51,563 bases of DNA. Origin: a virus. The position numbers were made by a program, and so were the translations under genes. A model generated the notes under the pieces. It saw only the letters and a list, made by a program, of their open reading frames with translations. It did no database searches and was not told the DNA's origin. The stretch lies in IMG/VR virus record IMGVR_UViG_3300017771_002609, positions 1 through 51,563 of that record, one strand, 5' to 3'. Position 1 is the stretch's first letter. The number at the start of each line of letters is the position of its first letter. Positions 1 through 51,563 of the stretch are shown piece by piece.

Positions 1-100
1 AAGGGCCGTTTGTAAGTTTAGGGTCATCTCGTTTTAAATGTTCTATGACTAAATCTAAATCTTCACGACTCACATTATTTTTCATTAAAGGGTGCATCAT
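1..100 (-). CDS. DegT/DnrJ-type sugar aminotransferase, N-terminal fragment
   Basis: This gene starts on the minus strand at ATG 100 (a second ATG is at 97) and runs off the left edge after about 33 codons. The ATGA overlap with the stop of the GHMP kinase gene and an AAGGAAG Shine-Dalgarno sequence support the start. The visible protein begins MMHPLMKNNVSREDLDLVIE and continues to a KLTNGP motif. This resembles the N-terminus of PLP-dependent DegT/DnrJ/EryC1 enzymes, which aminate or dehydrate nucleotide-linked keto sugars. The catalytic lysine and PLP-binding regions lie outside the window, so substrate and activity cannot be judged. Its position at the end of a sugar cassette fits a role in making an unusual surface sugar. 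Confidence 0.55.
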   Translation of the reverse strand, partial: MMHPLMKNNVSREDLDLVIEHLKRDDPKLTNGP

Positions 101-1071
101 ATAATTTCACTTCCTTTTGTATTTAATTTAAAAGGTACCCACACTTTAATATTTTTCATTTCTTTTTTAAAGTTCTCTTGTTTTTCTGGTGGCACAACAA
201 ACATAAAGAAACCACCGCCACCTGCACCCATTAGTTTGCCACCTAATGAACCATTTAGTTCTGAATAATGTATGATATTATCTAATTTTTCATTTGTTAA
301 ATCATCAGTAAGATTTTTTTTGAATGACCATGTAGCCTTAATCATATCTGCAATTTTTTCAATAGAATCTTCTCTTTCTATTCTGTCTATTGCTATTTTA
401 GTAATACCTATAATATCTTCAAGAATAATTTTATTTTTTTCAAAATTTTCTATTTGTTTTCTGGCTTGTATACCTGAAAATCTACTTTTACCAGTAAAAC
501 CTAAGAGTATATGATTTTCTAATTGTTTTATAAATTCATCAGATACATTAACAGGTTCTACTTCCCAATCTCTACCAAATCCAGCCGTGATTTTATTTAA
601 ACCACCATATGCAGCTGCTATCTGGTCTTGTATGCCAACAGATTCGCCATTTAAAAACTGTTCAACATAAATTGCCTTTTGAGCTAAATCTTTTTTTGAT
701 AGTTGTATGCCTTTTAATCGAAACAAGGCGTTAATTAAACCTACTGTAAAAGATGAACTAGAACCGACACCAGAGTTTGCTGGTATCTCACCATCATGGG
801 TGATTGATAAACCCTCTTCTATATTCATATACTTTAAAATATTTCTCACAGATGGGTGGTCAATATCATCTATATCATTTACCATTTCTATTCTTGAATA
901 TGCAATTCTATGTTTATAACTAAAATAGTTAGGTAAATACTTCACACTTAGATAACAATGATTATCTATTGCAGCTGTAATAATGTGAGATTTATTTGAA
1001 GAGTACCATTCCGGATAGTCAGTACCACCGCCAAACAAAGAGAGGCGGTATGGTGTTTTTGATATAATCAT
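97..1071 (-). CDS. hddA: GHMP-family sugar kinase, heptose-7-phosphate kinase-like
   Basis: A 324-residue GHMP kinase. The N-terminal FGGGTDYP motif (residues 13-20), the phosphate-binding loop PANSGVGSSSSF (97-108), the GIQDQIAAAYGG segment (about 146-157) and a C-terminal KLMGAGGGGFFMF motif are all present and correctly ordered. These are typical of D-glycero-D-manno-heptose 7-phosphate kinase (HddA), which phosphorylates heptose-7-phosphate at C1 on the way to GDP-heptose; related fucose and other sugar kinases share them. Its ATG directly follows the stop of the transketolase C-terminal subunit (TAAATG), so the two are probably co-translated. Length is normal for the family and no key motif is missing. 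The kinase family is secure; the exact sugar is inferred. Confidence 0.8.
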   Translation of the reverse strand: MIISKTPYRLSLFGGGTDYPEWYSSNKSHIITAAIDNHCYLSVKYLPNYFSYKHRIAYSRIEMVNDIDDIDHPSVRNILKYMNIEEGLSITHDGEIPANSGVGSSSSFTVGLINALFRLKGIQLSKKDLAQKAIYVEQFLNGESVGIQDQIAAAYGGLNKITAGFGRDWEVEPVNVSDEFIKQLENHILLGFTGKSRFSGIQARKQIENFEKNKIILEDIIGITKIAIDRIEREDSIEKIADMIKATWSFKKNLTDDLTNEKLDNIIHYSELNGSLGGKLMGAGGGGFFMFVVPPEKQENFKKEMKNIKVWVPFKLNTKGSEII

Positions 1072-1992
1072 TTAAAACCTTTGAGATTGTAATATAATAT
1101 TTTCTTTAGATAAATCGTTTTTATTTAGTAAATATTCTCTACCACCATTTTCAAAAACATATGTTTCTGGTAAAGTAACAGATTTAATTTTAGGAAATAA
1201 ACCATTCTTACTTGTCCATTCCCAAACTGCTGATGATAATGCACCTGATGGTGTTTGTTCATCAACCACAACGATACCATCACACTTTGTTATCTGTTCT
1301 GTAAGTTCTATGTCAACAGGAAATGGCTTTGATTTTAGAATATCTGCAAAGGCAAAATTACTACTTGAATCTGAAATTTGTTTGCAGACATGAGCCATTT
1401 TACCATGAGAGATTAGAAGTTTAAAATCTTTCTCTCTAGGGTTGTGAACAAAGACATCTCTTACTTGACCAGTATGTGTATCACGTTCATCATATATGTC
1501 AGGTAGTTCATCTCTATCTAATCTAACATATGAAAATTCTGGATAGTCTAATAATCTTTTTGCGATATTATTTGCTGTAATAGCATCTGAAGCTGTGTAG
1601 ATATTAGAACCTACTATTGACCTTAAACAGGCATATTCTTCTGTAACATAATGTGTAGGTCCTGAATCACAATATCCTATACCTACACCAACTGATATAA
1701 GACATATTGGTAGATTCATAATACCAGGTCCACATTTAATTTGTTCTAAGGCTCTCATTGATAGAAAAGGTGCCATAGCATAACAAAATACTTTTTTACC
1801 TTCAAGTGCCAGACCTACAGCTACGTCTATCATGGCTTGTTCTGATATACCACAATGTATGAAATTATCTGGGTAATCTTTTCTTAAATCATCTAAAGCT
1901 GGCGCACCAAAATCGGCACTTAGAAAATAAATGCTTTTATCAAACTTTAAATTTTCTTTTATTCTTTCTATAAAGGCGTCACGCTGATACAT
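1072..1992 (-). CDS. Transketolase C-terminal subunit (pyrimidine and C-terminal domains)
   Basis: This is the second half of a split transketolase, about 306 residues from ATG 1992. An AAGGAG sequence lies 7 bases upstream of that ATG, which I prefer to the GTG at 2031. The protein carries the TPP pyrimidine-binding features CGISEQAMIDVAVGLALEGK and the following FCYAMAPFLSMRALEQIK segment, then a C-terminal domain with the VVVDEQTPSGALSSAVWEW motif. Such half-size subunits pair with an N-terminal subunit to move two-carbon ketol units. It overlaps the N-terminal subunit gene by 14 bases. Stand-alone pairs of this type are often found in surface-polysaccharide gene clusters, which fits the neighbours here. 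The donor and acceptor sugars are unknown. Confidence 0.82.
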   Translation of the reverse strand: MYQRDAFIERIKENLKFDKSIYFLSADFGAPALDDLRKDYPDNFIHCGISEQAMIDVAVGLALEGKKVFCYAMAPFLSMRALEQIKCGPGIMNLPICLISVGVGIGYCDSGPTHYVTEEYACLRSIVGSNIYTASDAITANNIAKRLLDYPEFSYVRLDRDELPDIYDERDTHTGQVRDVFVHNPREKDFKLLISHGKMAHVCKQISDSSSNFAFADILKSKPFPVDIELTEQITKCDGIVVVDEQTPSGALSSAVWEWTSKNGLFPKIKSVTLPETYVFENGGREYLLNKNDLSKENIILQSQRF

Positions 1993-2773
1993 TATTAATC
2001 TCCTTACGACATTGTTCAATTTCTTCTTCACTCATTTTATTCATGTAATGCCAATGAGGTTTATTCTCCATGAGAGAGAAACCTTTACCTTTCACGGTTC
2101 TTGATAAAATTATCTTTGTAGTATCTGATTTTTTATCTAAAGCATTTCTTAATTGACCGACATTATGACCATCAACGTCATGTATGTCAAAACCAAAACC
2201 TTCTAATTTATCTTTGATTGGTTCTAAACTAACACAATCTTTTGTTTCACCTAATATAATTAAATTATTGATGTCAATAAAGATTGTAAGATTTTTTGGC
2301 TTGTGATGTGAGGCAAATAACAAAGCTTCCCATGTAGAACCTTCGTATAGTTCACCTTCACTAATTACAACATAAACATTTTTAGTCCAATATTCTCTAT
2401 TCCTACAAGCGAATGACATACCAAGACCTACACCAACACCATGACCTAATGAACCAGAGGTAACGTCAATACCTGGTATTGATATGTTACCAAAAACTCT
2501 TAAACATGATTCAGTTGAACCCCAATTATCCCACTCTTTTTGTGGAATAATTCCTAACTTAGTAAGTATTGGGTAAAGTGTAACTGTTGCATGACCTTTA
2601 CTGATTAGAACCTTATCAAATTCTGGCCTTACATAACCACCATGATATAATGTGGTCGCAATCTCTACCATAGAGAAAGTAGAACCTGGATGGCCTTGAC
2701 CTACTTCTACAAATTTTTCAAATAATTCTTTTCTGTATTCATGGGCTAAATTTTGTAATTCACTATCATTCAT
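1979..2773 (-). CDS. Transketolase N-terminal subunit (TPP-binding)
   Basis: This is the N-terminal, thiamine-diphosphate-binding half of a transketolase, 264 residues from ATG 2773. A GGAG sequence just upstream supports this start; a TTG at 2785 would lie inside the end of the preceding gene. Visible family features are GQGHPGSTFSMVEI near the start, SKGHA, the GSLGHGVGVGLGMSFA block and the cofactor region SEGELYEGSTWEA followed by IFIDINN. The usual GDGE of the TPP motif reads SEGE, a small deviation from the classic pattern. The C-terminal subunit gene follows with overlap, so the two halves should form one enzyme. In bacteria such enzymes act in the pentose phosphate pathway or on nucleotide-linked sugars; the cassette favours the latter. 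Confidence 0.82.
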   Translation of the reverse strand: MNDSELQNLAHEYRKELFEKFVEVGQGHPGSTFSMVEIATTLYHGGYVRPEFDKVLISKGHATVTLYPILTKLGIIPQKEWDNWGSTESCLRVFGNISIPGIDVTSGSLGHGVGVGLGMSFACRNREYWTKNVYVVISEGELYEGSTWEALLFASHHKPKNLTIFIDINNLIILGETKDCVSLEPIKDKLEGFGFDIHDVDGHNVGQLRNALDKKSDTTKIILSRTVKGKGFSLMENKPHWHYMNKMSEEEIEQCRKEINNVSA

Positions 2774-2774
2774 A

Positions 2775-4274
2775 TCAATCTCCAAGTATCTTTCTTTTTA
2801 ATTTAATTTTTTCCATTTCAATCACATTGTTTTTTGATTCTACACCAAACTTCTTCTCTACTAAATCTAAAAAAGGTTTATGAGTAAAGTATTTGTGCCA
2901 TGCTTCATCTCTAAACTTTAAAACTTCTGCACCAGTTAAATGTTTAGTACGCAATGGTTTACAGTCATAAGATAAAAAAGCATACTCTTCATATCTTTTA
3001 GGTATATCCCACTTTTGTTGTCTAGCATATAAATGTAAAGGACTACCTGGCAAAGCCATAGCTGCATAAAAGTTTGCGTGTTCTGTATTTAACTCAAGAG
3101 CTAAATCTAAAGTTTCTTGCATATTATCATAGTTCTCTTCTGGAAAACCAAACATATAATTACCAAGAATGTTTATACCGGCATCTTTTATATTCTTTAC
3201 TACATCACGAATATTTACTTGTTTAAATCTACCCTTATCAATCTCTAATCTAACTTGTTGATTACCTGCTTCTATACCAAGACACAGCCAATTGACACCT
3301 GCCTTTTTAAAAAGTTCAAGTTGGTCTTTTCTTACAGAGTCAACTCTTGCATATGCCCAGAAATTAAACTTCATACCTCTTGCAACACAGCCTTCTAGTA
3401 TTGGTACATAATATTTTTTGTTTAGAAAAAACATCTCATCTGTAATTCTACAAGTTCTTACACCTTGGTCATAAAGATATTCTAATTCATTAAGTATAAG
3501 TTCTGGACTCCAGAATCTCATACCTTTTGAGTCAACTGATGTTATATCATAATCATGTGATGTTCTGTTTACAATATTAATCATACAGAAGTTACAACCA
3601 AAAGAACAACCTAAAGAAGTGTATAAGGCTGCAAATGGTGTTCTATTTTCATGTGAAAAATTTGAGTGCCAAAAATGTGCTCTGTATTTTTTTAAGTCAA
3701 TTAAATCCCAAGCATAGCCAGGCATTACTTCATCTAAATCTTTTGTCTTTACTATCTCACCACGTTCTGTTGGTTTTATTAAACCACGGTCATTATACCA
3801 CATACCTGGTACTTTGTCTAAGTCATTTTCTAAATTTGTTTCTAATAGTGATAGTAAACCATAAACACCTTCATTAATAAATGCAAAGTCACAGTAGTCC
3901 TGTGATGCAACCTCATTTGGTAAAGCTGAAGTGTGTGAACCTATAAAAGCAGTTTTTAAATTTGGGTGACTTAGTTTGAGTTGTCTTGCAAGTGTCGAGG
4001 CACCAATCATCATTGTAGTGCCTGAATTTGGATTTTGTCCATATAAAACAAATACAACTAATTTTGGTTTATATGATTCTATTTCATCAGCAGCTTCTTC
4101 GTCTGGTTTATAATCAGCCTCATAGTCTAGTAATATGGGTTCATAATTTTTTTTGCGTACAGCATTAGCTAACAATAAAGCCCATGTAGGTGGTTCTATT
4201 GCCGAATGTGTTTTCGCTAAATCTTGATACGCCTTTTTACCAATAGATGGTATCACAAAACATACTTTATTCAT
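2775..4274 (-). CDS. B12-binding-type radical SAM protein
   Basis: A 499-residue protein with the layout of B12-dependent radical SAM enzymes. Residues about 1-150 form a Rossmann-like cobalamin-binding-type domain. The cluster motif LGCSFGCNFC then gives C213, C217 and C220 in CxxxCxxC spacing, and a TIM-barrel-like region follows with WLCLGIEAGNQ and NYMFGFPEE. Such enzymes use a 4Fe-4S cluster and S-adenosylmethionine to make radicals for methylation or rearrangement. The first ATG has an AGGAA Shine-Dalgarno sequence. The classic cobalamin DxHxxG motif is not clear (IGSHTSALP is the nearest), so B12 use is uncertain. The gene heads the sugar cassette, suggesting a sugar or surface-glycan substrate, but nothing fixes this. 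Confidence 0.8.
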   Translation of the reverse strand: MNKVCFVIPSIGKKAYQDLAKTHSAIEPPTWALLLANAVRKKNYEPILLDYEADYKPDEEAADEIESYKPKLVVFVLYGQNPNSGTTMMIGASTLARQLKLSHPNLKTAFIGSHTSALPNEVASQDYCDFAFINEGVYGLLSLLETNLENDLDKVPGMWYNDRGLIKPTERGEIVKTKDLDEVMPGYAWDLIDLKKYRAHFWHSNFSHENRTPFAALYTSLGCSFGCNFCMINIVNRTSHDYDITSVDSKGMRFWSPELILNELEYLYDQGVRTCRITDEMFFLNKKYYVPILEGCVARGMKFNFWAYARVDSVRKDQLELFKKAGVNWLCLGIEAGNQQVRLEIDKGRFKQVNIRDVVKNIKDAGINILGNYMFGFPEENYDNMQETLDLALELNTEHANFYAAMALPGSPLHLYARQQKWDIPKRYEEYAFLSYDCKPLRTKHLTGAEVLKFRDEAWHKYFTHKPFLDLVEKKFGVESKNNVIEMEKIKLKRKILGD

Positions 4275-4287
4275 AATTTCCTAATCT

Positions 4288-4680
4288 TTAATGTAACAAA
4301 TCACTTTTCTTTCTTGTCTGCTTATTTATATCTCCTCCATCAATCTCTTCCCACTCATCTTCAAACAAACTTTCTGTGGCATCTCTTATATCATCTTGAG
4401 CTTTCAATACTAAATCTTGATAGTATTCAGACATATCTTTTTTAGGTACAAGTATAGTTAAGACATTAGATGAATCAAATGTAGCCATATCTACGTCCAC
4501 CATCTCTACTGGTAACCATGGTACCATATACATCATTGGTCCTGATTTTGAATTAAATCTTTTGAAGATAACGTGCATAGGGTTTTCTAGTGTTACCTTT
4601 TTAGTTTTTTTATTTTCTGAAAAGAGTGCAATGATGTCCTCACCCGATTGCAACCTTATTATCTTTATCTGTTTTTCCAT
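4288..4680 (-). CDS. Small conserved phage protein, possible Sm-like fold
   Basis: A 130-residue protein whose first half (IIRLQSGEDIIALF, then LENPMHVIF, then PWLPVEMVDVDM) reads as the alternating strands of an Sm-like small beta barrel. The C-terminal 50 residues are acidic, then basic. Similar small proteins occur near recombination genes in marine T4-like phages, usually as hypothetical proteins. The ATG at 4680 lies inside the end of uvsW (overlap about 41 bases) with no clear Shine-Dalgarno sequence, so translation may be coupled to uvsW. An RNA-binding role would follow from the fold but is only inference. Confidence 0.6.
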   Translation of the reverse strand: MEKQIKIIRLQSGEDIIALFSENKKTKKVTLENPMHVIFKRFNSKSGPMMYMVPWLPVEMVDVDMATFDSSNVLTILVPKKDMSEYYQDLVLKAQDDIRDATESLFEDEWEEIDGGDINKQTRKKSDLLH

Positions 4681-6139
4681 TTGTTAGCTCTATGTTGTAA
4701 AATTTATAATTGAATTTCTCCTCATCATATATTTTACACCTTTCTATGAAATGTTTAATCGTGTAGTTTGCAAATTTACCTACACGAAAATCGTCTACAA
4801 TATCGAAAAGTACAGCAGTTTCTTTATTATTTCCTTTTCTAAGGCCTCGCCCAATTGATTGTAGATTTCTGATTCTTGATTTTGTTGGCGAAGCAAAAAC
4901 TATGTTATGAAGATTAGTAATATTAACACCGGTACTGAAAGTACCATAGCTAGCCACAATAATCGCATCTTTCTCTCGTTCAACGATTCCTCGAATAGAC
5001 TCTCTAACTTCCGCATCTGTTCCTCCAAAAACGAAGAAAGCTTTCCTACCTCTTGTTTTATTCTCAATTGTTTCATATAATTTTTTCCCATGTTTTTCTA
5101 CAAATTGAAAGAGTATTAAAGTGTTGCCCTCTAAAGATAAAGCTAAGTTAGAAATAAAATTGTTTCTTGCCTGATTAGTAACAATATATTCTATTTCTTG
5201 ATTATAGTTCCATCTTCTGGCTTCTTGTCTTATCTGCTCTTCATATTTCAGTATAAGACATTTTATTTTAAAGCCTGCTAATTGTCCTTTCTCTATAAGT
5301 TCTGCTGTTGATGTGGCTTTATAAACAGGTCCAAAGAGTCCTTCTAAAACTAATCTGTGAGTTTGAGTACCATCTAAAGTACCTGTTGTTCCTATCCTAT
5401 ATTTAGAGTTAATACAACTCGACAATATAGTAGTTAAAGATTTAGCTTTAAATTGATGTGCTTCATCACCCATTACAAAATCAAACTGTTCAAAGTATTC
5501 TTTATCATTTTTATAAACAGATTGCCACGTTGTAATTGTTAAAAAGTTATTTGTATGTTTTTCTTTACCAGAATACTGGCGGTGACAATACTTATCAGAG
5601 TCAAAGCCGTATGATTGAAAATCTGTATACATTTGTTCTACTAAAGATGTTGTTGGTACAATCAATAAACCTTTTTGATATTCTAACTTCAACAAGTATC
5701 TAACTATCATATAAATGATAAGAGATTTGCCTGATGCAGTAGGTGATAACAACAATCTTTTTTTGTTACGAATACATTGAACAAATGATTGTAATTGATA
5801 ATCTCTAGGTTCAAAAGGCAAATCTAGTGTTTTTATGAACTCAACTGCCTCAACTAGACTTATTGAATGTGTTATGTTAACATCTGGAGATATATCAAGC
5901 TTATATTCTCGTTCATTACAAAATTTTTTTATGTATGGTACTAGACCTGCATATATTGTTTTGTATCTTGAGTTGAATAAGCGGATTTTTCCATCCCATA
6001 ATCTCGACTTGTAGGCCGGCATAAAACGATAACCAGGAACGAAAAAAGTAAAATAATTAGATAGTTCCACCGCATAATGGTCTTCACACTCCACTTGTAA
6101 ATACGCTTCATTTAATTTATGTAATATAATATCAGACAC
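4640..6139 (-). CDS. uvsW: UvsW-like recombination DNA/RNA helicase
   Basis: A superfamily 2 helicase of about 499 residues, close to the T4 UvsW length. The N-terminal domain has the WDGKIRLFN segment seen in UvsW. Then come Walker A (SPTASGKSLI), motif II as DEAH (MGDEAHQFKAKS), GTTGTLDG, the later VASYGTFSTGVNI motif and the QSIGRGLRKG arginine-finger region. UvsW unwinds branched intermediates and R-loops during the switch from origin to recombination-dependent replication. I place the start at GTG 6139, overlapping the uvsY stop by 8 bases; TTG 6163 in the same frame is an alternative. It follows uvsY, as partners in the same recombination pathway. Confidence 0.9.
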   Translation of the reverse strand: MSDIILHKLNEAYLQVECEDHYAVELSNYFTFFVPGYRFMPAYKSRLWDGKIRLFNSRYKTIYAGLVPYIKKFCNEREYKLDISPDVNITHSISLVEAVEFIKTLDLPFEPRDYQLQSFVQCIRNKKRLLLSPTASGKSLIIYMIVRYLLKLEYQKGLLIVPTTSLVEQMYTDFQSYGFDSDKYCHRQYSGKEKHTNNFLTITTWQSVYKNDKEYFEQFDFVMGDEAHQFKAKSLTTILSSCINSKYRIGTTGTLDGTQTHRLVLEGLFGPVYKATSTAELIEKGQLAGFKIKCLILKYEEQIRQEARRWNYNQEIEYIVTNQARNNFISNLALSLEGNTLILFQFVEKHGKKLYETIENKTRGRKAFFVFGGTDAEVRESIRGIVEREKDAIIVASYGTFSTGVNITNLHNIVFASPTKSRIRNLQSIGRGLRKGNNKETAVLFDIVDDFRVGKFANYTIKHFIERCKIYDEEKFNYKFYNIELTNGKTDKDNKVAIG

Positions 6140-6566
6140 CTTGTATAAACTTCTCCCAATCAATCAATGATCTAAGTTGGTACGTTCTACTATTCAATTC
6201 TTTTAAAATACCTGTACATAGTTCAACAATTTCTTGGTGCATTGTCCTACTAATTACAAGTTTATTTAAATCATCATCACTCTCTAGGTATGTATTCAAC
6301 TCGGATTTGAGTACATACGGAAATGGTTCCCAGCCCCTCTCTTTTAATTCTTCTTCATCTAATTTACCTGTATAATACTCCCATTTCAATCTTCTCATTT
6401 TCACATACTTTATATCGGCACTCTTAGCCAATAATCTATGCTTTGAAAGTATAGCTAAATATTTGCTGTGTAGTTTGGGTACATTGGTAAGTTCTTTGCC
6501 TGGTTCTGTTCGGTCAATTTCACTATCTTTTTCCCACATTTGTAATACTTGTTCAGCTGCGTTCAT
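6132..6566 (-). CDS. uvsY: UvsY-like recombination mediator
   Basis: A 144-residue protein matching T4 UvsY (137 aa) in length, place and C-terminal pattern: CTGILKELNSRTYQLRSLID here resembles the T4 segment with a small-residue turn, a basic patch and an amphipathic helix. UvsY loads the UvsX recombinase onto single-stranded DNA covered by gp32. ATG 6566 has a strong AGGAGG sequence 6 bases upstream and is preferred over GTG 6593. The segment LKWEYYTGKLDEEEL resembles the YYSG region of T4 UvsY. It is followed by uvsW with overlap, and a sigma70-like promoter lies just upstream, unlike the flanking late genes. Confidence 0.85.
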   Translation of the reverse strand: MNAAEQVLQMWEKDSEIDRTEPGKELTNVPKLHSKYLAILSKHRLLAKSADIKYVKMRRLKWEYYTGKLDEEELKERGWEPFPYVLKSELNTYLESDDDLNKLVISRTMHQEIVELCTGILKELNSRTYQLRSLIDWEKFIQGV

Positions 6567-6584
6567 AATATTCCTCCTCTTAGG

Positions 6585-6613
6585 AGTATACACTAATTTT
6601 TAAAATTTTTCAA
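6585..6613 (-). promoter_or_regulatory. Sigma70-like promoter for uvsY-uvsW
   Basis: On the minus strand a TTGAAA (-35) at 6613-6608 and a TATACT (-10) at 6590-6585 are separated by exactly 17 bases, one mismatch each from consensus. The predicted start falls near 6578, at the edge of the uvsY Shine-Dalgarno sequence, giving a leader of about 12 bases. This would allow transcription by unmodified host RNA polymerase, fitting earlier expression of recombination genes. It overlaps the end of gene 3. Confidence 0.55.
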
Positions 6614-7130
6614 CATTATAATAGGCAAATCTAAACGTGGCGTCTGCGGTCAAAATTTCATCTGGACTATCGGCAGAGTTTACCACAAAAGTAGATAGGG
6701 TTGTTGGGAAAACATCTTTGAATAAAAATCTAAATTTAGCATTGTTTGCCGAGGTAAACAGAGTCATTGAACAATCGCAGAATTGTGGAAAATTAGGTCT
6801 ATCGGCAAATTTGTTTAATTTAGGTAATCTTCTATAATCTTCATAACTTTCTGGAAAAGTCATAGCACGAAGCCAATCATGTATCTCTAGCCAACCTTTC
6901 ATATCTTCATCAATTAAGAAAGTTATGTTTAATAAGTCATAGATTGGTTTTTCACCTGGCCCAAACAGGTCTACAAATGGTGTATTGAATACTGTTTCAC
7001 CTAATGATAAACCAGGCACGGTTGCTGATTGACAAAAGTATTGTAAGTTTGGTGCTCTCGCCATGGAGAATATAAACTTATTAGGATGTAAAAAATTTGG
7101 ATTAGTTGGGTTCGTATCTGCAATTGACAT
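6600..7130 (-). CDS. gp3: Tail completion and sheath stabilizer protein gp3 (tail terminator)
   Basis: With the start at ATG 7130 the protein has 176 residues, the length of T4 gp3. The pattern matches the gp3/gp19-type tail tube fold: NKFIFSM, then SATVPGLSLGE, then a conserved core with FLIDEDMKGWLEIHDWL, and a final strand FAYYNVEKF. T4 gp3 has the equivalent FIVDEELKSWIGMYEWM and TYFQVEK segments. gp3 caps the head-proximal end of the tail tube and stabilises the sheath. A TTG at 7163 would start inside the terminator U-tract and is rejected. There is no Shine-Dalgarno sequence, and a CATAAATA octamer ends 5 bases before the ATG, so a leaderless late transcript is possible. A second tail tube paralogue is an alternative call. 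Confidence 0.75.
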   Translation of the reverse strand: MSIADTNPTNPNFLHPNKFIFSMARAPNLQYFCQSATVPGLSLGETVFNTPFVDLFGPGEKPIYDLLNITFLIDEDMKGWLEIHDWLRAMTFPESYEDYRRLPKLNKFADRPNFPQFCDCSMTLFTSANNAKFRFLFKDVFPTTLSTFVVNSADSPDEILTADATFRFAYYNVEKF

Positions 7131-7135
7131 AATTG

Positions 7136-7143
7136 TATTTATG
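7136..7143 (-). promoter_or_regulatory. Late promoter-like octamer before gene 3
   Basis: CATAAATA on the minus strand, one base from the T4 late consensus TATAAATA. With T4 spacing, transcription would begin at the A of the gene 3 ATG (7130), giving a leaderless message. Confidence 0.5.
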
Positions 7144-7161
7144 CTAAACGGAAACGGAGAC

Positions 7162-7190
7162 AAAAAAAGAGGCCCCTTGTGGGGGCCTCT
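7162..7190 (-). terminator. Intrinsic terminator after the major capsid gene
   Basis: On the minus strand a 9-bp GC-rich stem (AGAGGCCCC with GGGGCCTCT; arms 7190-7182 and 7176-7168) with a 5-base loop is followed by a run of Ts to 7162. It lies 22 bases beyond the gene 23 stop and is the clearest Rho-independent terminator in the window. It separates the abundant capsid message from gene 3 and the recombination genes. Confidence 0.92.
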
Positions 7191-7211
7191 AGGCGGGGTG
7201 TAACTCTTAGA

Positions 7212-8570
7212 TTACATTAAGTTTGCAACCTGAAGAGCACGGTAGTAATTGTTTGTCTGAGCGGTTAATGCACCCTGTGTGGTTGCATCAGTACCATCAG
7301 CGAATGGATTAGATACGAGACCGTAACGAGTCTTGAATCCAATTTTTGGCTGGAAGGTACCAGTATCAACTGCTCTGACCATCTGTAATGGTACATATGG
7401 GCAATAGAACAGACCAGCGTCATAAGCATTTGTACCCTTATATCCAACTACCACAAACTCATTTGTTGAGCTTACTGGGAAATATGGGTCAATGTAGACT
7501 TTGATACGTCCAAACATTGTACCAGCAAATGTGTTACCTGTGTCATCTACTGTTAGATTAACTTGAGATTGTAATGCAGAATTGTAGTCAAGTAAACCTG
7601 CCATAGCGAGAGCAGAAGCGACATCACTTGAACAAATCATGATGTTACCTTTTCCTCTACGAGTCAACTTGGCGATTGCATTTGCTTCACGTTCTATTTG
7701 GAACGCAAGACCTTTAACTTTCTCAACCATCCAACGACCATTTGAGTCTGTATCTAAGTCAAACTTACCTCTTGTAGTTGTACCCACTTGAGCACCTTGT
7801 ACAGCAGTTTTATAGATTGTACGGACTACTTCACGGTTTATCTCAGCAAGAATTTCTGCTGAAAGAATGTTAGAAAGTTCTGTTTCAGCATCAAGACCGT
7901 GTACTGCTTTTAAGTCTTGTGCAAGTTCCATAGAATACTCAGCTTTGAGTGCTCTTGTTCTTGCAGTTACAGTTACTTTCTCGATTGAAAATGCCATCTC
8001 ATGGAATGTATTAGCAGCATTACCATCACCTAAAGATTCTGCCTTAGATGTTGTCATTGCTTGATTTGGAGCTGCGTTAGATGTAAATACTTCGGTTGGT
8101 ACGGCACCACCTGCAGCAAGTGCTGGAGGAAGAGCTGGTCCACCTGTATCAACACCAGCAAAGCCTGTATTAGCCTCGTTATAAAAAGCTTCGTCTCCAC
8201 CTTGTGTGTCATACTTGGATCTCATTGCAAAGATAAGACCTGTTGGTCCAGTCATTGGCTGAACACCACAAATATCATATGCGATAAGGTTTGGTAAACT
8301 TCTTCTGACTAAAGAAATTAGAATTGGGTCAAAACCAGCAACTGGTGTGGAAGCAGAACCTCCGAAACCAGCGATACCAGCATCACCTTGAGAAGCAGAG
8401 TTTGTTGGAACTGCCTCTGAAAGAACTTGACCAGACTTCGCCATTTCTGTAGCTTGGTTCTCAAGAACAACAGCGGTTACGGCTTTCTTATACTTGTCCT
8501 CAATCTGTGGTAGATCAGGGTGGTCAAGAACTCCTTCCCACTTTTTCTGTAAATTTTCTGAAAGATACAT
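7212..8570 (-). CDS. gp23: Major capsid protein precursor gp23
   Basis: A 452-residue T4-type major capsid protein. The N-terminal region (residues 1-52) ends in VLSEA, where L50-S51-E52 before A53 fits the prohead protease rule (L/I)-x-E with cleavage after the glutamate. The mature body has gp23 landmarks such as SLVRRSLPNLIAYDICGVQPM, TGPTGLIFAMRS, the EFSMELAQDL-type helix (seen as EYSMELAQDLKAVHGLDAE) and the C-terminal KIGFKTRYGLVSNPF. The protein builds the hexamers of the head shell. It has a good Shine-Dalgarno sequence (AGGAGA) and directly follows scaffold gene 22. No separate vertex gene 24 is seen nearby. It is shorter than T4 gp23 (521 aa), as in other marine relatives. Confidence 0.95.
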   Translation of the reverse strand: MYLSENLQKKWEGVLDHPDLPQIEDKYKKAVTAVVLENQATEMAKSGQVLSEAVPTNSASQGDAGIAGFGGSASTPVAGFDPILISLVRRSLPNLIAYDICGVQPMTGPTGLIFAMRSKYDTQGGDEAFYNEANTGFAGVDTGGPALPPALAAGGAVPTEVFTSNAAPNQAMTTSKAESLGDGNAANTFHEMAFSIEKVTVTARTRALKAEYSMELAQDLKAVHGLDAETELSNILSAEILAEINREVVRTIYKTAVQGAQVGTTTRGKFDLDTDSNGRWMVEKVKGLAFQIEREANAIAKLTRRGKGNIMICSSDVASALAMAGLLDYNSALQSQVNLTVDDTGNTFAGTMFGRIKVYIDPYFPVSSTNEFVVVGYKGTNAYDAGLFYCPYVPLQMVRAVDTGTFQPKIGFKTRYGLVSNPFADGTDATTQGALTAQTNNYYRALQVANLM

Positions 8571-8595
8571 CTTTTTCTCCTACGTTTAGTTTAAA

Positions 8596-9684
8596 TTAGT
8601 TCTTTGTTTGTGATATAGCCTTAGAAACTGCATTTACGAATGGGTCATTAGACACCACTTTTTTATCTGCATCAGTTTCTACTTTTTCATTTAGAGTTTC
8701 TTCATCAGCTTGTTTTACTTCTGATGGAAAATAATTTTCACGAATTGTTTTTACCTTCTCTCTGAACTCTTCCTCTGTGGAAAAATCTACACCTTCTGCA
8801 AGTGTTTTGATTTTTTCTTCTTGAGTGTCGGTAAGACCTTCGCATACTTCCGAAGTAATTTCATTTTGCCTTGCAGTAACTAATGCTTTGGCAAACTCCA
8901 TACCTCTTTCCATTTCCTCGTCAAGCTGGGATTCTAAAGCCTCAACTCTTGTGGCTAATTCATCAACTAAGTCAACTTTCTCTTCAGGTACGTCAATGTA
9001 GTGCTCTGCAAATAGGTTTCTTAAACCTGATATAAACTCTTCTGTGAGTTCTGCACGGAGACCAGATTCTACAGCAATCTGATTATCTGTCATCCATTGC
9101 TCTACGACATAGTTAAGATAGTCATCAACTTTTTCTGTTAATTCTGTTTTGATTTCGGTTACAGCCTCTTCAAACATAGTGGCATATTGTCCCTCAACCT
9201 CTTCTACGATTTGTGTCACTCGGTCATTTACACGAGCTTCGTAAACGATAGAAGCTTTCTTTTTAAAATCTTCTGAAATATTTTCATCTTCTGAGAAAAG
9301 AGAATTTACATCTTCAGAAACTTCTTCTTTCATCTTATCTTTTTTCTTAGCAAGATAGTCTTTTAAGCCTTGAGGCATACCTTTTTTCTCCTCGATAACC
9401 TCATCTTCCGTCTCCGCTTCTTCGTTTTTAGCTGAAGCAGCTGAAGGTTTGGTTTTAATAGATGCCTGATTCTTTGCAGAATTATCTGGCGCCGCACCAG
9501 AAGCATTGATTTTATTAGAATCGTCATCTGGCTTATTGTTTGAAGGTGTTGGGCCACCTAAGTCTTGCATACCTCCTACTGATGAGGTATCAACTTTAGG
9601 CATTGGTTCAGCGGGTGCTTTTGCTTTGCTTTGGGCTAAAACTTCAGCAGCTGCTTCCATAAGTTGGTTTTTATTCTCTGACAT
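8596..9684 (-). CDS. gp22: Prohead core scaffolding protein gp22
   Basis: A 362-residue, strongly charged protein between the prohead protease and capsid genes, the fixed place of T4 gene 22. The N-terminal 120 residues are low-complexity and rich in Ala, Lys, Asp and Ser. Residues about 140-330 are predicted by eye to be long helices or coiled coil (for example ELATRVEALESQLDEEMERG). The C-terminus ends in NDPFVNAVSKAISQTKN, a short conserved tail that probably contacts the capsid protein. gp22 forms the internal core on which gp23 assembles and is then degraded by gp21. It is longer than T4 gp22 (269 aa). An AAGGAG sequence precedes the ATG. Confidence 0.85.
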   Translation of the reverse strand: MSENKNQLMEAAAEVLAQSKAKAPAEPMPKVDTSSVGGMQDLGGPTPSNNKPDDDSNKINASGAAPDNSAKNQASIKTKPSAASAKNEEAETEDEVIEEKKGMPQGLKDYLAKKKDKMKEEVSEDVNSLFSEDENISEDFKKKASIVYEARVNDRVTQIVEEVEGQYATMFEEAVTEIKTELTEKVDDYLNYVVEQWMTDNQIAVESGLRAELTEEFISGLRNLFAEHYIDVPEEKVDLVDELATRVEALESQLDEEMERGMEFAKALVTARQNEITSEVCEGLTDTQEEKIKTLAEGVDFSTEEEFREKVKTIRENYFPSEVKQADEETLNEKVETDADKKVVSNDPFVNAVSKAISQTKN

Positions 9685-9707
9685 CTGAGTTATCTCCTTT
9701 TATGCAA

Positions 9708-9715
9708 TATTTATA
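9708..9715 (-). promoter_or_regulatory. Late promoter upstream of gene 22
   Basis: An exact TATAAATA on the minus strand, 3 bases beyond the gene 21 stop. The predicted start leaves a leader of about 18 bases that contains the AAGGAG ribosome-binding site. It should drive genes 22 and 23 up to the terminator at 7162-7190. Confidence 0.8.
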
Positions 9716-9718
9716 AAT

Positions 9719-10369
9719 TTAAAGTTTTCTAAGGTAATTTTCAAATAATTTTAGAGCAACATCTTCGATTTCGGCTTTTGATGCTCTCTTTATTTCTTTT
9801 TTTGCTCTGTCGAAATCTGTTTCAACGAAACGTCCTTCAACAAACATCCATTCTTTATTTTCCATAATGCCGTTTACGAAAGCACCTGGAGCAGATGGGT
9901 CAGCAACAATGTCAGCAGCCGTAGCAAGTTTCAAGTCATCTTGCACCAAATTATATCCCTCTTTGTGTGGTTCTAAAGAACCTAATGCTCTTGATGAAAC
10001 ACCCACACTCACATCATTGTCAATGAAATTCTTAACAATTTGCCCGTATGGTGTATCTAAAATTTTTGCTTTTCCGTGAAATGTATTACCATTTTCTTTC
10101 AAAGAAACTATTTTATGTGATACCCTTTCAAGATTTATCGTAGGTGTATCGGGATGACCCAATTCACCTAATGCACGATTAGTTTTAACATACTCTTCGT
10201 TGTATCGACCTACTTCATTACGAAGCGTGTCCATTTTATACATTCGATTATTTTTATTTACAGTATCACCGACAAGAAAAGTACCTTCTATATAAAGATT
10301 CTTTTTTCCATCAGACTCTTCTATAAGAGTTTTTACCTCTGTAAATGTTGTTTCTGATATAAGTTTCAT
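9719..10369 (-). CDS. gp21: Prohead core protein and protease gp21
   Basis: A 216-residue serine protease of the T4 prohead type (T4 gp21 is 212 aa). Catalytic candidates are H72 in RALGELGHPDTP and S125/S126 in VGVSSRALG, in the usual His then Ser order of this herpesvirus-assemblin-like fold. It is packaged in the prohead core and cleaves core, scaffold and capsid proteins after (L/I)-x-E sites, clearing the interior before DNA packaging. The ATG shares a base with the stop of the preceding gene, so translation is likely coupled. Confidence 0.9.
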   Translation of the reverse strand: MKLISETTFTEVKTLIEESDGKKNLYIEGTFLVGDTVNKNNRMYKMDTLRNEVGRYNEEYVKTNRALGELGHPDTPTINLERVSHKIVSLKENGNTFHGKAKILDTPYGQIVKNFIDNDVSVGVSSRALGSLEPHKEGYNLVQDDLKLATAADIVADPSAPGAFVNGIMENKEWMFVEGRFVETDFDRAKKEIKRASKAEIEDVALKLFENYLRKL

Positions 10370-10761
10370 TAGACTCTCTCTGATGAGTTAATTAGTGCTG
10401 GATCATAATTAGCTACTTTAGAAACCTGTAACATTACAGTACCGCCCGTAGCAATCGTGACCTGAAAAAATTGTGAACCAACAACTGCTGATCCAGTATT
10501 TGCTATAGGTGAAAAATCTTCAGCAAAATTAATTTGACCAGTGCTGTGCAATTCAACTACGTCCTGTCCACTTGAACGAATCATTATACTACCGTTCGTA
10601 GACCATGCACATTTTTGTATTGCAAAACCTGTTATTTTTTCTTTATCAACACCTTGAGTTGCAAATGTGTTTTGCACGTTAATATTTGCAGTACCAATTC
10701 CATGAATCCTAATCGTGGATGGTCCTCTTACTCTATTAGTTGTTTCAAATGCTATAGCCAT
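10369..10761 (-). CDS. Uncharacterised head-region protein, 130 aa
   Basis: I do not recognise this 130-residue protein. It reads as mostly beta strand (RGPSTIRIHGIGTANINV, GTVMLQVSKVANYDPALIN) with no signal peptide or membrane segment. It sits between prohead core genes and protease gene 21 and is stop-start coupled to the latter, so a minor head or capsid-surface role is a reasonable inference. An AAGGT sequence precedes the ATG. Confidence 0.65.
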   Translation of the reverse strand: MAIAFETTNRVRGPSTIRIHGIGTANINVQNTFATQGVDKEKITGFAIQKCAWSTNGSIMIRSSGQDVVELHSTGQINFAEDFSPIANTGSAVVGSQFFQVTIATGGTVMLQVSKVANYDPALINSSERV

Positions 10762-10765
10762 TTTT

Positions 10766-11098
10766 TTACCTTAGTCCTAGTGATGCCCGCCTTCTCATTG
10801 ATAACTTTCTTTTCAACATTGAACGGCGGAGTTTAGCTCTTCTTGTCGTTTTCCAAGACCTTTTTAAAAGTCTTGCCTTTTTAATTCTTGCTGTAGCGGT
10901 AATTCTTTTTACTTGACCGCCTTTACCTGTAGCCGCATAACCTTTGACTCCAGACCTAATTCTATTTCTCTGTACTACTATCTTACCTTTAGAATCTCTA
11001 CGAATACGCCTTCTTATTTTTTTTACTCGCCCAATTTTCATAATATTTTGAGCTCTTGATATTTCAGTTAGATAACCTAAAAGATAATCTAAATTCAT
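10766..11098 (-). CDS. Very basic prohead-region protein, possible gp68 counterpart
   Basis: A 110-residue protein. After a short N-terminal helix (MNLDYLLGYLTEISRAQ) almost every third residue is Arg or Lys, ending in SMRRRASLGLR. Its start overlaps the stop of the 206-aa gene by 4 bases. The place matches T4 gene 68, a core protein next to acidic gp67. The extreme basic charge could pair with the acidic gp67-like protein or bind DNA inside the head. Homology to gp68 cannot be shown by eye. Confidence 0.6.
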   Translation of the reverse strand: MNLDYLLGYLTEISRAQNIMKIGRVKKIRRRIRRDSKGKIVVQRNRIRSGVKGYAATGKGGQVKRITATARIKKARLLKRSWKTTRRAKLRRSMLKRKLSMRRRASLGLR

Positions 11099-11715
11099 TT
11101 CATAGCCTTAAAAGCAAAATCAGCTGCCTTCTTTAAATGGGCTGGGCTTTTATGAACCATGGCAGATAATTTCTTTTTGTTCTCATCATTTACTTTTCCA
11201 TGAACAGCTGTAATTGCAGATGCAGTAAAATGGTCAACACCCATTGTCTGACCATTTTCAAACTTTACACTTTTTTTAGCTTTATTTTTAGTAATGTCAT
11301 GTAAATGATCCATGACTTGTTTACCTTCTTCTAAATAGTCTGTAAATGAAATCATTTCTTCTTCTGCCTGTATAATATTTTCCATACCTTTTCCATAAGG
11401 TATGGAAACATACTTATCTAAGTTTTTATTATAATACATGGCAACCTTCATACCACCTGGATATGGTCTAATTGCCTTTCTTTTAAAAACAAGAACAAAT
11501 GGTGGATCTTTTATTTGTGATGTATCTTCTTGTACATCTTCCGCATCTTGTTCTGGATCATCACCAACAGAAGGTGCTCTATCACCAACCTTAACACGGT
11601 GTGCTCTTATCTTTTTCATTTTGCCATCGGAACCCACAACCATTTTAAAGTCGGCCGTATTTTTCATACGAGCGACACCTTGTAATTCTGTTATGAAATT
11701 TTTTAAATCTTTCAT
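11095..11715 (-). CDS. Uncharacterised prohead-region protein, 206 aa
   Basis: A 206-residue protein of unknown function. The middle (about 70-110) is a beta-rich segment with FVLVFKRKAIRPYPGGMKVA and NKNLDKYVSIPYG. The C-terminal 70 residues are helical, with VDHFTASAITAVHGKVND and a basic end. Its ATG overlaps the stop of the gp67-like gene (ATGA), and its own end overlaps the basic 110-aa gene, placing it in one translationally coupled prohead block. Similar C-terminal segments recur in marine phage proteins, from memory. A head-assembly or internal-protein role is inferred only from place. Confidence 0.65.
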   Translation of the reverse strand: MKDLKNFITELQGVARMKNTADFKMVVGSDGKMKKIRAHRVKVGDRAPSVGDDPEQDAEDVQEDTSQIKDPPFVLVFKRKAIRPYPGGMKVAMYYNKNLDKYVSIPYGKGMENIIQAEEEMISFTDYLEEGKQVMDHLHDITKNKAKKSVKFENGQTMGVDHFTASAITAVHGKVNDENKKKLSAMVHKSPAHLKKAADFAFKAMK

Positions 11716-11981
11716 TCTTCTTCCGTTGGTTCCTCTTCGTACTCTATCTCTGAGTCATCTAACTCAGCTTCTGGTTCATCAGCACTTGCCTCAATTTCTT
11801 CACCATCTTCATTTTCAACTTCTTGTTCTTCGCCATTGTTAAACAATGCAGAAGATATTTCTTGTTTGCGAGCATCTAAAGCATCAGCTGTTTTAGCACC
11901 AATCATTGATTGTAATTGTTCTCTAGCTGTTGTTGCTTGACCTCCAACAACTTGGTCTATGAAATCATTTAAATCTGCCAT
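11712..11981 (-). CDS. gp67: Acidic prohead core protein, gp67-like
   Basis: An 89-residue protein: an amphipathic N-terminal half (LNDFIDQVVGGQATTAREQL) and a second half made almost entirely of Glu and Asp. Size, charge and place directly after the portal gene are those of T4 gp67 (PIP), a minor prohead core protein cleaved to small internal peptides by gp21. Short acidic genes drift quickly, so the call rests on place and composition. An AAGGA sequence precedes the ATG and a late-type octamer lies in the end of gene 20. Confidence 0.75.
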   Translation of the reverse strand: MADLNDFIDQVVGGQATTAREQLQSMIGAKTADALDARKQEISSALFNNGEEQEVENEDGEEIEASADEPEAELDDSEIEYEEEPTEEE

Positions 11982-11991
11982 AATATTCCTT

Positions 11992-13641
11992 TCATCTTCT
12001 ATTTAGTATTGCTTCTTCACTTTTTTGTATAATCTTTAGTATGGATTCTGCTTTTAACCCTCTTGCTGTGTCCACGTTATCAGAGTTATTAGGTTGTGGT
12101 GCAGGTTGATCAATACCTTCTTGACCATCAACTTCTGGTTGCGTTACAACTGGTCCTTCTTGTTTCATTTCTTTATTCATCAACTCTATCTCTTCATCAG
12201 ACATTTGTAAAACATTTTTCTTTACCCAGTCTGTTGAATAGTAACGACCAATATATGGGTCAACGGTATTAAGAAGATTAACTCTTTCACGGAGTAATTC
12301 AGCTTCACGCATTTCAGAAAAGTTATTATCTTTCTTAAAATCATAATAGATAACTTCTCTAGCAGCATCCCATTCATCTGTACTCATTATACCTTTGAGT
12401 GATAGTTGAACTCTTAAAGCATGATCAAAAATTTGTGCGAATTTATTTCTTAATCTTATAATAAACTTATTAAACTTGACCTCATCTCTTGTAACTTCTG
12501 ATACTCTACCTAAACCAATCATACCACCTTGTTGTGGTTCTAAACGAGAGATAGGCACATTAAGTGATTGTAAAAGTTTCTTTTGAAAATACTTAACATC
12601 TTCTAACTCACCTAAGTTAGCGCCAGCTGGTAGTGTTGTAATCTCTGTACCTTTACCACCTTCTCTTCTTGGTAACCAAAAGTCCTCTAACATGGACTTA
12701 TGTTTGCGGTCATCTCTAAGTTCACCTGTTTCAGCATCATAAACCATTTTGTTACGATACTTGACCATTACATCACGCAAGTATTGTTCTGCTTTACCTT
12801 TTGGTAAGTTACCTACGTCAATGTAAAATATTCTTCTTTCAGGTGCCCTTGATAAACGATAGATAACAATTGCATCTTCTATCATTCTTAACTGATTTAA
12901 AGGCTTAATCGCCTTATGTAGATAAGAAATCACAAATGTATTCTTTGCATCCATTTGACCAGATGAACAATATACAACTGCATCTGTAGCTATACGAACA
13001 CCAGAGTTTACATTCGCTGAATATGTTTGTGTTGTTGTACCCTTATCATTATATACATAGTATTCACCAATTGACTTGATGATTTGAGCACCAGTCTTTG
13101 GGTCTCTTTCTTTTACAATCTCACGAACTTTCCTTATTTTTCGTGGATCAATATATCTTAATTCTTGAATACCCTCTTTAGGATTATTTTCATTTACAAC
13201 AATATGAAAGTATAATCTACCATCTATATACCATCTCTTGAATAAATCATCAGCTAAGTTGCCATAGTTTAACATATGTTTAATGTTGTTAAACTCGTCC
13301 ATGATTTTTTTCTTAATACTTTCAGGTTGTTTCAAATTATCAAGATTGATGTCTACTGATTTACCATCAACATCATGTGTTATAGCTTCATTGACTATAT
13401 CGTCAATCGCCATATCTAACTCAGGGTGATTTGCCATCTCACGGTATCTTGTGATTAACTCAAGTTCGTTGCGAACTGAGCCTTCTAAATCAACATATGT
13501 CCCGTAGTAAGCATTGTTTGTTACGGTAACGGCACCATCATCAAGTGCCTCGTTTGGTAAAGCAAAGGAACTCTGTCCTTTTGGTGGTTCCTTTGCTTGT
13601 TCTTTTTTACCTAAAGTAAAGCCAAATAACTTTATAGCCAT
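11992..13641 (-). CDS. gp20: Portal vertex protein gp20
   Basis: A 549-residue T4-type portal (T4 gp20 is 524 aa). Family segments include the N-terminal ELDMAIDDIVNEAI, the RYIDPRKIRKVREI stretch, IEDAIVIYRLSRAPERRIFYIDVGNLP, the KHKSMLEDFWLPRREGGKGTEI segment and QSLNVPISRLEP. Twelve copies form the ring at the unique vertex through which the terminase pumps DNA and on which the core and capsid assemble. The ATG follows a TCTAAATA late-type octamer and a short GGAT sequence. The C-terminal tail contains the promoter octamer of the next gene. Confidence 0.95.
   Translation of the reverse strand: MAIKLFGFTLGKKEQAKEPPKGQSSFALPNEALDDGAVTVTNNAYYGTYVDLEGSVRNELELITRYREMANHPELDMAIDDIVNEAITHDVDGKSVDINLDNLKQPESIKKKIMDEFNNIKHMLNYGNLADDLFKRWYIDGRLYFHIVVNENNPKEGIQELRYIDPRKIRKVREIVKERDPKTGAQIIKSIGEYYVYNDKGTTTQTYSANVNSGVRIATDAVVYCSSGQMDAKNTFVISYLHKAIKPLNQLRMIEDAIVIYRLSRAPERRIFYIDVGNLPKGKAEQYLRDVMVKYRNKMVYDAETGELRDDRKHKSMLEDFWLPRREGGKGTEITTLPAGANLGELEDVKYFQKKLLQSLNVPISRLEPQQGGMIGLGRVSEVTRDEVKFNKFIIRLRNKFAQIFDHALRVQLSLKGIMSTDEWDAAREVIYYDFKKDNNFSEMREAELLRERVNLLNTVDPYIGRYYSTDWVKKNVLQMSDEEIELMNKEMKQEGPVVTQPEVDGQEGIDQPAPQPNNSDNVDTARGLKAESILKIIQKSEEAILNRR
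12000..12007 (-). promoter_or_regulatory. Late promoter-like octamer for the gp67 unit
   Basis: ACTAAATA on the minus strand inside the last codons of gene 20. T4-like spacing puts the start near 11994, leaving a short leader that holds the AAGGA site of the gp67-like gene. Confidence 0.6.
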
Positions 13642-13656
13642 AAAATATCCATCCTA

Positions 13657-13664
13657 TATTTAGA
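13657..13664 (-). promoter_or_regulatory. Late promoter-like octamer for gene 20
   Basis: TCTAAATA on the minus strand between gene 19 and gene 20. The predicted start is about 10 bases before the gene 20 ATG. It abuts the inverted repeat at 13663-13676. Confidence 0.6.
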
Positions 13665-13676
13665 GAGCACGCTCTC
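13663..13676. repeat. Inverted repeat beside the gene 20 promoter
   Basis: GAGAGC and GCTCTC arms of 6 bp separated by 2 bases, between the gene 19 stop and the late-type octamer. There is no T-run, so it is not a classical terminator; it may be a weak hairpin or an RNA-processing site. Confidence 0.5.
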
Positions 13677-13677
13677 G

Positions 13678-14223
13678 TTAAACCACACCAGTTTCTTCGG
13701 ATTCCCACCATTGATATGCCATTGTGATAGTAAATTCCTCAATTTGATCATTCGCACCCCAATCTACATCTATTGGAGATAGGTCGTATGGGTAAATCCC
13801 AATAAACTTGTATTTCTTCAATTCATCACCGGTTTTCCCGAACTGTGTAACTTTGGCGTCAACTGAATAACCTAGAGGCGCTAATGCCGCTGGGTTTCTT
13901 ACATTTAAACTATGTGAATTAAGGCCGTTCATCCATCTTTCCATTGCGTTACGAACTGAAAAGTCCTCATCATTGATGATTGTTACAGTCCAATCAGCAA
14001 AAGTTCTGTTACCCATAAACTTTAATTCACGACCAAAATATGTAATAGGTACAATACCAAGAGTAGCTCCTGGTAATTGTGCTGTTCTACACATAAAAGT
14101 CATTTTTGTTTGGGCATTTCCTGGTGCTGAAAACGATGGAAATGGCATCTCAACCTCAAACAGATTAGGGCGGGCGCCATCGCCGACCATCTGTGTTCTA
14201 AATTCGTTTACATTAAAAGCCAT
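13678..14223 (-). CDS. gp19: Tail tube protein gp19
   Basis: A 181-residue tail tube protein (T4 gp19 is 163 aa). Recognisable segments are NLFEVEMPFPSF, the CRTAQLPGATLGIVPITYFGREL strand-turn region, WTVTIINDEDFSVRNAMERWMNGLNSH and the final EFTITMAYQWWE strand. Hexameric rings stack to form the tube inside the sheath. It lies directly after the sheath gene, the standard order. The gp3-like protein at 6600-7130 shares the same general pattern, as expected for tube and terminator relatives. A good AGGAG sequence precedes the ATG. Confidence 0.93.
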   Translation of the reverse strand: MAFNVNEFRTQMVGDGARPNLFEVEMPFPSFSAPGNAQTKMTFMCRTAQLPGATLGIVPITYFGRELKFMGNRTFADWTVTIINDEDFSVRNAMERWMNGLNSHSLNVRNPAALAPLGYSVDAKVTQFGKTGDELKKYKFIGIYPYDLSPIDVDWGANDQIEEFTITMAYQWWESEETGVV

Positions 14224-14247
14224 TTAATTTTCTCCTGTGTTATCCTT

Positions 14248-14255
14248 TATTTAGA
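14248..14255 (-). promoter_or_regulatory. Late promoter-like octamer for gene 19
   Basis: TCTAAATA on the minus strand; the TAA inside it is the stop codon of gene 18. The predicted leader carries the AGGAG site of gene 19. Confidence 0.65.
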
Positions 14256-16194
14256 AGCGTCCTACAACCTCTTCAAACGAAACTCCTGTTCTTACTGCTA
14301 CAAAGTTAAGTTGTATGAAGTTAATTGATCTTGCAGGTTTGATGTAAATATCACCTACAAACTCATTACGGTCAATTACTTCGCCTGTATTATTTGTATC
14401 ATCACAAACAACTCTAAAGTCTGTAATACCACGGCGACCTTGGACATCTCTCAAGAATGGCTCTACAAGAGCAACGAATTGTGATCTCGTAAACTGGTCG
14501 TTAAATTCAAAGAGTGAGAATCTTGCAGCTCTTGAGATTGCTTTCTCTAATACAATAAACAATCTACGAACATTGATTCTATCAAATGCTGAAGGTTTTG
14601 ATTGCATTGTTTTATCTCCAAACAATACTGTACCTTCACCTTGGAAAGCAACAACTGGGTTGACACCCTCTGTATAGAGATCATCTCTATTTGTCTTTGT
14701 TGGATTAAATGCAAGTTTAATTACATTCTTTATGATACCACGATTAAGTCCACCTGGTGAGAACCAAGCATCCCTCTCTAAGTCTGTTCTTACACAAAGA
14801 CCGGCAATATCACCGTTCAATGGTACATATCTAAAGACATCATTGTATTTGTCGTACTGATACTTATAACCTGAATCTAAGAAAGCAAATGATGTAGAAG
14901 TAAGTAAATTACGATATGTCTTAATATCAGTAACCTCACTACCTGCATTGTTTACTACATCAGCTCTTCTTGGTGAACAAAATGCGATACAGTCTTTTCT
15001 TGTGATTGCGATATTGTCAATTACATGAGTAGCAATTGTTTGGTCGCCTGGACCAGTCATTACAAGTGATACGTCAACTGAATCTGCATCTGCAAAATTA
15101 TCAAATGCAGTTACTACGTTTGCAGTTGAAGTTGTACCATCAGCACCTTGAACTAAAGAAGCAGAAAATGGAACCTGTACCTCTGTAAATGCTGTGGCAG
15201 AACTACTACCCCAATTTGCACCACCATTTTGATGTGCTGTCCACCATACATATTCTGATGTTCTATTGATTACTTCTTTATAGAAGTTTGTATCGCCTGC
15301 TCCTGTTACTGCATCAACAGCTTTAGACACAAAGGCAAACTTATTTACTATTGTATTAGCTGCATCTGTAAACTCTGAATCTTCATCAACAACAATAACG
15401 TGCATTTCGTCACCTGAACCACCTTTATTGGCTACATAATCAGATGTTCCTGGTGCAACTTTAAAGTCATCATGGTATTGCCATTTCTTTAATATAGCAT
15501 TACCTCCAGCTATATTGGCTGTCATGTCTTGAGCTAAAACTATTGAAAAACTATTTGCAGAAACAACATCAAAGTATGTTGTGCCACCATCAATTGAAAC
15601 TTTATCTCTTGCGATAAATGGTTGGCGTGTATTAGCTGGTGAGTTAAATGGTATTACATTCTTTTGAGCGCCAGCGCCAGCAAATATATTTACTGCATTA
15701 GCTCTCATTTGCATATTCGCTGTACCAACTGATAAATTTTGTGAAAATGCGTTTGCACTTGGGCAGATAGAAATTCTTAGTGAATTACCTCTTGCGCCTG
15801 GATACTTAGCTGCGAAAGGACCAACAGAAGTATTAGCTGCTGTGCCGTGGTTTAAATCATAATCGTCATCATTTTCGATTAAGATAGCACCACCAGTATT
15901 TGAAGCTGCATTTAAAGCTCCTGTCCCATGATCTTTGTTTACTGCTCTTACAAGTTTTAAATTATTCCCATAAGCCAGAAAGTTTGCCGCTGTGAACCAA
16001 TATTCAAAGTTTGTTGAATCAGGATTACCGAATCTTTCTTGTAATTCAACTTCATTACCTACTGTGATTACCTCACTTGATGGTCCCCATGCAAATATTC
16101 CAGCGTGAGCCCCTATTGAAGTGGCAACTGATGGGACAATAGTAGTGAGATCAATCTCAGATACATTTACTCCCGGTGATAACTGAAATGCCAT
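14251..16194 (-). CDS. gp18: Contractile tail sheath protein gp18
   Basis: A 647-residue sheath protein, near the T4 length (659 aa). The N-terminus (FQLSPGVNVSEIDLT) and the C-terminal domain (GEGTVLFGDKTMQSKPSAFDRINVRR then FIVLEKAISRAARFSLFEFND and GNFIQLNFVAVRTGVSF-like end) are classic. The central region (about 130-400) is variable and carries surface-exposed subdomains. The sheath contracts to drive the tube through the host envelope. It is preceded by a late-type octamer and an AAGGAG sequence with a longer leader (about 47 bases) than the neighbours. Confidence 0.95.
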   Translation of the reverse strand: MAFQLSPGVNVSEIDLTTIVPSVATSIGAHAGIFAWGPSSEVITVGNEVELQERFGNPDSTNFEYWFTAANFLAYGNNLKLVRAVNKDHGTGALNAASNTGGAILIENDDDYDLNHGTAANTSVGPFAAKYPGARGNSLRISICPSANAFSQNLSVGTANMQMRANAVNIFAGAGAQKNVIPFNSPANTRQPFIARDKVSIDGGTTYFDVVSANSFSIVLAQDMTANIAGGNAILKKWQYHDDFKVAPGTSDYVANKGGSGDEMHVIVVDEDSEFTDAANTIVNKFAFVSKAVDAVTGAGDTNFYKEVINRTSEYVWWTAHQNGGANWGSSSATAFTEVQVPFSASLVQGADGTTSTANVVTAFDNFADADSVDVSLVMTGPGDQTIATHVIDNIAITRKDCIAFCSPRRADVVNNAGSEVTDIKTYRNLLTSTSFAFLDSGYKYQYDKYNDVFRYVPLNGDIAGLCVRTDLERDAWFSPGGLNRGIIKNVIKLAFNPTKTNRDDLYTEGVNPVVAFQGEGTVLFGDKTMQSKPSAFDRINVRRLFIVLEKAISRAARFSLFEFNDQFTRSQFVALVEPFLRDVQGRRGITDFRVVCDDTNNTGEVIDRNEFVGDIYIKPARSINFIQLNFVAVRTGVSFEEVVGRF

Positions 16195-16245
16195 GGATTT
16201 CTCCTTTATATTAGACTAGACGATTGTTTATTCTCATTTACTCTC

Positions 16246-16253
16246 TATTTAGT
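16246..16253 (-). promoter_or_regulatory. Late promoter-like octamer for gene 18
   Basis: ACTAAATA on the minus strand, 4 bases beyond the gene 17 stop (TGA). It leaves a leader of roughly 45 bases with AAGGAG before the gene 18 ATG. Confidence 0.6.
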
Positions 16254-16257
16254 GATT

Positions 16258-17883
16258 TCAAAATCTCGTATTTATGTCACCACTTGAACTCCAAACATCT
16301 TCACCATCAATAATAACCTCTTCTTGTCGCCCATCATCTATAATACCAACAGGAGTTAAACTTTCTTCGATTAAAAGACTTTGTTCTTTGAGTAAAATTG
16401 ACCTTACATCAACATTTGTAGAATCTTTAAAGTAAGCTTGTGCTGTTAACCAACCAAATAATACAAGTCCCATAGCCAAATCATCATAATTACCCTCTTC
16501 AGCTGCATATGAATCACGAACACGAACAAATGAGTTAAGTTCTGCTATCGTATCAAAGTCAACTAAGATTAACTTATCAGTTTCAATAAGTGTTTTTAAG
16601 TTTGCACAACCAATTTTCTTTACAGATTTTGTAGTTTTAATACCGAAGGAGGCATTTCTTCTGAAACCTCCTGATATTGTTTGACCTTTTATGTGATGCT
16701 GGTCTATCTTATAAATGTTTTCATACTCTAAGTCATAATGTAAAATGTCAACAACTTGTTGACCAATGTTATTCGTTTCAATTAAAATATATGCCTCATT
16801 GTATTTCATACCAATTGAATATATAATATTTGGAAAAAACAATAAAGGTAAATCATTTGCTCTATATTTTGCAACTTGTTTATAAGGTGTTTGTGTTGCA
16901 TCTATAATATTTATGGCCGAATAGTCTTGACCGACACCCTCTGAACAATCAACTGTAGCTATGTAAACATGACCTTCTTTTGGTTCTTCATACATATCAA
17001 GTTGGTCAATTGTACTAATTGGGTTAAAAAACGCAAGTGAACGTAGTTTAGAACCAGATATAAGTGTGGCTGATGAACCTATAAACTCAGTTTCAAACTC
17101 TTGTCTAAATTGTTCTTCTGATGTATTTCGTATTGTTTCTTTTTTCCAGTCCTCATCACGACCTGGTACCATAGACCAATGTACTTCTATTGGTGTATAA
17201 GATGATCTTTTTTCTATCGCATCAATCCACATTTTGTAGAATAAATTAAGACCATTTGGTGTAGAAACAATGATTACTTTTGTTGTTTTACCTGATGATA
17301 TTACAGGGTATGTAGCAGTAAAAAATTCTTGTGCCATATTATGAGGCACGAAAGCAAACTCATCAAGGAATATTAAGTTGTAAGTACCACCTCGAACACC
17401 TGAATTAGATGTTGCATAGGCATATATTTTAGAACCATTTTCTAATTCTATATTACCTTTGTTCCAAGTTATAATACCTTGTTGTAACCATAAAGGTAGA
17501 TACTCATATGCTCTTTGTAAACGACCAAGTATTTCTCTTGCAAGTTGACCTTTATTTGCGAGAATACCAACTGTATAATCAGGATTAAATAAAACAGCCC
17601 ATAACATATAACCTACAGTCGTAGTTGTCTTACCAACTTGTCGTGGCATTTTACATATTGAAAAACGATTCTTATGAAAACCATCTACCATTTCTTCTTG
17701 AAATGGCCACATATCAAAATCAACAATACCTAAGTCTACATTGACAATCTTTACATACTTCTTAATAAAGTATATTGGATCTTCTGAACATTTTAATATT
17801 TCTTTCGCTTCTTCTTGAGTAAAAGGTATTTCAACGCCAGTTTTTTTTAGTCTTTCATTACCAAGATAACCTTCAGTTGACAT
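16258..17883 (-). CDS. gp17: Terminase large subunit gp17 (packaging ATPase and nuclease)
   Basis: A 541-residue large terminase. Walker A is PRQVGKTT (residues 80-87), Walker B with catalytic glutamate is LIFLDEFAF (D174, E175), and the coupling motif is VSTPNG. The C-terminal RNase H-like nuclease starts at ATVDCSEGVGQDYSAIN and includes ILIETNNIGQQV and a late acidic YDDLAMGLVLFGW segment. It powers DNA packaging through the portal and cuts the concatemer. It overlaps the end of the small terminase gene by 11 bases. T4 gp17 is longer (610 aa), mainly at its ends. Confidence 0.96.
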   Translation of the reverse strand: MSTEGYLGNERLKKTGVEIPFTQEEAKEILKCSEDPIYFIKKYVKIVNVDLGIVDFDMWPFQEEMVDGFHKNRFSICKMPRQVGKTTTTVGYMLWAVLFNPDYTVGILANKGQLAREILGRLQRAYEYLPLWLQQGIITWNKGNIELENGSKIYAYATSNSGVRGGTYNLIFLDEFAFVPHNMAQEFFTATYPVISSGKTTKVIIVSTPNGLNLFYKMWIDAIEKRSSYTPIEVHWSMVPGRDEDWKKETIRNTSEEQFRQEFETEFIGSSATLISGSKLRSLAFFNPISTIDQLDMYEEPKEGHVYIATVDCSEGVGQDYSAINIIDATQTPYKQVAKYRANDLPLLFFPNIIYSIGMKYNEAYILIETNNIGQQVVDILHYDLEYENIYKIDQHHIKGQTISGGFRRNASFGIKTTKSVKKIGCANLKTLIETDKLILVDFDTIAELNSFVRVRDSYAAEEGNYDDLAMGLVLFGWLTAQAYFKDSTNVDVRSILLKEQSLLIEESLTPVGIIDDGRQEEVIIDGEDVWSSSGDINTRF

Positions 17884-18265
17884 CTTTCTTGCCTTTTAAC
17901 ATTTTTACAAGATCGTTTGTAGAGCCTACAAATACAGCTTTATCAACATTGATTTCATTTGTAGATTTTTTAGGCTCTAAATCTTGTTTTCTCTTTTGTA
18001 TCTCAAGTAAATCTTTATTGAGTTCACCTAAGTTTTTAAGAGTTTGTGCTACAACTTCAAAGGCTCTAGGGTGTTCAGATTCTTTTGCAACTCTCAAAAG
18101 ACTATCAAGAGCTGAGTCACCTTTATTGATGAGTCCACGGATATTTTCTCGAGCAAATTGAGCATCATTCTCAACTTGTTTCTCAGGTTCAATTGGTACT
18201 ATTTCAGTATTGTCTACTTCTATGGGTTCAATATTTAATAGTTTAGATAGTTTCTCATTTTTCAT
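17873..18265 (-). CDS. gp16: Terminase small subunit gp16
   Basis: A 130-residue, mostly helical protein directly before and overlapping gene 17. The core RENIRGLINKGDSALDSLLRVAKESEHPRAFEVVAQTLKNL matches the conserved central helices of T4-type gp16 (164 aa in T4). A helical stretch (GELNKDLLEIQKRKQDL) follows. It binds viral DNA, stimulates the gp17 ATPase and regulates the nuclease. Its ATG overlaps the gp15 stop (ATGA). Confidence 0.9.
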   Translation of the reverse strand: MKNEKLSKLLNIEPIEVDNTEIVPIEPEKQVENDAQFARENIRGLINKGDSALDSLLRVAKESEHPRAFEVVAQTLKNLGELNKDLLEIQKRKQDLEPKKSTNEINVDKAVFVGSTNDLVKMLKGKKDVN

Positions 18266-19266
18266 AGTAATGTATCTGGATATTCAGTTATACTGGTTGC
18301 AAAACCAAACTCATCATCTGGGTCAGCACTAGCTGGATTAGGTGTTAATACTATTTCTGCAGCCTTTAATGGGTCACTTTCAACTGACCGAATCGTTATA
18401 GTTGCATTTGATGTATCACCTGTTACAATGTCACCAGCTTCTAATAATTTATTTAGTCCTGATGCAACCAACGTAGCATTAGCAACATTAGAGAATTGTT
18501 TTACAGTACCTATTACATCTCTGGCTGCGACACGGATTGTTTCACCTTCTAGTAAAAGTCTATCTGGGATGTCAGGCCTGAAATCAGAGGTCACTCTTTG
18601 TGCAGATTTTACTTGACTCTCAATGTAAATATTAGTATTTGCTTGTCGTATATATTTACCTGATTTAACTGGTGGCCAAATATAACTCTTTGCAGTAAAT
18701 TGTAAATCCCACATAATCAATCTAGTTGACATCATATCACCTTCATAATCAACTGTTGATTGTACTGAATTTAAAACAATTGGCATATCATACTTTTGAT
18801 TCATTTCAGGTATAAAGTTTACTGTTACTGTAAAATCTGGTGTAAAAAAAGGTAATATCTGTTCTAATATTTGTGTACCATCTTCTGTATTTCTTACATA
18901 AATTGATAAATTAAAATCAAAATTGTATGGTATAGGTCTGTATTGTGTTTTTATGGATGTAGAAGTATTAGCTGCAAAATTTTGTGTAAGTGTATTTAAT
19001 TTTCTACTTGTATCATACGTCATACTTACCATCTCAAATGAAATACGAGGTATTACTGTTTGTACAGCTTTTGTGAGTGTTGGGTCTGCTGTGATTCTTG
19101 TAAGATATTTTTCTTTTGCACCATAAGAAAGTGGTACTTTAAATAAAGTTTGTTTAGTTGTACCATCCGACTTATATCTTTGTAAGATAATATCATTAAA
19201 AACTGTGCCAAAAGCGACAACAATTTTTCTGATTGTTCTATTATAAAATTGTGCGTTACCTAACAT
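18262..19266 (-). CDS. gp15: Tail sheath stabilizer and completion protein gp15
   Basis: A 334-residue protein (T4 gp15 is 272 aa) with the typical beginning FYNRTIRKIVVAFGTVFNDI and the later segments RISFEMVSMTYDTSRKLNTL, YNFDFNLSIYVRNTEDGTQILEQILPFFTPDFTVTVN and WDLQFTAKSYIWPP. It caps the head-proximal end of the tail and joins it to the neck. About 80 extra C-terminal residues look like a small beta domain not present in T4. The gene is stop-start coupled to gp14 (shared base) and to gp16. Confidence 0.92.
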   Translation of the reverse strand: MLGNAQFYNRTIRKIVVAFGTVFNDIILQRYKSDGTTKQTLFKVPLSYGAKEKYLTRITADPTLTKAVQTVIPRISFEMVSMTYDTSRKLNTLTQNFAANTSTSIKTQYRPIPYNFDFNLSIYVRNTEDGTQILEQILPFFTPDFTVTVNFIPEMNQKYDMPIVLNSVQSTVDYEGDMMSTRLIMWDLQFTAKSYIWPPVKSGKYIRQANTNIYIESQVKSAQRVTSDFRPDIPDRLLLEGETIRVAARDVIGTVKQFSNVANATLVASGLNKLLEAGDIVTGDTSNATITIRSVESDPLKAAEIVLTPNPASADPDDEFGFATSITEYPDTLL

Positions 19267-20168
19267 TATGCCTCACCAAACGGATTTGTTTCACTAAAGT
19301 CTAGTATACCATCACCACCAGCTTCTATTCTTAGATTATCAAAGGTATCTTCAAAGGCAGTATTCATTGTTGCAGTATCATCAGCAGTAGAAACTGTAAA
19401 TACTGCGTTTGATGTATTACCAATTATGTTTGATGACGTAAATGTACCTTGAACTCTAATTACATCTATATGTGTATTTGGTACAAAAGTATGAACAACA
19501 GCTTGTGCTGTTGATAATGCAAGATTAGCTCCTTGAAATACTATTTCATTTTGTACATATTGACGTTGACCATCACCAGATAATGTAATTCTTGTTCTTG
19601 GGTAGTAATCATTTATCTTATCATCAATCGTAGGATTACCAGTTGATATAAGTTCATTAGAAAATACAAATTTCTTCAACTTCAATGCGAACAAATAAAC
19701 ATTTGCACCACGACCACGCCCTAAAGTATAAAACATAGCTTGATCGTTTTCATGTTCTACAAAAGTTATTTCAAAGAAAGCATCTGTAAGAGGTACATAA
19801 ATTAAATCACCCTCTCTTGGTCTTACAAGACTGGTAGATTCTTCTCTTACAGTATGTACAAATCTTTTACGAGAAACTAAAAGTGTTATTTCATCTCTAA
19901 TTTCAAGACCAAATTTGGAAATATAATCACCTTCACCCTCCATACCTTGTATATTTTCAAGATACATTTCAAGTGAAAATGTTTTAGTGTATTCTTTAAG
20001 TGTATCTTCACCAAAAAGAAAATCAATTTTATCACCACTTGTTCTTGGTAAATACAAAACATCCATGCCATATATTTTCATGGACTCAATGACTAAATCT
20101 TCAACTAAAAGTTGTTCACTTGTTATTTGATTGGCTGGAAAAGGGTTAAAATACTGATTAGTTGCCAT
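19266..20168 (-). CDS. gp14: Neck protein gp14
   Basis: A neck protein of 300 residues from ATG 20168; a TTG three bases upstream is less likely. Segments QLLVEDLVIESMKIYGMDVLYLPR, TFSLEMYLENIQGMEGEGDYISKFGLEIRDE, RPREGDLIYVPLTDAFFEI and EHENDQAMFYTLGR are characteristic of gp14 of marine T4-like phages. It forms the neck with gp13 and gates packaged DNA. From about residue 195 there is an added beta-rich region not expected from T4 gp14 (256 aa). Confidence 0.9.
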   Translation of the reverse strand: MATNQYFNPFPANQITSEQLLVEDLVIESMKIYGMDVLYLPRTSGDKIDFLFGEDTLKEYTKTFSLEMYLENIQGMEGEGDYISKFGLEIRDEITLLVSRKRFVHTVREESTSLVRPREGDLIYVPLTDAFFEITFVEHENDQAMFYTLGRGRGANVYLFALKLKKFVFSNELISTGNPTIDDKINDYYPRTRITLSGDGQRQYVQNEIVFQGANLALSTAQAVVHTFVPNTHIDVIRVQGTFTSSNIIGNTSNAVFTVSTADDTATMNTAFEDTFDNLRIEAGGDGILDFSETNPFGEA

Positions 20169-20171
20169 CAA

Positions 20172-21170
20172 TTATCCCATGTAAATTTCATTTGGCAACA
20201 CATTCAAGACTTGCATCTCCTCTTCTATCTTATCTATTTCTGCTTTTGCTTCTTCCATAATTCTAGGGCCATCAAGTGTAACACCGCCCGGCATTTGAAC
20301 GCCGGCAAATTTTGATAAATTAGAACCCCATTGGTATTTTATGAGAGCTGTTGTATATTTTTTTAAAAATCTATCATCCCACACATCAGAAAATCCTGCC
20401 TGTGTAATAGATGCACTTGTCATAGTTTTTCCTGGATTACTTCTTAAAGTAATTACTGTGGGTGAATTTATTTGTTTGATTTGAACTTCTACTGTATCAG
20501 CTGCGTCCGAATTATTTGTTAAAGTTATAAAATCATTTTCAATCAATTGTTGGTCAAAAGTTGTGCTTGTGCCTGTAAGTACATTTGCATCACTTGTGAT
20601 TGCAGCTGAGCCAGTTATGTTAATCGTATCTGGTTGTAATTTACGATAACACTCTACAATTACATATTCACCAACTTTTAAATCTCTAGTCCAATCAACA
20701 TCTAAAAATAATTTATTTTGATGTCGATTAAATCTAAATTGTGGTGTGCCTGAAAATAATAAATTAAGAGTTCTAATATGTTGCATTGTAATCTCATATG
20801 AAACATAAGAAACAGATGTGAAGTCATATAAGTCATGCAATCTCAATTGATATCTCAAGTCAAACATATTGATTGATGAGTTAGAATCATCAAAAGGAAA
20901 AACACCATTCACAAATATTACCGCATCAGGAGCATAAATCCATTTTCTCTCAATATCTTCTTGAGTAACTTGATGTTTCATGAATATTTTTTCAACACCA
21001 TCAAAATGGTAGTCGTGAAAATATTGAAGAGCATCATCAATTCGATCTTCTATTTGATCATCATCTACATTTATTTCTATTACAGGAAAACCCAATCTTC
21101 TTAAACAATAATCTTTAAATGATTGTCTTGTAGTTGGTTTACCTCCATATCCTCTCGTATATTCTGGCAT
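20172..21170 (-). CDS. gp13: Neck protein gp13
   Basis: A 332-residue protein with the gp13 signature FKDYCLRRLGFPVIEINVDDDQIEDRIDDALQYFHDYHFDGVEK near the N-terminus, then EITMQHIRTLNLLF, NKLFLDVDWTRDLKVGEYVIVECYRKL and a C-terminal helical segment KYTTALIKYQWGSNLSKFAG ending in a coiled stretch. A middle insertion (about 195-260; SAAITSDANVLTGTSTTFDQQLI and following) resembles a small phage beta module. gp13 and gp14 attach to the portal once DNA is packaged and receive the tail. T4 gp13 is 309 aa. Confidence 0.9.
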   Translation of the reverse strand: MPEYTRGYGGKPTTRQSFKDYCLRRLGFPVIEINVDDDQIEDRIDDALQYFHDYHFDGVEKIFMKHQVTQEDIERKWIYAPDAVIFVNGVFPFDDSNSSINMFDLRYQLRLHDLYDFTSVSYVSYEITMQHIRTLNLLFSGTPQFRFNRHQNKLFLDVDWTRDLKVGEYVIVECYRKLQPDTINITGSAAITSDANVLTGTSTTFDQQLIENDFITLTNNSDAADTVEVQIKQINSPTVITLRSNPGKTMTSASITQAGFSDVWDDRFLKKYTTALIKYQWGSNLSKFAGVQMPGGVTLDGPRIMEEAKAEIDKIEEEMQVLNVLPNEIYMG

Positions 21171-21171
21171 A

Positions 21172-21507
21172 TTATATCCTTGTTACACCTGGTAATACAT
21201 TTACAATACCTTCAACTGCTCTTATTTTATTACCACTTGATGAAGTTACTAGAACATCATACAAGTATCGACCTGCTCTAAGATTTGCAGTTGTGGTTGG
21301 TGACATGGTGATTGTTACTTGACCATTTGCATTACCAGTAATTGTGGCAGTAAAAGCATTTGCAGAGGCGGAGTATGGTGATTTTCTGAGCTCAGAATTA
21401 GCCGAGTAGCCGAACAAGTTTATGTTTGCGCCTGCGTTATCTTTTACATGAATTGTGTTTGAAAAATTTGCGTATTGCTCTATGAAGAGCTCAGTATAAG
21501 TAGCGAT
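21172..21507 (-). CDS. Small virion-associated protein with probable ATC start
   Basis: The reading frame is open from a stop at 21534-21532 to 21172, with no ATG, GTG or TTG before a TTG at 21417 that would cut off the N-terminal 30 residues. Those residues (ATYTELFIEQYANFSNTIHV) look like the true start of a marine phage family, beginning M-x-TYxEL. ATC at 21507-21505 sits 6 bases after a perfect AGGAG and gives 111 residues: TYTELFIEQ, ELRKSPYS, and AGRYLYDVLVTSSSG near the end. It precedes gp13 and may be a neck or fibre-attachment protein. Either ATC is used, or the base is a sequencing error or mutation of ATG. Confidence 0.7.
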   Translation of the reverse strand: MATYTELFIEQYANFSNTIHVKDNAGANINLFGYSANSELRKSPYSASANAFTATITGNANGQVTITMSPTTTANLRAGRYLYDVLVTSSSGNKIRAVEGIVNVLPGVTRI

Positions 21508-21513
21508 CTCGTT

Positions 21514-21547
21514 CTCCTGTTTTAGGACTATTTAGTCAAACCAGGAG
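21514..21547 (-). promoter_or_regulatory. Hairpin sequestering the ribosome-binding site, with a late promoter inside
   Basis: In minus-strand RNA, CUCCUG (21547-21542) pairs exactly with CAGGAG (21519-21514), burying the AGGAG of the 111-aa gene; UUU/AAA and GACUA/UAGUC extend the stem. The late-type octamer lies in the top of the hairpin, so a transcript starting there lacks the 5' arm and leaves AGGAG free. This is the layout described for T4 gene e. Confidence 0.65.
21529..21536 (-). promoter_or_regulatory. Late promoter-like octamer for the neck/terminase unit
   Basis: ACTAAATA on the minus strand. With T4 spacing the start is near 21523, giving a leader of about 16 bases with an exposed AGGAG. 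It would serve the 111-aa gene and genes 13 to 17. Confidence 0.6.
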
Positions 21548-21554
21548 TTAGTTT

Positions 21555-21803
21555 TTACATACCCGCTAGTAAGAATGGATTGAATCCTGCTTCAGCAACT
21601 TCAACTGTAACATTAGCAACTCTTGTTACCACACCTCGACTATCAATTGTGATAGATGGTATATTACCAGCACTACCATAATCGCCGGCTGAAACACCGG
21701 CTTGAGTGGCTAATTTAGCAGTTGGTATACCGCCATCAGCAAAACCTTCGCCAGATATAGCTCCTTGTGCAATTGAATTACCTACAATTCTAGTTAGACT
21801 CAT
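21555..21803 (-). CDS. Small tail-fibre-type protein, 82 aa
   Basis: An 82-residue protein with the recurrent phage fibre motif DYGSAGNIPSITIDSRGVVTRVANV, a short beta module common in fibre shafts. It ends in FLLAGM, like the end (ILLLSGM) of the 171-aa protein at 36888-37403. The N-terminus has IAQGAISGEGFADGGIPTAKL, also shaft-like. It is joined by stop-start to the probable chaperone before it. It may be a broken-off fibre module or a small spike component. Confidence 0.65.
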   Translation of the reverse strand: MSLTRIVGNSIAQGAISGEGFADGGIPTAKLATQAGVSAGDYGSAGNIPSITIDSRGVVTRVANVTVEVAEAGFNPFLLAGM

Positions 21804-22214
21804 TTATTCCTCTAAATTTAATTCTGGAGGTGGGTTACCTTCAGGTTTTGGAAACTTTTTCTTTACTTCATCTATTGATTTAAACCAGTCTGATTCTTTT
21901 AAATCTTGACCATTATTTACAGCGTGCCATAGCATATCTAACTGTTGAAATCCATCAGGATAATGGTGACAACGATCATAAGCATATTGATAATATTCTG
22001 CTACTGATTTTTGTCTTTCAAATTCTGCCATAATTTCATCTTTAGTTGGTGGAGGATTTCCTTGTGGGTCATCCCATTTAGGAAAACTAAAACTACCACC
22101 ACCTGCACTCATTTCAAATTTAGCTTCAGGCCTTAAAGCCTTAATTGCTGTATCTATACCATAACCAAGACCGGATTGTCCTGTAAAATTTTTTGCTATC
22201 TCATCCACATTCAT
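21804..22214 (-). CDS. Probable tail-fibre assembly chaperone, 136 aa
   Basis: A 136-residue protein whose centre reads YPDGFQQLDMLWHAVNNGQDLKESDWFKSIDEVKKKFPK. A YPx(5)QLDMLyH...W...I..VK pattern recurs in marine phage proteins encoded next to fibre genes and usually regarded as fibre chaperones. The N-terminal half has a disordered Gly-Ser and Pro-rich stretch. It lies directly after the glycine-rich adhesin genes. A strong AAAGGAGG sequence and an exact TATAAATA precede it. Confidence 0.6.
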   Translation of the reverse strand: MNVDEIAKNFTGQSGLGYGIDTAIKALRPEAKFEMSAGGGSFSFPKWDDPQGNPPPTKDEIMAEFERQKSVAEYYQYAYDRCHHYPDGFQQLDMLWHAVNNGQDLKESDWFKSIDEVKKKFPKPEGNPPPELNLEE

Positions 22215-22239
22215 TTTAAATTTTCCTCCTTTAATTATA

Positions 22240-22247
22240 TATTTATA
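22240..22247 (-). promoter_or_regulatory. Late promoter for the chaperone unit
   Basis: An exact TATAAATA on the minus strand, with a leader containing AAAGGAGG before ATG 22214. A second octamer, CATAAATA at 22259-22266, overlaps the preceding stop codon. Confidence 0.78.
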
Positions 22248-22261
22248 ATCTTTTTTTTTAT

Positions 22262-23254
22262 TTATGATACAGGTCCACCCGTTGCACCGCCTATACTATA
22301 TTTAATAGTTGGTGAATCTACTGTGAAAGTATATCTTGCATATCCTACTCCAGAACCACCAGCACCACCCGTTGTTGTTGTACCCCCATCTGAACCACCG
22401 CCACCGCCTCCACCGGTATTTACTGTTCCAGCAGTTCCAGCTGGGCCGCCTCCGGCACCTGCACCTCCGCCGCCAGCTCCTCCTGCTCCTCCAGGTCTAC
22501 CTGCTCCTGTTATTCCACTTCCACCTCCGCCACCTGCTCTAGCTACAGGTGAACCTGAAATAGAAGATGTTGTTCCAGCACCTCCTGCTCCGCCTGCACT
22601 ACCTGGAGTTGGCGCTTCACCACCAACGGCGCCAGCACCGCCGCCACCACCTCCTGTTGTCCATGTTGCATTATCAGAGTGACCAGGACCGCCATTATTA
22701 CCTTGTGGGGGACTTGTAGGTGGGGTATTTCCAGCTCCACCTGCATAAGCATTATTAGGATAACCACCGGCTCCGCCACCAGAACCTCCAGCACCTCCAA
22801 CTGCTCTTGATCCTCCGTAACCACCGCCTGTTGAAACTATATCTGTAAAAGGTGATGGTGATGTAATAGATGAATCAGTACCTTTTGTTCCAGGATTAAA
22901 TGCACTAGAACCACCGGTGCCAGCAGCTCCGCCAGCACCAATTGTAAACTTGTATTCTTGGTCTTTAACTAAAGAAAGACCCGAAGTGAATCTAAATCCA
23001 CCTGCACCTCCACCGGCACCTCCAGCACCACCGCCTCCACCACCTCCAATTATTAAAAATTCTGCACCTGTCATGGCAAAACTTGGTATAAAATTAGCAG
23101 TAGATGTAAATTCATGAACAGCATTTGTACCATCTATTGTTTGCGTACCACCAGTTGAGTTTGTGGCCGCATTTGCTGTTCCTACAACATTGAGGGTATT
23201 TAATCCTATCGGGTATTGATAACCGAGTGGTCTAGCTTTGTGTTTAATTCCCAC
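22262..23254 (-). CDS. Glycine-rich tail-tip adhesin, third tandem copy
   Basis: A 330-residue protein of the glycine-rich family. It has a header (ARPLGYQYPIGLNT...ATNSTGGTQTIDG...VHEFTSTANF), the strand EFLIIGGGGGGG, then about 220 residues of glycine-rich repeats with short variable inserts, and an end YTFTVDSPTIKYSIGGATGGPV. Such repeats suit a polyglycine type II sandwich, the fold of gp38-type adhesins at the fibre tips of T-even-like phages such as Salmonella phage S16. It begins at GTG 23254, sharing one base with the stop of the previous copy. Receptor binding is inferred. Confidence 0.7.
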   Translation of the reverse strand: MGIKHKARPLGYQYPIGLNTLNVVGTANAATNSTGGTQTIDGTNAVHEFTSTANFIPSFAMTGAEFLIIGGGGGGGAGGAGGGAGGFRFTSGLSLVKDQEYKFTIGAGGAAGTGGSSAFNPGTKGTDSSITSPSPFTDIVSTGGGYGGSRAVGGAGGSGGGAGGYPNNAYAGGAGNTPPTSPPQGNNGGPGHSDNATWTTGGGGGGAGAVGGEAPTPGSAGGAGGAGTTSSISGSPVARAGGGGGSGITGAGRPGGAGGAGGGGAGAGGGPAGTAGTVNTGGGGGGGSDGGTTTTGGAGGSGVGYARYTFTVDSPTIKYSIGGATGGPVS

Positions 23255-24228
23255 TAAACTGGTCCTCCGTTGCTTCCATCTATATCATAAATAACTGAAT
23301 CACTAGTTTGTTCCATAACATATCTGAAAATTACAATTCCTGAACCGCCGGCGGCTCCTGTGCTATTATTATGTCCTGCGGCTCCTCCGCCTCCACCGGT
23401 GTTTACTGTTCCAGCAGATAGAGCTGCAGCTGCTACACCACCAGCACCACCTCCTCCTGCACCGCCAGGAGCTGGGGGTCCAGCATTACCACCTCCACCT
23501 CCGCCACCCGCTCTAGTTACGGGTGATGGGCCTGAAATAGAAGAAGCTACACCTGTTCCACCAGCACCGCCGCCACCTGAAGCACTTGCATTATAATTTG
23601 ATCCTACAGCACCAGCACCCCCGCCTCCACCTCCATGTAAATATGAACCAGGTGCATGATATCCAATCCCGCCATTATTACCTTGTGGAGGGCTTGTGGG
23701 TGGAGTATTACCTGCACCTCCAGCAATTTGAACACCTCCAGTACCACCGGCGCCACCCCCACCAGAACCACCAGCATTTCCTGCCGAACCGGCAGAAAAA
23801 GAACTTCCGCCTCCGCCACCTTCAGATTCTATTGTTGAAAAAGGAGCAGGTGCTGAAATTGTACTATTAACACCATCACTACCTCTTGCACCTGTAGCTC
23901 CGCCGGCCCCTACGGTTGCTGTGTGAGCTTTAGATGCAGTCATAGAAACTGTACCAAATCTATAACCTCCTGCACCTCCACCTCCGCCACCACCAGAACC
24001 GCCACCGCCACCGCCTCCTGCGATTACTAAGTATTCAACGTCCATATCAGCTGAGGGTGTAAAATCTGCCGTTGATGTAAATGTGTGAACAGCATTTGTT
24101 CCATCAACTGTTTGTGTACCACCAGTTGAGTTTGTGGCTACATTAACTGAAACTGAACCACCAATTCTTGTGCTTAAACCTATAGGATAAGCAAAACCCT
24201 CTGGTCTAAAAAAAGAATATCCTGCCAT
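23254..24228 (-). CDS. Glycine-rich tail-tip adhesin, second tandem copy
   Basis: A 324-residue paralogue of its neighbours: header FRPEGFAYPIGLSTRIGGS, then VHTFTSTADFTPSADMDVEYLVIAGGGGGGG, a long glycine-rich body and the end FRYVMEQTSDSVIYDIDGSNGGPV. The insert GGAGNTPPTSPPQGNNGG is shared exactly with the third copy. It starts at an ATG that overlaps the previous stop (TAATG). Base sequence in the header is nearly the same as in the first copy, pointing to recent duplication or gene conversion. Role as adhesin is inferred from composition and place. Confidence 0.7.
   Translation of the reverse strand: MAGYSFFRPEGFAYPIGLSTRIGGSVSVNVATNSTGGTQTVDGTNAVHTFTSTADFTPSADMDVEYLVIAGGGGGGGSGGGGGGGAGGYRFGTVSMTASKAHTATVGAGGATGARGSDGVNSTISAPAPFSTIESEGGGGGSSFSAGSAGNAGGSGGGGAGGTGGVQIAGGAGNTPPTSPPQGNNGGIGYHAPGSYLHGGGGGGAGAVGSNYNASASGGGGAGGTGVASSISGPSPVTRAGGGGGGGNAGPPAPGGAGGGGAGGVAAAALSAGTVNTGGGGGAAGHNNSTGAAGGSGIVIFRYVMEQTSDSVIYDIDGSNGGPV
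24121..24207. repeat. Direct repeat, adhesin header (copy in second gene)
   Basis: A stretch nearly identical in base sequence to 25091-25178, encoding the GLSTRIGGS and VNVATNSTGG header. A more diverged copy lies near 23147-23215, and a weaker one near 36345-36425. Such repeats can support recombination between tandem adhesin genes. Confidence 0.75.
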
Positions 24229-25214
24229 TATACAGGCCCTCCATTTGATCCACCTATATCATAAATTTCTGATACAAAATCTTGACTCATTACATAAGTA
24301 ATCTGAGCAAAACCTGACCCGCCAGCACTAGCATTTCTTTGCCCTCCTGGATTTGAAACGTGACCCCCGCCACCACCTCCTCCGCCACGATTGGCTGTAG
24401 CTGCAGCTGGGGCAGCTGCGTGATTACCACCAGCTGCACCGCCTCCATTACCTCCCGTTCCAGCAGGAGTTGAACCTGGATGTGTACCGCCACCGCCTCC
24501 GCCACCGTAATATTCTGGTGAACCAGTAAAAGTTATAGCTACACCGACACCGCCTGGTCCTCCTGTACCCGGAGTAGCGCCAGCTGTTCCTACTCCACCT
24601 GCACCTCCTCCACCACCGCCAGCTAAAGGCGCCCCATTTCCTCCAGCATAACCTTGAGCATTTCCTGCCACAGAGGGAGGTCCACCTGGAATTGCAGTCA
24701 TTCCTCCTCCACCGCCAGAACCACCAGCGTTAGCAGGAGTTGATGATTCACCAGCACCACCCCCACCACCTTCAGCAGTTAAGTTTGATGATGGTGTATT
24801 TGAATTAATTGTTACTGTGGTATTTGTGCCGTTTGCACCTTTTGTTCCAGTAGAAGTTGAACCGGCACCGCCAGCTCCTAGTGTAATAGTTAAAACAGCT
24901 CCTGGTGCTACTGAATAATCATTACCAATAATTACACCTCCAGCACCTCCACCTCCGCCAGCTTTTCCACCGCCAGCTCCACCAGCAACAAACATATAAG
25001 CAAAAGTATATGTGCCGGCTGAACTATTTGTAAAAGTACCTGATGAAGTATATGTGTGAACTGCGTTTGAACCAACTGCGGTTTGAACACCGCCAGTTGA
25101 ATTTGTGGCTACGTTAACTGATTCTGAACCACCAATTCTTGTGCTTAGACCTACTGGATATTTAAAACCCTGAGGTCTACCAATTTTCTTTGTGCTAAGA
25201 CGAGAAATTCCCAT
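24228..25214 (-). CDS. Glycine-rich tail-tip adhesin, first tandem copy
   Basis: A 328-residue glycine-rich protein: header GRPQGFKYPVGLSTRIGGSESVNVATNSTGG, strand AYMFVAGGAGGG, a body of GGGGGAGG-type repeats separated by short variable loops, and the end ITYVMSQDFVSEIYDIGGSNGGPV. It has the same layout as the 360-aa protein at 35452-36534. No Shine-Dalgarno sequence is seen before ATG 25214, so it may depend on coupling to the small gene ending 10 bases upstream. Likely a fibre-tip adhesin; three tandem versions could widen or switch receptor range. Confidence 0.7.
   Translation of the reverse strand: MGISRLSTKKIGRPQGFKYPVGLSTRIGGSESVNVATNSTGGVQTAVGSNAVHTYTSSGTFTNSSAGTYTFAYMFVAGGAGGGKAGGGGGAGGVIIGNDYSVAPGAVLTITLGAGGAGSTSTGTKGANGTNTTVTINSNTPSSNLTAEGGGGGAGESSTPANAGGSGGGGGMTAIPGGPPSVAGNAQGYAGGNGAPLAGGGGGGAGGVGTAGATPGTGGPGGVGVAITFTGSPEYYGGGGGGGTHPGSTPAGTGGNGGGAAGGNHAAAPAAATANRGGGGGGGGHVSNPGGQRNASAGGSGFAQITYVMSQDFVSEIYDIGGSNGGPV
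25091..25178. repeat. Direct repeat, adhesin header (copy in first gene)
   Basis: The partner of 24121-24207; the two differ at only scattered positions over about 87 bases and keep the same reading frame. Confidence 0.75.
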
Positions 25215-25223
25215 ATAAAATAA

Positions 25224-25553
25224 TTATGTAACTTCTGAACCAAATACATTAAATGATACGCCTAAAGTATTTGTGTTACATCTCACAACATCAGCTGCAT
25301 CCATTGTAAGTCCTAATGTTATACCAACAGCATCTGCTTGTGGTACAACACCACCTCTTACAATAAAGTGTTTGTCATTAGCAGTTTCACCATTTGGTGC
25401 AATCGCAATTGAATATGATGCGTTTGCAGCAGTTTGATTACAAACTGTGATTGACGATAACACAGCTGAGGTGCTACCTGGTACCGTGTATAGGTCTGCA
25501 AGGGTATTTGCACCTGGTTTTAATTGTCCTAATACTTTGTAAACTGTTGCCAT
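25224..25553 (-). CDS. Small beta-rich fibre-region protein, cassette B
   Basis: A 109-residue protein that is clearly a paralogue of the 112-aa protein at 36547-36885. Both have (V)YK/FKxLG, a Y.VP segment, SSITVCNQT.AN.SY, IVRG..VP.AD, LGLTM.A and end in FGSEV. This family of small beta proteins is common near fibre genes of tailed phages and may form a collar or trimer cap. Here it lies between a fibre protein and a glycine-rich adhesin, the same order as in cassette A. AGGATT serves as a weak ribosome-binding site. Confidence 0.75.
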   Translation of the reverse strand: MATVYKVLGQLKPGANTLADLYTVPGSTSAVLSSITVCNQTAANASYSIAIAPNGETANDKHFIVRGGVVPQADAVGITLGLTMDAADVVRCNTNTLGVSFNVFGSEVT

Positions 25554-25570
25554 TTGTTAATCCTATGATT

Positions 25571-26071
25571 TTACGTTTTAATAAAAATTAAATTGTTAGC
25601 TTCTTTGTATAGTCTTCCCGTTTCTGCCGAGCCGCCACCAGTTGGGATTCCAGAAAAATCTAAAGATGATACAGCTATATTTGCTACATTGATTACTCTA
25701 CCTTTGTTATTTACATTTACTGTATTTACAACAAGATTTGCTGTGCCACCATACTGACCTGATGTTACACCGGTTGGTAATAATTTTGCATCTGAAACGG
25801 ATAAATCTGATGGAGCTGAAGCAGTAACACCCATTGCAATATGTAAAATTTCAATATTATTAGTGCCAGTAAATGGGGCCGCATCAAAAGTTATTACTCT
25901 ATTATTTACAGCATAAGATTCTGTGGCCTGTCTAACACCATCTAAAAAAACTAATATAGCTGCAGGTGAACCTACAGGTATTTGCATATTGAATTGCGTT
26001 TCAGAGTTATCACCGCTAAAAGTGTCTATTAAAAAATTTGCAACTCTTGGTGGGTTTCCTAAGTATGGCAC
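25571..26071 (-). CDS. Tail-fibre shaft protein, cassette B
   Basis: A 166-residue fibre-type protein starting at GTG 26071 after an AAGGAT sequence. The first 90 residues (MPYLGNPPRVANFLIDTFSGDNSETQFNM...ILVFLDGVRQ) match the N-terminal module of many marine phage fibres, thought to attach to the baseplate or another fibre. The second half has the GQYGGTANLVVNTVNVNNKGRVINV shaft motif. It resembles the 171-aa protein of cassette A in layout. It opens cassette B and follows a CATAAATA octamer. Confidence 0.75.
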   Translation of the reverse strand: MPYLGNPPRVANFLIDTFSGDNSETQFNMQIPVGSPAAILVFLDGVRQATESYAVNNRVITFDAAPFTGTNNIEILHIAMGVTASAPSDLSVSDAKLLPTGVTSGQYGGTANLVVNTVNVNNKGRVINVANIAVSSLDFSGIPTGGGSAETGRLYKEANNLIFIKT

Positions 26072-26097
26072 GATTTATCCTTTTTATCTAATTCTTT

Positions 26098-26105
26098 TAT
26101 TTATG
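26098..26105 (-). promoter_or_regulatory. Late promoter-like octamer for adhesin cassette B
   Basis: CATAAATA on the minus strand overlapping the stop codon of the 155-aa gene; the leader to GTG 26071 holds AAGGAT. It would drive the fibre, small protein and three adhesin genes. Confidence 0.55.
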
Positions 26106-26568
26106 TAATATAAACAGAGGTATTTGGCATATCCACATTTGGCCAACCAGATTTAGTAGGTAAATCTCTCAATGCAGTTCTATAATTAGACCACTCAGTT
26201 TTTTTATCACTTGATAATGGTGAATCAGCAACTTGTGTCCAATCTGTTTCTGTCAATAACTTGTTTCTTTCAGTTCTTTTTTCTGTTGTTAATAATTCGT
26301 TTGTGGTATTAGCTGCATCAGACTTTTCTTGGTCTGTTAAGTTTACAACTTTTACTGTATAGACATAATCACCATCTACATAAGCATCAACTGCTTCTAA
26401 TCTTTGTGTTGCACGATTAAATGTTTTTGTTGATAAAACAAACTTGGCATTGTTTTGAGTCATCCACCCATCATCAGGACCTGAAGCTGGAAAAGATACA
26501 TTTGGATACATTGTTTTATAATGACCAATTTTTTGTATTATTGAATCTACTACAATTGCGATTAACAT
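26101..26568 (-). CDS. Phage tail assembly chaperone-like protein, 155 aa
   Basis: A 155-residue protein. Its C-terminal part, RNKLLTETDWTQVADSPLSS followed by KTEWSNYRTALRDLP, is the signature of the phage tail-fibre assembly chaperone family (R..LL..tDWtq..D.pl......w..YR.aLRDlp). Such proteins help fold or join fibre tips. It directly follows the giant LamG gene, a natural client. An AGGAG sequence precedes the ATG. The N-terminal domain (about 1-90) is beta-rich and may bind the fibre. Confidence 0.8.
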   Translation of the reverse strand: MLIAIVVDSIIQKIGHYKTMYPNVSFPASGPDDGWMTQNNAKFVLSTKTFNRATQRLEAVDAYVDGDYVYTVKVVNLTDQEKSDAANTTNELLTTEKRTERNKLLTETDWTQVADSPLSSDKKTEWSNYRTALRDLPTKSGWPNVDMPNTSVYIT

Positions 26569-26576
26569 TTTATCTC

Positions 26577-29500
26577 CTATGTATTTGCTGATTTGTTACC
26601 TGAAGCTACAATCATTGGTGTAAAGTTTGCTGTATATCTAGCGAAATTTTTAGTTACTCTTACTTCATCTAAAAATCCGTTAAACCCATATATTTGTGAA
26701 TTAGGTCCATTGAATGTTGAACCAAGAACAAATTCCCTATCTCTTTGTGTTGGGTAAGAAATATCTCTTACAGGGCCTTTTCTCTTACCATCTCTAAATA
26801 CGCTATGATTAGTTCCATCTTTTACTAAAGCTATATGATACCATTTATGAGTTTCTATCTCATCATCATCCCAATCATATGTACTTGCGTGATATGACAA
26901 ACGCCAATCATTATTACTTGAATCATAATAAAATTGATATTCAGATCCACTACCATATTTTGACCATAAAGTGTGTAGACCACTTAACTCTTCAAATTTT
27001 ACAAAAGCTTCCCATGTAAAGTCTTGGTCTTTTGCAGTAAATAAACTTTCTTGTGTTTCTGATTCTGGTATCTTAATGTAATCATTACCATCAAAATATA
27101 GACTACCAGTACCAAATTTTGTATTTGCAGCTCCAGTTGATATTTGTGCCTCTGTAACAGGTGTAAGTATATTTTTTCCAGTTGAATCATATATTCCACC
27201 ATTTGTAGCATTACAAAGGAATGCTACTGAATTACTATAAAATTGATAAGTATTGTTTCTTGGTGCTGTTGGTACAGTTGTTGATTCATCAGCGTAACCT
27301 TGTAACACATACAAGTTACTTATATAACCGTTCCAACATTCAGTTGCATTTGTATTACCACCAAAGGCAAAGAATTTATTTGTTAAATCTGTTGAATAAC
27401 TACCACTATCACTTGAAAATCTTTCATTACCATTTACCATACAGTAAAGAGTACCACTTTTTCTATAAAATTTAACATAAGTCCATTCTTTAAGTCTTAA
27501 TGTTATATTACTACCTGGATAAATTGGCCCACCACTACTGGTATAAACAATAACTTTTTGAGAACCATTAAATCCAAATGCCGGTTTAGCAGCGTCATTA
27601 TCTGCGCCAGTTCTAAATGAGAAGAAATAATCGTTGTCACCGCCAGAAATACGATACACCCATGCACCAATGGTGAAATCTCCTGTGCCTAGAGGTCTTG
27701 ATAAAAAACCTTTAACAGCATTTCCATCTCCTTCACCAAGATAAGAACCTCCATGATCATAAGGATCATATGATGTTTCTAATTTGAATGGGTAGAAAGG
27801 TTTAATTCTTACACCTCCTGCGTTTCCAGCTAAAGTCAAATCATGATCAATAGAACCATTGTCTTTAAATCGGTTTGATTGAAGTGCTAAAAGTTTAGTT
27901 TGAGCTCCTGTTGATGTAAGAGGTGCAGTTGGCGCTGTAGTTACACTTCTTCTAGCACCGTTAATCAATATAAAGTTACTCATATAACCTTTAAATGCAG
28001 TTTGCCCATCTCTTGTTCCTAAATTTACACCTGCAGCTGCAGCCATAATAGCAGATGAAGATGTAGCAGTTCCAACTTGAGCACCATCTATATAAACATA
28101 AAAATTATTACCATTTCTATCTACTTGTAACCATTGCCATCTATTGTTTACTATATCAGTAGAGAAGCTAATTGTTGTCCAACTACTTCCATCGAATGAT
28201 ATTAAAAGTTCATCATGTGCTAAGATGAAAGGAACATAACCACTTGTACCCATACAAGCAATAGCTGTTCTACCAGAAAGAGCACTTCCTTGAGGGAAAA
28301 CCCAAACACCTATTGTGAAATCATTAGTACCTAAATCATAATCATCATGGTCTGCGGTGTAAATGTTACTGCCACCATCAAACTCTGCACACCACCAACC
28401 ATCCGGTGGATAATGTGGGCCAAAACTACCTTGTGAAACATCTGTACCTACTGTTGTGAGAGTACAGGCGTTTGCACTTTCATCTATAAATCCAACATTA
28501 CGAATCGAACCTCTATATTTACCAGTCAATAATGTTGTTTGTTGTGCTATCTCTGTATTTGCAAATGGAAAAACTGGTCTTGTATTTGCATTATCAATTT
28601 CTGTTATTAGAAGCAAAGAATTAGATTTATCAACAAAGTTTGAAGATTGACAAGTTAATAGCACGGTGTTTGTTATTGCAGTAAGAGGTGCAGTTGGCAC
28701 AGTTGTATCTAAAGCTGTTCCTTTTACAAGTCTAACATTTGAAATATTCCCGATGAACGGGTTGTTAGCTTCACCATCAGTACCAATTGTAAATAAACCG
28801 GTTGATGTTGGTAAATTGGCCCCTACGCTTACAACTTCAGTACCATTAATATAAATTTTTAAAGTTGTATTACTGTGTGTATAAATTAATCTAAAATGAT
28901 ACCATTGACTTGCAACAAAACCTGGACCATAGTCACCATCACCCGCCGTTCCATTTACAGCAAAAAAGCCCACTTTATTGGCAGAATAGGCAGCGCTACT
29001 ATTCATATTAATACCGATACCCCATTTATTCACCGAACCTCCACCATTTGACATTCCAAATAAAACTCTAGCAGCAGAAGTTATGGTGGATAATCTAAAC
29101 CAACACTCTAAAGTATAATCTTCTGTTATACCACCCAAATTTGTGTTCGTAGAATTTGGTATTGTAAGACGATCAGATGTGCCATCAAATTGACCAGACC
29201 AGTACCCATCATCAAATGGATTGTCTGCGGATCTTATTACATCACCAGTTTTCGTTAATTCTAAATTTAAATATGAATTATCTTTTGTTACTTCTTTATC
29301 TTGACAAGCCAATAAGATTTGATCTCTTGAAAGTTCAGTTGAGAAAGGTCTTGACCGAGATATACGAGTGTCACCAGATATAGTTATTGCATTATTTCCT
29401 GTTGATTTATCAATAAAAGAACCAGATTGACAAATCAATAATTTCACATCACTTGCTGTGGCGCCCTGTGAAGTTGTTGTTAAATAGTCTGTTGGTGGGG

Positions 29501-32500
29501 TAAAAGATGAATTAGCAGTAGCATAAGTCGTGGGTATCGACCCAACAACTAATCTTAAATTTGAAACTTTACCAAAAGTGTCATGGCTACCAGTTGTTCT
29601 TTGATCGCCAACTGAAAAACCATTTAAAGTCGGGGTGCCCGTATTATAGACATGACCTTTCATCACACCATCAATATATCCTCTTATGTTATTAGAGCCA
29701 TCTCTTGTGATACAAATGTGAAACCACTCATTTAAACTTGTCCCTGATGCTACATCAAATACTGGTGATGTACCATTATAACTAAAATGAAAATCACCAG
29801 AATCTTGTATATTCAACTGAAACTGATCTGTTGTGTCGGTTGATACAATTATATCAGTTGAAGAATCTTGTTTCTTAAACCAAAGTTCTAAACTCCATTG
29901 TCCTGATAGAGCTGAAGTTACCGAAGGTATGTCTAAGTAATCATCTGTGCCATCAAAATGCACACTCCAATACCCATTATCATATGGGTTGAATGTGCTT
30001 ATTGCGGAATTTTTATTAGTCATACTATGATTCTTGTCGCTATTATCAATGAAAGTATTTGCTTGACAAGCTATGAGGCTTACTTCCGATGCTGTAGCAC
30101 CTTGAGATGTGTTAGATACAGGCTCTGTGGGTACAAGAAAATCACCTGTACCATAAACTCCTGTTCCTTTAATAATACGCAAGTTTGATACTTGCCCTGT
30201 GTACATTGATACAGTTGTTTGATCTACATTACCACCAATTGTAGCTCTTGCACTAGCATTGTTAAGATTGTCTGTTGAAGCAACAGTTGTTGAACTCATT
30301 TTACCATTAACAGCAAAATATAGAGTACCACTTATTCTCTGAATACACAAATGTTGCCAAGAATTTATCTTAACTGGTATATCACTTCCTGCTGTTTTAT
30401 TAGCACCAATATAACATCCTAACACTCCACTAAATAAAGTTATTGCAGATATATTATCTGTGCTTGAATTATTATTATATCTTAAATCTAAAATAACAGC
30501 AACTGATGGTATACTTTTAGGAAATGCCCAACACTCAACAGTAAAGTCTCCTGTGCCAAAAGCAAAATCAGAACTTGCTGCTGTTGTTAAATTATCACTA
30601 TTACCATCAAACTCAACAGAATGATTATTTACTGGCGCTGTACCTACTGTTGTAAATGGGGTATTTTGAATTTGTGTATTTGCTGTATATTTCGGAACAC
30701 CATTTAAGATGTTTAAGCCATGAATCTGACCTTGAAATTGTTGACCGCCTGATGGTTGATTCAAACTTATGTTAATATCACCATGTGAATAATTAACTGA
30801 GTCTGTGTAAACGTCACCCTCTCTTAGACCATCAAGATACATTGTGGTACTATTACCAGACCTAACAATAGCTAAATGATACCATTTACCAGTTGATAAA
30901 GCTCTTGATGTTATTGCAGCTGCTGTATTTACATACCATAAAATTTTCTTTGCACTATTTAAAATAATTGCTGGATATGCTCCATTAGCAACTCTCGCAT
31001 CATATAAAAGCATATCAGAGCCAGGCAAACCTGTTGCATTAAACCACATTTCAATTGTAAAATCGTTTGAATTTCTAAAAGCAAAATCATTTACGGGTAT
31101 CGGATTTGTATTTGCTAAATGGTCTGATCCATCAAAAAAAGTGCTAAATTGATTTGTTGCAATTGTACCTGAATTTGAGGTATTTGCATAAGATGGTGGT
31201 TGTAAATTAGGATGAAAAGAAGTATTTGATGTGTATTTTGCTCGACCTTTTTCTACACGGATATCAGACAGATATCCTATCCAAGGTTGTGAAATCGCAC
31301 CATCTCCAGCACCAATTATAAGTCTAGTGGGTGTATTTAAGTTATTTGTATCTGCGGCTGAGCCTTGTAATTCGCCGTTCATGAATATTCTTGATGTGCC
31401 ATTTTCTCTACAAAGTGCTATATGAGTCCATTCATTTTTTCTAATTTTTCTTGTTGAAGAAACAAGGAGACTACTATAATATAAACCAAGAATTTCTGAA
31501 GTAGGTTGTTTATAAAAATATATTTCTGTTCTATTGCCACCAGTTTGGCGAGTCATAATTCCTCTTTGGCCGGTGTCAGTTGACATATCATAACACCAAA
31601 GTTCATATGTAAAATCTTCTGTACCAAAAGTATACTTCTGTGTTGTATCGTTTGCTGCCACATAACCGGTACCATCAAGATAAATTGATCCAGTATTTGC
31701 ACTTGAATATATTTGTGTGTTACTTGTATCTGAAACAAGATTTGGAAAAGGTGTAAAAACGGATACTCTTGGTGTTCCAGTTGGCTCTAAGTCGAATTTA
31801 CTTAAACTATTGTCTTTAAATCTATTTGATTGTAAAGTTAAAAGTTTTACATCACTCGCAGATGTGCTTTGTGAAGTTGTCGTAAGTGGACTTGTGGGTG
31901 CTGTAAAAGCCGAGGTGTAAACAGCTGCGTGTGTAATTTTAAAATTACTTATATAGCCATCTAATGCGGTTGAATAATCTTCAGGATTTCGACCAATGCG
32001 AAAGGCTCCTGTCCAACCCGTTAAATTACCTGAAACTGTGCCGGTAGCCGATAAATCACCGTTGACATAGAGTTTAGATTCATTTGTTCCGGTGCCCTCT
32101 CGTACAAATGCGACATGAGCCCATTTATTTTGTATTGCAGCTCTTACACTTGTAGCGGTACTAAAGTTACCACCACCAACTGTTTGTTCAATAGTAAGTG
32201 CGCCATCACCACTATCATGTAAATTAATTTTTGAAGATCCCCCACCACCATTAGATAAACCCCAAACCGGTTGAAAAGCGTCAGGTCCAGCTATGTATAA
32301 AAAACACTCAACAGTTATAGGATTACCACTTACATCTATAACACTATTAGGCACCGTAATATAATCAGGTGTGCCGCCAAAAAATTCTACACTCCAAAAT
32401 CCATCACTATAATACCATGGACTAAAATTAGTACCATGAACATTCGTGCCTTCTATTTGTAGTTGTTGATCATTTGGGCCATCATCTGATATGGCTAAAT

Positions 32501-32684
32501 ACTGAGCTTCTGGTGCTGGGTTATTTAAATTATTTGCGCCTGGATTCCCATCCCCATGAACAAGTAGAATTGTATTTGCGTATTGGTCATCAGTTCTTTC
32601 AGCTACAGCACCACCGCCACCACCACCACTATCAGAAGCTGTATTTGCAGCTGCGCCTAGAGCTGAAAGTGTAATTAAATCCAT
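26577..32684 (-). CDS. Giant fibre protein with about nine LamG-type lectin repeats
   Basis: A 2035-residue protein made almost wholly of concanavalin/LamG-like units. Each has an opening strand (SVEF/SVHFDGTDDYL), a central (D)FTxExW strand, a W.H(I/L)..R segment, a YINGT or similar turn and a GYISNxRIxKG.A.Y strand. Linkers repeat the PTxPLTTTSQ...ASDVKLL.CQSN.F.DNS pattern. Such units bind sugars, so this is probably a long receptor-binding fibre for a polysaccharide. The N-terminus is short (MDLITLSALGAAANTASDS), ahead of a glycine run. It shares stop-start bases with the preceding fibre gene and is followed by a chaperone gene. It may replace the T4 long tail fibre. Confidence 0.85.
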   Translation of the reverse strand: MDLITLSALGAAANTASDSGGGGGGAVAERTDDQYANTILLVHGDGNPGANNLNNPAPEAQYLAISDDGPNDQQLQIEGTNVHGTNFSPWYYSDGFWSVEFFGGTPDYITVPNSVIDVSGNPITVECFLYIAGPDAFQPVWGLSNGGGGSSKINLHDSGDGALTIEQTVGGGNFSTATSVRAAIQNKWAHVAFVREGTGTNESKLYVNGDLSATGTVSGNLTGWTGAFRIGRNPEDYSTALDGYISNFKITHAAVYTSAFTAPTSPLTTTSQSTSASDVKLLTLQSNRFKDNSLSKFDLEPTGTPRVSVFTPFPNLVSDTSNTQIYSSANTGSIYLDGTGYVAANDTTQKYTFGTEDFTYELWCYDMSTDTGQRGIMTRQTGGNRTEIYFYKQPTSEILGLYYSSLLVSSTRKIRKNEWTHIALCRENGTSRIFMNGELQGSAADTNNLNTPTRLIIGAGDGAISQPWIGYLSDIRVEKGRAKYTSNTSFHPNLQPPSYANTSNSGTIATNQFSTFFDGSDHLANTNPIPVNDFAFRNSNDFTIEMWFNATGLPGSDMLLYDARVANGAYPAIILNSAKKILWYVNTAAAITSRALSTGKWYHLAIVRSGNSTTMYLDGLREGDVYTDSVNYSHGDINISLNQPSGGQQFQGQIHGLNILNGVPKYTANTQIQNTPFTTVGTAPVNNHSVEFDGNSDNLTTAASSDFAFGTGDFTVECWAFPKSIPSVAVILDLRYNNNSSTDNISAITLFSGVLGCYIGANKTAGSDIPVKINSWQHLCIQRISGTLYFAVNGKMSSTTVASTDNLNNASARATIGGNVDQTTVSMYTGQVSNLRIIKGTGVYGTGDFLVPTEPVSNTSQGATASEVSLIACQANTFIDNSDKNHSMTNKNSAISTFNPYDNGYWSVHFDGTDDYLDIPSVTSALSGQWSLELWFKKQDSSTDIIVSTDTTDQFQLNIQDSGDFHFSYNGTSPVFDVASGTSLNEWFHICITRDGSNNIRGYIDGVMKGHVYNTGTPTLNGFSVGDQRTTGSHDTFGKVSNLRLVVGSIPTTYATANSSFTPPTDYLTTTSQGATASDVKLLICQSGSFIDKSTGNNAITISGDTRISRSRPFSTELSRDQILLACQDKEVTKDNSYLNLELTKTGDVIRSADNPFDDGYWSGQFDGTSDRLTIPNSTNTNLGGITEDYTLECWFRLSTITSAARVLFGMSNGGGSVNKWGIGINMNSSAAYSANKVGFFAVNGTAGDGDYGPGFVASQWYHFRLIYTHSNTTLKIYINGTEVVSVGANLPTSTGLFTIGTDGEANNPFIGNISNVRLVKGTALDTTVPTAPLTAITNTVLLTCQSSNFVDKSNSLLLITEIDNANTRPVFPFANTEIAQQTTLLTGKYRGSIRNVGFIDESANACTLTTVGTDVSQGSFGPHYPPDGWWCAEFDGGSNIYTADHDDYDLGTNDFTIGVWVFPQGSALSGRTAIACMGTSGYVPFILAHDELLISFDGSSWTTISFSTDIVNNRWQWLQVDRNGNNFYVYIDGAQVGTATSSSAIMAAAAGVNLGTRDGQTAFKGYMSNFILINGARRSVTTAPTAPLTSTGAQTKLLALQSNRFKDNGSIDHDLTLAGNAGGVRIKPFYPFKLETSYDPYDHGGSYLGEGDGNAVKGFLSRPLGTGDFTIGAWVYRISGGDNDYFFSFRTGADNDAAKPAFGFNGSQKVIVYTSSGGPIYPGSNITLRLKEWTYVKFYRKSGTLYCMVNGNERFSSDSGSYSTDLTNKFFAFGGNTNATECWNGYISNLYVLQGYADESTTVPTAPRNNTYQFYSNSVAFLCNATNGGIYDSTGKNILTPVTEAQISTGAANTKFGTGSLYFDGNDYIKIPESETQESLFTAKDQDFTWEAFVKFEELSGLHTLWSKYGSGSEYQFYYDSSNNDWRLSYHASTYDWDDDEIETHKWYHIALVKDGTNHSVFRDGKRKGPVRDISYPTQRDREFVLGSTFNGPNSQIYGFNGFLDEVRVTKNFARYTANFTPMIVASGNKSANT
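26600..32420 (-). repeat. Nine tandem LamG-type coding repeats
   Basis: Units begin near 32420, 31700, 31150, 30625, 29980, 29210, 28410, 27755 and 27115 (minus strand), 520-800 bases each. Units 1, 5, 6 and 7 open with a D/NG(F/Y/W)W element; others open with a diverged strand. Boundaries are by eye. Confidence 0.8.
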
Positions 32685-33424
32685 TATCTACTATCTAATA
32701 TTGAAACGGCACCCCTCCAGGTTGTTCCACCATCATCAGTAATGAAAAAAAGAACATCAACTTTTGTTTCACCTTGTGTTAATGTTGGTGCTGACCCACC
32801 TGCCCACTTAACCGAACCAGGCCAAGTTTGTGTGTAAGAATTTTGCATACCACCACCACTCGTAATTTCTAGTGTGAATGCTGTGGCTTTTGATGAATCA
32901 GGACCTCCTGCAAAAGTCCATGTACAAGCACCAGTAGTGTTTGCTGAAAAATATGTACCTTGTTTAGTGTTAACCGTTGCGGTACCAGAAACTTTACCTA
33001 ATGCAATATGTGTTGAGTTAAATACAACAACATTTTGAACAGATGTATTCATCTGTGTTACATTCATTAAGGCAAGTGTATTTGCCATTTTAGGTGCAGT
33101 TATATTTAAGTCTGCAATCGCAGCTGTTTCGATTGAACTTGCTGAAAATAAATTTGCTGTGAGTGTTGATGGTTTTATTTCGAGCGCTGTGATTGTATTA
33201 GCTGAAACTGAACCACCGCTTATGACACCGTTTGCAATATTATTAGCTTCGATTGCATATAAACCAATATTGTTTGCCTGTATCGCTCTTTCAGCAATTG
33301 TGTTTGCAAAAACAGAATTAGAAGCTAAAGCTCCTGCTGGTGCTACAATTGCCCCTGCTGCTAATTTTTCGGCCGTAACTGAAGAATTGGCCAGCATTTT
33401 CCCTGATACAAGTGTTAGTGCCAT
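32684..33424 (-). CDS. Tail-fibre protein, 246 aa
   Basis: A 246-residue fibre protein. The N-terminal 110 residues are a run of short, regular shaft repeats (SVTAEKLAAGAI, SVFANTIAERAIQANNIGLY, ANTITALEIKPSTL). The C-terminal domain (TKQGTYFSANTTGACTWTFAG...FTLEITSGGGMQNSYTQTWPGSVKWAGG...VDVLFFITDDGGTTWRG) matches a beta-rich fibre-tip domain common in marine phages. It shares its stop with the start of the giant LamG gene, suggesting the two form one fibre. The exact attachment is not known. Confidence 0.75.
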   Translation of the reverse strand: MALTLVSGKMLANSSVTAEKLAAGAIVAPAGALASNSVFANTIAERAIQANNIGLYAIEANNIANGVISGGSVSANTITALEIKPSTLTANLFSASSIETAAIADLNITAPKMANTLALMNVTQMNTSVQNVVVFNSTHIALGKVSGTATVNTKQGTYFSANTTGACTWTFAGGPDSSKATAFTLEITSGGGMQNSYTQTWPGSVKWAGGSAPTLTQGETKVDVLFFITDDGGTTWRGAVSILDSR

Positions 33425-33434
33425 TTATTTTTCC

Positions 33435-33872
33435 TTATGGTGAAACTTTAATCCAACCAGTTTGATTGTTTGCTTTATAAGCGTTTTCATCCCAATCATA
33501 ATATTCACCAAGTGCTGAATTTGCATCAGTCGGTGCATCACCTAAAGGCGATGTCCACATAAATGTTGATGTGTTAATTGTCCAACTTGTCCATTGAGTG
33601 TTAGATATAGGAGCCACGAAAGCATCCATACTATCATTTTTAACATAATTATAACCTACACCAGCATAATTACCTCTTAACGCTGTACCACCATCTGGTA
33701 AATACTTACCGTTTGCTGCTGTTCCCCAATGAACACCCTGTCTAGTATTATAAGATGTTTGAATCCATCTACTTTTATCCCCAACAGCTCCACTATCAAT
33801 GAAATCTTGTTCTGCTACTATCACACGAACAACTGTATTTGTAGAAGGATCTACCTCTGCATAATGTGACAT
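33435..33872 (-). CDS. Small fibre-associated protein, 145 aa
   Basis: A 145-residue protein of a type common in marine myoviruses: MSHYAEVD...V.RVIVAEQDFIDSG, then RWIQTSYNTRQGVH, RGNYAGVGYNY and a final W.SPLGDAP...YYDWDENAY motif. It is rich in aromatic residues and Asp and looks like a compact structural or accessory fibre domain. Function is not established. It starts a transcription unit with an exact late promoter and an AAAAGGAG sequence and precedes the fibre genes. Confidence 0.7.
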   Translation of the reverse strand: MSHYAEVDPSTNTVVRVIVAEQDFIDSGAVGDKSRWIQTSYNTRQGVHWGTAANGKYLPDGGTALRGNYAGVGYNYVKNDSMDAFVAPISNTQWTSWTINTSTFMWTSPLGDAPTDANSALGEYYDWDENAYKANNQTGWIKVSP

Positions 33873-33904
33873 TTACTATCTCCTTTTAAAAAATCATTAT
33901 CTTC

Positions 33905-33912
33905 TATTTATA
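33905..33912 (-). promoter_or_regulatory. Late promoter for the LamG fibre unit
   Basis: An exact TATAAATA on the minus strand just beyond the stop of the 510-aa adhesin gene. The leader to ATG 33872 contains AAAAGGAG. It would drive the 145-aa, 246-aa, LamG and chaperone genes. Confidence 0.8.
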
Positions 33913-33913
33913 A

Positions 33914-35446
33914 TTAATTTATAAAGTATACTGCGCCATTTGATAAATCTCCTGTTATGGCGTCATAGACAATGTGTACAACACCACTACCACCAGAACC
34001 TGGATTAGTAGGTCCACTAGGTATTTCTCCTGGAAAATATGGATTATAATTTCCTGGAGCACCGCCGCCTCCGCCACCGCCCCCTCCGTTAACAGTTCCA
34101 GATTCAGCAGTAATATATTTATCGTAACCAGGAAAACTAGGTGCTAATGGGGAAGGTACGCTGAAAGGAACTCTTCCGTTACTTGCACCACCTCCACCAC
34201 CGCTGCCGCCACCTCTAGGTGGGCCATTTGTACCACCAGCTCCACCTGCACCTATAGATCCTATTGGCACAACACCTTTAGCAGTAACAGTCACAGCATC
34301 ACCGCCATTTCCGTATACGGGTGTTCCTGTACCTGGAGATGTAGGATTGTACCCCATACCGAAACCTTGACCTGCAGCTCCACCTCCACCGCCTCCAATT
34401 AAAACCGGTCCTGCACCACCGCCGTATGATGAGGACATATTAGTATCACGAAGAATCGCTGTATAAGTTCCTTGACCACCTGGCATTCCAAAATGATTAT
34501 TAGCTTGACCACCTGGATAAGCGCCACCACTAACATATTGACTAGCTGGCATAGAAGGACTCATACCCGGATATGGATAAAAAGGAGCATAACTTAATTT
34601 ATTACCAGCAGGGTTTGTGGGTGGTCCTGCTTGCGGAGATGTTGCTGGATTATTTGCAATCGCACCGGCTGTAATAAGTGGTTGAGGACTAGGTGCAGAT
34701 GGTTGTGCTAATTGACCTCCATCAACAGGAGCATATAACAAAGAATTAGGGTCTTGAGTTGCAACAGCACCTAAATTTTCATCATTGTAATTATTTCCTG
34801 TGCCTGCTCCACCGCCACCTGACCCCATCTCCTGAGTAGGTGAACCTAGAGCATTACCTTCTCCAGAACTTGTGCCAGGCATACCATTCCCTCCAGCTCT
34901 ATCAACAGCACCACCGCCTCCACCACCATAACCTATTAAAAATCCAGTATTGTTACACATTGGGTGAGCGCCATTGTAAAACTTTATTTCAGATTTATCT
35001 CCGTTACCACCTCTCTGAGGAGGATTATGAGCAGGGTTAGTTCCCCCAGCACCAACAATAACTGGATATGTTTGTCCAGAGTGAACTGTGACTGACTTAG
35101 CAAATACAACACCGCCTCCGCCGCCACCTCCTCCATAACCACCTCCTCCAGCACCGCCAGCTCCTACAACAATCACATCTACGTTACCCGTAAAACCACA
35201 AGTAAACGAACCTGACTGTCTAAATGTATGTCGAACTTTTTGACCTGGACCTGGAATATTATCACCAAAAAAAGTTTGTTGACCTTCTGGTGAAGTTGGG
35301 CTAGTGAGACCTGATGGAGCAGCTGTTGCTAATTGCAAACCAACATTTACTCTAGTATCGCTAACAACTAATTTACTATTCAGTCCTGCTGGAAACTCAA
35401 AACCAGGAGGTCTTATATTTTTTGATGATACTTTTATATTACTCAT
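33914..35446 (-). CDS. Glycine-rich tail-tip adhesin, large (510 aa)
   Basis: The largest of the five glycine-rich proteins. The header IRPPGFEFPAGLNSKLV and the HTFRQSGSFTCGFTGNVDVIVVGAGGAGGGG segment tie it to the family, but the N-terminal part has a longer insert. The body alternates GGGGG runs with Pro and Asn-rich loops (for example PQPLITAGAIANNPATSPQAG). It ends in GSGGSGVVHIVYDAITGDLSNGAVYFIN, a different tip from the GGPV ending of the tandem trio but similar to the 360-aa neighbour, which also ends in FIN. Likely a second receptor-binding tip. Confidence 0.7.
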   Translation of the reverse strand: MSNIKVSSKNIRPPGFEFPAGLNSKLVVSDTRVNVGLQLATAAPSGLTSPTSPEGQQTFFGDNIPGPGQKVRHTFRQSGSFTCGFTGNVDVIVVGAGGAGGGGYGGGGGGGGVVFAKSVTVHSGQTYPVIVGAGGTNPAHNPPQRGGNGDKSEIKFYNGAHPMCNNTGFLIGYGGGGGGAVDRAGGNGMPGTSSGEGNALGSPTQEMGSGGGGAGTGNNYNDENLGAVATQDPNSLLYAPVDGGQLAQPSAPSPQPLITAGAIANNPATSPQAGPPTNPAGNKLSYAPFYPYPGMSPSMPASQYVSGGAYPGGQANNHFGMPGGQGTYTAILRDTNMSSSYGGGAGPVLIGGGGGGAAGQGFGMGYNPTSPGTGTPVYGNGGDAVTVTAKGVVPIGSIGAGGAGGTNGPPRGGGSGGGGGASNGRVPFSVPSPLAPSFPGYDKYITAESGTVNGGGGGGGGGAPGNYNPYFPGEIPSGPTNPGSGGSGVVHIVYDAITGDLSNGAVYFIN

Positions 35447-35451
35447 ATTAT

Positions 35452-36534
35452 TTAATTTATAAAAATGTCAAATGCTGATTGACTGATTGAAAAATATCTT
35501 ATTACTGCGTAACCACTTGCACCAGCACCAGCGGTGCTATTACCATAACCTCCGCCGCCGCCGCCACTTCCTCTGTTAACTGTCCCATTACCACCAGGTG
35601 CTGGTCCAGCTCCTGGACCTCCGTTACCACCTATACCACTTCCGCCAACTCCTGCTGTTCCAGTTCCCTCCCAAACTCCGCCACCACCTCCACCACCGTA
35701 AGTAGTAGATACTTCATCATATGCAAGAGTCAAACCAGCTCCGCCTGCACCACCAGCTGCTGGGCCAGCATTTCCGCCAACTGCACCTACACCGCCTCCG
35801 CCACCGCCTTGGCCATTACCATCTGGATTTCCTGAATCAGAACCTCGACCACCTGCATTACCATAAAATAAACTATAACTTGGAGCGGACATTGGGTTAA
35901 CTGATGTACCGCCAGCACCTGCTGTAGGTGCTGATCTTCTTCTAGCTGAACCACCTCCACAACCTCCTGGAGCTCCTGGATCCGCATCTCCACTACCATC
36001 ACCGCCTTTTCCACCTCCGTGTACAAGCACACTCGCAGAACCGTTTACTTCTATTGTAGTATTTCCACCACGGTGATTATCGTCCGGACCTGGTGCGCTT
36101 GCAGCACCGCCAGCACCTATTGTTATATAACAATTAGCTCCAGCTGAAACGGGATAATTATTTCTATATAGAATACCACCAGCACCACCTCCACCGGCAA
36201 TTTGATATCCTCCTCCACCACCGCCAGCTACTAAAAAATATTCTAAGGTGCCAGTAAAACCTGGAGTAAACGCATCTGAAGTTGTGAATGTGTGAATTGT
36301 ATTTTGAGTAGGACTACCGTCTGAACCAACTGTGGTTTGTGTGCCACCTGTTGTGTTAGTGGCTACATTACTAAAAACTCTTCGTGTATTTAATCCTACT
36401 GGAAACGCAAAACCTGGAGGCCTTACGCTGAAACAAGTAGCCGAACCTGTGTTTGATTTAGTTATCTCATTTTTTCGTATACCAATTTCTGATAATTTAG
36501 TTGCGAAGCTCCTAGATGCAAGTTTTATAGACAT
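35452..36534 (-). CDS. Glycine-rich tail-tip adhesin, 360 aa
   Basis: A 360-residue glycine-rich protein of cassette A: a 30-residue N-terminal extension, the header RPPGFAFPVGLNTRRVFSNVATNTTGGTQTTVGSDG, then IHTFTTSDAFTPGFTGTLEYFLVAGGGGGG, a body of glycine runs with short variable loops, and the end GYAVIRYFSISQSAFDIFIN. It lies directly after the small 112-aa protein, as the first tandem adhesin does in cassette B. Probable polyglycine-sandwich adhesin; receptor unknown. Confidence 0.7.
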   Translation of the reverse strand: MSIKLASRSFATKLSEIGIRKNEITKSNTGSATCFSVRPPGFAFPVGLNTRRVFSNVATNTTGGTQTTVGSDGSPTQNTIHTFTTSDAFTPGFTGTLEYFLVAGGGGGGYQIAGGGGAGGILYRNNYPVSAGANCYITIGAGGAASAPGPDDNHRGGNTTIEVNGSASVLVHGGGKGGDGSGDADPGAPGGCGGGSARRRSAPTAGAGGTSVNPMSAPSYSLFYGNAGGRGSDSGNPDGNGQGGGGGGVGAVGGNAGPAAGGAGGAGLTLAYDEVSTTYGGGGGGGVWEGTGTAGVGGSGIGGNGGPGAGPAPGGNGTVNRGSGGGGGGYGNSTAGAGASGYAVIRYFSISQSAFDIFIN

Positions 36535-36546
36535 TATAAAACCCCA

Positions 36547-36885
36547 TTAAAATACCTCTGAACCAAAGGCAGAGAAAGATATGTCAACGAAACTGCCATT
36601 GGCAGATAATACGGATCCTGCGTTCATTGTAAGTCCCATTGTTAATACAACTGTATCAGCTGCAGGTACAGATGCACCTCTTACAATCATTGTGGCATTA
36701 GCAGCTTGAGCTGCAAACTCTGATTTATCTTGAATTGCTAAACTATAAGAACCGTTTGCACCTGTTTGATTACAAATTGTAATTGTTGAAACAACGGCAG
36801 AATTACCCGCTGGTACTACATATACGTTTGATTGTGTGTTTGCAACTGAGTTAATTGCTCCTAATCTTTTGAAAACTTGTGGCAT
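36547..36885 (-). CDS. Small beta-rich fibre-region protein, cassette A
   Basis: A 112-residue paralogue of the 109-aa protein at 25224-25553, sharing VFKRLG, VSTITICNQTGANGSYSLAI, IVRGASVPAADTV, MGLTMNAGSV and a C-terminal FGSEVF. The 114-aa protein at 37412-37756 appears to be a more distant member. It probably forms a small beta-sandwich oligomer at a fibre junction; that is inferred. An AGGA sequence precedes the ATG. Confidence 0.75.
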   Translation of the reverse strand: MPQVFKRLGAINSVANTQSNVYVVPAGNSAVVSTITICNQTGANGSYSLAIQDKSEFAAQAANATMIVRGASVPAADTVVLTMGLTMNAGSVLSANGSFVDISFSAFGSEVF

Positions 36886-36887
36886 GA

Positions 36888-37403
36888 TTACATTCCTGAA
36901 AGTAATAAAATTGTTGGTAAGGCGTTTGCAGCTTCAAAGGCAACGGGTATATTCACAGATACATTAACAACATTACTTACACGGCCTTTATCGTTTACTG
37001 TAATGACTGGTATAGCATTTTCTGCACCATATGTTCCAGCATCTACTCCTGTTGTAGTTAACAAAGAATCACCGATTGCAACACCCGTAGCTAATTTATT
37101 TTGTGTGATTGACCCATCATCTACTGTAAAAATGCCTACTCTTTGTCTACTTCTACCTACAACTAAAACATTATTTGCACCAGCTGTAGGTGCTTCTGAA
37201 AAGTTTATTGAACTATTTGCAAATGTTACAGTATAGGAATTAAAAGGGTCTTGGTGTACGTTGTTTACATATACATCAAGTTCTTTTGGATCCGAAACAG
37301 CATTTGATAATGCAAAACTCGTTGCAGTATTATTACCATTAAAAAGCTGAGATGTTCTTTCCGATAATTCTGTTTCTGGAGATCGACCAATATATGTTCC
37401 CAT
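36888..37403 (-). CDS. Tail-fibre shaft protein, cassette A
   Basis: A 171-residue fibre protein. The first 90 residues (MGTYIGRSPETELSERTSQLFNGNNTATSFAL...ELDVYVNNVHQDP...APTAGANNVLVV) are the common marine phage fibre N-module. The rest has DGSITQNKLATGVAI and the shaft motif GTYGAENAIPVITVNDKGRVSNVVNV. It ends in ILLLSGM, similar to the 82-aa protein at 21555-21803. It opens the ordered set fibre, small beta protein, glycine-rich protein, mirrored at 26071-22262. Confidence 0.75.
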   Translation of the reverse strand: MGTYIGRSPETELSERTSQLFNGNNTATSFALSNAVSDPKELDVYVNNVHQDPFNSYTVTFANSSINFSEAPTAGANNVLVVGRSRQRVGIFTVDDGSITQNKLATGVAIGDSLLTTTGVDAGTYGAENAIPVITVNDKGRVSNVVNVSVNIPVAFEAANALPTILLLSGM

Positions 37404-37411
37404 ATTTTACC

Positions 37412-37756
37412 TTATAGACCTGAAATTTCTAGTGTTGACACAACAACATGGCAAGAAAGGGCACCAGAAGTATTTACATTGATGCTTTCACCTGGCTCTA
37501 TGACAAGTTTTTGGTCTCCACCAATCGGCACAATAGAACCTCCAGCAGGTATAGTAGCATCAGTAACTAATGAATATTGAACATTTACAGTATTAGAATG
37601 AACGTATACACTAGCTGTTTGTGCTATGTTTGTAATATTTGAAATAGTCATACCGACAACTATTTTATCAGTTCCGCTATCTGAGTTTGTAAAAACAGAG
37701 GCAGCATAGCCTGTCGTTGCGTTTGCGAAATTACTTCTAAATCTATTCGTTGCCAT
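37412..37756 (-). CDS. Small beta-rich virion protein, 114 aa
   Basis: A 114-residue protein with no signal or membrane segment. IVVGMTISNITNIAQTASVYV, ATIPAGGSIVPIGGDQKLVIEPGESI and SCHVVVSTLEI follow the layout of the 109- and 112-aa small beta proteins, though more distantly. It is the first gene of a transcription unit with an exact TATAAATA and a purine-rich leader. A structural role at the fibres is inferred from place. Confidence 0.7.
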   Translation of the reverse strand: MATNRFRSNFANATTGYAASVFTNSDSGTDKIVVGMTISNITNIAQTASVYVHSNTVNVQYSLVTDATIPAGGSIVPIGGDQKLVIEPGESINVNTSGALSCHVVVSTLEISGL

Positions 37757-37778
37757 ATATCTTTCTCTCTTTTTTCTT

Positions 37779-37786
37779 TATTTATA
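37779..37786 (-). promoter_or_regulatory. Late promoter for adhesin cassette A
   Basis: An exact TATAAATA on the minus strand, 2 bases beyond the stop of the 244-aa gene. A purine-rich leader (AGAGAGAAAG) precedes ATG 37756. Confidence 0.8.
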
Positions 37787-37788
37787 CA

Positions 37789-38523
37789 TCAGGACATAGC
37801 AATTGATAGGGCTAGTGCATCTGATACAGCATTATTAGCCGCATTAAAAGCAGCCTGAACTGTATTTTCTACTGTGATTGAGTTACCCATACCAGCGTGT
37901 ACTGTACAATTATAGTAATAAACAGCACCTGTTAAATTATCGGTTTCTGGAACTTTAAAATACAAAATACCACCTGTTCTACCTTGTGCGGCTGCACCTT
38001 GAAAAACCTCTAAACGATTACCATTGTTTGCCTTCTGAACAAAAGTTAGACCAAAATTAATATTTGCACCTGAACTATCGTTTGTACTACGAATCGCAAA
38101 AGGGTGACTTGAACTTAAATTCTGTAAATCAAAAGCATAGGTAGAACCCGCTTTTAAAAATAATGGTGGTTTTACCCTTGGTGTGGTGCCTTGAGTTTTG
38201 AAAAGAAAATTTCCAGAATTTGCATAAACTTCATATCTAGCTGAAGCTGTGCCTGAGGTGTTTGCTTGAGAGGTATAAAGAGAAGAATCTGATGTGGTAA
38301 GTATTAAATTACCATTCATGGTTAGATTATCAAATCCAGCCGCATCTAAACTTATATTACCCGTTACATCTAAGTTACCATCAACGACTATATCAGTATT
38401 TGCATAAAACTTATCGTTTATTGCACCATCTGTTAGATGATTTAATTTTTGTACTGTTTCAGACGTTGTTGTAACGTGTTGTTGAAACGTATTTCCTGTG
38501 GTTATATTTCTTATAATTGCCAT
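37789..38523 (-). CDS. Fibre protein with cupredoxin-like copper-site motif
   Basis: A 244-residue virion protein. The N-terminal 80 residues are fibre shaft-like (DIVVDGNLDVTGNISLD). Residues about 115-220 read as a cupredoxin-like beta sandwich with the type 1 copper ligand set: H140 in SSSHPFAI, then C206, H209 and M212 in YYYNCTVHAGMG. The C-x2-H-x2-M spacing is that of amicyanin; plastocyanin has C-x2-H-x4-M. Related segments occur in other marine phage fibres. Whether copper is bound is unknown; the fold could serve only for stability or receptor contact. It follows the 70-aa gene by 2 bases. Confidence 0.7.
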   Translation of the reverse strand: MAIIRNITTGNTFQQHVTTTSETVQKLNHLTDGAINDKFYANTDIVVDGNLDVTGNISLDAAGFDNLTMNGNLILTTSDSSLYTSQANTSGTASARYEVYANSGNFLFKTQGTTPRVKPPLFLKAGSTYAFDLQNLSSSHPFAIRSTNDSSGANINFGLTFVQKANNGNRLEVFQGAAAQGRTGGILYFKVPETDNLTGAVYYYNCTVHAGMGNSITVENTVQAAFNAANNAVSDALALSIAMS

Positions 38524-38525
38524 AG

Positions 38526-38738
38526 TTATCTCTTAGCTACGATTTGTCTTAAAAGTGTTTTAATCTCTTTAAATTCATCTTTAATTACATTGACTTCTTG
38601 CGTTAAAGTTTCTAAAGTTACACTTTGTTGTTTTCTTTTTTTTGCTTGCATCATTTTTACCAAGTCTGTATTTAAAACAGCTTTTGTTCTCGAATCTCTA
38701 ACGAGATTTTTATGATCTTTTACTTTTATCACACTCAT
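38526..38738 (-). CDS. Small conserved phage protein, 70 aa
   Basis: A 70-residue charged protein: IKVKDHKNLVRDSRTKAVLNTD followed by a Lys-rich stretch and a C-terminal coiled coil (VNVIKDEFKEIKTLLRQIV). Short proteins beginning VKVxDHxxLVRD are frequent beside baseplate and fibre genes of marine T4-like phages. The start overlaps the stop of the 1882-aa gene. It may act as a small linker or assembly factor; function is not known. Confidence 0.7.
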   Translation of the reverse strand: MSVIKVKDHKNLVRDSRTKAVLNTDLVKMMQAKKRKQQSVTLETLTQEVNVIKDEFKEIKTLLRQIVAKR

Positions 38739-41700
38739 GATAATGCTATAGCCCTAAAGTTTTTAATTGTTGGAGCCTTTGCAGTATTCGTTGCATATAA
38801 AACAACTTTAATTGCAAAAAATCTAAAGTTATCATATGTAGCGTTAGCATTTGCATACGTTATATCTTCTGCTCTATATTCACAATCATAATAGTCATTA
38901 TAGTTTTGAGATGTTACTGATGGTGTATATTGATTCATTAACGTATATGGTAATTCTTCAAATTCAGTTGAATCAACAGCTGATTGAACTTTATAATAAA
39001 CTTCAACTGTTGCACCTTCTGGTAAATTCTTAGAAATAATTACTCTCAAACCATTTGCATCAAAATCATCAGCTAACTTAACTTTCTTTGTAATATATTT
39101 AGATAATGCTCCACCACCTTCACTTTGTGTTTCTGGATTATCTGTAACATCAGTATTTGCTGTACTATTTAATAAATTTTCTGCAAAAATGAATCTACAT
39201 TTATCTAAATCAAATGTTGGAGATACATCTGCATTTGTTGTAGACATTGTAACTCTTAGATTAGCCTGTCCAGTAGCATCAAATTGTTGTCTTGTTTCAA
39301 AATAAATATCTGATTCAGGATAAACATTTATACCAGGACTGGCAAGTCCTGAATCACCATTTGCTGTTGTAGCTAATTTAAATGATAGAGCTGTTTGGTC
39401 TGAATATGTTTCATAAGGCACACTCACTTTCATGTAGTCAACATATTGTGTAGGTAGAGTACCTTTTACTGCATCTACATCTGTAAAGAAACTACCTGAA
39501 GTATTGAAAGCACATTTTCTAATTTCAAATGCTAAGTCAGATAATTGGTCTGGTTCCCATGTTCTAGCATTTTGTGATTTGAATAATGAACCTGTATATG
39601 GTTGTGAAGCTACAACTTGACCATTATCAATTCTTGTTTCACCAACTGTTGCAATAAACACCGTATAATTTGAAGAATTTGTAAGTAATACAATAGAATA
39701 TTCAGCTGGTTCTAGGAATACTGGCTTATCAAAAACAAATTGTGTTGCCTTTGGTGTATTAGGTGATTCTGGTAAAAATACATCAGCTGGATTCTTTGTA
39801 ATTCTTGCACCAAGTATAATATCATCAGCACTTGGATATCCGTTTACAGTTTTTCTAATCTCTAAAGTAACTGGTAATGATGAATCTTTAGTAGCAAAAA
39901 ATACAGATATGTTTGGTACAAATATACCTTTTGGATTTGTAAATTCATTTACAAAGAAAGTTTGTGCCAAAGGATCTACATAAACACCTTGTTGTATGTT
40001 TGCAAATTCCGGTGATGATCTAAAGATTTGTTCTATAATACCTCTTGCTTGGTCATCACTAGACCTATCTCTGACATCACCTATATCATTATTATTGATT
40101 TGTTTTAAATAATAACCATAACCAGATTTATCGGCTTTTCTACTAAGAATACTTCCATAAAGTGAGTATATTATTGGTCCCCAATTGTTTACAACAGTAG
40201 AATCAAGACCCTCTCTATTGATTAAATCTGCATTTTTTTGAGCAAGTGTAATACAATCAGGATTTTGATTTACTTGATCCCAATAGAAATCACAATCATA
40301 ACTTGCTGGTTGAGCTGGTATTTGTTGTACAACAGAATCTTCTGCTTCAACTGTTTCAACTCTAGGAGTTCCAGAAAAATATCTAGTTGAAGCTAATGTT
40401 GTATGAAATGTAGGATTAATAATAGCATCACAGAATATAATCTGATGTTCGCCAGCAAAAAACTGTTCGTTTGTTTCTGGATTATTCGGTAATATTATTC
40501 TACCTTTTGCAAAACCATTTTCATCAGATATGATTGTTACAGAATTTTCATAAGCAGATGTATCAGAGTTAAATCTATTTAGCCTATCTGATACATTTCT
40601 ATTATCTATGAAGGCATGAACAATCGTGTTAGGTTTATAACCATAAATTTCAAAGTCAATATTTTGAGAAGCTGCATAATAAAAAACTTTATCAGTTTCA
40701 GTTTTTTGACTATAATATCCTGCTTCTTCAGCTGATGTAGTTGTTTTTACTTTTTGGTTTGTTGTATCATAGTATGTAAACACTTTTGCATCACTTCTAT
40801 CATAACTAACTAAATTCCATTCACTCCATGTTGAACCTGTATAGTTTTCTCCATATTCATAATTATCTGAGTTACCTTCTGTGTTAACTCCAACAAATGG
40901 TCTCGCACCAAAATCAGCGTAAGTAGCTACTTCAGTTGCAAGTTTAACATGACCTACAAAACCAACTACATTAAATGGGTTAACATTTATTGTACCAGTC
41001 GCAACTGCCTGTGCAGTATAAACATCTGTACCATAATTTAATGTTAATCTATTGCCAGTATTTCTTAAAGAGGCGTTTAGTGTCGATTCTGATGCTGAAG
41101 CTGCATTAGCCTTAAATCTAGGTCTCATAAGACCGTTGGCTGGATCAACAGCAATTTTATAATCAGGGTTAGCAACATCACCTATGCTATGACCTCTAAA
41201 CGGATCTACAACAAATCCATTACTAAGAAGTTCAGTATTGTTGTTGGAAAAGAAAGTTGTTGAGGCTAATTCGCTCTCTAGTAAATTTAAAGACGTATAA
41301 TATTCAACTCTTGTTAAACGATCATCAAGACCGCTTATATCTTTCATTGTATATCTTTTGTTTTTAACAATCTCTAATTTTACATTACTTGCCTGTGCTG
41401 TGTATGCCTCTAAGGCCAATTTAGCCACAGTCATTGAATCAGGATCATCTGCTGGGGTTGGTGGGTCATTTAAAGCAGGTTCACCTTGAATAACTCTAAA
41501 GTTACCATCAAAACCTAAAACTAATTTATCATTTCTAGGTATGAAATATGATAATTTCATAACAGCTGTTGGATCTTCTGAATCTGGCATTTCTAGTTTA
41601 GAAAATACCATATTATTATTTGAGTATGCGTTAGGTGTGTTATCAGCAGTTCTATATGGTCGGAAATCTATACTATCTCTTAAAGATATGATAGTACCAT

Positions 41701-44383
41701 CTTTTTTAGTAAATTGTGGTATTGATTCATACTTTAAAACTTGGTTGTATGAAGCTGAATCAATATAACCAAGGCCGTTTGCCTCAACGTGATGGAATAT
41801 CACATTCATTACACCAACATTTATTGTTGATGTATCTGGATAACCATTTGCTAATGAGTTGTTAGCCTTCAATCTAATAGTGCCATAATCAAAGAAACTA
41901 TCTCTTTGGCCCGTATCAAAAGTAAAAGCATTTCTTACATTTACGTTGGCATCAGTAGCATTATTTCCTGGAGTTGCAATGTAAATTGCCTCTACGTTTA
42001 TAACATGACCTTGACCTAATGACACTCTTTTAGTTTTACCACCATCTACTTGAGTGTGTGTACCATTTGCATAATTTTTATATTTTTTTCTTGATGTTAA
42101 TACTCTTCTATCACCTTGACCATTTTGAACCTGTAAAGTTGCTATAACATTTGCAGTACCACCAAATGAGCCATCACCAAGATTTATTTCAGCAGCCGGT
42201 GTAGCACCGCCTGTTACTGTAACAGAGTCTATGACTGGGACTTGAAGTCCTACTGGATTTGTAGATGTTCCAGAACCGGTAACAGTTACTTGATAATTTT
42301 TTTGTTTAGCAGTTGTTGATGATGCAGCTACAAAAGTTTTATCACCATCACCAGATTGTATTGTACCTACACCTCCAGTAAAACTAACTGAAGGAAAAAG
42401 TTTTCTTATTTGATAACTAAAACTTTCAGTTCCAGTATTTGCCACATAATTATATGACATTGGGAAAAGTGAAGTATCTTCATTTGCATCTGAAAAAACA
42501 GATCTACTAAAAGTATAGTTATTTGAACCAGAATTAGTAAAGAAACCATCACCTAGGTCGGTGGTTGTTCCAGAAAATACCGTACAACTTATTTCAACAT
42601 TTGTACCTCTAACAGCTGTAACATATGCTATTCTTCTACCAAGACCTTGTTGAGCTAAAGATGCTGAACCAGTATTTCCTGCAGCTACTGGCCCGTTGTT
42701 AGATACATTATGACCTTCTACCATATCACCAATACGAATATCAGTCGCATCAACAACGACCATGTTATTTGTGCCGTTTGCTAATTGAGCCGGTGTTCTA
42801 TGTGTTTGAATAGATGTAGAATCTAAGTTTGCATTAGCATTAGCAGAATTATTTACACCTATACCAACCACGGTTCTTGTTAAACTTAGTGGTAAATTAC
42901 TTGTATTTCTAACATTAAAAAGTGATAACTTATATACATTATTTTCTCTACCCGAACTATCATTTTTAAAGAACTCTATATTCTTTACATGAGCCTCACC
43001 TATTTTTGTATTTTGTGCAAATGATTGTACTGTTGACTGTGGTCCGCCATTTGCCAAATTTGATGAGTGTAGTGAAATTTTAGGAAATGATACATTATCT
43101 GTAAATAAGGTGTTATTTGCACCGTTAATAAAGATAAAGTTACCATATGATTGTTCTAAACTATAAGTGTTAGCTGTTTCTGTATCTCTTGCTTTTGGTA
43201 AATTTATATTTGTATCAGCTATTTTTAATATTTCATAACCTTTTACATAAGCTTTACCTTTGTCTACCGTAAGAATACCATTTGATGAATTTCCTAAATT
43301 AGCAACTCTAGGTTCAAGGCCTCTTATTATGTAATCACCAGATTCGTCAAAAGTTCTTCTTGCAAGTGTTCTACCTAAATCAGAATATTTTGTTTTAGTA
43401 GCATCTTTGACTAATTGACCATTTTTGTATCTTGCAATTTCTATATACTTTGATGTAGATAATTCTGGTATTGACTTTGTTGTATCGTCTAATTGTTTTC
43501 TTGATAAAGTTAAATTAATTTTATATCTATCAGCACCAGTAGCTAAATAGTTTGAAGAATCTAAAGCAGGGTCAAGTAAACTACTATCATCAGAAGATTT
43601 TACTATACTTTCTGTTACGTCAAATCCTACTGAAACATTTGCAGTTTTACCATATTTGTCAGCTGCAACTATCTGTTGTTGATTCTTTACAAAAACACCA
43701 CTTGTATAGAAAACACCTTCTGTTACACCTAATAGTTTAGCATCACCATAAGGATTTGAATTTGCAGTTACTTGTGTTATTAGATTTTCTGTATTTACTA
43801 CAATTGAAGAGTATACATTTAAAGTTGCATTTGCACCAACACTAACATTACCTAAAGTTACACCACTACTACCATTAGCATTAACTGAATTTAATGCACC
43901 GTTAGCAAGGTATAAACCTATTGATTTGATATGTGAAACATATAACGTAGGTGGGTCATTTGTAACAGCATCAGCTGCATCAGCGTGATGCACAAAAAAT
44001 ATATTTTTAGTGTTTGCAGAATCTTTTATACCTGTGATTGGAACTGTTACATAACCATTTATAAAACTTGCTACATTTACCGATACACCCGTAATTGGGT
44101 TAATTGGTGATAAGTTTATGTGATTAACAGAGGGTTGTAAATTTATAGTTAATTTATCTATCTTACCTTCACCAACACCAAAAACATCCGCTCCAGTTAC
44201 TTTAGAACCATCTTTAAATAAATGATTACCGAATTTAGTAACTTGGTCTTGTAGTATTGTTTGTGATTGTGTTAACTCACGAGCTTGAACCGCCCTACCT
44301 GGTTGAAAAAGTATTCTATGAAAATTTTTATCTTCGTCAAAATCATCATAGTATGGAGTTGTTTTAAATTCGTCTAATGCCAT
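38735..44383 (-). CDS. Large DUF4815-type virion structural protein, 1882 aa
   Basis: A 1882-residue protein. The N-terminus FKTTPYYDDFDEDKNFHRILFQPGRAVQARELTQ and the following TILQDQVTKFGNHLFKDG are the signature of the DUF4815 family of marine myovirus virion proteins. Around residues 1400-1450, SLYGSILSRKADKSGYGYYLKQ resembles a DUF4214-type element. It is followed by the conserved VDPLAQTFFVNEFTNPKGIFV segment, seen in the same protein family. It lies where T4 has genes 9 to 12, after gene 8, so it probably builds the outer baseplate or fibre socket. The cofactor or receptor, if any, is unknown. Confidence 0.8.
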   Translation of the reverse strand: MALDEFKTTPYYDDFDEDKNFHRILFQPGRAVQARELTQSQTILQDQVTKFGNHLFKDGSKVTGADVFGVGEGKIDKLTINLQPSVNHINLSPINPITGVSVNVASFINGYVTVPITGIKDSANTKNIFFVHHADAADAVTNDPPTLYVSHIKSIGLYLANGALNSVNANGSSGVTLGNVSVGANATLNVYSSIVVNTENLITQVTANSNPYGDAKLLGVTEGVFYTSGVFVKNQQQIVAADKYGKTANVSVGFDVTESIVKSSDDSSLLDPALDSSNYLATGADRYKINLTLSRKQLDDTTKSIPELSTSKYIEIARYKNGQLVKDATKTKYSDLGRTLARRTFDESGDYIIRGLEPRVANLGNSSNGILTVDKGKAYVKGYEILKIADTNINLPKARDTETANTYSLEQSYGNFIFINGANNTLFTDNVSFPKISLHSSNLANGGPQSTVQSFAQNTKIGEAHVKNIEFFKNDSSGRENNVYKLSLFNVRNTSNLPLSLTRTVVGIGVNNSANANANLDSTSIQTHRTPAQLANGTNNMVVVDATDIRIGDMVEGHNVSNNGPVAAGNTGSASLAQQGLGRRIAYVTAVRGTNVEISCTVFSGTTTDLGDGFFTNSGSNNYTFSRSVFSDANEDTSLFPMSYNYVANTGTESFSYQIRKLFPSVSFTGGVGTIQSGDGDKTFVAASSTTAKQKNYQVTVTGSGTSTNPVGLQVPVIDSVTVTGGATPAAEINLGDGSFGGTANVIATLQVQNGQGDRRVLTSRKKYKNYANGTHTQVDGGKTKRVSLGQGHVINVEAIYIATPGNNATDANVNVRNAFTFDTGQRDSFFDYGTIRLKANNSLANGYPDTSTINVGVMNVIFHHVEANGLGYIDSASYNQVLKYESIPQFTKKDGTIISLRDSIDFRPYRTADNTPNAYSNNNMVFSKLEMPDSEDPTAVMKLSYFIPRNDKLVLGFDGNFRVIQGEPALNDPPTPADDPDSMTVAKLALEAYTAQASNVKLEIVKNKRYTMKDISGLDDRLTRVEYYTSLNLLESELASTTFFSNNNTELLSNGFVVDPFRGHSIGDVANPDYKIAVDPANGLMRPRFKANAASASESTLNASLRNTGNRLTLNYGTDVYTAQAVATGTINVNPFNVVGFVGHVKLATEVATYADFGARPFVGVNTEGNSDNYEYGENYTGSTWSEWNLVSYDRSDAKVFTYYDTTNQKVKTTTSAEEAGYYSQKTETDKVFYYAASQNIDFEIYGYKPNTIVHAFIDNRNVSDRLNRFNSDTSAYENSVTIISDENGFAKGRIILPNNPETNEQFFAGEHQIIFCDAIINPTFHTTLASTRYFSGTPRVETVEAEDSVVQQIPAQPASYDCDFYWDQVNQNPDCITLAQKNADLINREGLDSTVVNNWGPIIYSLYGSILSRKADKSGYGYYLKQINNNDIGDVRDRSSDDQARGIIEQIFRSSPEFANIQQGVYVDPLAQTFFVNEFTNPKGIFVPNISVFFATKDSSLPVTLEIRKTVNGYPSADDIILGARITKNPADVFLPESPNTPKATQFVFDKPVFLEPAEYSIVLLTNSSNYTVFIATVGETRIDNGQVVASQPYTGSLFKSQNARTWEPDQLSDLAFEIRKCAFNTSGSFFTDVDAVKGTLPTQYVDYMKVSVPYETYSDQTALSFKLATTANGDSGLASPGINVYPESDIYFETRQQFDATGQANLRVTMSTTNADVSPTFDLDKCRFIFAENLLNSTANTDVTDNPETQSEGGGALSKYITKKVKLADDFDANGLRVIISKNLPEGATVEVYYKVQSAVDSTEFEELPYTLMNQYTPSVTSQNYNDYYDCEYRAEDITYANANATYDNFRFFAIKVVLYATNTAKAPTIKNFRAIALS

Positions 44384-44392
44384 CTTTTACCT

Positions 44393-46075
44393 TTAGAATC
44401 TTATAGTTAGTCTAACACTCTCTGCTTGGCCATCTGTTCTTGTAATTGGGTTCCTGTTATCAACAAAAAGTAAATCAGCTGATTTGGGTTCAAATTCTGG
44501 GTCTATAATTTGTGTAATTACCCTTGATGCACCTGAATTACTACCAACTAATACTTTTCCTACTTCTAGTTCACCTTGAATTTGAGTAACTTCTAATAAT
44601 GTAGCACTTTCTATTCTATGTACAAATCCACCAGCTGTATAGTCGGTAGATGAATCTCCTTGAAAAACAAATTCTTGGTCATCATAAGATACACCAGATG
44701 AAACAAAAACTTTTGTCGTTTGTCTTACAACCGTATTAGCACCATCAGCTGTATTACTACTTGAACTAATCGTATTTACACCATATTTATAAGGGTTTCT
44801 AATAAGACCTATTTGCCTAAAACTAAAATCTGAAGGAACTAATCCACCTTCAGTAGAGTCTATTTCACCAAATTTTGAAACAGCCACAACACTATTCGCA
44901 AATAAATCTTTACCTATATCAAACCCATGACCAAAAAATGGTGGTATAACAGCTCTTAAATTTGCAATATTAGAAGTAGCAGTGCCGAATACTTTTACAT
45001 TTATTTTATCTGCATAATTACTTCCAAATTGTGTAACATTAGCCCTTTGTATTGCACCACTTGAACCTAAAATAGCTGAAGCTTCTGCTGGTTCTGATGC
45101 TGTTGTAACACCATCAACAAAAATTCTTGTGGTTAGTGAAATGGTATTAGAAACACTACCATCACTATTAGCTAAAACTGGTTTTGTAAGTGTTATTTTA
45201 TTTCTTACTGTATCAACGGATTCAATAAAAGTATCGTCAGAAAATAAACTAGCCCCACCAGATACAGTCATATTAGCTGAAGCAACTTGATCAATTGTTA
45301 AGCCAACTTCACTTAAAAATGCACCAGTTACCTGTATGGTTCTATTCTTACCATCTGATGTGTTAGTATTTGTGGTTTCAAATGCAAATGTTCTTACGTT
45401 AGTAAAATCTCTATATCCTGAACCTGGATGTGTAACAACGATAGTTGTTAATTCTCCTTCAACAACAGTATCGTTTCTGATACTATAACTACCATAAACA
45501 GTATCAGAAGATGGTGTAAAATCGGTATAATTTCTTGTTGGCACAGGTATAAAAGTTGAATTGACAAACTGGTCGCTATCTCTTATGTTATACATATACT
45601 TCCAAACATAACCATCAGAACCAGTATTATCAACAACACCATTAGATGTTGAATAATCTCCGGTGGGTTCTACTGTTGAAATTGAACCACTACCATTTGA
45701 CAAACATTTATACACATTTCTTGTGCTGGGTGCCATAACATAAAATGGTTTTGTGTTTATAGAAGCATCACCCTCTATTAATTGTTCTGTTACGGCTAAA
45801 TTATCAAATTGCATATATTTTGTATCTGAAGTCCAATCAACTCTAGGCACAGATAACTTTACTTCACCAGCAGTTACTTTTTTCAAAGCAACCATTGAAT
45901 TTAAAACATCAGATAAAACTTCTGGTGTCTGTACTATTTGTGGTGGAGAATTTGCATCATTAAGATATGGCGTGCTATCTCCTATAAAAATATATGAAAT
46001 TTCAGATGAGAAAGAGTTTGCGAAAGCTTCTGCGTTTCTTAACTCTAATGTTTTTGTAGATAAATTCGTTGCCAT
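44393..46075 (-). CDS. gp8: Baseplate wedge protein gp8, enlarged
   Basis: A 560-residue gp8-like wedge protein (T4 gp8 is 334 aa). Recognisable parts are FIGDSTPYLNDANSPPQ, the FYVMAPSTRNVYKCLSN segment, DGYVWKYMYNIRDSDQFVN and the C-terminal LLFVDNRNPITRTDGQAESVRLTIRF. The middle region (about 195-400) adds beta repeats with GSGYRDF and GSNYADK motifs like those in gp6 and gp7. gp8 joins the baseplate wedge with gp6 and gp7. There is no Shine-Dalgarno sequence before the ATG; a TATAAATA lies only 4 bases upstream. Confidence 0.85.
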   Translation of the reverse strand: MATNLSTKTLELRNAEAFANSFSSEISYIFIGDSTPYLNDANSPPQIVQTPEVLSDVLNSMVALKKVTAGEVKLSVPRVDWTSDTKYMQFDNLAVTEQLIEGDASINTKPFYVMAPSTRNVYKCLSNGSGSISTVEPTGDYSTSNGVVDNTGSDGYVWKYMYNIRDSDQFVNSTFIPVPTRNYTDFTPSSDTVYGSYSIRNDTVVEGELTTIVVTHPGSGYRDFTNVRTFAFETTNTNTSDGKNRTIQVTGAFLSEVGLTIDQVASANMTVSGGASLFSDDTFIESVDTVRNKITLTKPVLANSDGSVSNTISLTTRIFVDGVTTASEPAEASAILGSSGAIQRANVTQFGSNYADKINVKVFGTATSNIANLRAVIPPFFGHGFDIGKDLFANSVVAVSKFGEIDSTEGGLVPSDFSFRQIGLIRNPYKYGVNTISSSSNTADGANTVVRQTTKVFVSSGVSYDDQEFVFQGDSSTDYTAGGFVHRIESATLLEVTQIQGELEVGKVLVGSNSGASRVITQIIDPEFEPKSADLLFVDNRNPITRTDGQAESVRLTIRF

Positions 46076-46079
46076 TGTT

Positions 46080-46087
46080 TATTTATA
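46080..46087 (-). promoter_or_regulatory. Late promoter octamer abutting the gene 8 start
   Basis: An exact TATAAATA on the minus strand that includes the gp7 stop codon and ends 4 bases before ATG 46075. With T4 spacing, transcription would begin within the ATG, so it would give a leaderless or start-less message unless the start site is shifted. Confidence 0.5.
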
Positions 46088-49000
46088 CCAAAATTATAGC
46101 GGATTGACCATTTGACACTTGAGTAAATGCACTTTCAACAGTTAAACTTGTATTAGATATAACGCTACTAATTACACGATTTTCACCATTTACAGCTAAT
46201 TTAGAAGAACCTACAGAGATTGTACCTTTTGAAACAGCAATATTAAATGCAGTATTTGTACCAACCACACTTATACTGTTTGATACGTTTATAGTACCAG
46301 GTATTGAATTTGATACAGTTCCACTTGCTGATACATTTACGTTAGATATTTCTCTTGCTTCAAATTCAGCGTAATTTTTGTACCCAGCTGGGTGTAATAA
46401 ACCTTTCAATACAGTTTTGTATTTTGAAAATTCTAATGGTACCTTTGTTACATAAACAAAATCTTGATAGAAATTTTTACCTTGTATTCTTCTTTCTCTG
46501 GATGATAATAGACCATCTGAAGATGTAAACCTACCTTCTGTTGTTGAAACTGAATCTGTTAATACGGCGTTTGCTGTAGCAGTTCCATCACCAGAGCCTG
46601 TTAAGTCAATATCCGGTATGGCTACATATCCATCACCTGCCTCTACTATTCTAATTGTGTTTATTGTACCCTTTGTTGTATCATCTGTTTGAGCAACTAT
46701 TTCTTCACCATCACCTAAAAGACAAGCGACATTAATTACAGCGTTTGCTGAAGAGGCGATTTCATTTGCCAAATTAGTTCTAAAGATTGAAACATTTGGT
46801 AAGTGAGCCGTATCGTAAGCTGCACCGCCTTTTGGAAAATTGGTATCAATACTCATTGGTGCACCAAATACGTTTGATGACTGAGCACTTATGCTTATAG
46901 GATCTAAAGAGTTTGCAAGACCACGAGTTCCAAAGTAAGAAGTGTTCCCAAATTTTAAGAAGTCTATTTCACTTGGAAAAGGTTTATCAACTGTTAAGAA
47001 TCCACCACTATGTAAAGTTTCTGGATTTGAGTTACTTTCTACGACATCAAAGTGTACGTTTAAAGTGCCCACAGCATCACCAAATAAACAAGAAGCAAAT
47101 GTAAATGTTGGACTTTCACCTAATGACATAACTGGGCCTCTTAGCCAGAAATGTGAATTGTTTGCATTGTATGTATTTGCGTAAATGTACTTTTGCTCAC
47201 TTATAGATATAGCATTACTGGTAGCTCTTTCGATCCAGTTTTTATTATCATTGGCACCAAATCCATCTCCAGCATATCTTATTTGTCCATTAGCCTCTGC
47301 ACCAAAAGTATTTGTATTACTTGTTATAAATGGGACACCTGATAATCCTGATGCAAAATTTAAATCATCATATTGTCCAAAAACATTTCTATATACTGTG
47401 CCACCAACAGTCGAAAAATCTCTAGGAGTTTCATTTGGACCGTGAGCCATCAACACCCATCGCCCTTTACCACGTTCACCTCCGGAAAATTCACCTAATG
47501 GGCCTGAACCCAACAGCTTTGTAAATGTTGGATAAAAATCACCGCCACTAAAAGCAACTCTACCAGAAAAAGCTTGACCATAATCAGCTGTGTTTGATCC
47601 CATTCTAGGGCTTCTCTGTTCCCAGAAATTTGCCGTATCAAGCATATTTGAAGGTGAATTGTAACCACCAAGATATCCGCCATCATGTTCGTATGGAAAT
47701 TTTAGTGAACCATCAAATCTAGTAAAAGACTCAAGAGCAGTATTTTGTGAACTACTCCATTCACCGAAAGTGTAAACCATACTATCTACATTTATATCAT
47801 CAAGCATTATTTGTGATTTTGTATTTGGACCTGATGTATAATGAAAGACTGGTCTTACATTTAAATTAGCGTACTGAGCTAATGAATCAACGCTTATTGT
47901 TCTTGTTATGTAACCACCTGCGTTACCCGTATTACCTACTTGCGAATCAAGAACAGGACTTAAATTACTAGAGTATGATTGATAATTACCTGTATTTTGA
48001 GTTACAACACCATATCTATTTGTATTATAACCTATTGCATTTACGCTAATATTTGATGATACATTGATCACTTTTCTTTCGTGACCTAACACAGAAATTA
48101 TATCACCTATTCTCACAGGGTTATCACCCTCCGCAAGTGTAAGTCCATTGTGATTAGATTGAGGTGTCAAATAAACACCACTTAAACCTACATTAACATT
48201 AGGATATTGTGATGTAGATAAATTTATTGCTTCAGTAACAACACTAGAAACATAAACATTAGGTATAGCAGTTACACCTCTAAATCCTGTATTAGCCACA
48301 ACAGTTGCTATGAAAGCATAATTATTCCTAATCCCTGTTCCAAAATTTTCATAATGTGGATATTCAAACTCTGTATTGATTATATGACCTTTTGCATTTG
48401 TTTCTGATACTCTCGCTAATGCACCATCACCAGCACCTGGACTATCAAATTCTATAATATCACCGACTGTATAATTATTACCAACATTAGCAACACCGTT
48501 AGAGCTGGCCATCTGAAGTTTACCTAAACTTTTAAGAGAACCAACATCAGCAGTTGTTCTAGCTGCAACTTCTACAAGAGCACCTGCACCATCTAATGGT
48601 AAATCTGTTGTTGTTGTATTTGATGTCACAAGTAATACATTTTGAACTGGTCCTATTGAAACAGCTTGAACTGTTGAATTAACAACGTGTTTTATTCTTG
48701 AATCCACAGTAGGTGTCGTAACTTGAGTGTTACCAAAAGCACCAGCATATGTTCCATTTGCATTTGCTATAATCAAATCAGCATATGTCTGTGATGAATT
48801 ATTTGTTACAGTAGCATCATAAGTTTCACCCATTAAAATAAAAGTGTTTGGTGTATTATTACCAGAGGTATCAATTGCAGGTTTAACTGTGTATAAAACA
48901 AAACCTGTTTCTGTATTACCGCCTTGAAATAAACCACCTACTGCAAATCCAGCACCTCCAGTATTAACTGTAGGGTTACTTAAAAACTCTGTGCCTAAAG

Positions 49001-50294
49001 AGGCTACTTGAGCTGTGGCCTTTGTTGAAAAACCACCTGCAATAATACCAACTGGGTCACCAATATTATAGAGTCTACCACCTTTATCGACTCTTATTTC
49101 CTCTAATGATGAAAAAGTATTTGTTGATATATTAATAACTGTATTCTGAACAAGTATAGTTGATGTTACTTCTTCTGATTGTTCAAAAGAGCCATCAGAT
49201 TTTCTTGGGTCAAAAAATAATTCTATCTTAGGTAATATATCAATTTTTCTAGGAAAAACTCTTTCAACAATTATTGATGAATTTGAAGTGGATCCTGTAA
49301 ATTGTCTGTTTTTAAGTAAACCATCATTAAAAGATTTATATGTAACTCTTATATCAGCATTACTAGCCGGAGTTGCAGAAACACTTGATGTTGTTAAAAA
49401 TGAAGTGTTATCTCCAAAAGTATTTGCATTTGCATAAGCACTTGTAACTCGTAAATTAGTTGAATTTGATACCAATAAAATTGTTTTTGTTACATCTCCA
49501 CCTGATGTAGCATCTTTAAATGTTATCGTTGTATTTCCTGGTGAAATTTCACCAGAATCTACAAAACTTTGTAAATTATAGGAGGGTGAAGATGACTTTA
49601 TATCAATAAACTGTAAATTAGTACCAACAACAACATTACCCAATATATCTCTTTTAACAGTTACTACATCATTAAAAAATACTTTTTGATCTTCTACTCT
49701 AACAATATAATCTGTTTCATTTTCTTTTTTTATACCATTTATTCTAAGATCAAATTGATCAGGTGTGGATTTTTGAGCTAATAATATTGATTGATTTTTA
49801 AGCCCTGTGCCTTTGTAAAATGAAGTTACCTCATCAGAAATCGTAAGGATACTTTCAGAGGCATATTTACCATCTGAAGCTCTAAGCAATTGGTCAGCAG
49901 GAAAAACAACTTCAACTTCTTCTCCAAAAAACATTCTAAATAAAAGTTGAAAAGATTTTGGATTACCTTTAGCTAGATATAAAGGTAATAAATTTTTAAT
50001 TAAAAATGCTTTATCTACTTTTACATCTTTTGGTACAAGATTGGCATATTGATTTAAGAAACTATTTTCAAAAGCATCTATTGAAAAATCTACGTCATGA
50101 AGATACCTTAAATCTTTTGATGTCTTTGTAAGATCATTATTTTGAACACCTTGTTCATTTTCAAGAAACTCATAATAAGCCTCCAAAAATGAAATGAAGA
50201 GTGGATGTTCTTCACGAACAAACTCTGGTACTTGTCTATTTACAAGTAGTGAAGTTTTTAATGAAGATGGAATAATGTCGTATGTTTTTCCCAT
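46083..50294 (-). CDS. gp7: Baseplate wedge protein, gp7-like, 1403 aa
   Basis: This protein lies in the gene 7 place, directly after gp6 with no gap. Near its start, FISFLEAYYEFLENEQGVQ and then KGNPKSFQLLFRMFFGEEVEVVFP match a conserved segment of T4 gp7 (EAYIQYL...KGIEASYKFLFKVLYNEEVEI). In T4 this block is in the middle of gp7; here it is N-terminal and the T4 N-terminal region is missing. A C-terminal GLLHPAGYKNYAEF resembles the HPVGFGF of T4 gp7. Residues about 830-1200 are a large insertion with W, H and Gly-rich beta segments. The role is wedge assembly with gp6 and gp8. Confidence 0.75.
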   Translation of the reverse strand: MGKTYDIIPSSLKTSLLVNRQVPEFVREEHPLFISFLEAYYEFLENEQGVQNNDLTKTSKDLRYLHDVDFSIDAFENSFLNQYANLVPKDVKVDKAFLIKNLLPLYLAKGNPKSFQLLFRMFFGEEVEVVFPADQLLRASDGKYASESILTISDEVTSFYKGTGLKNQSILLAQKSTPDQFDLRINGIKKENETDYIVRVEDQKVFFNDVVTVKRDILGNVVVGTNLQFIDIKSSSPSYNLQSFVDSGEISPGNTTITFKDATSGGDVTKTILLVSNSTNLRVTSAYANANTFGDNTSFLTTSSVSATPASNADIRVTYKSFNDGLLKNRQFTGSTSNSSIIVERVFPRKIDILPKIELFFDPRKSDGSFEQSEEVTSTILVQNTVINISTNTFSSLEEIRVDKGGRLYNIGDPVGIIAGGFSTKATAQVASLGTEFLSNPTVNTGGAGFAVGGLFQGGNTETGFVLYTVKPAIDTSGNNTPNTFILMGETYDATVTNNSSQTYADLIIANANGTYAGAFGNTQVTTPTVDSRIKHVVNSTVQAVSIGPVQNVLLVTSNTTTTDLPLDGAGALVEVAARTTADVGSLKSLGKLQMASSNGVANVGNNYTVGDIIEFDSPGAGDGALARVSETNAKGHIINTEFEYPHYENFGTGIRNNYAFIATVVANTGFRGVTAIPNVYVSSVVTEAINLSTSQYPNVNVGLSGVYLTPQSNHNGLTLAEGDNPVRIGDIISVLGHERKVINVSSNISVNAIGYNTNRYGVVTQNTGNYQSYSSNLSPVLDSQVGNTGNAGGYITRTISVDSLAQYANLNVRPVFHYTSGPNTKSQIMLDDINVDSMVYTFGEWSSSQNTALESFTRFDGSLKFPYEHDGGYLGGYNSPSNMLDTANFWEQRSPRMGSNTADYGQAFSGRVAFSGGDFYPTFTKLLGSGPLGEFSGGERGKGRWVLMAHGPNETPRDFSTVGGTVYRNVFGQYDDLNFASGLSGVPFITSNTNTFGAEANGQIRYAGDGFGANDNKNWIERATSNAISISEQKYIYANTYNANNSHFWLRGPVMSLGESPTFTFASCLFGDAVGTLNVHFDVVESNSNPETLHSGGFLTVDKPFPSEIDFLKFGNTSYFGTRGLANSLDPISISAQSSNVFGAPMSIDTNFPKGGAAYDTAHLPNVSIFRTNLANEIASSANAVINVACLLGDGEEIVAQTDDTTKGTINTIRIVEAGDGYVAIPDIDLTGSGDGTATANAVLTDSVSTTEGRFTSSDGLLSSRERRIQGKNFYQDFVYVTKVPLEFSKYKTVLKGLLHPAGYKNYAEFEAREISNVNVSASGTVSNSIPGTINVSNSISVVGTNTAFNIAVSKGTISVGSSKLAVNGENRVISSVISNTSLTVESAFTQVSNGQSAIILV

Positions 50295-51563
50295 TTAATC
50301 TTCAACTGCCTCAAGAGTTGTTACTATTGCTAAAGGATCTTCAGGATCTATTGCAACAATATTATCTCTGGTTGATTCTACAACACCAGCTTCAGAACCG
50401 ACTGTGAATCTTATAAGACCATCAGCGGTATCGACACTAGAAATGTTTATACTGTTAATGGATATTCTACCGATTTCATAATCTATTTCACCTATATTTT
50501 CATTGATGATTTGTCTATTACCATCAGTATCAAAAAAGATTGTTCTTATTGTACCATTTCTAGCATCAACAATAGCTGTTGCTTCGGCACCTATACCATT
50601 TCCTCCAGAAAGTGTAACTGTTGCTGTTGTATAATCAACACCTCTATCTGTAATTTCAATAGAAGTAAGGCCGCCTTGACTTACAGTTGCAATAGCTTTT
50701 GCACCAATACCATCACCTGTAATTGTTACAGTAGGTGCCTCTGTAAACCCTATTCCAGGATTTTCAATTGTTATTCGAGAAACACCAGTTGATGACTGTG
50801 GCACTTCTTCAAAAGATACAGACCTTGCAACACCAGTATTATCAAATCCAATAAATTCAGTTGTAGTAAGTTTTTCCTCTGCTGTGCCTCTTTTTAACTT
50901 TTCACCAAAATCAATCGTATAAGTTCCTAAACCAATCGTTGGTTTTATTCTTTTTTGTAATCTAACATTTGTTTCCGAACCTAATATTGCATTTCTATCT
51001 GTATCGTCTATTGCTTTAGATAATTTAGAAGCTGAAAAATTACTATTAAATCTATTTAAGTTAGTTGAGTTATATGTTAATATTGACAACTTAATAGATT
51101 CTTTAAAACCTGTTTCTGTTTGTGTGGTTTTTCTTCTATCAAATAAGACGTTTGTATTTACGAGAATATGTGTAATACTTGGGTCAACAATTTCAATTTG
51201 AGCCCCAATGATAGCTTTTGGTTTTAAAATCTTGTCTATAATTCTTGTTTTTTCTGCCTCTGATATGAAAAAATTATCTTTTGCTTTAAGTGCTATAAAT
51301 ACTTTACCATAAACAATAGGCACGTTATCTTCACCACCCCAAACAGAAACCGATTCTACACTAGGCACATCTTTTAAAATAGATGTTTCATAATCTTTTT
51401 TAGTGATAAACCTATTTTGAGATGTGAATTGATTTGGCGCTGTAAACTTTATAGAATCTACTGATTCTTTATCAGAACCACCTGATGCAGCTCCAGTTGG
51501 ATTAATCGTTACTGTAACACCATCACCATTTGAATCAGTAAGTGATGTTTTCTGAACAAAATT
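50295..51563 (-). CDS. gp6: Baseplate wedge protein gp6, C-terminal part (start outside the window)
   Basis: The frame is open from the right edge to 50295; a GTG at 51368 lies inside the gene and is not the start. Visible sequence includes SIKFTAPNQFTSQNRFITKKDYETSILKDVPSVESVSVWGGEDN and VYGKVFIALK, classic for gp6 of T4-like phages, then NVLFDRRKTTQTETG and KLSKAIDDTDRNAILGSETNVRL. The C-terminal part has two added GxGF/VDY repeats (50559-50786) before the final IGEIDYEIGRISINSI segment. gp6 is the central ring-forming wedge protein of the baseplate. It is followed directly by the gp7-like gene. Confidence 0.9.
   Translation of the reverse strand, partial: NFVQKTSLTDSNGDGVTVTINPTGAASGGSDKESVDSIKFTAPNQFTSQNRFITKKDYETSILKDVPSVESVSVWGGEDNVPIVYGKVFIALKAKDNFFISEAEKTRIIDKILKPKAIIGAQIEIVDPSITHILVNTNVLFDRRKTTQTETGFKESIKLSILTYNSTNLNRFNSNFSASKLSKAIDDTDRNAILGSETNVRLQKRIKPTIGLGTYTIDFGEKLKRGTAEEKLTTTEFIGFDNTGVARSVSFEEVPQSSTGVSRITIENPGIGFTEAPTVTITGDGIGAKAIATVSQGGLTSIEITDRGVDYTTATVTLSGGNGIGAEATAIVDARNGTIRTIFFDTDGNRQIINENIGEIDYEIGRISINSINISSVDTADGLIRFTVGSEAGVVESTRDNIVAIDPEDPLAIVTTLEAVED
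50559..50786 (-). repeat. Two tandem glycine-rich beta repeats inside gp6
   Basis: IENPGIGFTEAPTVTITGDG and IEITDRGVDYTTATVTLSGG are two units of about 35 residues, each followed by IGA(K/E)A.A.V. Similar GxGY units occur in gp7 (EAGDGYVAIPDIDLTGSGDG) and gp8 (HPGSGYRDF). Confidence 0.75.

Follow-up and report, generated by a model that had tools for sequence, protein, structure and literature searches.

A cupredoxin-like domain with a probable type 1 copper site in virion appendage proteins of marine phages

The locus and its gene content

The window analysed here, 51,563 bases in length, is the whole of a virus record, and its gene content, as read by eye, includes T4-like packaging, sheath, baseplate and fibre genes. 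Among the matches listed, its terminase matches those of cyanomyoviruses, the pelagimyovirus Mosig and the Methylophilales phage Melnitz at 53–55%, and the virus is therefore a marine T4-like myovirus. A further record, L010, is of this virus or of one nearly identical to it (99.9% over 5,540 bases). The protein under study, P0001, is encoded on the minus strand by the ORF at 37789–38523 and is 244 residues long. The features of the locus are given below, where L011, L012 and L013 are the three nearest relatives of the P0001 locus.

37789–38523, minus strand: P0001, a probable virion appendage protein of 244 aa with a C-terminal cupredoxin-like domain (phrog_677 match at 7.8e-21; synteny with L011, L012 and L013)
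37858–38253, minus strand: predicted cupredoxin-like beta-barrel domain, residues 91–222 (AlphaFold2; Foldseek and VIA; PDB profile match to amicyanin)
38104–38106, minus strand: codon of H140, first proposed copper ligand, in an H-P-F motif (invariant in 44/44)
37906–37908, minus strand: codon of C206, proposed thiolate ligand and sole Cys of P0001 (invariant in 44/44)
37897–37899, minus strand: codon of H209, proposed ligand (invariant in 44/44)
37888–37890, minus strand: codon of M212, proposed axial ligand (invariant in 44/44; opposite rusticyanin residue 148, judging from the alignment ends)
38254–38523, minus strand: N-terminal region of P0001, residues 1–90, fibre-like, of low model confidence (common to L011, L012 and L013)
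37795–37863, minus strand: C-terminal helix of P0001, residues 221–243 (helix 221–243 in the AlphaFold2 secondary structure, moderate pLDDT)
38526–38738, minus strand: upstream neighbour, a virion structural protein of 70 aa, phrog_473 (kept as a neighbour in L011–L013 and L262)
38735–44383, minus strand: upstream neighbour, a baseplate-type protein of 1882 aa (phrog_358, DUF4815; relatives annotated VrlC)
37412–37756, minus strand: downstream neighbour of 114 aa (kept beside the domain protein in L011–L013)
36888–37403, minus strand: downstream neighbour, a fibre-type protein of 171 aa (synteny comparison)

The gene order VrlC-like protein, 70 aa protein, P0001, 114 aa protein, 171 aa protein is kept in L011, L012 and L013, where the synteny runs on through a relative of a 112 aa ORF, with identities of 37–64%. 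In L011, the gene of the domain protein is tandemly duplicated, giving two copies. P0001 matches phrog_677, “baseplate wedge tail fiber protein connector” (7.8e-21), over positions 264–410 of a profile of 412, so that it shares with gp9 the C-terminal domain and not the whole protein. The initial annotation had called P0001 a tail-fibre protein; the label is a loose one, because the phrog_677 match covers the C-terminal part of the gp9 connector.

Elsewhere in the fibre region of the window, five proteins very rich in Gly runs form two clusters on the minus strand (22262–25214 and 33914–36534). The left end of the window (97–2785, minus strand) contains, as judged by eye, an ORF resembling GHMP-type sugar kinases and two half proteins resembling transketolases, which are possible sugar-modification genes.

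The candidate copper ligands

A complete type 1 copper ligand set had been proposed for P0001 from its letters, and H140, C206, H209 and M212 are all found where they had been placed, in the segment SSHPFAI...YYYNCTVHAGMG. As far as the sequence can tell, two His, one Cys and one Met thus occupy the canonical positions of a type 1 site. P0001 has four His residues, two of which are the proposed ligands, and C206 is its only Cys. Across the six frames of the window, the C-x2-H-x2-M spacing occurs in a long frame in P0001 only, and a looser pattern has one further match, within a 3-residue frame that contains a stop. Since the ligand Cys is the only Cys both in P0001 and in 51 of 57 gp9-sized ORFs, a role of C206 in an intrachain disulfide is ruled out. 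The first His of the phage domain is followed by Pro (H-P-F). In the small blue copper proteins this His is usually followed by Asn, and H-P is the arrangement of the laccase type 1 site.

Predicted fold and structural neighbours

AlphaFold2, supplied with an alignment of 44 sequences, predicts a confident beta-barrel for residues 91–222 (pLDDT mostly 87–96), with low confidence for residues 1–90; modelled alone, the domain reaches a pLDDT of 90.5 and a pTM of 0.85. The span of 115–225 assigned to the domain at the outset does contain it but starts slightly late, the predicted barrel extending from about 91 to 222. In the model, the domain is a Greek-key beta-barrel that resembles solved cupredoxins and would place it in the cupredoxin superfamily, and both this barrel and the Foldseek and VIA matches to cupredoxins bear out the cupredoxin-like frame that had been suggested.

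When the domain model was compared with the PDB by Foldseek, the top matches listed were 2dv6 (3e-5) and rusticyanin 1rcy (8.8e-5). The neighbours listed include copper nitrite reductases, rusticyanin, multicopper oxidases and laccases, cytochrome oxidase subunit II, and an azurin with an amicyanin-type loop; the sole non-cupredoxin among the 50 rows listed is 9ijj. With VIA, the closest solved folds are the cupredoxin domains of rusticyanin, laccase and NirK (Z 8–10), among them NirK with a Z of 9.9 and rusticyanin 2cal with a Z of 9.2 and an rmsd of 2.6 over 95–96 residues. The top VIA rows (NirK about 157–312) correspond to the domain that lacks the type 1 site, the type 1 Cys being residue 135 according to the entry titles, and the fold match alone is therefore no proof of copper. 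The rusticyanin rows do include the type 1 site. Model residue 219 (132 in domain numbering) pairs there with residue 155 of the rusticyanin chain, which puts M212 opposite residue 148, the registration being taken from the range ends only.

Kinship with known copper proteins

Sequence homology to cupredoxins is detectable with a family profile. In a search of all PDB sequences with a profile of 44 phage sequences, amicyanin came first (4.5e-5), and all 33 chains with E <0.1 were type 1 copper proteins, 10 of these lying at <1e-3; the only unrelated proteins among the 60 rows shown were six Fc-receptor chains near E 0.5. The Cys, the second His and the Met align without gaps with those of amicyanin, in agreement with the amicyanin-type C-x2-H-x2-M loop that had been claimed, while the first His (H140) is two residues off and requires a gap.

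As a single query, P0001 matched no known cupredoxin by sequence, and it had no match in Pfam and NCBIfam at the curated cut-offs. The cut-off of the amicyanin model TIGR02657 was not reached, with no match of P0001 and weak ones of 14 of the 44 relatives (best E 0.007). The same holds for the gathering cut-off of the plastocyanin/azurin model PF00127, which gave no match of P0001 and matches of 5 of the 44 relatives at E 0.023 or worse, the L011 paralogue scoring 14.0 bits against a cut-off of 21.2. The halocyanin model, with 9 of the 44 family members (best 2.5e-4), gives a hint of cupredoxin kinship; PF25489, At5g54830-like, with 24 of the 44 (best 5e-4), is a hint as well, and neither was used as a label. 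The Pfam matches of P0001 to HDPD, B_lectin and Lin0512 (E 0.05–0.12) are far under cut-off and were taken as noise. At 42278–42538 the profile matched the window a second time (E 0.018, 10.8 bits); this match is devoid of C-x2-H-x2-M and was taken as chance.

Conservation of the ligands among relatives

The 44 aligned sequences have a mean pairwise identity of 48% and a minimum of 18%. Eight of the 96 well-occupied columns are invariant; four of these are the ligands, while Pro accounts for two of the rest, and Gly and Tyr for one each. If four columns were drawn at random from the 110-column model, the chance of the ligands falling among the invariant columns would be about 1e-5. Homologues that vary the ligands freely had been named as the outcome that would speak against a copper site, but the four are invariant in all 44 of these divergent relatives. 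The same eight columns are invariant among 50 representatives at 90% identity, with the ligands kept in 50/50.

Because the pattern of the first scan covered the Cys, the retrieval was repeated with queries that end before H140. The ligand-blind sets obtained in this way, the best 80 of 587 and the best 80 of 337, contain H-C-H-M in 79 and 79 cases, which is every one of the 158 readable loci, one locus per set being cut by a contig end. With contigs seen before removed, H-C-H-M is present in 66 of 67 and 62 of 63 loci (52 and 42 distinct sequences, including two cut by contig ends). These sets consist of fairly close relatives, so the distant rows weigh more.

In four of the 44 sequences, two from L011 and those of L012 and L013, the spacing is C-x2-H-x3-M, and the His and Met are kept despite the extra residue; one domain of phage P-HM2 has the same spacing, as judged by eye. 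Such loop-length changes occur among genuine cupredoxins. In a panel of 16 phage records, five of which were chosen for having a prior match, 10 records matched, and their 23 matches comprise 17 complete sites, one with Gln in place of Met (P-RSM6) and five without a site; the matches of at least 30 bits number 17, 16 of them complete and one with the Gln. Two phages, P-SSM2 (NC_006883.2) and P-HM2 (NC_015284.1), each have four complete copper-type domains distributed across several large proteins.

Altogether 142 distinct domain segments were compared. The four ligands H-C-H-M are present in 108 and H-C-H-Q in one; in two more, C-H-M is present and the first His falls beyond the aligned part. 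The other 31 are second barrels of cyanophage wedge proteins, in which Cys, His and Met are lost together, the His at the first position being kept in three of the 31. Intermediate states are rare: in P-RSM6 c the His alone remains, and in S-PM2 the Cys alone. This near all-or-nothing pattern, with a single Gln, is as expected of a metal site. The H-C-H-Q domain belongs to a large structural protein of P-RSM6 (L098), where it replaces H-C-H-M. An axial exchange of Met for Gln is known in stellacyanin, and the tuning of a copper site could be tested on the P-RSM6 domain as a natural variant.

Distribution of the domain and its protein contexts

A tblastn search with P0001 returned 51 phage records, all of marine cyanophages and all through the C-terminal part, and the annotated matches are mostly gp9, “baseplate wedge tail fiber connector”. 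A search started from L017, a more central member of the family, matched 357 of 50,697 phage records; the names of all 357 read Synechococcus, Prochlorococcus, Cyanophage, Marine, Pelagibacter, “uncultured” or “phage”. In IMG/VR, an alignment of eight sequences used as query brought up 457 relatives, and the best 80 of them were taken further. All 44 representatives carry the label phrog_677, 18–30 of the 44 match tail fibre families and 5 of the 44 the wedge subunit, so that the domain appears as a mobile one of virion appendages. Proteins that bear it are annotated as gp9, tail fibre, virion structural, wedge subunit or hypothetical. The initial annotation was right that similar segments exist in marine phage fibres, but what it treated as one fibre protein is a domain that is widespread among marine phages, in their gp9 connectors, fibres and wedge proteins.

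The hosts of domain-bearing phages are unrelated and include cyanobacteria, Pelagibacter and Methylophilales. Within the 16-record panel, the domain had no match in HTVC008M, P-SSP7, T4, KVP40, Ma-LMM01 and S-CREM1, and from its absence of match in HTVC008M, P-SSP7 and S-CREM1 it follows that a marine phage can dispense with it. A scan of cellular contigs from 84,980 species gave one locus, which by eye belongs to a phage fibre cassette carried on a MAG contig; the scan used two degenerate patterns, one of them spanning the Cys region, and remoter cellular relatives would therefore be missed. For the virions of S-SM1, 41 proteins have been reported, in a section of text that does not name gp9 (PMC3037559).

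Other domains occur in the vicinity of gp9-like genes. The cyanophage “baseplate wedge subunit” at L039:4318-8301 (+) contains a YHYH domain (PF14240, 58.8 bits against a cut-off of 25) that adjoins two cupredoxin-like barrels, and the same applies to the wedge gene that follows gp9 in other cyanophage loci. Of 41 distinct ORFs, 31 have YAYF or YAYY as the YHYH motif, while neighbouring ORFs of L034, L041 and L042 read GEYHYH. Subtilisin-like protease domains (PF00082, by eye) are found in fibre cassettes beside gp9-like proteins, at L259:4819-8316 and in the upstream gene of L096.

Comparison with known systems

Amicyanin is of the same fold class, shares the C-x2-H-x2-M loop residue for residue and is the best PDB match of the phage profile. 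P0001 differs from it in being a virion protein, in its first motif, H-P-F, and in having no known partner for electron transfer. Rusticyanin, laccase and NirK are enzymes or periplasmic carriers, whereas the phage domain is part of a virion; the C-H-M loops of rusticyanin are also longer. In the gp9 of cyanomyoviruses, this domain makes up the C-terminal 125 residues or so and has the four residues of P0001. P0001, however, has 244 residues against about 410 in gp9, lacks the N-terminal two thirds of the latter, and is encoded after a VrlC-like gene, whereas the gp9 gene stands before the wedge gene.

Two phage systems are related in other respects. The iron-binding HxH fibres of T4 gp37 and of marine phages are likewise metal sites in phage appendages, but they have another fold and octahedral iron (PMC11705849), in contrast to the predicted mononuclear site of Cys, Met and two His in P0001. 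Plastocyanin, encoded by petE, is likewise a cupredoxin encoded by cyanophages (PMC3037559); petE is an auxiliary photosynthesis gene, whereas the P0001-type domain is part of virion proteins.

Interpretation

Residues 91–222 or so of P0001 probably form a cupredoxin domain of a virion appendage, one in which a mononuclear type 1 copper site is intact and which belongs to a marine-phage domain family. The sequence, predicted fold, conservation and synteny were obtained directly for P0001, and from these we infer copper as the metal, of which the domain likely binds one ion in a mononuclear type 1 site. That the motif arose by chance in an unrelated fibre has next to no probability, being refuted by the conservation (44/44, 50/50 and 158/158), the fold and the PDB profile match. 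An Ig-like spacer would be a more substantial objection, whether metal-free or metallated for structure only, in which the residues are kept for packing or hold zinc or another ion without redox chemistry. In its favour, the protein folds in the cytoplasm, which offers little free copper, and the same barrel exists in ligand-free copies; phage fibres also often gain stability from metal, for example iron at HxH in T4 gp37 (PMC11705849). This reading is nevertheless unlikely: Cys, Met and both His are invariant through a change of loop length and are lost in concert, which is the pattern of a metal site and not of packing, and the PDB chains found by the profile at E <0.1 are type 1 copper proteins in 33 of 33 cases.

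The use to which such a site might be put has been considered in two further forms. By analogy with the hypothesis of iron-loaded tail fibres (PMC11705849), a copper-loaded domain might act as a “Trojan horse” that docks on a copper or metal uptake receptor of the host; the location of the domain in appendage proteins would suit this idea, but phages of unrelated hosts (cyanobacteria, Pelagibacter and Methylophilales) carry it, and the idea is rather improbable. Slightly more doubtful still is a redox- or light-gated adsorption, in which a copper site reduced or oxidised at the host surface would switch the appendage. Type 1 sites are redox centres, and P-HM2 has four complete sites while P-SSP7 has no match; P-HM2 has been reported not to adsorb in the dark and P-SSP7 to infect in the dark (PMC7112961). 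Against this, the comparison is one of two phages made after the fact, and Mosig, Baldr and Melnitz-1 bear the site in spite of heterotrophic or non-photosynthetic hosts. Moreover, S-PM2, the adsorption of which is light-dependent, retains a mere remnant of the domain, in which the ligand set is incomplete. The link of the domain to light is only suggestive and was not adopted. Equally doubtful is the idea that baseplate connectors and fibres house redox-active type 1 copper centres whose redox state, on the surface of the host, controls adsorption or sets off the baseplate; if this were true, virions would be copper metalloproteins, and infection would be linked to redox or light conditions in the host envelope.

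For the preferred reading, a cupredoxin domain with a type 1 copper site, the following course can be envisaged. The apo-barrel would fold with a preformed pocket, and one copper ion would be acquired outside the host cytoplasm, from sea water or from the host envelope. Uptake outside the cytoplasm is probable, because free copper in the cytoplasm is very low. The metal would then lock the loop end of the domain, presumably exposed on the virion, at the junction of fibre and baseplate. The domain may serve as a stabilising and docking module, which is put forward tentatively as its simplest use, and a redox change would be possible in principle. Ligand-free barrels of the same family occur in the same phage genomes, and the fold can therefore also serve without metal.

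Implications

Cupredoxins, phage-borne plastocyanin genes and metal sites in fibres are already known. No description of a copper-site cupredoxin in virion connectors or fibres was found in the literature searched, in which the coverage of subscription journals and bioRxiv was thin. The T4 particle contains 18 gp9 chains, so a cyanophage that bears gp9 could carry a similar number of copper sites, if copper is held. In that case, the attachment apparatus of cyanomyovirus virions would be fitted with a set of blue copper centres. Such centres would add a new type of virion metal site to that of the iron HxH fibres, and sea water might have in them a small store of bound copper. The domain would also offer a direct handle on unexplained traits of these phages, such as light-dependent adsorption.
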